A stretch of DNA of 38,078 bases from a virus, in the IMG/VR virus record IMGVR_UViG_3300033141_003329, positions 1 to 38,078 of that record; one strand, written 5' to 3'. Positions within the stretch are counted from its first letter, which is position 1, and the number at the start of each line of letters is the position of its first letter. Under the pieces are notes generated by a model. That model did no database searches, was not told where the DNA came from, and saw only the letters and a program-made list of their open reading frames with translations. A program made the position numbers and the translations under genes. This document shows, one piece after another, positions 1-38,078 of the stretch.

Positions 1-123
1 TGAGGTGACGTGGTGGATTCCGGGCGAGGGGTTTCGGCTGCCTTGGGAGCCGTGATGAGGGCGGGGGTTTGTCGGGTTGGGGCGCAGCGGGGCTCCTGGC
101 GGGGGTTGTGGGGCGGACGGTGG
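1..123. repeat. left copy of imperfect terminal direct repeat
   Basis: This stretch is nearly identical to 37953-38078. The copies differ by a small replacement at 19-25 (3 nt net shorter here) and by two substitutions near 61 and 72. The repeat carries the 3' end of a small gene and the first codons of the next reading frame. It indicates a circular molecule or terminal redundancy. Confidence 0.9.
2..55 (+). CDS. partial: 3' end of the RHH-like gene of the right end
   Basis: Reading in frame from base 2 gives the same C-terminus (ending EGFRLPWEP, stop TGA 53-55) as the complete 100-aa gene at 37708-38010. It has IPG where the other copy has MRTG, so the difference is in frame. It is the same gene cut by the choice of window ends, or a second allele of it; it is not an independent gene. 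Confidence 0.75.
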   Translation, partial: EVTWWIPGEGFRLPWEP

Positions 124-246
124 GCGGGGGTACGGGTGGGCCGATGGGTTGGCCTAGGGGGGACGGTAGGGGTAGATGGCGGGGGGACGAGGGTTGTGGG
201 CAGGGGCAGCAGGGGTGGCTGGATGGAGGTGGGTGATGGGGCGTGA
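55..246 (+). CDS. possible small Gly/Arg-rich ORF
   Basis: An open frame of 63 codons starts at ATG 55, whose A is shared with the upstream TGA stop (TGATG), and ends inside the next gene. The translation is almost only G, R, V and W, as expected of any open frame in very G-rich DNA. The two terminal-repeat copies differ in this frame by non-synonymous changes (A to S, C to W), which argues against strong constraint. The stop-start overlap is its only support. Confidence 0.2.
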   Translation: MRAGVCRVGAQRGSWRGLWGGRWAGVRVGRWVGLGGTVGVDGGGTRVVGRGSRGGWMEVGDGA

Positions 247-1177
247 GGGCGGGGGTTTTGGGGAGGCGGGGCAGCGGCAGATCATTCACTCGGATGCGCG
301 GGAGGAGATTGGGCGGGTGCTGCAGACGGTGGGGTGGATGATGGCGTTTGGGTGCGCGATCGTGGGCCTGCTGTTCGTGGACGCGCTGGTGTGGGGGCCG
401 CTGCTGGGGGTGGCGCTGGGGGCGGTGGGGTTGGTGTGGGTGTTCTATCGCAAGGTGCTGCCGTGGGCATATTGGCAGGGGGTGCGAGGGGCGCATTGGA
501 CGACGCTGGGGGCGCTGCTAGTGGCGCTGGTGGCGTGGGGGATGGCGGGGTACGAGGTGCTGTCCCAGGCCTGGCCGCCGTGGCGGTTGGGGTGGCCGCT
601 GTGGGCGCTGGTGAGCTGGGAGGCGCTGTCGCTGGTGATAAAGGGGGCGCTGGTTTGGGGGGTGTGGGGGATGTGGTGCGAGTTGGTGGACCCGAACGGG
701 CCGACGGCGCCCAGGGAGGCGGTGGCGAGGGACAAGGTGATTCTGCCGTGGGACAAGGAGACGCGGGGCGGGCAGGTGGTGGAGCCGGCGGAGAGGGGCG
801 GGGAGCGGGTGGTGTACTTGCCGACGATTCTGGTGGAGCGGACGGGGAACGGGCGGAAGCGGAGCCAGGACCGGGCATTGCTGCGGGCGCCGGCGGCGAG
901 GCCGGAGGGATTGTACCAGTTTTGCGCGGCGCTGGCCAGCGAACGGGCGTTTCCGAGTTGGGAGGGGGGGATGAGCGGGCCGGGGGCACAGCAGTATGGG
1001 TACAGCGAGGCCGAGTTTGAGGATTGGCGCGAGGAGGCGGTGCGGGCGTGGCTGTTGGCGGCGCGGCCGGGGCGGAATCAGGGATACGAGTTGACGGAGC
1101 GGGGGGCGTTTCAGTTTGGGCGGATTGGGGAGCGCGGGCTGCGGGAGGCGGCGTTTGTGTTGGGATCGGGGGCGTGA
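236..1177 (+). CDS. membrane protein of unknown function with C-terminal soluble domain (313 aa)
   Basis: The start ATG 236 is chosen because GGAGGT lies at 225-230, five bases upstream; an upstream in-frame start at 176 lacks such a site. Three or four hydrophobic segments fill the first ~150 residues (for example around MMAFGCAIVGLLFV, LGALLVALVAWGMAG and ALVSWEALSLVIKGALVWG), followed by about 150 charged soluble residues. The last ~60 residues (GYSEAEFEDWREEAVRAWLL, then YELTERGAFQFGRIG) look like a small helical, possibly winged-helix, domain. I do not recognise the family. It lies ahead of the methyltransferase and terminase genes on the same strand, so it may be a morphogenesis or host-takeover membrane protein, but that is only inference from position. 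Confidence 0.7.
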   Translation: MGREGGGFGEAGQRQIIHSDAREEIGRVLQTVGWMMAFGCAIVGLLFVDALVWGPLLGVALGAVGLVWVFYRKVLPWAYWQGVRGAHWTTLGALLVALVAWGMAGYEVLSQAWPPWRLGWPLWALVSWEALSLVIKGALVWGVWGMWCELVDPNGPTAPREAVARDKVILPWDKETRGGQVVEPAERGGERVVYLPTILVERTGNGRKRSQDRALLRAPAARPEGLYQFCAALASERAFPSWEGGMSGPGAQQYGYSEAEFEDWREEAVRAWLLAARPGRNQGYELTERGAFQFGRIGERGLREAAFVLGSGA

Positions 1178-1192
1178 CCCCCCACTCCCCTG

Positions 1193-1250
1193 CCGTCCGT
1201 CCCGCGTCTGTGGGGGGTGTGTGGGGGACGGACGGACGACGGACGGACGG
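1193..1250 (+). promoter_or_regulatory. GACG-repeat hairpin with two alternative pairings
   Basis: CCGTCCGTCCC at 1193-1203 is the exact reverse complement of GGGACGGACGG at 1225-1235, and nearly the same arm recurs at 1241-1250. The left arm can therefore pair with either right arm. It lies in the 109-base gap between the membrane gene and the 74-aa gene and has no T-run, so it is more likely an attenuator or mRNA-processing structure than a simple terminator. Confidence 0.5.
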
Positions 1251-1286
1251 TATTCGGGGGAGTGCGGGATAGAGGAGGCGGGGAAA

Positions 1287-1511
1287 ATGGCTTTGGACGT
1301 GTATTTTCGGGAGGATGTGCAGAATATTCTGTGGGCGACGCTGGCGGCGAGCGAGGGGTCGGCGGCGCTGACGGAGAGGAATGCGCTGACGGAGGCGTAC
1401 CGGCGGGGGTTTGAGGACGCGCTGCGGGCGGTGGCTTTGGGGTTTGGGTTGGGGGGGCCTTTGCCTTCCCTGCGGCTCTCCCCTGACGCTGCGCTGGGGG
1501 GAGGGGAATGA
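1287..1511 (+). CDS. small protein of unknown function (74 aa)
   Basis: ATG 1287 has AGGAGG at 1273-1278 at normal spacing. The first ~50 residues (starting MALDVYFREDVQNILWATLA and including EAYRRGFEDALRAVALGFG) look like a helical phage protein. The last ~20 residues (PLPSLRLSPDAALGGGE) are encoded by a GC-rich palindromic repeat, so the C-terminus is a repeat-derived tail. The stop overlaps the methyltransferase start (ATGA 1508-1511), indicating translational coupling. Confidence 0.65.
   Translation: MALDVYFREDVQNILWATLAASEGSAALTERNALTEAYRRGFEDALRAVALGFGLGGPLPSLRLSPDAALGGGE
1454..1506. repeat. GC-rich palindromic repeat, family B (copy 1)
   Basis: The segment has the form CCTTCCCTGCGG...CTCTCCCC...GGGGGGAGGGG. 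It resembles the dispersed palindrome with arms CCCTCCCCCAGC/GCTGGGGGAGGG. It supplies the C-terminal codons and stop of the 74-aa gene. Related copies lie at 7107-7140, 33196-33240 and 36989-37062. Confidence 0.5.
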
Positions 1512-2338
1512 TTCGGCGGCCTGCGCTGAGGTACCACGGGGGCAAGTGGCGGCTCGCGAGGTGGGTGATGTCGCATTTCCCGCCTCACGTGTGCTATGTG
1601 GAGCCGTTCGGCGGGGCGATGAGTGTGTTGCTGCGCAAGGCGCCATCGCGTCTGGAGGTGTACAATGACCTCGATGGCGAGGTGGTACTGTTTTTCCAGG
1701 TTTTGAGGGAGCGCACAGAGGAGCTGGTCGAGGCAATCACGTGGACACCATTCTCACGGGCGGAACTGGATCTGGCATACGAGATCGCAGAGGACGACCT
1801 GGAACGGGCGAGGCGGTTTTACGTGCGGGCGTGGCAGGGGCGGGGTGGGCCTCGGGCTATGTGGCGGACGGGATGGCGGTACCAAAAGACGAACGCCCGC
1901 GGCAAGCGGGCGCTGGACGATTTCAACGACACGACGCACCTGTGGGCCATCGCTCGGAGGCTCAAGGAGGTGCAGATCGAGTGTGTCGACGCGCTGCGGG
2001 TGCTGCGGGCGTTCGATGCGCCCAGTACGCTATTCTATGTCGATCCGCCGTACGTGTGGGCCTCGCGCAGCGAGCGGTGGGCGGGGCACGCATACGAGCA
2101 CGACATGGACGACAGCGCGCATCGGGCGTTGGCCGAGGCGCTGCACCAGGTGGAGGGGGCGGTGCTGTTGAGCGGTTACCCGTCGGCGCTGTACGACGAG
2201 TTGTATGGGGACTGGGACCGGGTGAGCAAGGAGGCGAAAACGGACCAGAATACGACTGCGATGGAGGTGCTGTGGATCTCGCCGGTGGCGCAGAGGGCGC
2301 GGATGCCGTTGTTGGCATTTTGTGAGGAGGTAGGGTAG
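1508..2338 (+). CDS. D12-class (Dam-like) DNA adenine-N6 methyltransferase
   Basis: The 276-aa protein has the class features in order: GGK near residue 11, the AdoMet-binding motif VEPFGGA (31-37), NDLD (53-56) and the catalytic DPPY (179-182) within FYVDPPY. Length and motif order match D12-class enzymes that methylate adenine, often in GATC. The target site cannot be read from the sequence. No restriction nuclease lies beside it, so it is an orphan phage methylase, most likely protecting the phage from host restriction or marking DNA for replication or packaging. Its start overlaps the stop of the 74-aa gene and its stop shares a base with the next GTG start, placing it in a coupled operon running toward the terminase. 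Confidence 0.93.
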   Translation: MIRRPALRYHGGKWRLARWVMSHFPPHVCYVEPFGGAMSVLLRKAPSRLEVYNDLDGEVVLFFQVLRERTEELVEAITWTPFSRAELDLAYEIAEDDLERARRFYVRAWQGRGGPRAMWRTGWRYQKTNARGKRALDDFNDTTHLWAIARRLKEVQIECVDALRVLRAFDAPSTLFYVDPPYVWASRSERWAGHAYEHDMDDSAHRALAEALHQVEGAVLLSGYPSALYDELYGDWDRVSKEAKTDQNTTAMEVLWISPVAQRARMPLLAFCEEVG

Positions 2339-2598
2339 TGGGGATTGGCAAGCAGGTGTGGCTCGAGGAAATATGGTTCGTCGATCGGCCTATGGCATAC
2401 TATGACCAGCGCTTTTCGGATTTGAGCCGGACGGCCAAGTGGTATCTGTATGGGGCGGAGCAGATCCGGGATGCGATGGCGTACTTGGTCGAAACGTCAA
2501 GGTGGCCAGTGGAGCGGGCGCGGGGGGTGTGGCCGGTGTGCCAGGCGGGAGTGTGGGCGATTTGGAGCGATGGGACAAGGGCGAGGTTGGAGTTGTGA
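2338..2598 (+). CDS. small protein of unknown function (86 aa)
   Basis: The GTG start at 2338 shares its first base with the methyltransferase stop (TAGTG), implying coupled translation. The protein is rich in aromatic residues (MAYYDQRFSDLSRTAKWYLY, then QAGVWAIWSDG) and has a helical middle. I do not recognise the family. It ends just before a cluster of dispersed palindromic repeats. Confidence 0.6.
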   Translation: MGIGKQVWLEEIWFVDRPMAYYDQRFSDLSRTAKWYLYGAEQIRDAMAYLVETSRWPVERARGVWPVCQAGVWAIWSDGTRARLEL

Positions 2599-2600
2599 GG

Positions 2601-2695
2601 AGAGATTCCTCGAAAGACTCGGAATGACGATCTCCTGGAGGAGAGGTTCCTTCTTTCGGGTACGCTCAGGACATGCGAAAGACTCGGAATGACGG
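2601..2695 (+). repeat. dispersed palindromic repeat, family A (two adjacent copies)
   Basis: The first copy, GATTCCTCGAAAGACTCGGAATGACG form, spans about 2603-2629. A longer variant (GTTCC...GCGAAAGACTCGGAATGACGG) follows at about 2646-2695, and a third partial GGAATGACGGG lies at 2708-2718. The ATTCC/GGAAT arms form a short stem. The cluster fills the gap between the 86-aa gene and the promoter at 2736. Confidence 0.8.
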
Positions 2696-2735
2696 GGTTG
2701 GGGGGGCGGAATGACGGGTTTTGGATAGTGTCCAC

Positions 2736-2765
2736 TTGACAGGAACATGAGGATCATGGTAGGAT
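2736..2765 (+). promoter_or_regulatory. sigma-70-type promoter, TTGACA-18-TAGGAT
   Basis: A perfect -35 TTGACA (2736-2741) is followed 18 bases later by TAGGAT (2760-2765). Transcription would start at about 2771-2773, which coincides with ATG 2773 of the downstream gene, so a leaderless transcript is possible. Confidence 0.45.
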
Positions 2766-2937
2766 GGGGATGATGGGCGAGTATGAGGGGCCTAGGTTGA
2801 TCGAGTTGATGGTTGCTGCGCTGCACAAGCAGGCGGCGCTTTTGGCGTTGTTGTCTGGTCCGGCGACGATTACGCTGCACGTGAATGCGGAGAATGTGCA
2901 GCGGCCGGTGATTGTGGAAATCCGTTGCAAGGTGTAG
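2764..2937 (+). CDS. small protein of unknown function (54-57 aa)
   Basis: The frame is open from ATG 2764 with further in-frame starts at 2770 and 2773; no clear Shine-Dalgarno decides among them. If the promoter at 2736-2765 is real, ATG 2773 would be used as a leaderless start. The product is an amphipathic helix (LIELMVAALHKQAALLALL) followed by a strand-rich tail (PATITLHVNAENVQRP) ending in RCKV. It is flanked on both sides by family-A repeats. No homology recognised. Confidence 0.5.
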   Translation: MGMMGEYEGPRLIELMVAALHKQAALLALLSGPATITLHVNAENVQRPVIVEIRCKV

Positions 2938-2946
2938 GGCGGCGGT

Positions 2947-2975
2947 AGAGATTCCTCGAGGGACTCGGAATGACG
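2947..2975 (+). repeat. dispersed palindromic repeat, family A
   Basis: A copy of the GATTCCTCGAGGGACTCGGAATGACG element starts ten bases after the stop of the preceding small gene. A second partial GGGAATGACGATCG follows at 2983-2996. It has the same orientation as all the other copies. Confidence 0.85.
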
Positions 2976-3112
2976 ATCGTCGGGGAATGACGATCGGGTG
3001 GGGCCGGGGGTAGTCGAATAGCTCGGCGTGGCCTGTGATGGGAGCGCTGTTCTCCAATTGGAGAGCGGCGCTTGTTTGTTTGTGGTGGCCTTGGGCAATA
3101 GAGGACGTGTGT

Positions 3113-3574
3113 GTGGATATTATCAAACTGGTTGCCGAGGTGGGGGGGACGTTGGGGTTGGCGGTGTTTGCGATCTGGATGCTGCGGGACCAGATGCAGC
3201 GGCGGGTTGATGACCAGAAGGCGCGGACGGCAGAAGAAAAGACGCGCATCGAGGAGGAACGGACGGCTCGCGCGGTGGAACGGGTGGAGCTGGTGCGGGT
3301 GATCGAGCGGAACTCTGAGCTGTGGGAGCGGGCGACGTCGACGATGGTAGAGATATGCGCGGTGGTGACGATCGTGAGCACGTCGGTGAGGTCGAACGAG
3401 GAGAGTGTGCAGTCGATCCGGGAGATGCTGGCGGCCAGGCCGTGCATTCTGAGAGATGGATCGGTCCTCCCTTACGATTTGAGCAGTGGCCCTGAGAGCA
3501 GGGTCCGAGAGGCCGGGACTTCCCCCCCCCCCGCGTCCTCCTCGGACTCTGCTCCTAGGGGGGCTCGGGCGTGA
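3113..3574 (+). CDS. holin-like protein: single membrane segment plus coiled coil (153 aa)
   Basis: GTG 3113 is preferred because AGAGG at 3100-3104 precedes it; the open frame extends upstream to GTG 3035 without a good ribosome site. Residues ~1-25 form one membrane segment (GGTLGLAVFAIWML), followed by a long charged coiled coil (MQRRVDDQKARTAEEKTRIE onward). This layout resembles small BhlA/UviB-type holin-like proteins, though this one is longer. Its position next to the terminase also fits other small phage membrane proteins. The last ~30 residues are encoded by a GC-rich inverted repeat and an 11-C run, and are probably not part of the fold. The function is inferred from architecture only. 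Confidence 0.55.
   Translation: MDIIKLVAEVGGTLGLAVFAIWMLRDQMQRRVDDQKARTAEEKTRIEEERTARAVERVELVRVIERNSELWERATSTMVEICAVVTIVSTSVRSNEESVQSIREMLAARPCILRDGSVLPYDLSSGPESRVREAGTSPPPASSSDSAPRGARA
3496..3554. repeat. inverted repeat with poly-C tract at gene end
   Basis: GAGCAGGGTCCGAG (3496-3509) and CTCGGACTCTGCTC (3541-3554) are inverted with one mismatch. The loop includes an uninterrupted run of 11 C (3522-3532). It encodes the tail of the coiled-coil protein. The poly-C run could slip in replication or be a sequencing weak spot. Confidence 0.6.
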
Positions 3575-3589
3575 ATGGGGACGTGGGAG

Positions 3590-3643
3590 AGATTCCTCGA
3601 GGGACTCGGAATGACGGGCTTGGGGGACTCGGGATGACGAGTG
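3590..3643 (+). repeat. dispersed palindromic repeat, family A, with extra right half
   Basis: A full GATTCCTCGAGGGACTCGGAATGACGGG copy is followed by a second right half (GGACTCGGGATGACGAG). The ATG of that right half, at 3634, is the likely start codon of the terminase small subunit. Confidence 0.85.
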
Positions 3644-4209
3644 TGGTGGCATTGCCGGGTATGGAGGCGATGGTGACGCCGGATCCGTTGGCGGAGGCGC
3701 AGCTACGGAGCGCGGAGGCGCGGCGGATATTCGAGGTGGAAGAGGGGTACGCGCCTTGGATGGAGGATTACTGGCGGCTGATCGGCGAGGGGTGGCCGTG
3801 GCGGCAGGCGGTGTACATGCTGTGGGCGGGTTTGCCGGCGGCGCGGCGACGGCCTCGGACGCAGGGCGAGCTGGCGGTGGAGATGCTGGGTCTGACGTCG
3901 GACCGGAGGATCTGCGAGTGGAAGGACAATCCGGCGATGGACGCAGAGATCGCCAAGCTGTCGGCGTCGATTCTGAGCAAGCGAAGGGCGGCGATCTATG
4001 ACGCGTTGGCGGAGAGCGCGTCGAATCCGAGCCCGAGGGCGAATTCGGACCGGCGGTTGGCGTTGGAGATGATGGGGGATTACAGTCCAAAGGTGGGGGT
4101 GACAGTGGTGCCGGGGGCTGTGGCGGAGGATTTGGACGAGTTGAGCGCTGAGGAGTTGCGGGCGCTAGAGTTGGGGCCGGGGGGAGATTCCTCGAGGGAC
4201 TCGGAATGA
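3634..4209 (+). CDS. terminase small subunit
   Basis: The product (191 aa from ATG 3634) is helical. It has a central helix-turn-helix-like region (LAVEMLGLTSDRRICEWKDN) and the later segment DALAESASNPSPRANSDRRL-ALEMMGDYSP, a pattern I know from small terminases, which bind phage DNA and recruit the large subunit. It sits directly upstream of terL. A GTG at 3571 overlapping the previous stop is an alternative start, but its first residues would be translated repeat. ATG 3634 itself lies in a family-A repeat, and the last residues (DSSRDSE) and stop are read from another repeat copy at 4193-4210, so this gene is bracketed by repeats that provide both ends. Confidence 0.75.
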   Translation: MTSVVALPGMEAMVTPDPLAEAQLRSAEARRIFEVEEGYAPWMEDYWRLIGEGWPWRQAVYMLWAGLPAARRRPRTQGELAVEMLGLTSDRRICEWKDNPAMDAEIAKLSASILSKRRAAIYDALAESASNPSPRANSDRRLALEMMGDYSPKVGVTVVPGAVAEDLDELSAEELRALELGPGGDSSRDSE

Positions 4210-4249
4210 CGGGCTCTCTGGTTGGAATGACGGGCTAGGGGCGGAATGA
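4193..4249 (+). repeat. dispersed palindromic repeat, family A, with two partial right halves
   Basis: GATTCCTCGAGGGACTCGGAATGACGGG is followed by GGTTGGAATGACGGG and GGCGGAATGAG. The first TGA ends the small terminase and the last ATG (4246) starts the large terminase. Confidence 0.8.
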
Positions 4250-5877
4250 GCGAGGAGCTGCGGGAGAGGGCGCGACGGGAGCGGGTGCGGCGAGCGCTGG
4301 CCAGGAAGGTGTACGGCGACTATGCGCGGTATGTGTGGCCGGGCTGGGTGGACGCAGCGCACCATGGCCTGTTGGCCGAGTACCTGCAGGAGGTGGAGCG
4401 GTACATTGCGTCGGGCGGCAAGGAGGGGATTGGGCGGCTGTTGATTTTTATGCCTCCCCGGCACGGCAAGAGTTTGAACGCGAGCGTGCTGTTCCCGACT
4501 TGGTTTTTGGGACGGAATCCGGACAAGCGGGTGATCATTGCCTCCTACAACGCGAGCCTGGCGATGGGGTTTTCGCGGGAGGCGCGGAACCTGATGCAGG
4601 GGATCCGGTACCGGGCGGTGTTTGGCGACAAGAGCGGTAGGGCGGACGAGATCCGAATTGCGGACGACAGCCGAAGCGTGGAGGCGTGGAATCTGCACGG
4701 GCACAAGGGGGGCGTGGTGGCGGCGGGGGTGGGCGGCGGGATTACGGGCAAGGGCGCGCACCTGTTCGTCATCGACGACCCGCATAAAGACCGGGCGGAC
4801 GTGGAGAGCAAGACGCGGCGAGACGCGGTGTGGAATTGGTGGACGTCGACGGCGTACACGCGGTTAGAAAACGGGGCGGCGGTGATCGGGATGCTGACCC
4901 GGTGGCACGGCGATGATTGGTCGGGGCGGTTGATCCAGGCGATGGTGGACGAGAGCGCGGAATTGACGGACCGGTGGAAGATCCTGTGTCTGCCGGGGAT
5001 CGCCGAGGAGTGGGCGGAGGAGATCGAGCGCGAGCGGGTGATCGAGTCGGCCAAGAGCGGGTGGTTCATGAGTGTGGACCCGCTGGGGCGCCTGCCGGGC
5101 GAGGCGCTGTGGCCGGAAAAGTACGACGCCGAGGCGCTGGCCACGATTCGGGCGAACATTGGGGGGTACGACTGGGACGCGCTGTACCAGCAGCGGCCAC
5201 GGCGGATCGAGGGGGCGCTGATCAAGGCGCATCTGATCGAGGTGGTGGACCAGCTGCCCGAGGGGCTCAAGATGGTGCGCTATTGGGATTTGGCGGTGAG
5301 CGGCAGGGCGCGGGCGGACTATATCGTCGGCGCCAAGGGGGGGCGGCAAGATGGTCGCCTGTACCTGGCCGACATCCGGCGCATTCCCGGACCGTGGGCG
5401 GACGCGCGGCCCAAGATGAAACGGGTGATGCTGGCTGACGGGGCCGAGGTCGAGCAGGGGATCGAGGTCAGCGGGCAGCAGGGGGGCTATTACCAGGAGC
5501 TGCAGCGTGACGAGGACCTGCAGGGGGTGACACTCCGGGCGGTCAATCCGCAACAGATTGGCAACAAGGAGGTCCGCGCGAACTTGTGGGCGAGCCGGAT
5601 CGAGGACGGGCTGGTGCATATGCTCAAGGCGGGGTGGAATGACGAGTTTGTGGCCGAGTGTTTGGCTTTTCCACGCGGGGCGCACGACGACCAGGTGGAC
5701 GGGGTGAGCGGGATCAACCAGATGCTGCCAGGGTCGATGCGGATGAGCGATGTACCGCAGGCGGCGAACGTGGCGAGCCGGTGGGACCCGTTCGCAGAGA
5801 TGGGGATGCCGGGCGAGCGAGACCTGGCGACCGTGAGTGGGAGACCGAGTGGGAGACCGAGTAGATGGCGAATCTGA
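4246..5877 (+). CDS. terminase large subunit (ATPase and nuclease)
   Basis: The 543-aa protein carries the packaging-motor motifs in order: Walker A-like PPRHGKS (70-76), Walker B LFVIDDPHKD (173-182), and a coupling motif MLTRWHGDD (216-224). The C-terminal RNase H-like nuclease has its first Asp in YWDLAVSG (D348) and a late Asp cluster in FPRGAHDDQVDG (481-485). Length and order are normal for TerL of the TIGR01630-like C-terminal type. It pumps DNA into the prohead through the portal and cuts it at the end of packaging. AGGGG just upstream serves as ribosome site. Its 3' end overlaps the portal start by 13 bases and contains a 12-base tandem duplication. Confidence 0.96.
   Translation: MSEELRERARRERVRRALARKVYGDYARYVWPGWVDAAHHGLLAEYLQEVERYIASGGKEGIGRLLIFMPPRHGKSLNASVLFPTWFLGRNPDKRVIIASYNASLAMGFSREARNLMQGIRYRAVFGDKSGRADEIRIADDSRSVEAWNLHGHKGGVVAAGVGGGITGKGAHLFVIDDPHKDRADVESKTRRDAVWNWWTSTAYTRLENGAAVIGMLTRWHGDDWSGRLIQAMVDESAELTDRWKILCLPGIAEEWAEEIERERVIESAKSGWFMSVDPLGRLPGEALWPEKYDAEALATIRANIGGYDWDALYQQRPRRIEGALIKAHLIEVVDQLPEGLKMVRYWDLAVSGRARADYIVGAKGGRQDGRLYLADIRRIPGPWADARPKMKRVMLADGAEVEQGIEVSGQQGGYYQELQRDEDLQGVTLRAVNPQQIGNKEVRANLWASRIEDGLVHMLKAGWNDEFVAECLAFPRGAHDDQVDGVSGINQMLPGSMRMSDVPQAANVASRWDPFAEMGMPGERDLATVSGRPSGRPSRWRI
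5835..5858 (+). repeat. 12-bp tandem duplication at the terL 3' end
   Basis: GAGTGGGAGACC occurs twice head to tail (5835-5846, 5847-5858), adding the repeated tetrapeptide SGRP near the TerL C-terminus just ahead of the portal start codon. It is a likely slippage product. Confidence 0.9.
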
Positions 5878-7898
5878 GACCGGACCTCGGCGAGCGCGGA
5901 AGCACGGGCCTGATGCGGTTCTCGGGCCAGGTGATGGAAGCGTACATCTCGAAATTGCACTGGCCGAGCGCGTACGCGATCTATGACGTGATGCGGCGGC
6001 GCGATCCGACTGTGGGGGCGATGGAGCACGCGCTGATCCTGCTGGCCAGGACGGCGAGCTGGTACGTGGAGGTGGGCGGGCAGCGGACGGCGGACGACGA
6101 GCGGGCGGCCGAGTTTGTGGAGCAGTGCATCGGCGATATGAGCCACACGATCGAGGACGCGATCGAGGACGCGTTGGGCTGCGTCCTGCTGGGGTGGAGC
6201 TGGCACGAGCTTTGCTATAAGCGGCGCCAGGGCGCACGGGGAAAGATCGCGAGCCAGTACAACGATGGGCTGGTCGGGTGGCGCAAGTGGGCGCCCAGAC
6301 GGCAGTCGTCGTACAGCCATTGGGAGTTTGACAGCGCGGGCGGCGTGGAGGCGATGGTGCAGCGGGCGGCGCCGACGTACGACGAGGTTTCGCTGCCGAT
6401 CGGCAAGGCGCTGCATTTTCGCGGTCGACGGGATGGGAACAGCCCAGAGGGCAAGGCGCTGTTGGAGAACCTGTACGAGCCGTGGTATTTTCTGAAGAAT
6501 CTGCACGTCATCTCGGGCATTGGCTGGCAGCGGACGTTTGTGGGACTGCCGGTATTCGAGTTTGAGGAAAAGCCGGACGCTGACGACGTGGCGGCGGTCC
6601 AGGAGACGGGCGAGGCGCTGGCGGTCGACGAAAAACAGTACGTCAGTGTGCCCAAGGGGATCAAGTTCCGGCTGGAGGCGGCGGCCAACTCGGGCGCGGC
6701 GGCCCTGCTGGAGCAGATGAAGTACGAGCGGCGGATGATGTTCCAGACGCTGCTCGCCGATTTCCTGGATCTGGGCACGGGGCAGACGGGGTCCTGGGCG
6801 TTGGGGTCGGACAAGAGCCAGCTTTTCCTGATGGCGGTGGATGGGATTCTGGACCGGATGGCGAGCGTGATCAACCGGTTCGGGGTGAGCCGACTGATGG
6901 AATACAACCGGCTCGCGTTCCCGGGGATGACCGGGCAGCCGCAATTGGCACACAAGAAGGTGGAAAAGCCGGGGATGGGACAGCTCGGGGCGTGGCTGCA
7001 GCAGGTGGGGCAGCTCCTCAACTGGACCGAGGAGGACGAGACCTGGCTGCGGCATCGGGCAGGGATGCCGACGGCGACGGTGGGCACGGGGCCACAGTTG
7101 AGCGAGCCCTCCCCCCAGCAAAGCGGGTCGGGGGGAGGGGCCAGAGTGCGCGAATTGGCTCGGGGACGGCTCGACGAGGTGGACCAGGCCGAGCAGGAGC
7201 TGGTCGAGGCGATTGAGGACATCCTGGACGAGCAGCAGGAGCGGGTGGTCAAGCGCGCGCAGCAGGACGAGGACATTGCCCTCGACGACCTGTTCTGGGC
7301 GACCGAGGCCCAGGTCCTGACGGCGGGGTTCATCCCGGCGCTGGTCGGCGCGCTGATGCTCCTGGGCGGGGCGCGGGCGGATGCGCTTGATTTCGATTGG
7401 GCGGACGCCAACGCCGAGGCGCTGGCCTGGGTGCGCGAGTACACGTTCGAGCTGGTCGGGAATCTAAACGCAACGAGTCGGGAGACTCTGCGACAGGCAA
7501 TGACTACGTGGATCGAAACGGGCGGCGACGTGGAGGATTTGCGCAAGATGCTGGCGCCGACCTTTGGGGCCAAACGGGCGCAGCGGATCGCGGCCTCGGA
7601 GGCGACGCGGGCCAACGCTGAGGGCGCGGCGCTGATCGGCGGCGAGCTGGGCATCGTGTACGCCTACAAGCCGCCGACGCGGACCAACTGCCGGTGCTGG
7701 GTGGTGGAGCGACAGTTGCCGGACGGGAGCTGGGTCGGGGTGTGGCAGACGGCGCGAGACGAGCGGGTGAGCCGGAAACCATTGGAGACGCCGTGGGGAG
7801 TGGTGGACGGGGACGCGGCGCTGCAGGGGGTGATCGTGTCTGAGGGAGAGCACCTCGGGCGGCGATTTGACGAGGTGCGGCGGGAGGTGGCAACGTGA
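5865..7898 (+). CDS. portal protein (DUF935/Mu gp29-like) fused to MuF-like head morphogenesis domain
   Basis: Residues 1 to ~405 match the portal of the Mu gp29/DUF935 type (MRRRDPTVGAMEHALILLAR at 43-62, then VIN RFGV and the AFPGM region around 336-355). Residues ~430-677 look like a MuF-type head morphogenesis domain with the usual AKRAQRIAASEATRANAEG and a final NCRCWV cysteine motif. In Mu these are two separate genes. Here they are joined in one 677-aa chain, and the joint (residues ~413-425, SEPSPQQSGSGGGA) is encoded by a GC-rich palindromic repeat at 7107-7140. The portal forms the ring through which DNA enters; MuF-type proteins are minor head components acting in assembly. The gene overlaps terL, and its stop directly abuts a family-A repeat. 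Confidence 0.9.
   Translation: MANLRPDLGERGSTGLMRFSGQVMEAYISKLHWPSAYAIYDVMRRRDPTVGAMEHALILLARTASWYVEVGGQRTADDERAAEFVEQCIGDMSHTIEDAIEDALGCVLLGWSWHELCYKRRQGARGKIASQYNDGLVGWRKWAPRRQSSYSHWEFDSAGGVEAMVQRAAPTYDEVSLPIGKALHFRGRRDGNSPEGKALLENLYEPWYFLKNLHVISGIGWQRTFVGLPVFEFEEKPDADDVAAVQETGEALAVDEKQYVSVPKGIKFRLEAAANSGAAALLEQMKYERRMMFQTLLADFLDLGTGQTGSWALGSDKSQLFLMAVDGILDRMASVINRFGVSRLMEYNRLAFPGMTGQPQLAHKKVEKPGMGQLGAWLQQVGQLLNWTEEDETWLRHRAGMPTATVGTGPQLSEPSPQQSGSGGGARVRELARGRLDEVDQAEQELVEAIEDILDEQQERVVKRAQQDEDIALDDLFWATEAQVLTAGFIPALVGALMLLGGARADALDFDWADANAEALAWVREYTFELVGNLNATSRETLRQAMTTWIETGGDVEDLRKMLAPTFGAKRAQRIAASEATRANAEGAALIGGELGIVYAYKPPTRTNCRCWVVERQLPDGSWVGVWQTARDERVSRKPLETPWGVVDGDAALQGVIVSEGEHLGRRFDEVRREVAT
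7107..7140. repeat. GC-rich palindromic repeat, family B, in the portal/MuF linker
   Basis: CCCTCCCCCCAGC (7107-7119) and GGGTCGGGGGGAGGGG (7125-7140) form an imperfect palindrome. It is read in frame without a stop and falls at the boundary between two domains that are separate proteins in Mu. Confidence 0.75.
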
Positions 7899-7950
7899 GA
7901 GATTCCTCGAGGGACTCGGAATGACGGATATGGGGGCCTCGGAATGACGG
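7899..7950 (+). repeat. dispersed palindromic repeat, family A
   Basis: The full GATTCCTCGAGGGACTCGGAATGACGG copy begins immediately after the portal stop codon and is followed by a second right half (CCTCGGAATGACGGG, about 7937-7951). Only 22 further bases separate it from the next start. Confidence 0.9.
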
Positions 7951-7972
7951 GTTCCTGGTTGGGAGTGATGCC

Positions 7973-8392
7973 GTGACGCTCGACGTCGGGATCCGGGTGG
8001 AGGGGCTGGACGAGGCGGTGCGGTTGCTGGCCCGGGTGCCCTCGGCGCTGGACTCTAAAATGGGCCGGGCCATGAGGGAGATCCTGGGGCTGTACGCGGG
8101 GGACCTGGCCGAGTACCCGAGCGCGATTCCGGGAACGCGATACCGACGGACGGGATTGCTGGGGCAGAGGTGGGCGGCGGCGACGCGACAGGTGTGGCAG
8201 CGCGGCCCGAACCGCCTGCAGGCGCGGATGCGCAATACGCGGCCGGGGGTGGTGTACGTGCAGAGCGATGAGCACCAGGCGGATGTGCATCGCGGGCGGT
8301 GGCGGACGGCGGAGCGGGTGGTAGAATCGCGGCGAGGCGAGGTGGAGAACTTGGTGCGGGCGGCGGGGCAGGCGGCGGTGGAGGGACGATGA
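7973..8392 (+). CDS. virion morphogenesis protein, Mu gpG / HK97 gp10-like
   Basis: GTG 7973 has GGGAG at 7961-7965. The 139-aa product starts with a strand and helix pair (VRLLARVPSALDSKMGRAMR) and contains the family-typical segment GTRYRRTGLLGQRW. Proteins of this type act in tail completion or head-tail joining. The gene lies between the portal-MuF gene and the protease/scaffold gene, the place where Mu-like phages carry gpG. The stop overlaps the next start (ATGA 8389-8392). Confidence 0.7.
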   Translation: MTLDVGIRVEGLDEAVRLLARVPSALDSKMGRAMREILGLYAGDLAEYPSAIPGTRYRRTGLLGQRWAAATRQVWQRGPNRLQARMRNTRPGVVYVQSDEHQADVHRGRWRTAERVVESRRGEVENLVRAAGQAAVEGR

Positions 8393-9669
8393 GCGAGCGT
8401 TGTGATTTTCTCTTTGTGGAGCTGGCAGAGGGCAAGCCGGTCGAGATTCTGCGCACGGGTGAGTTTGTGGACATGAACGGGCAGGATGTAGTGATCGGCG
8501 ACGAGGACCTCGACCAGTTTGTGGCCAATTTCGAGACGGGCGCGGCAGAGATCGAGATCCCGGTCGACGTGGACCACCAGCACGCGGAGGCGGTGGGCTG
8601 GGTGCGGCGGATCTGGCGCGAGGGGCAGCGGCTGCTGGCCAGCGTCGAGTGGAACGAGATCGGGAAACAGTTGGTCGGCGACAAGGTGTACCGCTACATT
8701 TCGGCGACGATCAACCTGGACGGCAAATTCATCCGCGCGATCACGCTGACGAACTGGCCGGCGGTCAGCGGGTTGGCGGCGGTGGAATTGAGCGAGGGGG
8801 CGAGGACGTACGGGCGGTCCGAGGGGCTGATGGATCGGTTGCGGGACGCGCTCGATGCTGCTCGGAACGCGTGGGTTAGGCTATCGGCTGTACGTGCGCA
8901 GCAAGCGGCTTTGGCCGACGGCATACCGGGCTCGGTGCGCATCAGCGAATACCTGCAGGCCCGGATCCACAAATCGTTTACCAGCATCGCCGACGAGATG
9001 GCAGCCAGCGGACTGCTGACCGTCGACGAGCGCAAGCAGTTGAGCGCGGCAATCGGTGCTGCGCTGGAAGTGTTTTCCACCGAGGCAGGCGAGGCCGGGG
9101 AGCGGATTATCGAGGTGCCCCGTCCTGAACTGTATTACTATCGTAGCGCCGGGCCAGGCCCGGCAGAGGAGGCAGAAATGACGGACAAGCTGACTCCCGA
9201 GGAGCGGGCCGAGATGGAGGCCCAGCTTCGCGAGGAACTGGAGACGGAAGCGCAGCGGGAAGCCGAACTGCGCAAGCAAGTGCGCGCCGAACTGCGACCA
9301 CAGATCGAGGCCGAGCTGAGGGCGCGAATGGAGCGGCGCCAGGGGCTGGTCGAGTTTGCCGAGCAGGTGTGCGGCGGCGAGGCCGGACTGAGCGCGTCGC
9401 CGGAGGACGTGGTCAAGGCGCTGGAGAACCTGGACGACGAGCAGCTCGTCGAGGTTAAGGGCTTGCTGGAGAGCAAGGTCGTCGATTTCAGCGAGCACGG
9501 CAGCCAGCGCGAGGGCGCGGCGGGGACGGCAGCGGTGCCGGACGAGTACCGGCCCAGCCTGCGTCGCTGGGTGGAAGCGGGGCAGCCGCTGGACGAGTAT
9601 TTCCAGTTGGTGGCCCCCGAGTTGGACCCGAAGAGCCTGGACCTGAGCGAGTACGTCCAGGACGAGTAG
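8389..9669 (+). CDS. Mu I-like prohead protease with C-terminal scaffold
   Basis: The start ATG 8389 overlaps the previous stop. Residues 1 to ~140 (IEIPVDVDHQHAEAVGWV and YISATINLDGKFIRAI) match the Mu protein I protease domain. Residues ~145-255 form an extra helical region not needed in the classic protein. The last ~160 residues are a highly charged, coiled-coil scaffold (EERAEMEAQLREELETEAQR). In Mu, I cleaves scaffold during prohead maturation, and scaffold Z is made from an internal start of the same gene. The same arrangement is visible here (see 9178). The full protein is 426 aa. Confidence 0.85.
   Translation: MSERCDFLFVELAEGKPVEILRTGEFVDMNGQDVVIGDEDLDQFVANFETGAAEIEIPVDVDHQHAEAVGWVRRIWREGQRLLASVEWNEIGKQLVGDKVYRYISATINLDGKFIRAITLTNWPAVSGLAAVELSEGARTYGRSEGLMDRLRDALDAARNAWVRLSAVRAQQAALADGIPGSVRISEYLQARIHKSFTSIADEMAASGLLTVDERKQLSAAIGAALEVFSTEAGEAGERIIEVPRPELYYYRSAGPGPAEEAEMTDKLTPEERAEMEAQLREELETEAQREAELRKQVRAELRPQIEAELRARMERRQGLVEFAEQVCGGEAGLSASPEDVVKALENLDDEQLVEVKGLLESKVVDFSEHGSQREGAAGTAAVPDEYRPSLRRWVEAGQPLDEYFQLVAPELDPKSLDLSEYVQDE
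9178..9669 (+). CDS. internal-start scaffold protein (Mu Z-like, 163 aa)
   Basis: ATG 9178 lies in frame inside the protease gene at codon 264 and is preceded by AGGAGG at 9167-9172, five bases away, a stronger site than that of the full-length gene. The product would be the coiled-coil scaffold alone. A hairpin-capable GCCGGGCCAGGCCCGGC lies just upstream (9149-9165). This parallels the nested I/Z arrangement of Mu. No direct evidence of expression is available. Confidence 0.7.
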   Translation: MTDKLTPEERAEMEAQLREELETEAQREAELRKQVRAELRPQIEAELRARMERRQGLVEFAEQVCGGEAGLSASPEDVVKALENLDDEQLVEVKGLLESKVVDFSEHGSQREGAAGTAAVPDEYRPSLRRWVEAGQPLDEYFQLVAPELDPKSLDLSEYVQDE

Positions 9670-9716
9670 CGCTGACCCCGTTGGGACGGGCAGCATAAAA
9701 GAGCCAGGAGGAAACG

Positions 9717-10187
9717 ATGGCGAACTTGAGCGCTGATGCCCCACTCCGGATTCGGGGTGAGGCACATACCGTGAAATTCCCTTGCGACAACGCTTCGGCG
9801 GTGACGATCTACAAGGGACACCCGATTCTGATCAACCAGTCGGTGGATACCACGCATGTCACCGATTGGGACGACGGCAGCGGCGAGGGGATCGTGGCCG
9901 CGGACGACATATTCATGGGCATCGCCGCGAGCGGCAAGTCGGTGAAAACCACCGACCTGGAGACGGGCGAACAGAGCTATCTCGAGGTGTACGTCGGGCC
10001 GACGATCGTGGGTTTCAAGAGCACGGTGTACACGCTCGCGAACCTGGGCGACACGGTGTACATGTCGGACAGCGGCACGCTGAGCTCAACCGCAGCGGAC
10101 AACCCACAGATCGGCAAGTTGGTCGACGTGCGAGACGGATACTGTTTCGTCGAGCTGACCGCGCCGCAGGTCTGCACGGGGGCATAG
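9717..10187 (+). CDS. capsid decoration / cement protein (DUF2190-like)
   Basis: An AGGAGG lies just before ATG 9717. The 156-aa product is strand-rich with glycine turns (ADDIFMGIAASGKSVKTTDL, then SDSGTLSSTAADNPQIGKLV) and ends shortly after VELTAPQV. This matches short capsid cement proteins encoded immediately upstream of the major capsid gene, whose trimers or knobs stabilise the shell. Position between scaffold and major capsid supports the call. Confidence 0.75.
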   Translation: MANLSADAPLRIRGEAHTVKFPCDNASAVTIYKGHPILINQSVDTTHVTDWDDGSGEGIVAADDIFMGIAASGKSVKTTDLETGEQSYLEVYVGPTIVGFKSTVYTLANLGDTVYMSDSGTLSSTAADNPQIGKLVDVRDGYCFVELTAPQVCTGA

Positions 10188-10201
10188 CCTAGCGGCTGGA
10201 A

Positions 10202-10219
10202 AACCGGCTAAGGCCGGTT
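10202..10219 (+). promoter_or_regulatory. hairpin between decoration and major capsid genes
   Basis: AACCGGC (10202-10208) and GCCGGTT (10213-10219) form a 7-bp stem with a 4-base loop and no T-run. It probably adjusts transcript level or stability ahead of the most highly expressed gene; that role is inference. Confidence 0.5.
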
Positions 10220-10248
10220 CTGTGAGGGAGGGGTAGAGGAGACTTGAA

Positions 10249-11160
10249 ATGCCAGTTGGAGCAGCAGTACCCAAACACTTGGAAAAAGACGCGATCACCG
10301 GGTTTCTGGTGAGTTTGCGCGAGAACGCGCAAAAGTTTGCGTGGCCTCGCCTGGCCAGCGTGCACAACATGGACGCCAAGACGGTGGACATGGTCGATCT
10401 GGGCGCTACGCCGATGCCGGCCGAGTCGGTCGGTGGGTTCAGTGCGCAGGATTTTATCGAAAAGACCCAGGAGGTCCGACCGACCGACTGGGACCTGACG
10501 GTGTGGCTGAGCTATAACGCGATGAAGGACGACCAGACCGGGAACCTGATCCGCAGGGGCCGGGCCGCCGGGCGCAACTTTCAGCGGCACATCAACAAGC
10601 GGGTGTTCGAGGTCCTGAACGCAGGCGATGGGACGACCTATAGCCTGTGCTATGACGGACACGAGTTTTTTGACAGCGACCACGTCGACAAGGGCGGCGA
10701 GTACCAGACCGCGCAGGACAATGAGAACGCGCTGGATCTGTCGCTGAGCAATTTCAACACTGTATGGAGCGCGGCGCAGCTGTTTCGCGATGATCAGGGG
10801 ACGTACACCGAGTACGACTATGACTGCCTGATCTGCGCGCCGGCGCTGTACAGCGTCGCGTACAACGTCGCCAAGAACCGGATGGCCTATGATACGGCCA
10901 ACCGCGAGGACAACCCGTTTGCTGAAAAGCTGACCGCGCCAATCATCACCTCCCCCTACCTCGACGCGTCGGCCTGGTACCTGGCCGCCTCCAGCGAGGA
11001 CATCAAGCCCTTGATCGTGGCTATGCGCGAGCAGCCCAACTTGCAGTCGACCTGGTTTGACCCGAATGCGACGGACGGCGGGCGGTACTATTTCAAGTTC
11101 TATGCCCGGTACGAAGTGTTCTACGGGGACTGGCGCCTGATCAGCCAGGGCAACACCTAG
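10249..11160 (+). CDS. major capsid protein (Mu gpT-like)
   Basis: The 303-aa protein has the gpT-family pattern: an N-terminal arm without a cleaved delta domain, the central NAGDGTTYSLCYDGHEFFDS segment followed by DHVDKGGEYQ, and a C-terminal FYARYEVFYGDWRLI. It forms the icosahedral shell. The ribosome site GAGGAG precedes the start. The gene is flanked by hairpins on both sides, as often seen for highly expressed capsid genes. Codon use is balanced and GC-rich. Confidence 0.9.
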   Translation: MPVGAAVPKHLEKDAITGFLVSLRENAQKFAWPRLASVHNMDAKTVDMVDLGATPMPAESVGGFSAQDFIEKTQEVRPTDWDLTVWLSYNAMKDDQTGNLIRRGRAAGRNFQRHINKRVFEVLNAGDGTTYSLCYDGHEFFDSDHVDKGGEYQTAQDNENALDLSLSNFNTVWSAAQLFRDDQGTYTEYDYDCLICAPALYSVAYNVAKNRMAYDTANREDNPFAEKLTAPIITSPYLDASAWYLAASSEDIKPLIVAMREQPNLQSTWFDPNATDGGRYYFKFYARYEVFYGDWRLISQGNT

Positions 11161-11223
11161 GCCGAGACCTCGGCCTGGTGTGTCTGGGATGAGGTCTCGG
11201 CCTGGCGCTTCCGGGCCGAGACC
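11161..11223 (+). promoter_or_regulatory. inverted repeat downstream of the major capsid gene
   Basis: GCCGAGACCTC (11161-11171) is the exact reverse complement of GAGGTCTCGGC (11191-11201), and GCCGAGACC recurs at 11215-11223, so two alternative hairpins are possible. It starts right at the capsid stop codon. No strong T-run follows, suggesting partial termination or 3'-end stabilisation. Confidence 0.6.
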
Positions 11224-11249
11224 CTGAAACGAATAGTTTTGGAGGAACG

Positions 11250-11915
11250 ATGAAACTTTCGACTTCTGACAAGCAGTGGATCGGCTGGCTGATCACGGTG
11301 CTGCTGATCGTCGCCTCGACGTGGATCGGGATCGAGCTGCCGGACCTGCCGCCTGTGCCGATATTTGAGGAGCAGGCGCTGACCGGGGGCACGACCAACC
11401 TGTACAGTCTCGAGTTGGCCGATGACCTGACGGTGACGGATGACGTGGACATCGACGGCGACATCGACGTCGATGGCACGGCCAATCTCGACGTGGTGGA
11501 CATTGACGGCGATGTCGATCTGGGCAACAACATCATCACCAACATCGGCGCGGCGGGGACCGACTTTGTGGCCAGCACCGGCGCGTTGAACCTGGCCGGT
11601 GAGCTGGACATGGCCGGATTGCTGCAATTGTCTTTTGCCGACCTGGCGATCAGCGATGGAGATACGATCACGCCGACCTACACCGTGTACGCGCTGGATA
11701 CCAGCGGCGCGGTGACGATCACCCTGGCGGCCAGTGCGGACGAGGGGCAGTTGCTGATTCTGATCAACGACGACGCCAATGCGGCGATCATCGCCGACAC
11801 GAACCTGCGGTCCAGCGATGGGAACGCGATCACGCTGGCCGGGGCCTATGACGCGGTGCTGCTCATCTACCAGGACAGCGAGTGGCTGGAGCTGCTGTCG
11901 ATCGCGGGTAGCTGA
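11250..11915 (+). CDS. membrane-anchored or signal-bearing beta-repeat structural protein (221 aa)
   Basis: A clear hydrophobic segment occupies residues ~10-28 (WIGWLITVLLIVASTWIG) after a short charged N-terminus. The body is strand-rich, with Asp-Gly repeats (DDVDIDGDIDVDG, then VVDIDGDVDLGNN) suggestive of a beta-helix or calcium-binding repeat, and a C-terminal ~90-residue beta domain (YTVYALDTSGAVTITLA onward). GGAGGAACG precedes the ATG. It follows the capsid gene, so it is probably a virion surface protein; a transmembrane start is unusual there. The family is not identified. Confidence 0.6.
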   Translation: MKLSTSDKQWIGWLITVLLIVASTWIGIELPDLPPVPIFEEQALTGGTTNLYSLELADDLTVTDDVDIDGDIDVDGTANLDVVDIDGDVDLGNNIITNIGAAGTDFVASTGALNLAGELDMAGLLQLSFADLAISDGDTITPTYTVYALDTSGAVTITLAASADEGQLLILINDDANAAIIADTNLRSSDGNAITLAGAYDAVLLIYQDSEWLELLSIAGS

Positions 11916-11919
11916 TCCG

Positions 11920-12007
11920 ATTGGGGTACCCAGAGCCTGTCGGGGATCCAGAATTGAATCCCCGGCTTCTGGGGACCCCAATCCGGAATGACCCCCCGCT
12001 CTCGGGG
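11920..12007. promoter_or_regulatory. large nested hairpin plus small hairpin
   Basis: The outer arms ATTGGGGTACCCAGAGCC (11920-11937) and GCTTCTGGGGACCCCAAT (11965-11982) enclose the inner arms CGGGGAT (11941-11947) and ATCCCCG (11958-11964). A second hairpin CCCCG/CGGGG follows at about 11994-12006. The following base composition changes abruptly, so this may mark a module boundary as well as a terminator or processing site. Confidence 0.6.
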
Positions 12008-12024
12008 AGTAGAATAGAGGTCTC

Positions 12025-12294
12025 ATGGCTAGATCAGGACAAGTCACAGTCACCACCGCTGGAACCGCTGTGCAAGGCACCGACACGATCGCCAGTCTGG
12101 TCGCCCTCAAGGCCCACCCCGACAACACCGATGCGGTGTGGGTGGGCAACGACGACGCCGGCGACGTGACCAACGCCAACGGTTTCCCCCTCGAACCCGG
12201 GGAGACGATCATCCTCCAGGTCGGCAACGTCAACGAACTCTGGTTTGACGCGGACGTCAACGGCGAGAAAATCGCCTGGCTCAAGCTGGACTAG
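12025..12294 (+). CDS. small virion-associated beta protein (89 aa)
   Basis: ATG 12025 lies a few bases after AGAGG. The product is an all-beta domain (GQVTVTTAGTAVQGTDT, then ANGFPLEPGETIILQVGN and LWFDADVNGEKIAWL). It resembles small jelly-roll decoration proteins found in head modules, but the family is not certain. Its base composition is C-rich on this strand, unlike the genes before it. Confidence 0.6.
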   Translation: MARSGQVTVTTAGTAVQGTDTIASLVALKAHPDNTDAVWVGNDDAGDVTNANGFPLEPGETIILQVGNVNELWFDADVNGEKIAWLKLD

Positions 12295-12306
12295 AAGGAG
12301 AGTCCC

Positions 12307-13983
12307 ATGCTCGCACTCCCCGCCATCCTGGTTCAACAGGCCGTGCTCGGCACGCCCATATCCTACCTGATCCGTGCCGACTTTACCGACACCCGCGCTG
12401 CCGGGTCTGTGAATGGGACGGCGGCCACGCCTGGGCCTGGGACGCGGGTGGTGGTGGATACGGATGGAGATGGAGTCAGCGTAGGCAGTGGGGCATTGAA
12501 CTTTGCCAATCCAAACACCGGATTTGGGGATCCCGGCTTTTGGTTGACCGACAACGACGGCAACGGAATAGCGCGAGCCAACGGGCGCGTATTGCTTCAC
12601 AAGCTCACCGTTGCTCACGCCACTAATCGCCTAGACTGGGGCTGGGACAGTACCATAGGTGATGAGCTGAGTAGCTACGTCCGAGTGTGGGTCTCAGGGG
12701 CGAATCTATACTTCAGAGCAGGCGTCAATGTGATTGTTGACTCGTACTCCGCGAGTGACGAACTCGCGACCGCTCTCGTAGCACGAGCGGCGGGCATATA
12801 CTTGTTTGCCAAAGGTACTGCGTACTCTACCTGGACACTTCTCTATATTTGTGGCGAAGGTTCCACTTCCCCGATGTTCCCCGCTGTCCTAACCTACAGT
12901 GCAGACGACTGGGACATCGACTTTATCCGCGTCCCTGCCGCTCTTTGGAACCCTCCCCTGCTGGCCTATGACACCTTCACCCGTTCCAACTCCGACAGTC
13001 TCGGCAGCACCGAGACAGCGGGGCCGGAATCGCAGGTAGTACCCGCCAGGACGTGGGTCGCCATCGGCGGCGACCTTGACATCGTGGGCAACGCGATCCA
13101 AGGGGGAGATGCGCAGAGTGAAATAGTTGACAACCCCGGGATGGAAACCTGGAACGGCGCCAACGATGTAGCAAACTGGGCCGGTATTCGGATCACAGAG
13201 AACGACGAGACCGTCGATGTCAACGGCGGCTCACACGCGCTCGACCTACAAGTCGATGGCGGAGAAAGCAACGGATATGTCATGCAGAATGTAGCCGTGG
13301 AGACCGGCAAGCTCTATCGCTGCGTCGGCCACGCCAAGAACGTAGACGCCACCAACTTGAGCATCTATGTCTATGACGTAGAAGGCGCGGCATCCTACTA
13401 TCTGGCGCAAACCGTCACCCCCCCAGCATGGACCGAATACGATATACTGTTCGCCGCCCCTGACGCCACCCTACGCATGGTGCTCCAGGCCACCGGCGGC
13501 GGCGGAAACGTCCTATTCGACGACATTTCACTTTTCGAAATGCACGCCGACTACATAGACGTATCCGAGGCCGACGTGCAGCTTGTCGCCAACGTCACCA
13601 CGCCAGCAAGCGGGGCTCATCCATTCGGCCTGATTCTGCGGCGCGATGGAGCAACGCAATGGTTGGTGGAGATCACCCCCGGCACGGCGGGTACAGACCT
13701 CCAGTTGATCGAACTGAACAACGGCGATCCCACATCCAGGGCCACAGCAGACATAGACTGGACAGCGGATACCAGCTACGAGATTCAGGTTTCGTGCAAC
13801 GGCACAACGATCAATGTTTGGGTCGACGGGTCCCTAGAGTTGACCTACTCGTCGGCCTCGGTCGGCCAAGCCAATACCCAATTCGGTTGGTTTGACTCGG
13901 TAGACGGTAATTCCAGCCTGCTCGACATCCAGATCATGCATAAAGACGGCGTCTACGAGCGACTGAGCCGCTACGCATCATAG
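12307..13983 (+). CDS. large structural protein with carbohydrate-binding domain inserted in a concanavalin-like domain (558 aa)
   Basis: Residues 1 to ~215 form a beta-rich N-terminal domain. A concanavalin/LamG-like domain begins at ~221 (DTFTRSNSDSLGSTET), is interrupted at ~272, and resumes at ~415 (DYIDVSEADVQLVANVTT, then VWVDGSLELTYS). The interrupting part (272-412, from NPGMETWNG to NVLFDDISLF) has the outline of a CBM4/9-type jelly-roll. Such domains bind polysaccharide, so this is likely a capsid or tail surface protein used to stick to the host or its matrix. Base composition is lower in GC and C-biased on this strand compared with neighbours, pointing to separate acquisition. Confidence 0.65.
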   Translation: MLALPAILVQQAVLGTPISYLIRADFTDTRAAGSVNGTAATPGPGTRVVVDTDGDGVSVGSGALNFANPNTGFGDPGFWLTDNDGNGIARANGRVLLHKLTVAHATNRLDWGWDSTIGDELSSYVRVWVSGANLYFRAGVNVIVDSYSASDELATALVARAAGIYLFAKGTAYSTWTLLYICGEGSTSPMFPAVLTYSADDWDIDFIRVPAALWNPPLLAYDTFTRSNSDSLGSTETAGPESQVVPARTWVAIGGDLDIVGNAIQGGDAQSEIVDNPGMETWNGANDVANWAGIRITENDETVDVNGGSHALDLQVDGGESNGYVMQNVAVETGKLYRCVGHAKNVDATNLSIYVYDVEGAASYYLAQTVTPPAWTEYDILFAAPDATLRMVLQATGGGGNVLFDDISLFEMHADYIDVSEADVQLVANVTTPASGAHPFGLILRRDGATQWLVEITPGTAGTDLQLIELNNGDPTSRATADIDWTADTSYEIQVSCNGTTINVWVDGSLELTYSSASVGQANTQFGWFDSVDGNSSLLDIQIMHKDGVYERLSRYAS

Positions 13984-13994
13984 GAGCGACCACA

Positions 13995-14546
13995 ATGAGA
14001 ACATTCTGGTTTTTCACAACCAGCGACGGAAACGCCCCACACTTTCCCCCGGGTGTCGTCCCCCGTCGCGTATCCCGAGTAGCCCCTATCCGCCGGCTCG
14101 AACCTACAGCCGGCCACGCCCACCTGTGGGCCGGCATCGCTCGCCCCGATGCGCGCCTCTCTGGAGAGGGCGCCCTACACTTTCACGATGTGATTTTCTA
14201 CGCCGGCAACTGGCACACACTCACTACCGGCGCCACGCCCCACAGCCACGGGATCCCAGAAACACCCACCTGGTGGCTTGTCTGCGCCGCCTTGCGCGAC
14301 GTCGACGTCGCCGCCTGCGCCGCTGATCCGCAAATGTTCAACATCGGCGAGATCGTCGACGGCGATCTCGCCCCCGACACCTGGTCACCCGCCACGCTCG
14401 AGACCTGGCAGAACCGCATCGAGGCCGCGCTATACCTCACCTTGCCCGACGTCGTCAACAGCCCGCCCCGCTTTGTGGTGTGGCTGCTCAACGTCCTGGG
14501 CCTGCAGACGACCAGCGAAAGAGCCTACAGGTGCCCCACCGACTAG
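13995..14546 (+). CDS. unknown structural-module protein (183 aa)
   Basis: The gene follows the sugar-binding protein by 11 bases and shares its C-rich composition. The product begins MRTFWFFTTSDGN, has a Pro/Arg-rich strand region, a His-rich segment (GEGALHFHDVIFYAGNWHTL, then TTGATPHSHG) and a helical C-terminus (WLLNVLGLQTTSERAY). The histidines could bind metal. I do not recognise the family. Location between capsid-surface and head-tail connector genes suggests a virion component. Confidence 0.55.
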   Translation: MRTFWFFTTSDGNAPHFPPGVVPRRVSRVAPIRRLEPTAGHAHLWAGIARPDARLSGEGALHFHDVIFYAGNWHTLTTGATPHSHGIPETPTWWLVCAALRDVDVAACAADPQMFNIGEIVDGDLAPDTWSPATLETWQNRIEAALYLTLPDVVNSPPRFVVWLLNVLGLQTTSERAYRCPTD

Positions 14547-14558
14547 ACGGAGGATAGC

Positions 14559-14603
14559 ATGGCCAGCAGCGCAACTCTAACCACCCTGCAGTTCGCGACA
14601 TAG
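14559..14603 (+). CDS. possible 14-aa peptide
   Basis: ATG 14559 is preceded by GGAGGATAGC, a good ribosome site, but the frame stops after 14 codons (MASSATLTTLQFAT). The next gene starts 8 bases after its stop. It may be a remnant of a deleted gene or a short leader that feeds ribosomes to the connector gene. Confidence 0.3.
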   Translation: MASSATLTTLQFAT

Positions 14604-14611
14604 GAGACTCG

Positions 14612-15121
14612 ATGGCTATCGGTGACAACAGCTACGGTTCCGTCGCAGAGGTCGAGGCGCTGACCACGGCCTACACGACCGACGGCAACTATACCACCGG
14701 GACGCGGCCCACCCAGTCCCAGGTTGAAACGTTCATCGACCGCATCTCGGCCATCCTGAACGTGATCCTGGCCGGGCTGGGGTTCGAGATCCCGATCGCG
14801 CAGGCCGACGTGGTCCTGATGCTGGCCGAGTTTGTCACCGACCACGCGGCCTACCTGTGCCATGGGACCAACCGCGCCGGGCCGTACGCGCCGGGCAGCG
14901 AGCAGCTGCGGGGTCGCTCGCCGTTCGAGATCATCCGCAAGGAGGCGGAGGCCTTTTTGGAAAAGCACGCCTCGGGACTGGCCGCGCTGGGCGCGACGCG
15001 CGACCGGGCGCTGAGCTATGGCCTGGGGTGCAGGACGGAGACGGACAGCGGCACGACCCTCGAGCCGCCCTTTCAGCGGACGATGCTGGGGGATGAGATC
15101 GCGGATTGGGATGCAGGGTAG
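14612..15121 (+). CDS. head-tail connector protein (gp6/adaptor-like)
   Basis: The 169-aa protein opens with the adaptor pattern SVAEVEALTTAYTTDG, then RPTQSQVETFIDRISAILNV, and has long helices around VVLMLAEFVTDHAAYLCHG. Such proteins join the portal to the tail as a ring. An unusual amount of Gly/Ala and a C-terminal acidic tail (GDEIADWDAG) follow. Its position between the capsid genes and the tail terminator supports the role. Confidence 0.65.
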   Translation: MAIGDNSYGSVAEVEALTTAYTTDGNYTTGTRPTQSQVETFIDRISAILNVILAGLGFEIPIAQADVVLMLAEFVTDHAAYLCHGTNRAGPYAPGSEQLRGRSPFEIIRKEAEAFLEKHASGLAALGATRDRALSYGLGCRTETDSGTTLEPPFQRTMLGDEIADWDAG

Positions 15122-15130
15122 GAGGGATCG

Positions 15131-15835
15131 ATGGGTCTCGATTTGGGCAACGGGGGATTCGGGTACGGTTTTCGGGCCGTGGACGACATCGGCGAGCTGT
15201 GGGTGGCCAACGACTGGATGCCGTGGTGGAGCGGCGACGACCGCCCAGAGTACAAGGACGCGTCGGTGCAGATCGACGCGCGCCGCGTCCGCTCGGGCCA
15301 GCACGCACAGCAGTGGTTCAACAACTGGCGGGCGCACACGGCGGGCATTTACCAGCGGGTTGAGGGGGTGCCGGTTGGCGCCGAGGTCTGGTTTGAGGCC
15401 TGGGTGCAGTGCTGGTCCTCGGGGCAGAAGGACCCGCGCCACTCGGACGGGCGCTATCGCATGCGGATCGGGATCGATCCCTATGGCGGCATCGATCCGG
15501 AGAGCACGGACGTGGTGTGGTCCGGCGGCGGCGACGCGGTGCAGCCCTACGACGCCTACGAGCGGCTGGAGGTGCACTGTCCGGCGCGGTCAGACCGGGT
15601 AACGGTGTTTGTGTGGGGCCAGGCCGAGTGGGCGCTCCGGAACAACAACGCCTACGTCGACGACTGTCGCCTGTGGGTTGAGGGGGGTTCGGGGCCGGGG
15701 CCGACGCCGCCCCCTACACCGGACGACCGAGTCGAGGCGCTGATCGTCGCCCTGAACATGATCGCCGTGGAGTTGGGCACGCTGGCCGGGAATCTGACGA
15801 TGGTCCTCGAGTCGCTGCCGGAGACGGGCGAATGA
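15131..15835 (+). CDS. carbohydrate-binding-like beta-sandwich protein (234 aa)
   Basis: Residues ~15-195 match a beta-sandwich domain that I recall from many Chloroflexota surface and cell-wall proteins, with the pattern GELWVANDWMPWW, RRVRSGQHAQQWF, AGIYQRV, RMRIGIDPYGGIDP and AYVDDCRLWVEG. A Pro/Gly linker (GPGPTPPPTPDD) leads to a short C-terminal helix that may anchor it to the virion. Presence in the connector operon suggests a virion decoration that binds the host surface. Domain identity comes from memory of sequence pattern, and no binding partner can be read from the sequence. The stop overlaps the next start. Confidence 0.65.
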   Translation: MGLDLGNGGFGYGFRAVDDIGELWVANDWMPWWSGDDRPEYKDASVQIDARRVRSGQHAQQWFNNWRAHTAGIYQRVEGVPVGAEVWFEAWVQCWSSGQKDPRHSDGRYRMRIGIDPYGGIDPESTDVVWSGGGDAVQPYDAYERLEVHCPARSDRVTVFVWGQAEWALRNNNAYVDDCRLWVEGGSGPGPTPPPTPDDRVEALIVALNMIAVELGTLAGNLTMVLESLPETGE

Positions 15836-16290
15836 GCTATGCTGCGATCGAGGCCGCCGCGCAGATTCTGCTGCAGGCGCTGGACCGGTTCGACAACGCG
15901 GACGTCACGCGCGGCGACTGGCGCGTGCTGGACCGGGGCGACGCGCCCTATGCGGTGCTCTATCCCGGGCCGTTCGAGACGGGCGAGGACGGCGACTGGG
16001 GACAGCACGTTGTTGACTGGACGATGTACTGTGAGGTTTTCGAGCGGTACCTCGACAATGGGACCAGCGAGGTGAGCCTGGAAGCGACCCGGCAGGACGT
16101 GGTAGACACCTTTTTCTCCCATCCCACGCTGAACGGCGTGTCGGGGGTGACGCGGGTCCTGCCCGAGCGCGGGGAGCCGCCGCAGTACGTGTACGACGAG
16201 AGCGGCGGCGGCCCACACTTTGTGATGCAGCGCATCGAGGTCCACGTTATCGAGCGGGTGTGCGCGGATGGCGCCGGCGAATTCGCATGA
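15832..16290 (+). CDS. tail terminator / tail completion-like protein (152 aa)
   Basis: ATG 15832 overlaps the preceding stop. The protein has helix-strand alternation typical of tail terminators (AAAQILLQALDRFDNADVTR, VFERYLDNGTSEVSLEATRQ, HFVMQRIEVHVIERV). It lies between the connector and the tail tube gene, the usual place for the protein that caps the tail and joins it to the head. Sequence similarity is too weak to be certain. Confidence 0.55.
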   Translation: MSYAAIEAAAQILLQALDRFDNADVTRGDWRVLDRGDAPYAVLYPGPFETGEDGDWGQHVVDWTMYCEVFERYLDNGTSEVSLEATRQDVVDTFFSHPTLNGVSGVTRVLPERGEPPQYVYDESGGGPHFVMQRIEVHVIERVCADGAGEFA

Positions 16291-16385
16291 CAGGGCGCGC
16301 AGGGAGCGGAAAACGTGGGACTGGCGACGATTTCGCGCGGCGCCCGGCTCAGAGGCGATCCTGGAGCAATTTTTTGTTCGAGTAG
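16287..16385 (+). CDS. small basic peptide (32 aa), translationally coupled
   Basis: ATG 16287 overlaps the stop of the previous gene (ATGA). The frame runs 32 codons, with Arg/Gly-rich residues and a hydrophobic end (SWSNFLFE). It fills the gap before the tail tube gene. Coupling and position are the only support. Confidence 0.35.
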   Translation: MTGRAGSGKRGTGDDFARRPAQRRSWSNFLFE

Positions 16386-16403
16386 GCGGGACGAGGAGGC
16401 ACG

Positions 16404-17432
16404 ATGGCCCTGGAAGCGTTTAGAAAAGCGCAGATTTCAAACGTCGAGGACACGGTGGGCACCGCAGAGGCGGCGACCGAGGTCCTGCTGACGCACGGGT
16501 TGACCTGGCACGAGGACCTGCTGATCCACTATCCGCGCAACGATCGCGGCTCGCTGGCGCTGCACGAGGGCGACGACGAGGTGGTGCAGAAAATGGTCAC
16601 GCTGACCATACCCAGCACCCTCACCGCGCGCCAGGCGGCGATCTATGCCGGGATGTGCATTAGAGGCAACGTGACTGCGACGCAGCCCGACGCGGTGAAC
16701 CAGCCGCTGTCCTACCTGTGGTCGCACGAGCAGGGCTATACCACGGGCAACACGCCGGACATTACCAACGGGGTGAACACACACACCGTCGAGTACGGCG
16801 ACGACACCCAGGCCTACGAGACCGAGGGCTGTTTCGGCGTCAACTGGGTGATCAGCGGGCGGCCGGGCGAGCCGATCGAGTCGGTGCTGACCCTGGTCGG
16901 CAGGCAGCGCGTCGACACCACGTTCACTGCCGCCCTGACCAAACCCACGGTGCAGCTGCTGCCGTTCGGCAAGACGGCGTTCTCGATCGACACCTCGTGG
17001 GCCAACCTGGGCAACACGGCCAAGACCGAGCTGCTCCGCGCGTTCACCTTTACCTTTGACACCGGCCTGCGATTTGTGGCTACGGCCAACGGCGAGCTGT
17101 ACCCGACCAAAGTAGCGGAGGCGCGCAAGGCGCCCACGTTCTCGTTCACCTATTTCTGGGGCAGCGACGCCGACGCGGAGCGGACCAAATACGAGGCGCG
17201 GACCACGACCTTTGTGCGGCTCAAAATGCTCGGCTCGACCGAGCTGGACAGCGGCGAGAGCAACCCGCCCTATGTCGAGCTCGACGCCGCGATCCGCTAC
17301 ACCGACTGGCCCGAGTGGGGCGAGGACGAGGGCCTGTCTACCTTTGAGGTCCCGGCGACGGCGGTGTATGACGCCACCGGCGCCCACATGTGGACCCTGA
17401 ACTGCTACAACCTGATGTCGGCGTTTCCGTAG
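16404..17432 (+). CDS. major tail tube protein
   Basis: The 342-aa protein begins in the tail-tube style (RKAQISNVEDTVGTAEAATE), is beta-rich throughout, and has repeated strand-loop motifs with conserved polar ends (VTLTIPSTLTARQAAIYAGM, LRAFTFTFDTGLRF). Its size, fold outline and position before the chaperone pair and tape measure indicate the long non-contractile tail tube. GAGGAGG precedes the start. Confidence 0.8.
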   Translation: MALEAFRKAQISNVEDTVGTAEAATEVLLTHGLTWHEDLLIHYPRNDRGSLALHEGDDEVVQKMVTLTIPSTLTARQAAIYAGMCIRGNVTATQPDAVNQPLSYLWSHEQGYTTGNTPDITNGVNTHTVEYGDDTQAYETEGCFGVNWVISGRPGEPIESVLTLVGRQRVDTTFTAALTKPTVQLLPFGKTAFSIDTSWANLGNTAKTELLRAFTFTFDTGLRFVATANGELYPTKVAEARKAPTFSFTYFWGSDADAERTKYEARTTTFVRLKMLGSTELDSGESNPPYVELDAAIRYTDWPEWGEDEGLSTFEVPATAVYDATGAHMWTLNCYNLMSAFP

Positions 17433-17466
17433 GCCGTGCTTGCAGCGCGGCAAGGCGGGAGGACAG

Positions 17467-17826
17467 ATGCACTTTGTAGATGTGGCGGCGACGCGCGAGA
17501 TCCACGCCGAGTGGTGGCCCGAGGGCGAGACGGTCTCCCTCCGGCCCTTTACCTGGTTGGACGAGCAGCGGATCAGCGAGCGATCGACGACCGTGGACCG
17601 CAGTGACCCGGACAATGTGTTGGTGCAGGTCGACAACACGGCCTGGAACGAGGCGCGCCTCGACCTCGGGGTGGTGGACTGGACCGTCAGCGACGCGCAG
17701 GGAAACACGGTGCCCTGCACGGCGGCGAACAAGCGGCGGTTGGGCAGAAAAGACGCGCTGTTCATCCTCGGCGAGATCCAGGACCTGAACAAGGAGCGAA
17801 CTGCCGACGAGCAGCGTTCCTTTTGA
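17467..17826 (+). CDS. tail assembly chaperone (gpG-like)
   Basis: ATG 17467 is preferred since GGGAGG (17457-17462) precedes it; a TTG at 17440 would also be in frame. The 119-aa protein includes EWWPEGETVSLRPFTWLDEQ and GRKDALFILGEIQDLN, and ends at a TTT TGA that looks like a frameshift site. By position, between tail tube and tape measure, it is the G component of the tail chaperone pair that coats the tape measure during tail assembly. Confidence 0.75.
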   Translation: MHFVDVAATREIHAEWWPEGETVSLRPFTWLDEQRISERSTTVDRSDPDNVLVQVDNTAWNEARLDLGVVDWTVSDAQGNTVPCTAANKRRLGRKDALFILGEIQDLNKERTADEQRSF

Positions 17827-17829
17827 GAT
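17818..17829 (+). other. candidate +1 programmed frameshift site
   Basis: The sequence TCC TTT TGA GAG lets the P-site tRNA-Phe slip from TTT (17821-17823) to TTT (17822-17824) while the slow stop TGA waits, as in prfB (CTT TGA C). The +1 frame then reads FEIDLETMLRDG and joins the next gene without a break, giving a 187-aa G-T fusion. Confidence 0.65.
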
Positions 17830-17842
17830 CGATCTGGAGACC

Positions 17843-18031
17843 ATGCTGCGCGACGGCAAGATCCCGGCCCAGTGGGATACGCTGGCGCTGATGCGCTGGA
17901 TGGGGTGGGACTGGCCCGCGCTGTGCGCGACACCGGCCTGGATGGTCCGCGAGTTGATCACCTGGATGAAGAAAAAGGCGGCGCTGGACCACGTGCGCGG
18001 CCTGCAGGCGGGCAAGGGAACGAGGGGTTGA
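17843..18031 (+). CDS. tail assembly chaperone T extension
   Basis: The 62-aa frame (MLRDGKIPAQWDTLALMRWM onward) is the T half of the G/GT pair. The open frame extends upstream as FEIDLET to the end of G, and only a poor ribosome site (GGAG three bases from the ATG) precedes it, so it is most likely made as a fusion by +1 frameshifting. It has Trp-rich helices (GWDWPALCATPAWMVRELIT) and ends in a basic tail. Confidence 0.7.
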   Translation: MLRDGKIPAQWDTLALMRWMGWDWPALCATPAWMVRELITWMKKKAALDHVRGLQAGKGTRG

Positions 18032-18078
18032 CGGCAAAGATGAAGTGTGATGTAAGGATGCTATCGCGTGGGGCTGTG

Positions 18079-18333
18079 CTAGCAGATGGACGGGAAAGAA
18101 ACGCGGCTGTTAAAGCGATGCACCGTGTCGTTCTCTGGGTATTCGCAGGGCTGCACGGCAAAGGTGCCCGGGGGGTGCATCTTGCTGGCCTCCTGGAAGG
18201 CGACGAACTCGTCGTCATAGACGCCGATCACCTCATCATCCTTGAGCACCAGCACTTTGCCCTCGTACTGTTGGGCGAGTTCCTGCTGGTGCGCCTTGTA
18301 GAATCTGAACTGGGCAATCAGTGCCTCGTACAT
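18079..18333 (-). CDS. small moron protein (84 aa), DUF5678-like
   Basis: This gene is encoded against the tail operon and has its own promoter at 18379-18406, so it looks like a lysogenic-conversion moron. ATG 18333 is preferred over the upstream GTG 18345. The product carries the pattern YEGKVLVLKDDEVIGVYDD, an acidic strand-turn domain of a small widespread family, and a C-terminal half with VQPCEYPEN. The function is unknown. It ends ~50 bases from the convergent end of the tail chaperone. Confidence 0.65.
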   Translation of the reverse strand: MYEALIAQFRFYKAHQQELAQQYEGKVLVLKDDEVIGVYDDEFVAFQEASKMHPPGTFAVQPCEYPENDTVHRFNSRVSFPSIC

Positions 18334-18378
18334 GGTCCCTCTCACACAGTAGCAGTGCCATGGCTGCCGACTGACTCC

Positions 18379-18406
18379 AGTATAGCACGTCCTATCACCA
18401 TGTCAA
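18379..18406 (-). promoter_or_regulatory. sigma-70-type promoter of the moron (minus strand)
   Basis: Read on the minus strand it is TTGACA (18406-18401), a 16-base spacer, and TATACT (18384-18379). The distance to ATG 18333 is about 40 bases. Confidence 0.65.
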
Positions 18407-18420
18407 CACCCAATTCCCCC

Positions 18421-18449
18421 TTGACCCCACCCCCCGACTGTGATATACT
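18421..18449 (+). promoter_or_regulatory. sigma-70-type promoter with extended -10
   Basis: TTGACC (18421-18426), a 17-base spacer ending in TGA, and TATACT (18444-18449) form a near-consensus promoter with an extended -10. It is divergent from the moron promoter and drives the structured leader and the 107-aa gene. Confidence 0.7.
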
Positions 18450-18455
18450 GGTGAG

Positions 18456-18634
18456 TGAGTCGACAAACTCTTCACAATGGACCGGTTTTTTCGTGCCTGG
18501 ACGCAATGCGTACGTATCGCATTGGGAACAGAGCCCGGTATCGGTGACCCAACTGGTCCAGAGTTTGGCGACTCCACCAGGTGCGAACACTGATACCGGG
18601 TTTTGTATGTCGCACGCTGAAAGGAGTCGACAAA
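18456..18634 (+). ncRNA. structured leader or small RNA of unknown class
   Basis: It starts about 7 bases after the -10 box and runs to the next gene. A hairpin CAATGCG/CGCATTG (18504-18510, 18518-18524) is followed by a nested structure: an outer 13-bp stem (18534-18546 with 18588-18600, one G-U pair), a middle CTGGT/ACCAG (18553-18557, 18576-18580) and an inner GAGT/ACTC (18561-18564, 18571-18574). GGGTTTTG after the outer stem resembles a weak terminator. An exact GAGTCGACAAA occurs at both ends (18457-18467, 18624-18634). No convincing reading frame lies inside. Confidence 0.5.
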
Positions 18635-18958
18635 ATGTGTCACGCAGAGGTAGCAGAACTGTTGGAAGCGCTCGAGGACGCGAGCGCCAATGGAGACCCC
18701 GACCAGCTCGGGGCCAAGATCAGGCAGCGGGCAGTGGAACGGGCCGAGGCGGCACAACGGGCGATCGACAAACACCTGTGGGAGGTCTTGCCCAAGAAGC
18801 AAGTGCGCCTGGTGCGCATGTCCGACTCGCTGCTGTTGATGGGCGGCCTGGTCGGCGGGTGGATCGTGCCCGGCGAGAATTTCGACCTGGCCGGTGGCTG
18901 CCAGGACATTTTCGAGACCGTGGCCATCGCCGAGACGCTGCTCGGCGAAGCCATCTAG
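18635..18958 (+). CDS. unknown protein of the moron island (107 aa)
   Basis: ATG 18635 is preceded by AAGGAG (18621-18626), spaced by the GAGTCGACAAA repeat. The product has a charged helical half (LLEALEDASANGDPDQL) and a C-terminal hydrophobic stretch (SDSLLLMGGLVGGWIVPG) that could enter a membrane. It is transcribed from its own promoter and followed by a hairpin. The function is unknown; its setting suggests expression in the prophage. Confidence 0.6.
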   Translation: MCHAEVAELLEALEDASANGDPDQLGAKIRQRAVERAEAAQRAIDKHLWEVLPKKQVRLVRMSDSLLLMGGLVGGWIVPGENFDLAGGCQDIFETVAIAETLLGEAI

Positions 18959-18977
18959 TACCACACAACCACAGAGC

Positions 18978-19012
18978 GAGCCGGGCGGGAGGCGTGTCTT
19001 CCTGCCCGGCTC
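18978..19012 (+). terminator. stem-loop downstream of the moron gene
   Basis: GAGCCGGGC (18978-18986) and GCCCGGCTC (19004-19012) form a 9-bp GC stem with further pairing inside the loop. No T-run follows. It probably limits moron transcription before the tape measure gene. Confidence 0.55.
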
Positions 19013-19034
19013 CTCTGCATGATGGGAGAGCTGT

Positions 19035-20843
19035 ATGGCCAAGGTAACGCTCGACATTGTGTTGGACAGCAAGGGCAACGTCCGCTCGATCCAGCAGGCG
19101 GGGACAGCGTTGGGAGGACTGGACAAGGACGCCAAGAAAACCACAGACTCGCTCGACAAGTTGAAAAAAGTGGCCGGACTGGTGGGCGGGGCGATGGCCG
19201 CGATCAAGGCGGCCCAGGTGGCGGTCGAGTTTGTCAAGCTGGGCGCGAAGGTCGAGGCGACAGAGCACCGCTTTCAGCAGTTTGCCGGCGGCGCGGACCA
19301 GGCGGCGGAATACCTGCAGGCCTTTCAGGACGCGACCTATAACACCGTGGACCGCATGGCCAGTATGCAAGGCGCGGCCAAATTGCTGCAGATGGGCCTG
19401 GTCGACAACGCTGATGAGATGGCCCGCGTGGCAGGGATAGCCACGCAATTAGGCGACCAGACGATGGCCGCCGGGGACCGCATCGCCGACTTTGCCGCCC
19501 TGCTGGCCAACCAGTCGATCCCCCGCCTGGACAATTTCGGGATCAGCTCGGGACGGGTTCGGACGCGCATCGACGAGCTGCTCAAGAGCGGCCAGGCGCT
19601 GGACCGCGAGCAGGCGTTCAAAATGGCGGTCATGGAAGAGGGGGCCAAGAGTATGGCCATCCTCGGCGACACCTCGGACTTGACCAGCAACCAGATCGCC
19701 GAACTGGAAGCGGCGTTCTCGGAGGCCAAAGTGGGCGCGGCGGAGTTCGCGGCCGAGATGCTCGAGGTCGGCGGCGCGGGCGATTGGCTGTCTATCCGGC
19801 TGCGGGGATTCCCTGAAACACTGCGGCAGGTTACGTATATGGCGATCGCGGCAGATGTGGCGATGGATAAGTTCAAATTCTCGCTGATGTCGTTTCAGAA
19901 TCCGCTCGATGCGCTCGACGACGCCTGGGCGGCGTTCCAAAGTAGGCTGCTCGCCCTCACGCTCCCTGCCGACCATGTGTCTGAGATTCTGCGCTACCAG
20001 CACACGGTGATGGGCAACGTAGCCAGCCAGGCTCAAGAAGCCGCGGAGGGATTCAACCAACTGGCGGACGCAGAGACCACGTTTTCGGCCTCGAACGGGG
20101 TTGTGGACGGGATGGTACTCCGTGAGAAGTCGATCAGAGGGGTGGTCGATGCGACACTGGCCCTGAATCAGACCCTGATGGAAGCAGACCGGCAACAGAT
20201 CGGTCAGGCGATGATCGGCAAACTGCGTGAAGCGTTCATGGCTCCAGACAGCAAGGTGTCGGAAGAAGCCTATCGACAGGCCGTGAACGAGATTCAGTTG
20301 ACGTTTGGCCTGGCGGATGCGAAAAGCATTTTGCTGACCGACAGCATGATCGACCTGACCACGGCGTTTGTTGATGGCAGCCTCGGAGCTGGCGCGGTAG
20401 ACGATCAGCTCAATTCTCTGGTGGGGCGGCTGTCCGAGGGCGAAGAGATGGCCATCGCCGGCGCGGAAGCGCTGGTCGTGTTTGAGGACGCGATGCGAGA
20501 CACCAACGCTGAGGTATGGGAGGGTGTTGGCGCTGTGCAAAATCTCAACCAGGGGCTGGCCGAGATAGAGCGGGATATCACGATCCGTGTTCGCTACGAA
20601 ATGACCAACGCCCCGTCGGACACCCCCGGCTACGCCAACGGGACCATGTACGCTCCGGGCGGGATGTCGCGGATCAACGAGGGCGGGCGCGGCGAGTTGG
20701 TCTCCCTGCCCCGGGGCTCGCGCGTGCACACCGCGCAGCAGAGCGCGCGGATCATGAACAACACATTCAACATCACCAATCATAACGGCTATCGCGGGAT
20801 GCGCAACGACGTGTACGCCCTGCGCGCCCGAAACGGGAGGTAG
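19035..20843 (+). CDS. tail tape measure protein
   Basis: The 602-aa protein is alanine-rich and helical, with N-terminal ALGGLDKDAKKTTDSLDKLK and hydrophobic segments (LVGGAMAAIKAAQVAVEF). Its C-terminus bears the pattern seen in many tape measures, YANGTMYAPGGMSRINEGGR followed by RGSRVHTAQQ. It runs through the tail tube lumen and sets the tail length; at about 1.5 angstrom per residue the tail would be roughly 90 nm. It follows the chaperone pair, interrupted only by the moron island. It is short for a siphovirus tape measure. Confidence 0.85.
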   Translation: MAKVTLDIVLDSKGNVRSIQQAGTALGGLDKDAKKTTDSLDKLKKVAGLVGGAMAAIKAAQVAVEFVKLGAKVEATEHRFQQFAGGADQAAEYLQAFQDATYNTVDRMASMQGAAKLLQMGLVDNADEMARVAGIATQLGDQTMAAGDRIADFAALLANQSIPRLDNFGISSGRVRTRIDELLKSGQALDREQAFKMAVMEEGAKSMAILGDTSDLTSNQIAELEAAFSEAKVGAAEFAAEMLEVGGAGDWLSIRLRGFPETLRQVTYMAIAADVAMDKFKFSLMSFQNPLDALDDAWAAFQSRLLALTLPADHVSEILRYQHTVMGNVASQAQEAAEGFNQLADAETTFSASNGVVDGMVLREKSIRGVVDATLALNQTLMEADRQQIGQAMIGKLREAFMAPDSKVSEEAYRQAVNEIQLTFGLADAKSILLTDSMIDLTTAFVDGSLGAGAVDDQLNSLVGRLSEGEEMAIAGAEALVVFEDAMRDTNAEVWEGVGAVQNLNQGLAEIERDITIRVRYEMTNAPSDTPGYANGTMYAPGGMSRINEGGRGELVSLPRGSRVHTAQQSARIMNNTFNITNHNGYRGMRNDVYALRARNGR

Positions 20844-20846
20844 GGA

Positions 20847-23345
20847 ATGGGCTCATTTTGGCGCGTAATCGTCCCCGAGGCGGCGACGAATCACATCAAG
20901 AATCCCTCGTTTGAGGAAAACGTCAGCGACGGCTGGACGTTAGAGGATGCCGGTGCGGGCGCTGCCGTCGAACAGCGTCCCAGGGCATACGTGGGGGCGT
21001 ACAGCGCCAAGCTCACCGCTGGCGATGCGGCCTGCCAGCTCAAGAGCAATGACATTACCCTCGCCGATGATGAAACGCTGTATCTGCAGGCGCAGGTGTG
21101 GACCGAGACGCCGAGCACCGGCAAAATCTTGATCTATGACGTGACCAACACCACAGTGCACGGCGAAGTGACCGCCTCCACTGTCGGCGCCTGGGAGCTG
21201 ATGAAAACGTCGTGGAAAAATGAGACGGGCGGCAGTGTGACCGTCGTCGCGAAACTGAGGAACAGCGCCGGGGATAGCGCGAGCCGCGTCTGGTTCGATA
21301 GCGTCCAAGCGGAAATTGACGCCAGCTCGTATACGACCTACATCGACGGCAACCAGCCTGGTTGCGAGTGGCTGGGCGAGCCGCACAACTCGACCAGCCA
21401 GCGCAGCGGGCAGAGCCGGGCCGGGGGGCGTGTGTACGACCTCGAGGACTATCATTTCTTCCCCGAGGGCGCGTCGGGGATCGGCGCGCCTCCGGTCGAG
21501 CACGACATGCAGGAATATGCCCTTCTGCCCGGCGGCGAGGTGGCCGACTATAAATTGCATCCGCGCACATTCACCGTCCAGGGCTATATCGACGGGTCGA
21601 GCTACAGCGACCTGCTGGCCAACCGGCAGGCGTTGCTCTCGATCCTGTCCCCCTCGTCCCACCCCGGCAACCAGCCCGTCACCCTGCGGTTCTGTCACGC
21701 CGTGGACGAGGACCCGGTGCGCGAGATCCGAGCGCGGTACATCTCGGGCCTCGAGTACCGGCGCGGACCGGACGATGGGTTCCGCGAGAAAAACGTCGAT
21801 ATCCAGTTCGAGGCTGCCGACCCGCTGTGGACCGAGATCGGTCAGTCGGCCCAGGTGCTGGACACAAACGACTCGTATACGTTTCGCTACATCGCGGCGC
21901 GGTTGAGGTCGACCGGGCAGTGGTCGGCGCTGGGACTGGCCGCGCACACCACCGCGGCCGCCGTCTATGCGGCGGCGTTCAACCCGGTGGACGGCAAGTA
22001 CTATATCGGCGGCGATTTCACCGGCTGGGGCGGCGTGGCCGGGCGCGACTATGTGGCGCGGTACGACCCCGAGGCCGGGGCCTGGGAGACGGTCGTCGGG
22101 GCCAGCGACGTGGGCGACGTGGTGCGTTGCATCGTCGTCGCTCCCAACGGCGACGTGTTTTTCGGCGGCGATTTTCTCAATGTCAACAGTGTGGCCGCCA
22201 ATGACTACATTGTGCAATACGACCTCAGCGCCGACGACTGGCTGCCGCTGGGCACGCCCAGCAGCGCAGTCGTCGGCTCGCCGGGCGTGTGGGCTATGGC
22301 CCTGTGCGCGGGCGGACTGGTGGTGGGCGGCGATTTCGAGGACTGGGCGGGCACGGCCAATCGCAACTATGTCGCTCTGTGGAACGGGTCGGCGTGGTCC
22401 ACCGTGGGGGCCGTGAGCGATGGCACGGGGCGCGTGGCTGCCATCGTCGTCGACAGCCAGGACAACTACTATCTGGCCGGGGCGTTCACCAACTGGGACG
22501 GCGACGGTGATGCCGACTACCTGGTCAAGTGGGACGGGACGGCTTGGGCGCCGCTCAGCACCAGCGACGTGTTCACCTCGGCAAACAATGGGCTGGTCAT
22601 CGGCGACGACGACGTACTGTACGTCCTGGGGGGGTTCTCTAACCACGGCGACGCGAACGGCGACGGGATCGTGTCCTGGAACGGCACGGCCTACAGCTCT
22701 CTGGGCGAGGGCCTGGATGTAAGCGGGGGCAACGACGCCTTCACGGGGGTCATCGGGCCGGACGGCCTGCTGTACGTGGTGGGCGCGTTCCTCAAGGCGG
22801 ACGGGATCACGTTGAGCCAGCGCGTGGCGGTGTGGAACGGGTCGAGCTGGAACCACCTCGACGTGGACCTGCCCGGCTCGCCCACAGTGAGCGCGGTCTG
22901 TGTCGGGCCGGTAGACGCGCAGGTCCCGACCAACTATGACCTGTGGCTGGGGTTTAATACCACCGGCGCGGGCACGGCGGCGGGCACGGCGACTGTGACC
23001 AACGATGGGACGGCGGACGCCTATCCGACCATCGTGGTCGAGCGCGTCGGGGGCACGTTGGCCAAGCTGACCAGCATCCGCAACGAGACCACCGGCAAGA
23101 CGCTTCTGTTCAACTATGCGCTGTACGGAGACGAGGTGCTGACCATCGACCTGGCCTCCAAAGCCAAGAGCATTTCCTCCAACATCTGGGGACCACGGTG
23201 GAGCGCGGCGCGTCCGGCGTGCGATGTGGGCGAGTTTGCGCTGCAGCCCGGCGACAACCAGATCACGGCCTTTGTGGATACGGCGGGCAGTCCGACGATT
23301 ACCGCCTACATGCTCTGGCGCGATACCTACCTGAGTGCAGACTGA
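20847..23345 (+). CDS. distal tail protein with carbohydrate-binding domain and inserted six-repeat beta-propeller
   Basis: The 832-aa protein starts with a CBM4/9-like domain (NPSFEENVSDGWTLEDAG, residues ~20-155). A Dit-type baseplate domain follows (DYKLHPRTFTVQGYIDGSSY to DIQFEAADPLWTEIG). Then come six repeats with the motif GGDF...YVA.W....W..L (residues ~350-680, for example YYIGGDFTGWGG and FFGGDFLNVNS), fitting a beta-propeller. The last part (LWLGFNTTGAGTAAGTATVT and ITAYMLWRDTYLSAD) looks like the remaining half of the Dit/tail-tip domain. The propeller seems to be inserted in a conserved tail-tip protein and probably determines host binding. It starts 3 bases after the tape measure stop. 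Confidence 0.75.
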   Translation: MGSFWRVIVPEAATNHIKNPSFEENVSDGWTLEDAGAGAAVEQRPRAYVGAYSAKLTAGDAACQLKSNDITLADDETLYLQAQVWTETPSTGKILIYDVTNTTVHGEVTASTVGAWELMKTSWKNETGGSVTVVAKLRNSAGDSASRVWFDSVQAEIDASSYTTYIDGNQPGCEWLGEPHNSTSQRSGQSRAGGRVYDLEDYHFFPEGASGIGAPPVEHDMQEYALLPGGEVADYKLHPRTFTVQGYIDGSSYSDLLANRQALLSILSPSSHPGNQPVTLRFCHAVDEDPVREIRARYISGLEYRRGPDDGFREKNVDIQFEAADPLWTEIGQSAQVLDTNDSYTFRYIAARLRSTGQWSALGLAAHTTAAAVYAAAFNPVDGKYYIGGDFTGWGGVAGRDYVARYDPEAGAWETVVGASDVGDVVRCIVVAPNGDVFFGGDFLNVNSVAANDYIVQYDLSADDWLPLGTPSSAVVGSPGVWAMALCAGGLVVGGDFEDWAGTANRNYVALWNGSAWSTVGAVSDGTGRVAAIVVDSQDNYYLAGAFTNWDGDGDADYLVKWDGTAWAPLSTSDVFTSANNGLVIGDDDVLYVLGGFSNHGDANGDGIVSWNGTAYSSLGEGLDVSGGNDAFTGVIGPDGLLYVVGAFLKADGITLSQRVAVWNGSSWNHLDVDLPGSPTVSAVCVGPVDAQVPTNYDLWLGFNTTGAGTAAGTATVTNDGTADAYPTIVVERVGGTLAKLTSIRNETTGKTLLFNYALYGDEVLTIDLASKAKSISSNIWGPRWSAARPACDVGEFALQPGDNQITAFVDTAGSPTITAYMLWRDTYLSAD

Positions 23346-24427
23346 TGAGCTATGAATTTTGGCTGACTACGGACAGCGGTACGCGGATCGCGCTGCTGAA
23401 CAACCTAATCTGGTTCGACGGCTACCGGGTCATCGACGGCGTCGGGTACAGTGAGCTGGCCCTGCCGCCGTCGTTCGACACCCGGCTGTGGGGCGTGGAT
23501 CGCATGCTGCAGGTGTGGCGCGCGCCGAGGGGCGGGCGTCTGCGCCTATGGAATGTCTTTTTCCTGCGCAAACCGGAATGGCACACCGCGATCGGACGCA
23601 GGTTTCTCGCCGGCGGGGTCGCGGCCAAGGAGCTGCTCCGGCGACGGGTGATCCCGTTCGACGAATCGGACAGCAAGGCCGCCAAAACCGATCTGGCCGA
23701 CGACATGATGAAAGAGATCGTCGACGAACAGATGGTCAGCGCCTCCACGGCGGCGCGCAACTGGTCCAACCTGACCGTGGCCGGGGATCTGGGAGCCGGT
23801 CCCAGCCTGACCAAGACGTTTGACGATCGCAACCTCTACCGCACGCTGGATGACATCGCTCTGGCCGCCAAGACGGCAGGCACCGAGGTGTGGTTCGACG
23901 TCGTGCCCTCCTCCGTGTCGGCCAGCGCGATCTCGTTCCAGTTCAGGACCTACACCGGCCAACCCGGCCGCGACTTGACCGAGACCGGGATCGTCTTTGA
24001 CGAGGCGCGCGGCAACATGGTCGACGCCCGCCTCGAGTACGACTATTTGGGGACGATCAACCAGGTCTACGCCGTTGGCCAGGGCACCGAGGGCGACCGC
24101 GAGACCCAGGAGGTCAGCGACAGCGGGCGGATTGCCCTTAGCGCGTGGAATCGGCGCGAGGAATCGGTTTTCGCCCTGCGCGAAGAGACCGCCAACGGGG
24201 TGCGCGATGCCGGACGCGCGGCCCTGGTCGAGGGCGAGCCGGTGCGACGCTTTACCGCCCGTGCGGTCGATACGGCGGGGACGCGCTATGGGGCCGACTG
24301 GGAATGCGGCGACAAGGTGCGGGTGCGCTATCGCGATAAAGAATTTGACGCCATCGTCTCCACGGTGCACATCACGCTGCGGAACGGGCACGAGACCATC
24401 GACGCCCGGCTGGAATATCGCGCATGA
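23345..24427 (+). CDS. siphovirus ReqiPepy6 Gp37-like tail hub protein
   Basis: ATG 23345 overlaps the previous stop (TGATG). The 360-aa protein has the Gp37-like layout: N-terminal strands (GTRIALLNNLIWFDGYRVID), the central VIPFDESDSKAAKTDLADDM segment, and a C-terminal DKVRVRYRDKEFDAIVSTVH, related to the T4 gp27-like hub fold. It closes the tail tip and may carry adsorption or lysis parts. The order tape measure, Dit, hub is normal for siphoviruses. Confidence 0.8.
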   Translation: MSYEFWLTTDSGTRIALLNNLIWFDGYRVIDGVGYSELALPPSFDTRLWGVDRMLQVWRAPRGGRLRLWNVFFLRKPEWHTAIGRRFLAGGVAAKELLRRRVIPFDESDSKAAKTDLADDMMKEIVDEQMVSASTAARNWSNLTVAGDLGAGPSLTKTFDDRNLYRTLDDIALAAKTAGTEVWFDVVPSSVSASAISFQFRTYTGQPGRDLTETGIVFDEARGNMVDARLEYDYLGTINQVYAVGQGTEGDRETQEVSDSGRIALSAWNRREESVFALREETANGVRDAGRAALVEGEPVRRFTARAVDTAGTRYGADWECGDKVRVRYRDKEFDAIVSTVHITLRNGHETIDARLEYRA

Positions 24428-24645
24428 GCGACATACTGTGGCAGCTGCAGCAACAGATCGACCGACTGGGGCGGCGGCTCGACGTCCTGGGTCGTGGGTT
24501 CCGCAACTACAAGGGCACCAAGGGTAGCGATTTCACCACCACCGACCTGCCCTACGAGGGCGATTACGGCTACCAGACCGCAGACAATGAAGTGCAAATG
24601 AATTGCGACGGGACGGTGCGGGCGATCTCGACGGCGGCATTGTAG
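24424..24645 (+). CDS. small tail-tip protein (73 aa)
   Basis: ATG 24424 overlaps the previous stop. A coiled-coil start (LWQLQQQIDRLGRRLDVLGR) leads into a short strand-rich tail, the layout of short trimeric tail-tip accessory proteins. It is the last gene of the tail operon, just before the terminator. Confidence 0.6.
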   Translation: MSDILWQLQQQIDRLGRRLDVLGRGFRNYKGTKGSDFTTTDLPYEGDYGYQTADNEVQMNCDGTVRAISTAAL

Positions 24646-24667
24646 GTCACCCCTAATTTCCCTCTTT

Positions 24668-24702
24668 GGAGCGTCACACGCTGGCCGGGCGTGTGACGCT
24701 CC
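24668..24702. terminator. bidirectional terminator between tail operon and integrase
   Basis: GGAGCGTCACACGC (24668-24681) and GCGTGTGACGCTCC (24689-24702) make a perfect 14-bp stem with a 7-base loop. It lies between convergent genes, the plus-strand tail operon and the minus-strand integrase, and can serve both directions. Confidence 0.85.
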
Positions 24703-24708
24703 CCTCGA

Positions 24709-25680
24709 TTAGATCCGCCAGTTGTCCACCGGCGAGGCCCGTTTGTGCGCGCTGACCACGTCGTCACGGACGATGGCCAGGTAGCGGCGCACCATCTCCA
24801 GCGAAGTGTGGCCCAGCATTCGCTGCAGCGTATAGATGTCGCCGTCAAACCGCAGGTAGGTGATCGCAAACGTGTGGCGGAACCGGTGCGGGTAGACCCG
24901 TCCCTGCACCCCGGCCCGCTTCCCCAGCCGCCGGACCAGGTGCCGCAGCGAGTCGCGCTGCAGGCGGAACCCCTTCCCGGTCGTGAACAGCGGCGCCTTG
25001 GGATCGTCCCCGTCCTCCCTGGAGGCGAGGTATTTCCACACGCTCTTGCGCGCCGAGCGCCCGAGCTGCACGTGCCGCGAGCGGCTTTTGCGCCCGCTGT
25101 TGCGCGGATGGATCGTCACCTGGCCCGTTTTCACGTCCACGTCGCCGACGTTGAGATGCGTGCACTCACCTGCCCGCACGCCGGTGTCCAGTAGCAGTCG
25201 TAGGATCGCCTGGTCGCGCAGGCCGGTCGGCCGGCGCATCCTGTACCTGGCTTTCGCGCCGGTCGTCTCGGCGGTCATCGTCCACAGACAGGCGGTCATC
25301 ATCGCCTGGCACTCGGCCTGGGTCAGCGGATCGACCACTTTTACGGCGAACTCTGGCGCGTGGATCGGGGCCAGCGCGTCTTCGATGCCCAGCTCAACCG
25401 TGGCCCAGGTGTAGAACGAGCGGAGTGTGATCCAGTAGTTGTGGAGCGTCTTTGGCGAGAGGCTGTGCTGGTTGCCGGTGATGCGGCGCGGGCGGTAGTA
25501 TTTCCGCAGATAAACGAAAAACGCCCGCAGTGCTCCGGTTGTGACCTCGCCGACTTCCGGGTCGTCGAGATAGGCTGCGCAGATGTTCAGATGGTGTCTG
25601 TAGTCGCGCAGCGTGGTTTCCGCCCTGTTCTCGGCGGACTTGTGCATCAAAAACCCTTGTGCCGCTTTTGAGAGTTTCAT
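24709..25680 (-). CDS. tyrosine-type phage integrase
   Basis: The start ATG 25680 is preceded by GGAGG; the frame extends upstream only through the tRNA-like attP. The 323-aa protein has an N-terminal SAM-like core-binding domain (residues ~1-115) and a catalytic domain with the conserved residues: Arg in LDTGVRAGECTHL, Lys region SGRKSRSRHVQL, HRFRHTF (His and Arg), LGHTSLEMVRRYL (His and the nucleophile Tyr). It catalyses integration between attP and the host tRNA gene, and with a directionality factor excision. The attP lies about 100 bases upstream of its start. Confidence 0.95.
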   Translation of the reverse strand: MKLSKAAQGFLMHKSAENRAETTLRDYRHHLNICAAYLDDPEVGEVTTGALRAFFVYLRKYYRPRRITGNQHSLSPKTLHNYWITLRSFYTWATVELGIEDALAPIHAPEFAVKVVDPLTQAECQAMMTACLWTMTAETTGAKARYRMRRPTGLRDQAILRLLLDTGVRAGECTHLNVGDVDVKTGQVTIHPRNSGRKSRSRHVQLGRSARKSVWKYLASREDGDDPKAPLFTTGKGFRLQRDSLRHLVRRLGKRAGVQGRVYPHRFRHTFAITYLRFDGDIYTLQRMLGHTSLEMVRRYLAIVRDDVVSAHKRASPVDNWRI

Positions 25681-25744
25681 ACCTGACTGCCTCCGGTTCC
25701 GTGAAAGGAGCGAGTCCACGACAACCACAGTCCGCCAGGTATGA
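25677..25744. repeat. 9-bp inverted repeat flanking the integrase start
   Basis: TCATACCTG (25677-25685) and CAGGTATGA (25736-25744) are exact inverted repeats around the ribosome site and start of int. They could be integrase arm-type sites or an operator controlling int. Confidence 0.5.
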
Positions 25745-25747
25745 CAA

Positions 25748-25777
25748 GAGACACCACTTGACGAGCTGTGGTGTCTC
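25748..25777. repeat. 10-bp inverted repeat between int and attP
   Basis: GAGACACCAC (25748-25757) and GTGGTGTCTC (25768-25777) pair perfectly with a 10-base loop. In the minus direction it directly follows the tRNA 3' half, so it may act as tRNA terminator after integration or as an accessory att site. Confidence 0.6.
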
Positions 25778-25781
25778 CAGG

Positions 25782-25828
25782 TAGCGGGGCTAGGATTCGA
25801 ACCTAGGACCTCCGGGTTATGAGCCCGT
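25782..25828 (-). other. attP core: 3' half of tRNA-Met (anticodon CAU)
   Basis: Read on the minus strand, the segment has an anticodon loop CTCATAA in a CGGG/CCCG stem, a T-arm CTAGG-TTCGAAT-CCTAG and an acceptor 3' strand CCCCGCT followed by A. The 5' half upstream does not pair: no AGCGGGG acceptor strand exists, and the D-arm (TAGCTCTGCGGGTAC) lacks its second strand. Only the 3' half is intact, as expected for a phage attP that restores the tRNA on integration. CCA is not encoded. Confidence 0.8.
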
Positions 25829-25915
25829 GTACCCGCAGAGCTACCACGGCACGTCCGGTTCCGCGATCTTTCGTACCCGACGGACAGCAATGCTACAATA
25901 CCCGACGAGCGGCGG

Positions 25916-26323
25916 TTATCCTCGCTCCACAATCGCCTGATTCATCGCATCCACCACCTTGCGCACATAGTCCTGGTCCTGTGAGGTCAGCGCGTGCGTC
26001 TCCCCCGAGGCGCTGCCAACTGTGACCTGATACATCGTCTTGCTGGCTCTCCACGCCAGCAGGCCCAAACCCGCGCCAAGAGCGCCAATCACGAGAGCGC
26101 CCGCCCCAGAGTCCATCCCGCTGGAAATGAAGTCCATCAGACCCGCCAGGGCAAGGAGTGCTCCGAGGACAATGAACACGCCGGCCAAGAGTCGCTTGGG
26201 CGGTTTCTCCGTCGCACTGACCGAAGTGATATTCGCCATCGCATACGTCTTCCCCCCGATCACCGCCCGCGCGTTCGTGATAGTCACCTTGCCGTCGTTA
26301 TAGTACGTCGTTTCTTGGGACAC
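25916..26323 (-). CDS. DUF6232-like membrane protein (135 aa)
   Basis: The GTG start at 26323 has GAGGAGG upstream. The N-terminal ~40 residues form strands (YYNDGKVTITNARAVIGGK, then MANITSVSATEKPP), followed by two membrane helices (LLAGVFIVLGALLALAGLMD; GALVIGALGAGLGLLAW) and a C-terminal domain (VTVGSASGETHALTSQDQDY). This is the layout of the DUF6232 family, whose function is not known. As the last gene of the minus-strand cluster it is probably a lysogenic-conversion gene. Confidence 0.7.
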   Translation of the reverse strand: MSQETTYYNDGKVTITNARAVIGGKTYAMANITSVSATEKPPKRLLAGVFIVLGALLALAGLMDFISSGMDSGAGALVIGALGAGLGLLAWRASKTMYQVTVGSASGETHALTSQDQDYVRKVVDAMNQAIVERG

Positions 26324-26423
26324 GTCTCATCCTCCTCGACCATCTGATCCCTGGCCGCATCCCCCGCAGCCGCCCTACTTCCACGCCGCCTCACCTATCT
26401 CACGCGCCCACGGCAGGCCAGGA

Positions 26424-27050
26424 CTACTTGAGGTCTCTCTGGATTGCACGCTGGGCCTCTTTATAGTCTCCCGCCGCCATACCCAACAGGATGGAAATGT
26501 TCTCCTCAAACGGCAGGTACTCTTTGCCTGCATACTGCTTTACGAAGTAGTCATCCTTGCGCTTCTTGACCAGTAGCTTTGCCCCTCCATAGTCCATCAT
26601 AGGTGCAAACTGGTTGGTGTTGGGAGCGGTGGGTTCGTCTTTCTTGCCAATCTTCATGGCCCAAAGGTCAAGCGCCAACTCCCAACCGAGGAATGCTTGG
26701 TCTAGTTCCCGCCAGGGACGCACCAGGTCGGACGATGCGGGCCAGTCAGACTTGATGATCTTGTACTGAGTCTTGGCCTCAAGGACCAGCTCTTTGCACC
26801 GAGAGTAGGTAACACCCTGCCCGGTAGCCACCACAATCTGTTCGCCCGCCGTCAGAAACTCGACCATCTGCCGCCGAAAGTCTGCCGAGATCGCGTGCAC
26901 GGTCGGTGAGGGATACGGCGTATACGTCGGATAGGCCGTGTAAGTGGGCATTGGGGTCGGTGGCGGTGCCGTGACTTCTACGATGACCGTCTTGGGTGTA
27001 CATCCAACCAGCACGGCCAATACCAGTAACACACCCCATGTCCGTCTCAT
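26424..27050 (-). CDS. lipoprotein (208 aa), probable conversion gene
   Basis: A signal peptide with lipobox (VLLVLAVLVGC, Cys 17) is followed by a Pro/Thr/Tyr-rich linker (PTPMPTYTAYPTYTPYPSP), then a helical domain with WELALDLWAMKIGKK and FEENISILLGMAAGDYKEA. The mature protein would be lipid-anchored outside the membrane. Prophage lipoproteins often block superinfection; that role is inference. Its ribosome site CCAAGGAGGGCT is identical to that of the second lipoprotein gene at 27681. Confidence 0.7.
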   Translation of the reverse strand: MRRTWGVLLVLAVLVGCTPKTVIVEVTAPPPTPMPTYTAYPTYTPYPSPTVHAISADFRRQMVEFLTAGEQIVVATGQGVTYSRCKELVLEAKTQYKIIKSDWPASSDLVRPWRELDQAFLGWELALDLWAMKIGKKDEPTAPNTNQFAPMMDYGGAKLLVKKRKDDYFVKQYAGKEYLPFEENISILLGMAAGDYKEAQRAIQRDLK

Positions 27051-27100
27051 AGTCCAGCCCTCCTTGGCTAATCGATCCCGCGCCGCCTCCCCCTCAGAAC

Positions 27101-27313
27101 TTACAGAAACGCGTTACACGCCGAAACGATCATCGCCAGGATGATCAGCGCCCCGATCAGTTGCGCCACCGTATTGATGGCCCGGACCCACTTTGCGATG
27201 TCGGTCAGCGCCTTGGTGTGCTCATCCAGCGATTTCGTCTGTGCCTCTGCGTTGCGCAACAGTGCGTCGAGCTGCGCGTTGGTGTCCAGGTTGACTGGTT
27301 TCTGTTCGGTCAT
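27101..27313 (-). CDS. small C-terminally anchored membrane protein (70 aa)
   Basis: ATG 27313 has AAAGGAG upstream. The first ~45 residues are polar and helical (LDALLRNAEAQTKSLDEHTK), and the rest is one membrane helix (VAQLIGALIILAMIVSAC). It lies between two lipoprotein genes. It resembles small holin- or exclusion-type proteins only in size and layout. Confidence 0.65.
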   Translation of the reverse strand: MTEQKPVNLDTNAQLDALLRNAEAQTKSLDEHTKALTDIAKWVRAINTVAQLIGALIILAMIVSACNAFL

Positions 27314-27327
27314 CTCTGATTCTCCTT

Positions 27328-27681
27328 TCAGCGCGAAACTACTATCTCCCAATCCCCATCGGCATTTACCTCAACGCTCCGAGCCTTGGGCTCCCACTTT
27401 ACAGTCCCCTTGTACTGGCCTATCTCGTTGACTAGACTCGACAATCTGTTATTGTTCCCATCGTACGGAACAACGATGAAATTGGCCTTGCCAGAATGGG
27501 TCAATCGAGCCTTTGTGTAGCGGCTCAAGTCCCCACACTCAATGATGTCATCTCCCGTACCTCGAAACGTCCTTGGGATTACCATTGGGGTGGCAGTAGG
27601 TGTACCTCCCGTCGCACCACCACAAGCCAGAGTAGCCAACACAAATACCATCAACACCACAGCCAGTGTCCGCTTCAGCAT
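27328..27681 (-). CDS. lipoprotein (117 aa), probable conversion gene
   Basis: A signal peptide with lipobox (MVFVLATLAC, Cys 20) is followed by a Gly/Thr/Pro linker and a compact beta domain (ANFIVVPYDGNNNRLSSLV, then SVEVNADGDWEIVVSR). It is first in the minus-strand cluster of four. Upstream, AAGGAGGG precedes the start. A surface or periplasm-facing role in the lysogen is likely; the function is unknown. Confidence 0.7.
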   Translation of the reverse strand: MLKRTLAVVLMVFVLATLACGGATGGTPTATPMVIPRTFRGTGDDIIECGDLSRYTKARLTHSGKANFIVVPYDGNNNRLSSLVNEIGQYKGTVKWEPKARSVEVNADGDWEIVVSR

Positions 27682-27733
27682 CTAGCCCTCCTTGGCTTTT
27701 TGCCTCGATCGTGGCCCAATCTTACCAGTAAAC

Positions 27734-27778
27734 TTGACAAACACCACAGACGAGCGTATCATGTAGAAACATGTTCTA
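27734..27778 (+). promoter_or_regulatory. strong promoter with adjacent operator-like palindrome
   Basis: TTGACA (27734-27739), a 17-base spacer and TATCAT (27757-27762) are followed by TAGAA-ACATG-TTCTA (27764-27778), an inverted repeat spanning the transcription start. The central AACATGTT is itself palindromic. A LexA-like or phage repressor could bind here. Confidence 0.65.
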
Positions 27779-27800
27779 GTCACAACGCAAGGAGTTGACA

Positions 27801-27965
27801 GTGCTGGGCACTATCGGTTCTGTGATCGCCGCCAGTCCGCTGCTGTGTACGCTGCTCACCTACCTGGCAAGATTCGGCCTCGTCCGTCGCCTTATTTTTG
27901 CTGCTTTTCCTGTTCAATACGAAAGGCGGCGTAAGTCAGCAAATCACTGCGCCCCTCCGGGCTGA
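27801..27965 (+). CDS. small membrane peptide (54 aa)
   Basis: GTG 27801 has AAGGAG six bases upstream and lies about 30 bases after a near-consensus promoter. The peptide is hydrophobic at first (SVIAASPLLCTLLTYLARFG), then basic (YERRRKSANHC). Its 3' end overlaps the convergent repressor gene by ~74 bases, so the two transcripts would be antisense to each other there. It may be a toxin-like or regulatory peptide. Confidence 0.5.
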   Translation: MLGTIGSVIAASPLLCTLLTYLARFGLVRRLIFAAFPVQYERRRKSANHCAPPG

Positions 27966-28245
27966 GTGCTTCGTAGGTCTCTCTCAGTTCCCTAAACGTT
28001 ACATCAGTATTTTGCCCCGGTAGTTTGGGCAGGCGGCCTGCTATCCGCATCACGTCGACCAACTCCATTTGCAGGCCATCGGCCACGGAACCTAATACTA
28101 GATCGGATGGGAACCTGCGCTCACTGCGAGAGTTACCAATGCGCCCCCTGGGGCAGGCTGCGATCCGCTCCACAGCTTGAACCGATAGTTCTCCTCGCTC
28201 AGTGTCGAACCACTCCCAAAACATTATGGCATCTTCTAGTGACAT
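27892..28245 (-). CDS. XRE-type (CI-like) repressor
   Basis: The 117-aa protein has a helix-turn-helix in its first ~70 residues (ERIAACPRGRIGNSRSERRF, then VLGSVADGLQMELVDVMRIAG) and a C-terminal helical part (RELRETYEALSPEGRSDLLT), the layout of short XRE regulators. It is divergent from the RHH gene, with a palindromic operator between them, so it is probably the lysogeny repressor. On the minus strand TAGAAT (28257-28252) lies 6 bases before the ATG and there is no ribosome site, so a leaderless transcript, as for lambda cI, is likely. Confidence 0.75.
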   Translation of the reverse strand: MSLEDAIMFWEWFDTERGELSVQAVERIAACPRGRIGNSRSERRFPSDLVLGSVADGLQMELVDVMRIAGRLPKLPGQNTDVTFRELRETYEALSPEGRSDLLTYAAFRIEQEKQQK

Positions 28246-28278
28246 ATCATCATTCTACACCAGAATGCCTCACTCTGA

Positions 28279-28334
28279 CGTGTGAGTTTCACACGAACTC
28301 TTGACAAACGCAAGCGAATGTGAGATAATGTCAC
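28279..28334 (+). promoter_or_regulatory. lysogeny switch: operators and rightward promoter
   Basis: The palindrome CGTGTGA-GTT-TCACACG (28279-28295) lies just before a rightward promoter with TTGACA (28301-28306), 17-base spacing and GATAAT (28324-28329). A second site GTGA-GATAATG-TCAC (28320-28334) covers the -10. The first site also borders the weak -35 position of the leftward repressor promoter, so one bound protein could repress one side and activate the other. Confidence 0.7.
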
Positions 28335-28368
28335 TGTCAAGTGAGGACCTGTCATCAGTGGAGGTGGA

Positions 28369-28539
28369 ATGGGATCAAAGAGTGAGGTCATCTATATCCG
28401 AGTTGGCAAGGAGCGCCGCGAGAGACTCGAGCGGCTTGCGTTCACCGACAGTCGTTCGCTGTCCAGCATGTGCGCAGTCCTGATCGCTGAGGCCCTTGAG
28501 GCCCGATCCGTCACACGGTCGGCAGCGACCGGCGATTAA
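28369..28539 (+). CDS. ribbon-helix-helix regulator (Cro/Arc-like, 56 aa)
   Basis: ATG 28369 is preceded by GGAGG (28360-28364). The protein starts with a strand (SEVIYIRVGKERRERLERLA) followed by a second helix (SRSLSSMCAVLIAEALEA), the ribbon-helix-helix pattern. It is the first gene of the rightward promoter opposite the XRE repressor, where lambda-like phages keep cro. It is too short for many gene finders. Confidence 0.7.
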   Translation: MGSKSEVIYIRVGKERRERLERLAFTDSRSLSSMCAVLIAEALEARSVTRSAATGD

Positions 28540-28543
28540 CCCG

Positions 28544-28747
28544 ATGTCATCCTTCTACGCGATCTGCCCCAGCTGCAATCGGCCCTCACAGATGGTCTTC
28601 ACCGGTGAGCAAGAAGGCTTTGAGGACCTGCCCTCCGTCTCCCTCTACAACTGCCAGGCCTGCGGCTCGACCGTCAGCCTGCGCAGCATCCAGCGCCTGC
28701 AGCATCAGCCCCACATCGCCCCATTGGCAAAAGGAGCCCGACTGTGA
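28544..28747 (+). CDS. zinc-ribbon-like small protein (67 aa)
   Basis: ATG 28544 lies four bases after the RHH stop. CPSC (9-12) and CQAC (~36-39) make a four-cysteine zinc site in a small ribbon. The tail is basic. The gene overlaps the next start by a few bases. Zinc ribbons of this kind in phage early regions usually bind nucleic acid or host enzymes; no specific role is visible. Confidence 0.65.
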   Translation: MSSFYAICPSCNRPSQMVFTGEQEGFEDLPSVSLYNCQACGSTVSLRSIQRLQHQPHIAPLAKGARL

Positions 28748-29082
28748 CCGATACCCCTACCCTCTGGCCCAACGCCCACTGCGCAAGCAGCCCCTGGGGC
28801 TGCGACAACGACTCTGGCCACATCAGCGCCCGGCCCAACTACTGCCAGCACTGCGGCCAACCCGACATCTATCCCATCCTCGTCACACCGGCAACGCACA
28901 TCCACCTCTGCCCGCGCTGCATCCAGCAACTCGTGCGTGGTCAGCTCTCTCTCCACAGCAAAACGGCCCTGCAATCCGCACGCGACTGCATGGCCATGCT
29001 CATCTCCGGTGGCCCCCGGGGCCCCTGGCCCCACTATCAGACCTCCCTCGTCTGGGAACAGCCCCAGACGGGAGCGGCCTGA
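28744..29082 (+). CDS. Cys/His-rich small protein (112 aa)
   Basis: GTG 28744 overlaps the previous stop. Cysteines pair as C-x6-C, YCQHCGQ and LCPRC, suggesting one or two zinc sites. A helical middle (KTALQSARDCMAMLI) and an aromatic tail follow. The early-region position suggests a host-takeover protein. No family recognised. Confidence 0.6.
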   Translation: MTDTPTLWPNAHCASSPWGCDNDSGHISARPNYCQHCGQPDIYPILVTPATHIHLCPRCIQQLVRGQLSLHSKTALQSARDCMAMLISGGPRGPWPHYQTSLVWEQPQTGAA

Positions 29083-29107
29083 CAACCGCTCCACTCCTTT
29101 CTCCATA

Positions 29108-29138
29108 GGCGGGGTCGGTAGGTCAGGCCGTCCCCGCC
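29108..29138 (+). promoter_or_regulatory. hairpin ahead of the 40-aa gene
   Basis: GGCGGGG (29108-29114) and CCCCGCC (29132-29138) pair, extended to 11 bp with one mismatch (GGCGGGGTCGG / CCGTCCCCGCC). There is no T-run; it is an attenuator-like structure between small early genes. Confidence 0.45.
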
Positions 29139-29165
29139 ACGAACACACCACCCGCGGGAGGAACG

Positions 29166-29288
29166 ATGATACAAACCTTGGTAGAACTAGCCCGAACGCT
29201 GCGTGCCTGGTGCCACCGCGAGGGAGACCTCATCGGCCTCCTGCGATCGAGGTACCAGGTCAGCAGCGGTCAGGTCCTCATCGAATAG
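29166..29288 (+). CDS. small protein of unknown function (40 aa)
   Basis: ATG 29166 has GGGAGGAACG directly upstream, one of the best ribosome sites in the region. The product is a helix (MIQTLVELARTLRAWCHREG) followed by a short basic strand part (LIGLLRSRYQVSSGQVLIE). It is followed at once by a strong terminator, so it closes the first early transcription unit. Confidence 0.55.
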   Translation: MIQTLVELARTLRAWCHREGDLIGLLRSRYQVSSGQVLIE

Positions 29289-29293
29289 AAACA

Positions 29294-29338
29294 GTCCGGC
29301 GAGCAGATCTAGTGGATCCGCTCGCCGGACTACCTTTT
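29294..29338 (+). terminator. rho-independent terminator
   Basis: GTCCGGCGAGC (29294-29304) and GCTCGCCGGAC (29320-29330) make a perfect 11-bp stem followed by TACCTTTT. It ends the early operon that began at 28301. Confidence 0.8.
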
Positions 29339-29438
29339 CTGCAGGAGGTGCATAGACCACAACGCCCACAAACCCATAGTGGTGTCTCCCACCAACGCAA
29401 CTACATCAGACGAGCAACGCAACAAAGGAACCCGAACC

Positions 29439-29624
29439 ATGGCCCGACAACTGACCCAACTAGACCAACTCTGTTTCCAATGCACCCTCGACGAATGCGA
29501 CGAAAATAGCCCCCTCTGCCCGAGGCGGCAAGCGCGTGAGGCCGAACGGGCCCAGCAGCAAGACCATCACCGCCACTGGAAACAGCAGTACCGAGCACAA
29601 CAACGAACCGCATCGCCATCATAA
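29439..29624 (+). CDS. small Cys-rich protein (61 aa)
   Basis: ATG 29439 has AAAGGAA upstream. The N-terminal half contains four cysteines (CFQCTLDECDENSPLC), a probable zinc site, and the rest is a Gln/Arg-rich helix (REAERAQQQDHHRHWKQQYR). It looks like a small nucleic-acid-binding protein of the early region; no family recognised. Confidence 0.6.
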   Translation: MARQLTQLDQLCFQCTLDECDENSPLCPRRQAREAERAQQQDHHRHWKQQYRAQQRTASPS

Positions 29625-29674
29625 TCCAATACTACCACACCCCAATCCGCCTGTGATCACTTGGAGGCTTCTCA

Positions 29675-30010
29675 ATGGACCAATCGAGCAAAGACGAACT
29701 CATCACCGCCTCAGTCCTCGGCGGACTCAGCCAGGCCGTCGCCCACTGGTTCCCCTGGAACCGCGCCATCGGCAAGGAGCTGCAACCTCCCTGGACCTAC
29801 ATCATTGGCCTCACCCAGATCCTTGGCATCTATGCCACCTGGGCCACGCGCCGCCGGCGCATCACCGGCCGCGACGCCGTCACCGGCCTGCTCGCCATCA
29901 CCGCCGGCAGCGGCCTCTCCGTAGTCCTCGGCTACATCGTCGACTGGTGTTTCGGCAAGCGACTCGAGGAGCAAGTGCGGCAATGGGGACAGACCAAGCG
30001 ATCGCCGTAG
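29675..30010 (+). CDS. membrane protein (111 aa), two to three helices
   Basis: TTGGAGG precedes ATG 29675. Membrane segments are visible around PPWTYIIGLTQILGIYATWA and GLLAITAGSGLSVVLGYIV, separated by a basic loop (TRRRRITGRD); the N-terminal helix is weakly hydrophobic. It could be a holin or other membrane factor, but the lysis-type gene elsewhere in the window is not adjacent. It overlaps the next gene by 28 bases. Confidence 0.6.
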   Translation: MDQSSKDELITASVLGGLSQAVAHWFPWNRAIGKELQPPWTYIIGLTQILGIYATWATRRRRITGRDAVTGLLAITAGSGLSVVLGYIVDWCFGKRLEEQVRQWGQTKRSP

Positions 30011-30222
30011 TCGAAACCGAGCAGGCTGCCATCGCCCAAGCGCAAGGCGCGCTTGACGACCTCCAGCGCATCGCCATCATCCTCTGCTACAAACGCTGGT
30101 CAGTCGAGATCGCCGAACGCTACCAAGAGAACCTCCAGATCCTGGACACTGGCCTCAGCGCAGCACGCCGCTCCGTCGTCGCCGTCCGCAGTGTCGTCGC
30201 GGGCGCGCGTAAAAAGAAGTAG
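29983..30222 (+). CDS. small helical basic protein (79 aa)
   Basis: ATG 29983 overlaps the end of the membrane gene. The product is mostly helical (VVETEQAAIAQAQGALDDLQ onward), with a Lys-rich end (VVAGARKKK). The overlap suggests coupled expression with the membrane protein and perhaps a shared complex. The family is not known. Confidence 0.55.
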   Translation: MGTDQAIAVVETEQAAIAQAQGALDDLQRIAIILCYKRWSVEIAERYQENLQILDTGLSAARRSVVAVRSVVAGARKKK

Positions 30223-30243
30223 CCGATAAAGGAGACCTTCCGA

Positions 30244-30375
30244 ATGTTCCGATCTACGGTGGCCGGGCCTAGTCCGTGCTCACCTGCCCCACCCGCTGGG
30301 GTCCGATGCGCCGTTCTCCTGGCCGCTGTGCATCTCGTGTATCATCGCGTGCTATGTCCCATCGTGTACGTGTGA
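30244..30375 (+). CDS. possible small peptide (43 aa)
   Basis: AAAGGAGA precedes ATG 30244 by nine bases. The frame gives a Pro/Cys stretch followed by a hydrophobic helix (AVLLAAVHLVYHRVLCPIVY). It ends two bases before the -35 of the replication promoter. It may be a small membrane peptide or simply leader sequence. Confidence 0.35.
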   Translation: MFRSTVAGPSPCSPAPPAGVRCAVLLAAVHLVYHRVLCPIVYV

Positions 30376-30424
30376 GTTGATACGCGCCGGGCCTATGTCC
30401 TATATTCTAGGTTATCGGACATAG
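30352..30424 (+). promoter_or_regulatory. replication promoter with CTATGTCC operators
   Basis: TTGATA (30377-30382), an 18-base spacer and TATATT (30401-30406) form a promoter. CTATGTCC occurs at 30352-30359 and 30393-30400, and its inverse GGACATAG at 30417-30424, so an inverted pair brackets the -10 and start. A repressor or replication initiator could bind here. A further hairpin ATGGGGG/CCCCCAT (30432-30450) lies downstream in the ~100-base leader before the primase gene. Confidence 0.55.
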
Positions 30425-30522
30425 AGATCCATGGGGGACCCACCCCCATCAAAATTCCGAACTTCTATCTGGGCGCCGGGTGCGCGCCTGGTAATTGCAG
30501 CAACGGGAAAACCGAGGTAGTT

Positions 30523-33258
30523 ATGGCCGACGTCGAGGAACTCAAGGGGCGGGTAGACCTGCGCACATTGTGCGAGCGCAGGTGGGGAATGCGGTTTTCA
30601 TATGCTGGTCGCGGGCGCCTCAAGGCGCGTTGCCCGCTGCACAACGAAAAGACGCCCTCATTCATTCTGTACGAGGATGGCGGGTGGTTCTGCTTTGGCC
30701 AGTGCAACAAGGGGGGCGATGTGTTCGACCTCGTGGAGGCCAAGGAGCACCTGGATTTCCGAGATGCGCTACGGGTGGTGGCGGACGCGGCGGGGATCGA
30801 GCTGCAATCGTTCGACGAGGGCGACCGGCAGGCGTACCGGGAGCGGCGCGCGGCGGCGACGACGCTCCGGACGGCGATGGGGATCTTGGAGCGCCAGCTG
30901 TGGGGCAAGCCGGAGGCGTTGGGGTACTGTCATAGCCGTGGGTGGACGGATGAGACGATCAAGGCGGCTCATTTGGGGTACGCGGCGGGGCGCGAAACGT
31001 TGCGCCGGGCGCTTGCTGCTGCTGGGGTGGATCTGCGGGCGAAGGTTGCGCAGGCGCCGCTGGCGATTCCGGAGGGGATGCTGGTGTACCCGCATATCGA
31101 GCGGGGCCGGGTGACGTATTTGAGCGGGAGGCTCGCGAGCCGGGAGCGCAAGGGACACTACAACCCCCCCACTGAGGTGGCGGGGCCGAGGCAGGTGTAT
31201 TGGAACTGGGTGTCGGGGCCAGAGGTGGTGGTGGTCGAGGGGCAGGCGGATGCGATCACGTTGGGGCAGTGGGGAATCCCAGCGGTGGCGATGGCGGGGT
31301 GCGGCCTGGCTGCTGCTGCTGAGCGCGGGGCGCTGGGCAGGCTGGCCAAGGCGACGGTGGTGACGGTGTGGCCTGACGCGGACGGCAGGACGGACGTGAC
31401 GGGCCTGGGGAGCGCGTTGGGGCCGCTGCTGCGGGTGACTGCTGCTCCTCCGGGGGATGCGAAGGACGCGAACGATTGGCTGCAGGCAGGGGCGACGGCG
31501 GAAGAGGCTGAGGAGCTCTTGGACCAGGCGGAGCCGTGGGTGCTGCTGCTGGCCAGGGATGCGGGGCGGGCGCAGAATGGGAACCGGGAGAGCGAGCTGC
31601 GCCAGGTGTTTGCCGAGATCGCCAAGTTGGACGAGTTTTCGGTGGCGACGTATCGGCAACGGCTGTGCGAGGTGATGGGGTTGGGGGTCAGGCAGTTCAA
31701 TGGGCTGCTCAAATCACTACGCGAAGAGGCAGCGAAGAGTCAGTCGGCGGCTGAGGGGTCGGTGCTGCCGGTGTCGATGGTGGGCGGGTACATCAATGAT
31801 ACCTTGTTCGAGTTGGTGTACGAGATGCCGGAGGACAGCCAGGGGGTGAACGGATACGCCGGCGGGAAAACGTGGTTTGCGGTGCGGACGCCGGAGGGGG
31901 AGATCACACGGATGGAGGCGATCGAGACGGACTATGGGGTGCGGTACGTACCGATTCTGCCCAGCAAGTTTCTGGCGGAGAGGATCGTCGAGTTTCCTTC
32001 GGCGATCGGCCCGGTCAAGTCGAGCCGAGAGTTGGTGACGTTGATCCGGCAGACGATCCACAAGTACGTCGAGATTGATATGTTTTTCGAGACGCTGGCG
32101 GCATACTATGTGCTGTTTACGTGGCTGTATGACTGTTTCAATACGGTGCCCTACCTGCGGGCGCTGGGTGACTATGGGACGGGGAAGAGCCGGATGAAGG
32201 ACGTGATCGGGGCGATGTGCTACCGGCCGATCAAGGCGAATGCAGGGGCAACGATCTCGCCGATTTTCAGGACGCTGGACCGATTCAGGGGGACGCTGCT
32301 GTTCGACGAAGGCGATTTCAGGTACAGCGACGAGAGCAATGATTTTGTAAAATTGTTCAACGTCGGATACCAGCGCCGACAGGGGGTGATTCTGCGCGCG
32401 GGGGCCAAGGAGACGGGATTCGATCCAGAGGTGTTTGTGGTGTACGGCCCCAAGATTTTGGCGACGCGGCGCGAATTCGAGGACAAGGCGTTGGAGAGCC
32501 GGTGTCTGACGAAACGGATGGAGGCGGGGTTGACCCGAGAGGACATTCCGCTGGAGATGCCAAACGCGTATTATGACGAAGAGGCGCCGGCGATCCGGAA
32601 TATGTTGCTACGGTACAGGTTGACACATTGGAAACCAGCGATGGAGCCAGACGAGCGGGATCTGGACCGGTCGATCGAGCCGCGGTTGAACCAGGTGACG
32701 ATGCCGTTAAAGGCGATCGTCGACGAGCCAGAGTTGAGGGAGGAGATCAACCGCTTCATCCAGGAATACAACCGGGAGCTGATCGCGGACCGGGGGCTGA
32801 CGGCGGCGAGCAAGGCGCTGGAGGTGATCCTGGCGCTGGGCGAGGGGGGCGATCTGACGATGAAGGCGATCTGCGACCGGGTGAACGCGCTGATGGACTA
32901 TGAGAATTATGGCGAGGAGGCGGATGAGGAGGACGAGGGCCGCCGGAACCGCAAGCGGATGACAGCGCGGGGGGTGGGGGCGATCTGTAAGAACAAGCTG
33001 GGCCTGCAGCGGAGGCGCGAGGCGAAGAGCCGGCGGTATTCGCTGGTGTGGGACGAACACCGGATCCGGGCGCTGCAGAAACGATTTGGGTTGGATGAGG
33101 AGCTGCTCACGCAGACGCGGTTGACGTTGGATGCGGCGTCGCTGGCTACGCCGGAACGGGAGGAGCCTCGTTTGCCGTTCCCGGATGATGAGGCCCCCCA
33201 CCCGACCTCCCCGCCTGAAGCTGGGGGAGGGAAAGAGCGGGAGGAGTTTTACTTTTGA
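30523..33258 (+). CDS. primase-helicase (CHC2 zinc finger, TOPRIM, P-loop ATPase; 911 aa)
   Basis: Residues 1-95 form a DnaG-type zinc domain with C37, H40, C57 and C61 (CPLH and CFGQC; the second pair is C-x3-C rather than the usual C-x2-C). A TOPRIM core follows (VVVVEGQADAI at 235-245, DADG at 285-288). The C-terminal half has an ATPase with Walker A GDYGTGKS (549-556) and Walker B LLFDEGDF (592-599), not of the DnaB type. Together they suggest primer synthesis coupled to unwinding at the phage origin. The last ~20 residues (from APHPTSPPEAGGGKE) are read from a family-B palindrome. It is followed by a coupled small gene and the origin-like region. Confidence 0.88.
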   Translation: MADVEELKGRVDLRTLCERRWGMRFSYAGRGRLKARCPLHNEKTPSFILYEDGGWFCFGQCNKGGDVFDLVEAKEHLDFRDALRVVADAAGIELQSFDEGDRQAYRERRAAATTLRTAMGILERQLWGKPEALGYCHSRGWTDETIKAAHLGYAAGRETLRRALAAAGVDLRAKVAQAPLAIPEGMLVYPHIERGRVTYLSGRLASRERKGHYNPPTEVAGPRQVYWNWVSGPEVVVVEGQADAITLGQWGIPAVAMAGCGLAAAAERGALGRLAKATVVTVWPDADGRTDVTGLGSALGPLLRVTAAPPGDAKDANDWLQAGATAEEAEELLDQAEPWVLLLARDAGRAQNGNRESELRQVFAEIAKLDEFSVATYRQRLCEVMGLGVRQFNGLLKSLREEAAKSQSAAEGSVLPVSMVGGYINDTLFELVYEMPEDSQGVNGYAGGKTWFAVRTPEGEITRMEAIETDYGVRYVPILPSKFLAERIVEFPSAIGPVKSSRELVTLIRQTIHKYVEIDMFFETLAAYYVLFTWLYDCFNTVPYLRALGDYGTGKSRMKDVIGAMCYRPIKANAGATISPIFRTLDRFRGTLLFDEGDFRYSDESNDFVKLFNVGYQRRQGVILRAGAKETGFDPEVFVVYGPKILATRREFEDKALESRCLTKRMEAGLTREDIPLEMPNAYYDEEAPAIRNMLLRYRLTHWKPAMEPDERDLDRSIEPRLNQVTMPLKAIVDEPELREEINRFIQEYNRELIADRGLTAASKALEVILALGEGGDLTMKAICDRVNALMDYENYGEEADEEDEGRRNRKRMTARGVGAICKNKLGLQRRREAKSRRYSLVWDEHRIRALQKRFGLDEELLTQTRLTLDAASLATPEREEPRLPFPDDEAPHPTSPPEAGGGKEREEFYF
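33196..33240. repeat. GC-rich palindromic repeat, family B, at the primase 3' end
   Basis: CCCACCCGACCTCCCCGCC and AGCTGGGGGAGGGAAAG form an imperfect palindrome that is translated as the end of the primase-helicase. The reading frame stays open through it. Confidence 0.6.
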
Positions 33259-33593
33259 GCGAGAGTGAGCGGTTGGAGGAGTATTTGGGGGCGCTGCGCT
33301 CGCAGGGGGTGCGGCTGACGGTGGAGGTGGTGGAGGGGGAGGAGCGGCTGAAGGCGAGCACGCCTCGGGGGGGGATGCGACAGCGGATGGTGGCGGCGAT
33401 CCAGAGGCTGCGGGGGAAGATATTGGAGCACGGGTACTGGTGGCGGGATGAAGACGGCCAGGTGACGTGGTGGGGGCGGTGCGCAGAGTGCGGGCAGTTG
33501 GTGCAGGGCGCTGGCCAGGGGTTGGAGCCGCCAGAGGCAGGGACGGTGGTGTGTGGGTGGTGCTATGCTGCGAAACGTTCGAAACGTTCGTAA
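33255..33593 (+). CDS. TubC-like helical domain plus zinc ribbon (112 aa)
   Basis: TTG 33255 overlaps the primase stop and has GGGAGGAG upstream. Residues ~5-60 (YLGALRSQGVRLTVEVVEGE, then MRQRMVAAIQRLRGKILEHG) resemble the TubC-type N-terminal domain often encoded beside phage and plasmid primases. CAEC and CGWC (~75-104) form a zinc ribbon. It is likely a replication accessory protein. Its final codons (KRSKRS) are read from 9-bp AACGTT iterons of the origin-like region. Confidence 0.65.
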   Translation: MSESERLEEYLGALRSQGVRLTVEVVEGEERLKASTPRGGMRQRMVAAIQRLRGKILEHGYWWRDEDGQVTWWGRCAECGQLVQGAGQGLEPPEAGTVVCGWCYAAKRSKRS

Positions 33594-33704
33594 CGTTGGC
33601 CGGGGACTAGGGGGGTAAAATAAATGTTTTTCGGGTTTTTGGAAATTACAAATATTTTTAGGGGGTTGGCTCCGGAGAACGTTACGAACGTTACGAACGT
33701 TACG
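33572..33704. other. origin-like core: AT-rich segment between two 3 x 9-bp iteron arrays
   Basis: Three 9-mers centred on AACGTT (33572-33598, GAAACGTTC twice then GTAACGTTG) precede an AT-rich stretch (33616-33660), unique in this GC-rich window. Three perfect copies of AACGTTACG follow (33678-33704). Further AACGTT sites lie at 33828, 33836 and 33909. Iterons next to an AT-rich unwinding element directly after the primase-helicase genes are the usual layout of a phage replication origin. Confidence 0.65.
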
Positions 33705-33712
33705 ATCTGGGA

Positions 33713-33797
33713 TGGAGAGATGCCTCGAGGGACTCGGCGGACCTCGGCATGACGGTCTTTGGGGGTGGGGATTGCTTCGCTACGCTCGCAATGACGG
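33713..33797 (+). repeat. dispersed palindromic repeats, family A, two variants
   Basis: A degenerate copy (GATGCCTCGAGGGACTCGG..., ending CGGCATGACGG, 33716-33755) is followed by the variant ATTGCTTCGCTACGCTCGCAATGACGG form (33771-33797), whose arms ATTGC/GCAAT form a stem. They lie inside the origin-like region. Confidence 0.8.
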
Positions 33798-33914
33798 TTT
33801 TGGGGTCGTTTGGTGGTCTTGGTACGTAACGTTGTAACGTTAAGAACATATATGTTGAGTTCAGCGGGATCGGGGATGCGATCGGGTGGAGGGGGGCGAG
33901 ATTTGCGAAACGTT

Positions 33915-34058
33915 CGAAACGTGTCATGTAGTGACACGTTTCGCAAGAGGTGTCTTGCGTGTGTGACACGTTTCGCAAGAGGTGTCTTGCGTGTGTGACA
34001 CGTTTCGCAAGAGGTGTCTTGCGTGTGTGACACGTTTCGCAAAGAGGACTTTGCGAGG
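33915..34058 (+). repeat. 32-bp tandem hairpin array with leading inverted repeat
   Basis: Four tandem 32-bp units start at 33931, 33963, 33995 and 34027. Units 1-3 are identical; each has a stem CGCAAGA-GGTG-TCTTGCG. Unit 4 is diverged but keeps its stem by compensating changes (CGCAAAG-AGGA-CTTTGCG). Just upstream CGAAACGTGTCA (33915-33926) is inverted to TGACACGTTTCG (33932-33943). There are no spacers, so it is not a CRISPR array. It may be part of the origin or a multi-hairpin leader of the next operon. Confidence 0.85.
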
Positions 34059-34095
34059 AAAACAGGTGGTTGACACGTCTCGGAAAGGAGGTCCG

Positions 34096-34197
34096 GTGAG
34101 TGTTTGGGTGACGATCGCGGTGGGAATCGGGTGTCTGTTTGTGGGGATGATGCTGGGGGTGCTGATGATGTGCATCCTGAATGTGTCACGGGGGTGA
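34096..34197 (+). CDS. single-pass membrane peptide (33 aa), possible small holin
   Basis: GTG 34096 has a near-perfect Shine-Dalgarno AAAGGAGGT (34084-34092). Almost the whole peptide is a membrane helix (VTIAVGIGCLFVGMMLGVLM) with a short basic end. It is coupled to the next gene (GTGA overlap), which is coupled to a glycosidase-like gene, so it may be the holin of a compact lysis cassette. Confidence 0.6.
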   Translation: MSVWVTIAVGIGCLFVGMMLGVLMMCILNVSRG

Positions 34198-34394
34198 GGG
34201 TGCGGCATTCGTCGTCGGGGCATCGGGGGTACTGGGTGCCAGGGACGGCATGGGAGCTGCGGGAGGCGCTGCGCAAGGCGGGGGTGCGGCGGATCAGCGG
34301 GCGGCCGCTGGGACGAGTGCGGAAGAGGCAGTTGGTGGCGGTGTGGTGCGCGATGATGGAGCGGCGGGAAGAAAGAGGAAAGGACCTAGCATGA
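34194..34394 (+). CDS. small basic protein (66 aa)
   Basis: GTG 34194 overlaps the stop of the membrane peptide. The product has a basic helical part with an Arg-rich loop (TAWELREALRKAGVRRISGR) and a second helix (VAVWCAMMERREE). It could bind nucleic acid. Its stop overlaps the start of the glycosidase-like gene. The family is not recognised. Confidence 0.5.
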   Translation: MRVRHSSSGHRGYWVPGTAWELREALRKAGVRRISGRPLGRVRKRQLVAVWCAMMERREERGKDLA

Positions 34395-35410
34395 CAAACT
34401 ACCTGCACGGTATGACGGGCGCGGGCGGGGCACACCTGATGGGTGACAAGCCCGGGTGGCTTCTTCTGATCAATGAGATTGGACGGGACCCGGCCAATAT
34501 ACACGGCGTCGACTTTAGGCCCTACGCGGATCGTGGGTTCTGGGTGATCAGCAGGCTGCAGAACGGCTGGGGCAGCGCAGGGACGATCCCGCTACCGGCC
34601 TACTATGCCGACTATGTGAAGCGAGCGATCAATTTTGTCCAGGCCAGCCCCGGTTGTCACGTATGGCAATGGGGCAACGAGTTGAACCATCCACAGGAGC
34701 GTGCAGAGTTCAAGCCGATCTACCCATCGGAGTACGCCCGGCTGTACTGCGAGATGTGGAGGCGATTGCACGACCTGCCTGGCCACGAAGAAGATCAGTT
34801 GATCACAGCACCCATTGCGCCTTGGAACAACCAGACCGCCTATCCCGCGAACCCGTCTGGTGACTGGATCGTCTATTTCCAGGACGTTCTGTCTCACATC
34901 ACGGACGAGATCGGGACCAAAGAGGGCGAGACGGTAGATGCCATTGGCCTCCACGCCTACACGCACGGCGTAAGTCCAGCGCTGATCACGAGCGAGCAGC
35001 GGATGGATCCCCCGTTCCAGGAGCGGAGGTTCCAGTTCCGCACCTACCAGGACTTTATGCTGGCCATCCCCGAGGCGTTGCGTCGGGTGCCGGTTCACAT
35101 CCTAGAGATCGACCAGGATGAGCCCTGGTGGGACGGGCAGAACGGATGGTCACCAGCTGCCATCACGGAGATCGGCAAGGGCTGGAATCAGACACCCGGC
35201 AACCAGCAGATCGTCTCGCTGGTATGGTTTCGGTGGGAGGGGGACAGGTGGCACATTGCCAACAAGCCCCGGCTCCAGGACGACATCCGCGCTGCTTTTG
35301 CTCTCGGTTACACGTGGGGGCAGGGGCCGCCAGTACCGTCGCCAAGCGTAACGTACCGCTGTCCTGGCTGTGGGCGAGAGATGGTGGTGCGAGTCAAGGA
35401 GGCAGGGTGA
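34391..35410 (+). CDS. TIM-barrel glycoside-hydrolase-like protein, candidate endolysin (339 aa)
   Basis: The pattern LHGMTGAGGAHLMGDKPGW, RLQNGWGSAGTIPLP, the probable acid/base in WGNELNHP (E97), HAYTHGVSP and the probable nucleophile in HILEIDQDEPW (E239) matches a clan GH-A-like domain I know from Chloroflexota and their phages. Two glutamates at strand ends are the expected catalytic pair. The C-terminus adds a short CPGCG motif. Position after a small membrane peptide suggests the lysis enzyme cutting the host cell wall sugar chain, but a virion-independent polysaccharide hydrolase is also possible. No signal peptide is visible, so it would need a holin for export. Confidence 0.65.
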   Translation: MTNYLHGMTGAGGAHLMGDKPGWLLLINEIGRDPANIHGVDFRPYADRGFWVISRLQNGWGSAGTIPLPAYYADYVKRAINFVQASPGCHVWQWGNELNHPQERAEFKPIYPSEYARLYCEMWRRLHDLPGHEEDQLITAPIAPWNNQTAYPANPSGDWIVYFQDVLSHITDEIGTKEGETVDAIGLHAYTHGVSPALITSEQRMDPPFQERRFQFRTYQDFMLAIPEALRRVPVHILEIDQDEPWWDGQNGWSPAAITEIGKGWNQTPGNQQIVSLVWFRWEGDRWHIANKPRLQDDIRAAFALGYTWGQGPPVPSPSVTYRCPGCGREMVVRVKEAG

Positions 35411-35637
35411 TGGATGTGGGGCGGTTGAGGCGGGTGGTGGAGCGGAATCGGCGGGTGGGTTGGGTGGCTGTGGTGATGACGACGGATGAGTTGGCGGGGT
35501 TGTTGGAGGTGATCGATGGGAAGGGAAAGGCAGGAGGCGGCGGAGCTGCGGGGGTTGCGGGAGTTGGTTCGGGAGCAGTTGCGGCAGTTGAACAAGGTAC
35601 GGGGGTTGGCGAGGAGGGCGCGGTTGGCGTTGTGTGA
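35410..35637 (+). CDS. small protein overlapping the next gene (75 aa)
   Basis: ATG 35410 overlaps the previous stop (TGATG). The first ~40 residues look real (MDVGRLRRVVERNRRVGWVA, then MTTDELAGLLEVIDG). The remainder (KGKAGGGGAAGVAGV...) is low-complexity and runs in a second frame of the following gene, which has the better coding look. A frameshift near 35515 would join the good part to the next gene; alternatively the two genes truly overlap by 122 bases. Confidence 0.45.
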   Translation: MDVGRLRRVVERNRRVGWVAVVMTTDELAGLLEVIDGKGKAGGGGAAGVAGVGSGAVAAVEQGTGVGEEGAVGVV

Positions 35638-35725
35638 CCATGATTTGGAGATGGTGCGCAACTTCCTGAGTCAGATCGCGGATGTTAGGTCGGGGGGGAG
35701 AGATTCCTCGAGGGACTCGGAATGA
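35516..35725 (+). CDS. small helical basic protein (69 aa)
   Basis: GGAGGTGATCG lies directly before ATG 35516, the best anti-16S match in the window. The product is helical and basic (EAAELRGLRELVREQLRQLN, then RRARLALCDHDLEMVRNFLS). Its last residues (DSSRDSE) and stop are read from a family-A repeat, as in the small terminase. The family is not known. Confidence 0.6.
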   Translation: MGRERQEAAELRGLRELVREQLRQLNKVRGLARRARLALCDHDLEMVRNFLSQIADVRSGGRDSSRDSE

Positions 35726-35800
35726 CGGGCTTTGGGGCTCGGAATGACGGGCTTTGGGGCTCGGAATGACATGCTTTGGGACTCGGAATGACGGGTTGGG
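35699..35800 (+). repeat. family-A repeat with four tandem 22-bp right halves
   Basis: After GATTCCTCGAGGGACTCGGAATGACGGG, the unit CTCGGAATGACGGGCTTTGGGG recurs at 35716, 35738, 35760 and 35782 with exact 22-base period. The first unit contains the stop codon of the preceding gene. It is a local amplification of half a repeat. Confidence 0.9.
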
Positions 35801-35834
35801 ATAGGTTGGACTAGGCCGAGAGGCGGGGAGGTTT

Positions 35835-36476
35835 GTGGTGGAGTTGACGACGTACAAGGTTCGGGTGACGTTTATTACGCCGGTGTTGGGGAGCCAGCCG
35901 ACGCGGGATATTGCGGCGCAGTATTTGGCAAAGAAACACGGGTTCGAGCTGGCGGAGGACGAGGTGGAGAGCCTGCCGGACGCGCTGGATGCAAAGACGA
36001 CGGCGTTTCATCGGGTTCCGACGCCGTCGGGGTGGACAGAGTACGACGAGGACGGGCGGGTGCCGGGGTTGTTCAATTACCAGGTGAAGGGGTTTCTGAA
36101 ACACGCGGGGAAGGTGTTGAACGCGCAGCTCAAGAGCGGGGGGAAGCCGCTGCGGGCGTTGAGGAGCAAGGTGGGGAATCTGGTGTTTGTGGACCCGAGG
36201 CAGATCCCGCTGCATGTGCCGGCGGACGGGGAGCTGGACGTGATGGAGCGGCCTCTGCGGGCGCAGACGGCGCGGGGGGAGCGGGTGGCGATCGCGAGGA
36301 GCGAGGTGCTGCCAGAGGGGACGTGGTTTGAGGCGGGGCTGTCGGTGTGGCCGGGGCAGATCACGCAGGAGGTGTTGGAGGCGCTACTGGATTATGGGAT
36401 GTACCAGGGCATCGGGCAGTGGCGGTCGGGGGGGTGGGGGCAGTTTCGGTACGAGCTGAGCCTGGAAGACGTGTAG
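35835..36476 (+). CDS. RAMP-like phage protein of unknown function (213 aa)
   Basis: GTG 35835 or 35838 follows GGGAGG. The protein begins with a strand and Gly loop (YKVRVTFITPVLGSQPT), has NYQVKGFLKHAGKVLN, a strand block (GNLVFVDPRQIPLHVP), the signature ERPLRAQTARGERVAIARSE, and ends with a Gly-rich loop GIGQWRSGGWGQFRYEL. I recall the same pattern in a family widespread in phages of Firmicutes, without a known function. The final Gly-rich loop and strand order resemble RAMP-type RNA-binding proteins of CRISPR systems, but no CRISPR array or other Cas gene is present. It may bind nucleic acid during replication. Confidence 0.7.
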   Translation: MVELTTYKVRVTFITPVLGSQPTRDIAAQYLAKKHGFELAEDEVESLPDALDAKTTAFHRVPTPSGWTEYDEDGRVPGLFNYQVKGFLKHAGKVLNAQLKSGGKPLRALRSKVGNLVFVDPRQIPLHVPADGELDVMERPLRAQTARGERVAIARSEVLPEGTWFEAGLSVWPGQITQEVLEALLDYGMYQGIGQWRSGGWGQFRYELSLEDV

Positions 36477-36733
36477 CGACCGGCATGGTGAAGTCGCGTT
36501 CAGTAGGGTGGCGCGGGGGCGCTGTTTGGTTCGGAAGGGTAAGGGCTGCGTATTGTTGAGTCACGTGAGAGTATCGCGTTGTTTGGCGGCGCGGGGGGCT
36601 GTGTATTGTTGAGTCGCGTGAGCGTGTTGTGTTGCAACGTGCTGTATGGCGCGGGCGAGGAGGGGTGAGGTGATGCGTTGTTTGGCGGCGGCAGAGGGGC
36701 GTTTGGCGTTGAGGCGATCCGTGGAGGTGTGGG
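36477..36733. repeat. intergenic region with 24-bp direct repeats
   Basis: No convincing gene lies here. CTGYGTATTGTTGAGTCRCGTGAG occurs at 36546-36569 and 36599-36622 (two differences, 53 bases apart), and GCGTTGTTTGGCGGCG recurs at about 36576 and 36675. The spacer is G-rich and may be regulatory or a degenerate former gene. Confidence 0.6.
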
Positions 36734-37081
36734 ATGGAGCGACGGTGCAGCAGGTGCGGGGGGCGGGCGCGGTATTTGGTGGGCCTGCAGGTGGATGTGT
36801 TGGACCTGGAGACGGTGCGGGACCGAAAAAAGATGATCTCGGTGGCGCTGTGCGAGGAGTGCGAGGGGCTGAGCCGGGAGTTTTTGAGGCGGGACGCGGG
36901 GCAGCGTCGACGGGTGGCTGACGCGCTGTGCCAGGAGGTGAAGCGGGGGTTTCCGTTGCAAAGCCGGGAGCACGGGCGGGCTGCGGCCAGTTCCCCCCAC
37001 CCAGCCTCCCCCAGTCCCGGGCGGCCAGGGGCCAGCAGCCTGGGGGAAGGGAAGAGCCGTGGCAGATTGGGGGGAGAGTAG
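36734..37081 (+). CDS. zinc-ribbon small protein with repeat-derived tail (115 aa)
   Basis: GGAGGT (36723-36728) precedes ATG 36734. CSRCGG (5-10) and CEEC (~40-43) form a four-cysteine zinc site, followed by a helix (FLRRDAGQRRRVADALCQEV). The last ~35 residues (from AAASSPHPASPSPG) are read from a family-B palindrome and are probably unstructured. The family is not identified. Confidence 0.6.
   Translation: MERRCSRCGGRARYLVGLQVDVLDLETVRDRKKMISVALCEECEGLSREFLRRDAGQRRRVADALCQEVKRGFPLQSREHGRAAASSPHPASPSPGRPGASSLGEGKSRGRLGGE
36989..37062. repeat. GC-rich palindromic repeat, family B
   Basis: TTCCCCCCACCCAGCCTCCC and CAGCCTGGGGGAAGGGAAG form an imperfect palindrome around CCCGGGCGGCCAGGGGCC. 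It is read through as the C-terminal tail of the zinc-ribbon protein. Confidence 0.7.
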
Positions 37082-37211
37082 AGTTGTGCGTTGTTCGGCG
37101 AGAGTTGTGCGGAGCAGAGAGCAGTGACGCAGAGGTCAAGCAAGGCACAGTGCGGAATCGTAGGGGTGTCGTCGTGAACGGTATGGTCACGCGAGGGCAG
37201 GAGGAGGTAGG

Positions 37212-37292
37212 GTGATTTATCTGGTGGCGTTTGTGGGGTTTGCGCTGTGCGCGCTGTTGATGGCGTGGGGGATGAGGGGCCGAGGCGGGTGA
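37212..37292 (+). CDS. single-pass membrane peptide (26 aa)
   Basis: AGGAGGTAGG lies just before GTG 37212. The peptide is almost only a membrane helix (MIYLVAFVGFALCALLMAWG) with a short Arg/Gly end. It is too short for most gene finders. The good ribosome site is the main support. Confidence 0.45.
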   Translation: MIYLVAFVGFALCALLMAWGMRGRGG

Positions 37293-37334
37293 AGTTGACT
37301 GTGGTGGTGCTGTTTGCGGCGGTGGAGGTGGACG

Positions 37335-37481
37335 ATGGATTCGAGCAAGGGGCAGGTGGTGCGGCGGGTGCCGTGCGAGGTGTACTCGCGGATCGTGGGG
37401 TATCTGCGGCCGGTGCAGAATTGGAATAAGGGGAAGCGGCAGGAGTGGTTGGAGCGGAAGGTGTATCGGGCGGAGGTATAG
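37335..37481 (+). CDS. standalone NrdD-tail-like protein (48 aa)
   Basis: ATG 37335 is preceded by GGAGGTG. The product is MDSSKGQVVRR then VPCEVYSRIVGYLRPVQNWN and KGKRQEWLERKVYR. This resembles the C-terminal glycyl-radical segment of anaerobic (class III) ribonucleotide reductase, with R-x-V-G-Y holding the candidate radical Gly 22 and the downstream WNKGK..E...RKVY. No other part of the reductase is encoded in the window. It may be a spare radical domain, as YfiD/GrcA is for pyruvate formate-lyase; that is inference. Confidence 0.65.
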   Translation: MDSSKGQVVRRVPCEVYSRIVGYLRPVQNWNKGKRQEWLERKVYRAEV

Positions 37482-37707
37482 AACTGTGTTGTCGTGTTAG
37501 GGTGTCGTGAAGTGCCGAATTGTGGGGTGAGGGCAAGGTGGCGCATCGAAACGTACGGCGGGGGTATGGTAGAGTCAGGTGGCGTATCGTAGGGCGCGGT
37601 GGGGGTCTAGTAGAGTTCTGTGCAGCCGGGTTGGGTGGCGGCGGGAAAGATTCCTCGATGGACTCGGAATGACGGTCGGAGAGGAATGATGGGTTGGGAG
37701 GTGCGGG
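37482..37707. other. intergenic G-rich region with family-A repeat
   Basis: No gene is supported here. A family-A copy with one change (GATTCCTCGATGGACTCGGAATGACGG, about 37651-37677) lies near its end. Two loosely similar segments (AGGTGGCGCATCG at 37536 and AGGTGGCGTATCG at 37578) suggest old duplications. Confidence 0.5.
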
Positions 37708-38010
37708 ATGCGGGATGGGCGGGGGCGGGTGGTTACGGTCAGGGATGGACAGTTCAGGCGGACAAAGCGGACGCCGCACGAGGCGGGGCGGGCGGCGCGG
37801 ACGGTGGGGACGACGTTTCCGGCGCCAGAGTGGCGGGATGCGGTGCTGGCGCTGGCGCAGCGGTGGGGGTGCAGGCCGGGGGACGTGATGGTGTACGCGG
37901 TGAGCCTGCTGATGGCGGGGGTGGAGAGCGGGGAGGTGGAGCGGCCTGCGGGTGAGGTGACGTGGTGGATGCGGACGGGCGAGGGGTTTCGGCTGCCTTG
38001 GGAGCCGTGA
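37708..38010 (+). CDS. ribbon-helix-helix-like protein (100 aa)
   Basis: GGGAGGTG precedes ATG 37708. After a basic N-terminus, TVGTTFPAPEWRDAVLALAQ and RPGDVMVYAVSLLMAGVE have the strand-helix-helix order of RHH DNA-binding proteins. The C-terminus (MRTGEGFRLPWEP) lies in the terminal repeat and is seen again, slightly changed, at the left end of the window. It may regulate the adjacent late operon. Confidence 0.6.
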   Translation: MRDGRGRVVTVRDGQFRRTKRTPHEAGRAARTVGTTFPAPEWRDAVLALAQRWGCRPGDVMVYAVSLLMAGVESGEVERPAGEVTWWMRTGEGFRLPWEP

Positions 38011-38078
38011 TGAGGTCGGGGGTTTGGCGGGTTGGGGCGCAGCGGGGCTCCTGGCGGGGGTTGTGGGGCGGACGGTGG
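37953..38078. repeat. right copy of imperfect terminal direct repeat
   Basis: The segment matches 1-123 except for a 3-base-longer in-frame variant near 37971-37979 and two substitutions. It shows that the window closes on itself. Confidence 0.9.

Follow-up and report, generated by a model that had tools for sequence, protein, structure and literature searches.

What is the role of the roughly 180 bases without a gene that follow a strong promoter inside the tail operon of an uncultured phage? The stretch (18456-18634) belongs to a window of 38,078 nucleotides, the whole piece of viral DNA analyzed here, and an initial annotation had suggested that it might be either a stand-alone RNA or a riboregulator of the 107-aa protein encoded behind it. 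Our analysis points to the 5' leader of an accessory moron cassette, which probably, with odds that we put at about 70%, switches translation of the downstream small protein at the RNA level. Related phages have this device too, its matching code changed in almost all copies, a pattern that suggests an RNA switch complete in itself.

The record contains terminase, portal, protease, and major head genes (PHROGs). The leader and the gene of the 107-aa protein (18635-18958, plus strand; no family found) are part of an insert, about 1 kb long, that separates the tail assembly chaperone gene from the tape measure gene, and these two genes are adjacent in all three relatives first examined (L132, L133, and L134). 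The chaperone gene itself (17467-18032) appears to extend through a frameshift at TTTTGAG; the site in relatives is TTTCGAG or TTTTGAA, which fits a shift at a Phe codon whose direction we infer to be +1. Of the features by which morons are recognized, insertion between neighboring genes is seen here, together with a predicted promoter of the cassette's own, while the GC-rich, terminator-like strong hairpin 3' of the gene (18978-19012, plus strand) has no T-run. The promoter is of the sigma-70 extended -10 type (TTGACC-17-TATACT, 18421-18449, plus strand; 10/12 matches, TG one base before the -10 box), as the initial annotation had it; another near-consensus extended -10 promoter is found at 28301-28329 (plus strand). 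The insert also holds a divergent gene of 84 aa on the minus strand (18079-18333) with a near-consensus promoter (18406-18379, 11/12 matches); its product has no relative in the related locus L135 (tblastn), and no family was found for it. The promoters of the leader and of this gene share an inverted TATACTGG-like block.

All leader elements lie on the plus strand, and every feature noticed initially is present. The 7-bp hairpin P2 (18504-18524; CAATGCG/CGCATTG, 18504-18510:18518-18524) is present and varies between members of the family described below. The long stem P3 has the reported 13-bp core (18534-18546:18588-18600) and extends to 19 pairs with G-U (5' arm 18528-18546, 3' arm 18588-18606), its 3' arm running into a short, non-conserved T-run (18601-18604). 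The repeat GAGTCGACAAA occurs exactly at both ends, at 18457-18467 and 18624-18634; the second copy, earlier placed between the Shine-Dalgarno sequence and the start codon, does adjoin the start codon, ending at the ATG (18635), but overlaps the Shine-Dalgarno sequence (GGAG, 18623-18626), and so is not wholly between the two.

Absent from that account is a third segment, B (18561-18575), the reverse complement of both repeat copies; on the minus strand, 18564-18574 equals the repeat copy with one mismatch. In the 38 kb, only three sites are within one mismatch of GAGTCGACAAA, all in the leader and in the order +,-,+. The repeat makes sense because B complements both copies. We denote the 5'-terminal copy of the ribosome-site tag, a putative decoy able to form a small hairpin, as A (18457-18470), and the Shine-Dalgarno sequence with its tag, the target of B, as C (18623-18634); B carries CTCC, an anti-Shine-Dalgarno sequence, in the loop of P3, and may have either A or C as its partner. 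Judged by complementarity, A, at the transcript start, and C, overlapping the Shine-Dalgarno sequence and touching the ATG, are competitors for B in the P3 loop. Two more helices complete the picture: A2 (18478-18487 with 18551-18560) lengthens the A:B helix into a long rod, and 2 of its 7 counted pairs are changed on both sides in L135; A3 pairs 18490-18500 with 18577-18587. The window is the weakest member of the family, with an A-G mismatch in both the A:B and B:C helices.

Ten further distinct copies of the leader, often two per phage, were found in related phages, which makes, with the window, 11 distinct leaders (the window, L135, L143, L011, L006 at two places, L142, L140, L189, L192, and L208), all from one circle of uncultured phages. 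Alignment of tail proteins yielded 21 viral and two genomic loci as relatives. A homologous leader is seen at the same insert position in L135, 66% identical over the matched part, and a covariance model (R1) was built from this leader and that of the window. Among 35 sources, R1 matches L143, L011, L006 (two places; L007 is the same), and L142, and the full A/B/C triad is present in these four loci with other bases. A triad descriptor added L140 and its near-identical counterpart L141, which are not independent evidence for the triad, as they were found by asking for it; the descriptor alone lacks specificity (at k=9, 176 loci gave 18 matches and shuffled sequence gave 4). L189 and L192 came from a second covariance model (R2) combined with a DNA pattern whose code was left open, and R2 applied to whole records added L208. 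Across 22 records R2 has matches in 8 and none in 14; two copies each are found in G005/G006 (one phage in two records), G010, G014, and G015.

In a negative control of 96 unrelated viral loci (838,594 bases), R2 gave no match at E up to 1; in bacterial genomes from two phyla (398 and 395) it gave, respectively, none and one weak match (L215), rejected as lacking the A-B-C triad. A search with the leader DNA returned nothing from plasmids and only a 20-base match from phages. The first viral pattern, AGTTTGGCGACTCC, was too short and gave chance matches only; with a later one, 1 of 17 matches was real (in the record of L135). Left out of the set were L141 and L007 (the latter repeating the elements of L006), additional loci from records already represented (L174-L177, L179, L183, L185, L187, and L196-L207), R1 matches beyond E 0.061, reverse-strand matches that represent the complement of P3 (among them L209-L214), and matches of the open-code pattern with no R2 match.

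Conservation of the pairings among homologues, on which the initial annotation had made its reading depend, is what we observe: they are kept through compensating changes in the 10 further distinct leaders. All 11 show the common order promoter, A, A3, P3, B, A3', P3', C, start codon, with the extended -10 motif TGnTAnnnT 6-9 nt before A in each. For A:B, 148 of 154 cells are paired, and 48 cells are changed on both sides; for B:C, 108 of 110 are paired, 31 are changed on both sides, and the Shine-Dalgarno sequence is always covered. In every member A and C agree at 9 or 10 of their first 10 bases, P3 (13-21 bp) closes a hairpin of 70-81 nt, and A3 has a counterpart of 8-15 bp, A3 being the least certain element because helix finding ran free within set zones. 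The comparison of the window with L135 alone gives 106/107 paired cells (99.1%) and 10/55 pairs changed on both sides, against 0-1 in controls with slid partners; the strongest helices of L135 are those of the window, built from other bases. In a structure-free alignment of eight members (L141 dropped), 109/111 cells of P3 are paired; both sides are changed in 21, and there are 13 G-U but no A-C; the presence of G-U without A-C indicates that the plus-strand RNA is what is selected. That the leader is a real, selected RNA element is well supported.

Hardly any two copies share a tag, and each B matches its own tag far more closely than those of others. If the code is defined as the seven bases that come after the initial three of A, it pairs with its own B in 76/77 cells, whereas with a foreign B the mean is 3.86 of 7 (110 combinations), and 6 or 7 is reached by three of the 110. 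As free strands, B and C bind with a mean of -20.7 kcal/mol in cognate and -10.0 kcal/mol in non-cognate combinations; one of 110 non-cognate combinations is as strong as the weakest cognate one. The string TCGACAAA is common to the tags of the window and L143, though their codes differ by position; hence, there are 11 codes by position, or 10 if this pair is counted as one.

The most direct view of code change is given by L140, L189, and L192, whose leaders are nearly the same, with differences mainly in the code and the changes written three times. Between L140 and L192, 7/21 code positions differ vs. 3/138 others (Fisher p 2.4e-5); the counts are 7/21 vs. 7/138 for L140 and L189 (p 4.9e-4) and 6/21 vs. 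6/138 for L189 and L192 (p 1.4e-3). For L141 and L189, both in record G014, they are 7/21 vs. 8/138. The two L006 copies are out of register and hence were left out of these position counts.

The 179-nt leader of the window folds at -73.1 kcal/mol (z -4.35), and none of 200 shuffles is as low. The parts 18528-18606 (z -6.84) and 18457-18574 (z -4.84; 0/400 shuffles for either) have z values inflated by the hand-chosen segment ends. When 120-nt windows were scanned without bias along both strands (1898 in all), 18521-18640 came 4th (z -6.22); the leader is thus outstanding but not unique in the genome. Several very stable hairpins, with z below -5 on both strands, occur at 29041-29400; strong folding on both strands is also seen for tandem repeats with the unit GTGACACGTTTCGCAAGAGGTGTCTTGCGTGT at 33890-34060, possibly an origin or protein-binding iterons; a tRNA match (32.8 bits) is located at 25782-25850 on the minus strand.

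The strong helices of the leader, i.e., the A:B and A2 rod, the A3 helix, and P3, are incompatible in one nested fold, and two mutually crossing helices as strong as these are seen in none of 1000 shuffles. Folding of growing prefixes of the window predicts the rod up to about 18600 and P3 from 18610; for the family, it predicts A:B in 11/11 members, while the full leader has P3 in 8/11 and A:B in 3/11. Constrained ensembles of the window have energies of -92.4 (A:B), -92.6 (B:C), and -97.9 kcal/mol (P3), and opening of the ribosome site would cost 5.7 kcal/mol in the A:B state vs. 8.2 kcal/mol in the P3 state. Under nested folding, B:C is the minimum in cis in none of the 11 members; hence, closing would need either a P3+B:C pseudoknot in cis or a freed hairpin in trans. 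With an estimated penalty of 9.6, the pseudoknot is lower in energy than P3 alone in 9/11 members, the exceptions being the window and L189, and lower than the A:B state in 8/11.

These results are consistent with the following course of events. Pairing of B with C would shut the Shine-Dalgarno sequence, and pairing of A with B would leave it free. During transcription A would meet B first, and the fresh transcript should start open, since A and B are made before C. The emerging 3' arm of P3 could then pull the rod apart and leave B in the P3 loop, from where it could close on C of the same molecule, forming a pseudoknot; or the 70-81-nt P3 hairpin could be released by processing, and B would then close on other copies of the transcript. 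B may thus act in cis, in trans, or in both ways. In hok-type mRNAs of type I toxin-antitoxin systems, metastable folds during transcription are likewise followed by closing of the ribosome-binding site, under the control of a separately transcribed antisense RNA, whereas here the antisense is in the leader itself.

The explanation closest to the proposed switch, with which it overlaps, puts the main effect in trans: the P3 hairpin would be cut out as a stable antisense RNA of 70-81 nt, silencing the same gene on incoming or sister phages, i.e., as an immunity RNA. We consider this quite possible, at somewhat less than even odds. The known c4 RNA shares a transcript with its own target and is cut by RNase P to a stable RNA. 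The c4 antisense RNA of phages P1 and P7, cut from a larger transcript, is about 77 nt when mature and has three stem-loops and two targeting loops, one of which covers the ribosome-binding sites of target mRNAs while another sets specificity (PMC5320573); a separate upstream motif, c4-a1b1, is listed in another source (PMC2864571). The size of the P3 hairpin in all members is similar, and B, as shown by the conservation of B:C over the family, is likewise antisense to a ribosome-binding site. The differences from c4 are that the present RNA has a single long hairpin carrying one code, not three stem-loops with two targeting loops, that A starts the transcript, and that the gene is that of a small accessory protein, not an antirepressor.

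In phage P4, one antisense RNA, CI, is complementary to an upstream and a downstream segment (seqA and seqC) of one phage transcript (PMC4825925), and B, likened to CI by description, has in A and C an upstream and a downstream target as well. P4 CI acts via early transcription termination on replication genes, whereas the downstream target here is the Shine-Dalgarno sequence, and there is no conserved terminator. In the prophage leader of IsrK of Gifsy-1 (orf45-anrP), which its source likens to the P4 system, alternative folds open and close a ribosome-binding site; the IsrK small RNA activates, and the source, in the part used here, does not describe an A-B-C code triad. A trans role would also agree with the divergence of codes between copies, as immunity specificities diverge. 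However, no processing site or separate RNA is seen, the pairings would be kept by cis action alone too, and competition in cis also accounts for the A segment at the 5' end. By analogy, our best reading is an antisense switch on translation, in cis and possibly also in trans, that follows the logic of P1/P7 c4 or P4 CI, yet in an RNA family unmatched by Rfam.

The genes behind the leader bear on another explanation, in which RNA and protein form a toxin-antitoxin or phage-defence unit of a type III-like kind, the RNA neutralizing the protein by binding it. A phage RNA with a small protein under its own strong promoter would fit such a unit, and AbiF with RCd22 is a known phage example (PMC12373285). 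In eight of the 11 members the gene encodes one small-protein family with the core V-x-L...C...A (alignment of eight rows); those of the window, L135, and L142 are unlike it, as judged for L135 and L142 by inspection only. The L135 insert, at the same place as that of the window, has a different protein behind the leader, with no mutual resemblance between the two; as the downstream proteins differ, the RNA is more constant than its cargo. The window protein (P0001) found nothing in viral contigs, genome contigs, or phages, P0002 nothing in viral contigs or phages, and two downstream proteins of relatives nothing in phages. Searches of the cassette proteins against Pfam, PHROGs, and PADLOC identified no family, only weak sub-threshold Pfam matches. 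The predicted structure of P0001 is poor (mean pLDDT 55.5) and has no match with E up to 0.001. A fair model (83.5) of the A6 protein family (L140, L189, L192, L006, L011, and L143) predicts a beta hairpin and three main helices; it has no match in PDB with E up to 0.001, and its best viral structure match is an uncharacterized protein of Streptomyces phage Circinus (E 0.052, probability 1.00). A toxin-antitoxin or defence unit is unlikely: eight proteins have no defence family match, the pairing codes aim at the ribosome-binding site and not at a conserved protein-binding site, and the proteins differ more than the RNA.

A stand-alone small RNA with an intrinsic terminator near 18605, the other half of the initial proposal, would fit the TTTTG that comes after the 19-bp stem in the window, and L135 has a similar run. 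Most relatives, however, have a weak U-run after P3 or none, which is evidence against an intrinsic terminator; the site was not picked by a terminator scan; and C, past the proposed end, is kept with its ribosome-site pairing in all 11 members. This makes such an RNA quite unlikely, so that of the two original alternatives the riboregulator is strongly supported by the compensating changes, while the stand-alone RNA is not borne out.

Riboswitches, too, usually place alternative folds at a ribosome-binding site within a 5' leader, and a ligand might be sensed ahead of the small gene. We regard this as very unlikely, given no conserved binding core (15 of 201 columns of the leader alignment are invariant over nine rows), a variable part that is exactly the pairing code, different genes behind the leader, and no Rfam match. 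Rfam, including c4 (RF01695), has no match to the element in the window at the gathering score, none in 18300-18800 at E up to 10, and none at the gathering score in six member loci. Finally, sites acting at the DNA level, repressor operators or recombination repeats, would suit one motif in three copies of +,-,+ order next to the divergent promoter pair of the window, but are most improbable, as a protein would need a new target in nearly every copy, P3 has G-U and no A-C, and compensating pairs occur across all helices.

In the open-licence PMC literature we found no leader described that combines decoy, antisense, and ribosome site and whose codes differ between copies, which is weak evidence of absence. 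The switch proposed here would represent an RNA family unmatched by Rfam; its covariation is strong, and its layout is unusual in that decoy, antisense, and target are in one leader. Natural sets of leaders in which little but a short code varies would allow a direct test of how antisense specificities diverge, as in immunity groups or plasmid incompatibility, and provide natural sets of presumably independent translation switches. More tentatively, and with slightly less confidence than an even chance, the cassettes may constitute an RNA-coded self/non-self system, with a private tag of about 7 bases written three times, in the decoy, the antisense, and the ribosome site. If so, cassettes in one phage or in co-infecting phages would be independent, identical ones would silence each other, and selection would make the tags diverge simultaneously in all three positions, as among L140, L189, and L192.

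Follow-up and report, generated by a model that had tools for sequence, protein, structure and literature searches.

Replication origins of the SaPI/PICI type are located 3′ of the initiator gene and consist of two sets of iterons around an AT-rich region, an arrangement said to occur in no other known replicon (PMC6092414). The initiators that act at these directly adjoining sites are hexameric AAA+ type helicases with a C-terminal iteron reader (PMC6092414, PMC7581432), and both SaPI Rep and SCCmec Cch2 use a C-terminal domain to read repeats 3′ of their own genes (PMC7581432). Cch itself is self-loading and binds direct repeats 3′ of its own gene via its C-terminal domain, and the Cch2 site has been described with AAGTG direct repeats. 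An annotated origin is also present in a complete tailed phage, Streptococcus (S. thermophilus) phage Sfi21, where a 302-bp region 3′ of the putative primase orf382 contains inward-facing 8-bp iterons over a long AT-rich core (TTAGTTACTTAGTTACT–AT-rich–GTAACTAAGTAACTAA). In satellite phage P4, primase, helicase, and origin binding are united in a single polypeptide, the alpha protein, and the iterons are found at two distant sites (ori and crr). As described below, positions 33572–34055 of a phage genome very probably constitute a replication origin of the SaPI/PICI and Sfi21 kind.

The window analyzed here is the whole of the IMG/VR virus record IMGVR_UViG_3300033141_003329 (38,078 bp). Despite its classification as linear, the last 103 nt (37976–38078) repeat nt 21–123 at 98%, and the record therefore represents a genome of about 37,955 bp that is nearly complete and either circular or terminally redundant. 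Based on its structural genes (terminase large subunit, portal, head protease, major head protein, and tail genes, PHROG), a tyrosine integrase, and the rest of its gene content, which includes a D12 adenine methyltransferase, this genome is that of a temperate tailed phage. In contrast to the PICIs, which are satellites without their own capsid and tail genes, the window carries both gene classes and represents a whole tailed phage. An Rfam tRNA match at 25782–25850 on the minus strand (32.8 bits, no call by ARAGORN) overlaps the part of the integrase ORF that encodes the N terminus and is possibly an attP copy of a host tRNA.

The center of the locus, module A, is built from two iteron arrays that face each other across an AT-rich core (Table 1). 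An initial annotation, made from the sequence of the window alone, had described two arrays of three 9-bp iterons flanking the only strongly AT-rich stretch in the window. Both arrays are found, and the runner-up 45-bp stretch reaches 67% AT compared with 82% in the core. The left array has the order GAAACGTTC-GAAACGTTC-GTAACGTTG, and, when treated as 33-nt arms, the two arrays are 88% complementary. With the core aligned, the site takes the form GNAACGT(T). The motif AACGTT is present 12 times in the 38 kb, relative to about 4 expected from base composition, and nine of these 12 sites fall within 33574–33914. When such regions were shuffled locally 1600 times, an inverted pair of tandem repeats never arose, which indicates that the inverted arrays are not due to chance. 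In agreement with the initial annotation, the region directly follows the primase-helicase and its partner ORF, and the first iterons are translated as the end of that ORF, which stops within the third iteron (...AKRSKRS, stop).

Table 1 Features of the putative origin and its neighboring genes.
Feature	Position	Strand	Description
Primase-helicase, presumed initiator	30523–33258	+	911 aa; CHC2 zinc finger, TOPRIM-type primase, AAA+ motor, C-terminal winged helix
Predicted winged-helix domain of primase-helicase, proposed iteron reader	32935–33087	+	AlphaFold pLDDT 85.9
Partner ORF	33255–33593	+	112 aa, C-x2-C...C-x2-C motif; final codons coincide with the first iterons
Module A left iteron array	33572–33598	+	3 × 9 bp (GNAACGTTN), pointing right
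AT-rich core, proposed DNA unwinding element	33616–33660		82% AT, the window maximum
Module A right iteron array	33677–33704	−	3 × 9 bp, GAACGTTAC ×3, pointing left
Dispersed phage repeat copy	33709–33737		GAGAGATTCCTCGAGGGACTCGG family, between modules A and B
Module B	33826–33849	+	Two iterons 8 bp apart (33826–33841), degenerate third GAACAT (33844–33849), then TATATG
Module C right-pointing pair	33907–33922	+	Two iterons, at 33907 and 33916
Module C left-pointing part	33931–34055	−	Four iteron cores at 32-bp spacing, each preceding an 18-nt hairpin
33-aa single-span membrane peptide	34096–34197	+	Opens downstream operon; Shine-Dalgarno AAAGGAGGT closes origin region

The zinc finger of the primase-helicase matches a Pfam family (Zn_ribbon_DnaG, 1.8e-14) and PHROG DNA primase families cover residues 4–341, as expected for a phage primase of the DnaG type (CHC2 plus TOPRIM) with a zinc finger and a DnaG-like core. 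The AAA+ motor has the Walker A sequence GDYGTGKS. In the AlphaFold model of the helicase half (pLDDT 75.6), Foldseek matches were obtained to MCM, the NrS-1 CTR, vaccinia D5, and SCCmec Cch (5dgk), with E-values of about 1e-4 to 1e-3; since the TM-scores are low (0.3), the predicted likeness of the motor to MCM, NrS-1, D5, and Cch is at the family level and not close. No Pfam match to DUF927 or HTH_56 is present in the window protein, and alignment to DUF927-HTH_56 proteins with hhalign gave a probability of 0.4% and thus no sequence-level match to Cch. By sequence, the presumed initiator is not a member of the DUF927/Cch family, and its predicted likeness to that family is at the fold level only. 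The last 120 residues are predicted to form a winged helix (helix-helix-strand-strand-helix) that matched no Pfam family and has weak Foldseek matches to the winged helices of ORC/Cdc6, to MarR-type regulators, and to TubR. In the LxL motif of this domain, His accompanies iterons that start with G and Gln those that start with T; because the tree needs just two changes to account for this pattern, the apparent co-variation of reader and iteron is a lead rather than evidence.

The weak match to TubR raises the question of whether the locus is an iteron-based partition site, as in phage-plasmids, where arrays of this type serve as centromeres. This reading is considered extremely unlikely: no partition ATPase or tubulin-like gene was detected among the window proteins scanned, an integrase is present, and inward-facing arrays around an AT-rich core are not the plan of a centromere.

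A search with the primase of the window alone retrieved no viral relatives. A terminase search led to two contigs with full-length primase-helicases of 43–46% identity, both of which have 8–9-bp tandem pairs that face inward over an AT-rich stretch just 3′ of the primase-helicase gene, with different letters (GGAACTTTA vs TGAACTTTA). A profile built from these three primases brought the set from IMG/VR to a total of 17 primase-helicase loci, the majority full-length. Arrays of the same plan are observed in L069–L074, L076, L078, and L085, as inward-facing iterons of 8–10 bp immediately 3′ of the primase-helicase gene. The arrays are degenerate in L075, L079/L080, L081/L083, and L084, and L077 has no arrays within reach. 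The array-bearing relatives share 30–70% identity in the primase-helicase (70% for L069, 43–52% for most others). Absence of the arrays from close relatives with the same primase had been named in advance as grounds to abandon the origin reading; L069 and most of the others carry them. The iteron letters vary from phage to phage, as in GGAACTTTA, TGAACTTTA, TGTAAACAT, and GTAACTTGT: L070 has GGAACTTTA, L071 TGAACGTCA, L072 GGAACRTT, L073 TGTAAACWT, L074 TGAACTTTA, L076 GTAACTTGT, L078 GGAACTTAT, and L085 TGAACAT. An AT-rich core occupies the same position between the arrays in most relatives and is weak in L071 and L073 (43–46% AT).

The array starts 14 to 314 bp past the stop codon of the primase-helicase in most relatives, and in the window the partner ORF lies between the two. 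A homolog of this ORF is found in L069. Because L070, L071, L073, L076, and L078 have no gene between the primase and the arrays, the partner ORF appears to be dispensable for the origin plan and the primase-helicase is the sole constant neighbor of the arrays. To score the arrangement strictly, inverted pairs of exact 6-mers in tandem 8–10 bp apart were counted in 700-bp segments of 15 phages. The score peaks right 3′ of the primase in nine of the 15, including the window, and none of the 2375 other segments of these phages scores as high; five have degenerate arrays (L075, L080, L081, L084, L085) and one has none (L077).

As in origins of the SaPI/PICI/Sfi21 type, two sets of short iterons thus face each other across an AT-rich region immediately 3′ of the initiator gene, both in the window and in its relatives. 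The assignment as an origin is based on the recurrence of this plan 3′ of the same gene while the letters differ, together with the peak of the strict score, the 0/1600 shuffles, the sole constant neighbor, the predicted motor fold, and the annotated origin of Sfi21. The match to iteron origins noted in the initial annotation is accordingly borne out by the relatives and by Sfi21. Its remark that the repeat and array were of an unfamiliar type does not extend to the layout, which is that of a known type of origin.

Downstream of module A, the further AACGTT sites and the tandem array of hairpins noted at the outset are present as modules B and C. The right-pointing sites of module B start at 33826 and 33834, and a similar arrangement is seen in L069, L070, L071, L073, L074, L076, and L078. 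In most relatives, this second module is located about 105–150 bp past the first right-hand array; it begins with two or three additional iterons pointing right, often continues with a TATATRTGAG-like stretch, and ends in left-pointing iterons near the ribosome-binding site of the next gene. Two complete modules are retained in L074, which suggests that the origin was doubled and has eroded elsewhere.

The hairpin array of the window comprises 3.6 copies of a 32-bp unit (33931–34047, 98% matches), with the 18-nt hairpins at 33942, 33974, 34006, and 34038. Each unit contains one inverted iteron core, ACGTTTC (33936, 33968, 34000, and 34032). At the corresponding position, the closest relative, L069, has a single left-pointing site. 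The array would thus not be a separate element and appears instead to be the left-pointing half of the conserved second module, locally multiplied in this phage. In the fourth hairpin, both arms are changed and the stem is kept (CGCAAGA/TCTTGCG to CGCAAAG/CTTTGCG), a hint that the hairpin as such is important. The stem and the DNA folding of 33897–34063 (z = −8.85) would also be consistent with module A alone being the origin and the hairpin array a separate device such as a terminator, a cruciform primer site, or a copy-control locus. This alternative is judged unlikely, as the iteron core is present in every 32-bp unit, relatives have one or two left-pointing sites at this place without hairpins, and no terminator-like T-run was found. 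Rfam and tRNA scans detected nothing in the origin region.

The hairpin motif is present in no other viral contig and once, likely by chance, in 84,980 genomes, and the idea that the unit is a dispersed host repeat was dropped on these grounds. The same counts bear on whether the locus could be a packaging (cos/pac) site or a dispersed repeat of host or mobile origin. The region does contain one dispersed phage repeat, at 33709–33737, between modules A and B. On the circular genome, however, some 8 kb separate the locus from the terminase, and each phage genome has iteron arrays at a single place, so that such a reading is scarcely credible.

Modules B and C abut the next operon, which counts against the origin reading to the extent that part of the sites may serve transcription. 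In its extreme form, this argument would make the arrays operators only, through which a phage regulator controls the operon downstream of the primase while the origin lies elsewhere. Both modules are found just upstream of the ribosome-binding site of the next gene in several phages, and a candidate regulator is encoded in L075 (9090–9557), where a stand-alone 155-aa zinc-ribbon and winged-helix protein adjoins the degenerate iterons; it is a paralog of the C-terminal domain of the primase-helicase (37% identity, E 2e-18). Operators do not, however, take the form of inward-facing arrays around a 70–100-bp AT-rich core that is kept despite the change in letters. In addition, the primase-helicase is the only constant neighbor, the same plan is that of the annotated Sfi21 origin, and neither a sigma-70-like promoter nor a terminator was detected in 33200–34450, which is a weak test. 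A purely regulatory function is therefore regarded as improbable.

For the origin reading, a mode of action can be proposed by analogy. The C-terminal winged helix of the primase-helicase encoded upstream would bind the 9-bp iterons, and, as for SaPI Rep, two oligomers may assemble on the inward-facing arrays, flanking the AT-rich core, which they would melt. The AAA+ motor would then unwind the DNA and the fused TOPRIM primase lay primers, as its domains suggest. The second module (B and C) would provide extra initiator sites beside the downstream operon, probably for copy control, assistance, or autoregulation; its left-pointing half is the part that appears to have been multiplied into the 32-bp hairpin array in this phage.

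Several differences from the described systems are apparent. SaPIbov1 and SaPI5 have primases of the archaeo-eukaryotic type, whereas that of the window is of the DnaG/TOPRIM type and is fused to the helicase; the window also has other iteron letters and an additional iteron module. Sfi21 differs in helicase family, iteron letters, and host, and lacks the 32-bp hairpin array. With Cch and Cch2, the window shares the motor fold match to 5dgk, and has two inward-facing arrays around an AT-rich core in place of direct repeats. The two modules of the window are adjacent and both 3′ of the gene, unlike the sites of P4. Since Sfi21 is already a whole phage with this plan, what is new relative to the open-licence PMC literature searched is the phage lineage with a fused initiator of the DnaG type, the doubled module, and the expanded array.

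Inverted tandem iterons also occur no more than a few hundred bases 3′ of a primase or helicase ORF in contigs whose primase matches only in the zinc-finger or TOPRIM part. These arrays follow DUF927 and HTH_56 (Cch-type) helicases in L096 and L100, a VapE-like helicase in L103, a TOPRIM-D5 protein in L104, and CHC2-TOPRIM proteins in L089 and L090. A scan for iterons with a 9-bp period gave 39 matches, most of them coding repeats or unrelated phages. Because other phage contigs carry the plan 3′ of helicases of the DUF927-Cch, VapE-like, and D5 types, and Sfi21 has it too, it is not exclusive to PICIs.

A broader proposal, plausible but held at somewhat less than even confidence, is that uncultivated temperate phages encode at these loci a new family of single-protein replication initiators, in which a DnaG-type primase, an MCM/Cch-like motor, and a new winged helix are combined to read fast-diverging 9-bp iterons of the KNNAACNT type. 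The origin would be doubled (A plus B/C), with the second half grown in the window into a 32-bp hairpin array that acts as a copy-number or transcription switch, and the inverted-iteron plan would serve at least four unrelated types of phage helicase and so would be a general plan of phage origins instead of a hallmark of PICIs. Given its occurrence outside the PICIs, the plan no longer counts as evidence for their common ancestry. Inward-facing 8–10-bp arrays just 3′ of an initiator helicase could serve as a rule for finding origins in uncultivated phages, and the relatives may provide matched pairs of reader domain and iteron set, one in each phage, as a natural series from which a recognition code could be derived.

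An inflection in GC skew at the arrays had also been anticipated. The detrended cumulative GC skew turns (minimum) at 30672 instead, which is the switch in gene direction; confounded in this way, the skew is uninformative or mildly against the origin reading. Among genes on the same strand, GC skew at third positions decreases the farther a gene lies from the arrays (Spearman −0.51, p 0.02), a trend that is confounded by gene modules. For the genes in 176–9669 and 33255–38010, this skew is about 0.7–0.8 near 33–38 kb and 0–1 kb and has dropped to roughly zero by 10 kb; gene direction does not account for this gradient.

Finally, other repeats are present in and around the region. The dispersed repeat GAGAGATTCCTCGAGGGACTCGGAATGACGG has eight copies in the genome (2594, 2940, 3581, 4176, 7891, 33709, 35692, and 37639), as well as a 22-bp tandem version at 35712–35795, and the copy at 33709–33737 is probably outside the origin proper. 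Within 33755–33800, 29 bp (GGATTGCTTCGCTACGCTCGCAATGACGG type) are identical in Helicobacter canis phage records, and this stretch looks like a widespread bacterial repeat. In a set of viral contigs (L011, L012, L016, L020, L034, L038, L039, and L041), three copies of GTAACGTTT adjoin an A/T-run and are accompanied by more GTTAC sites; this family is possibly another origin of the inverted-iteron plan with unrelated genes.
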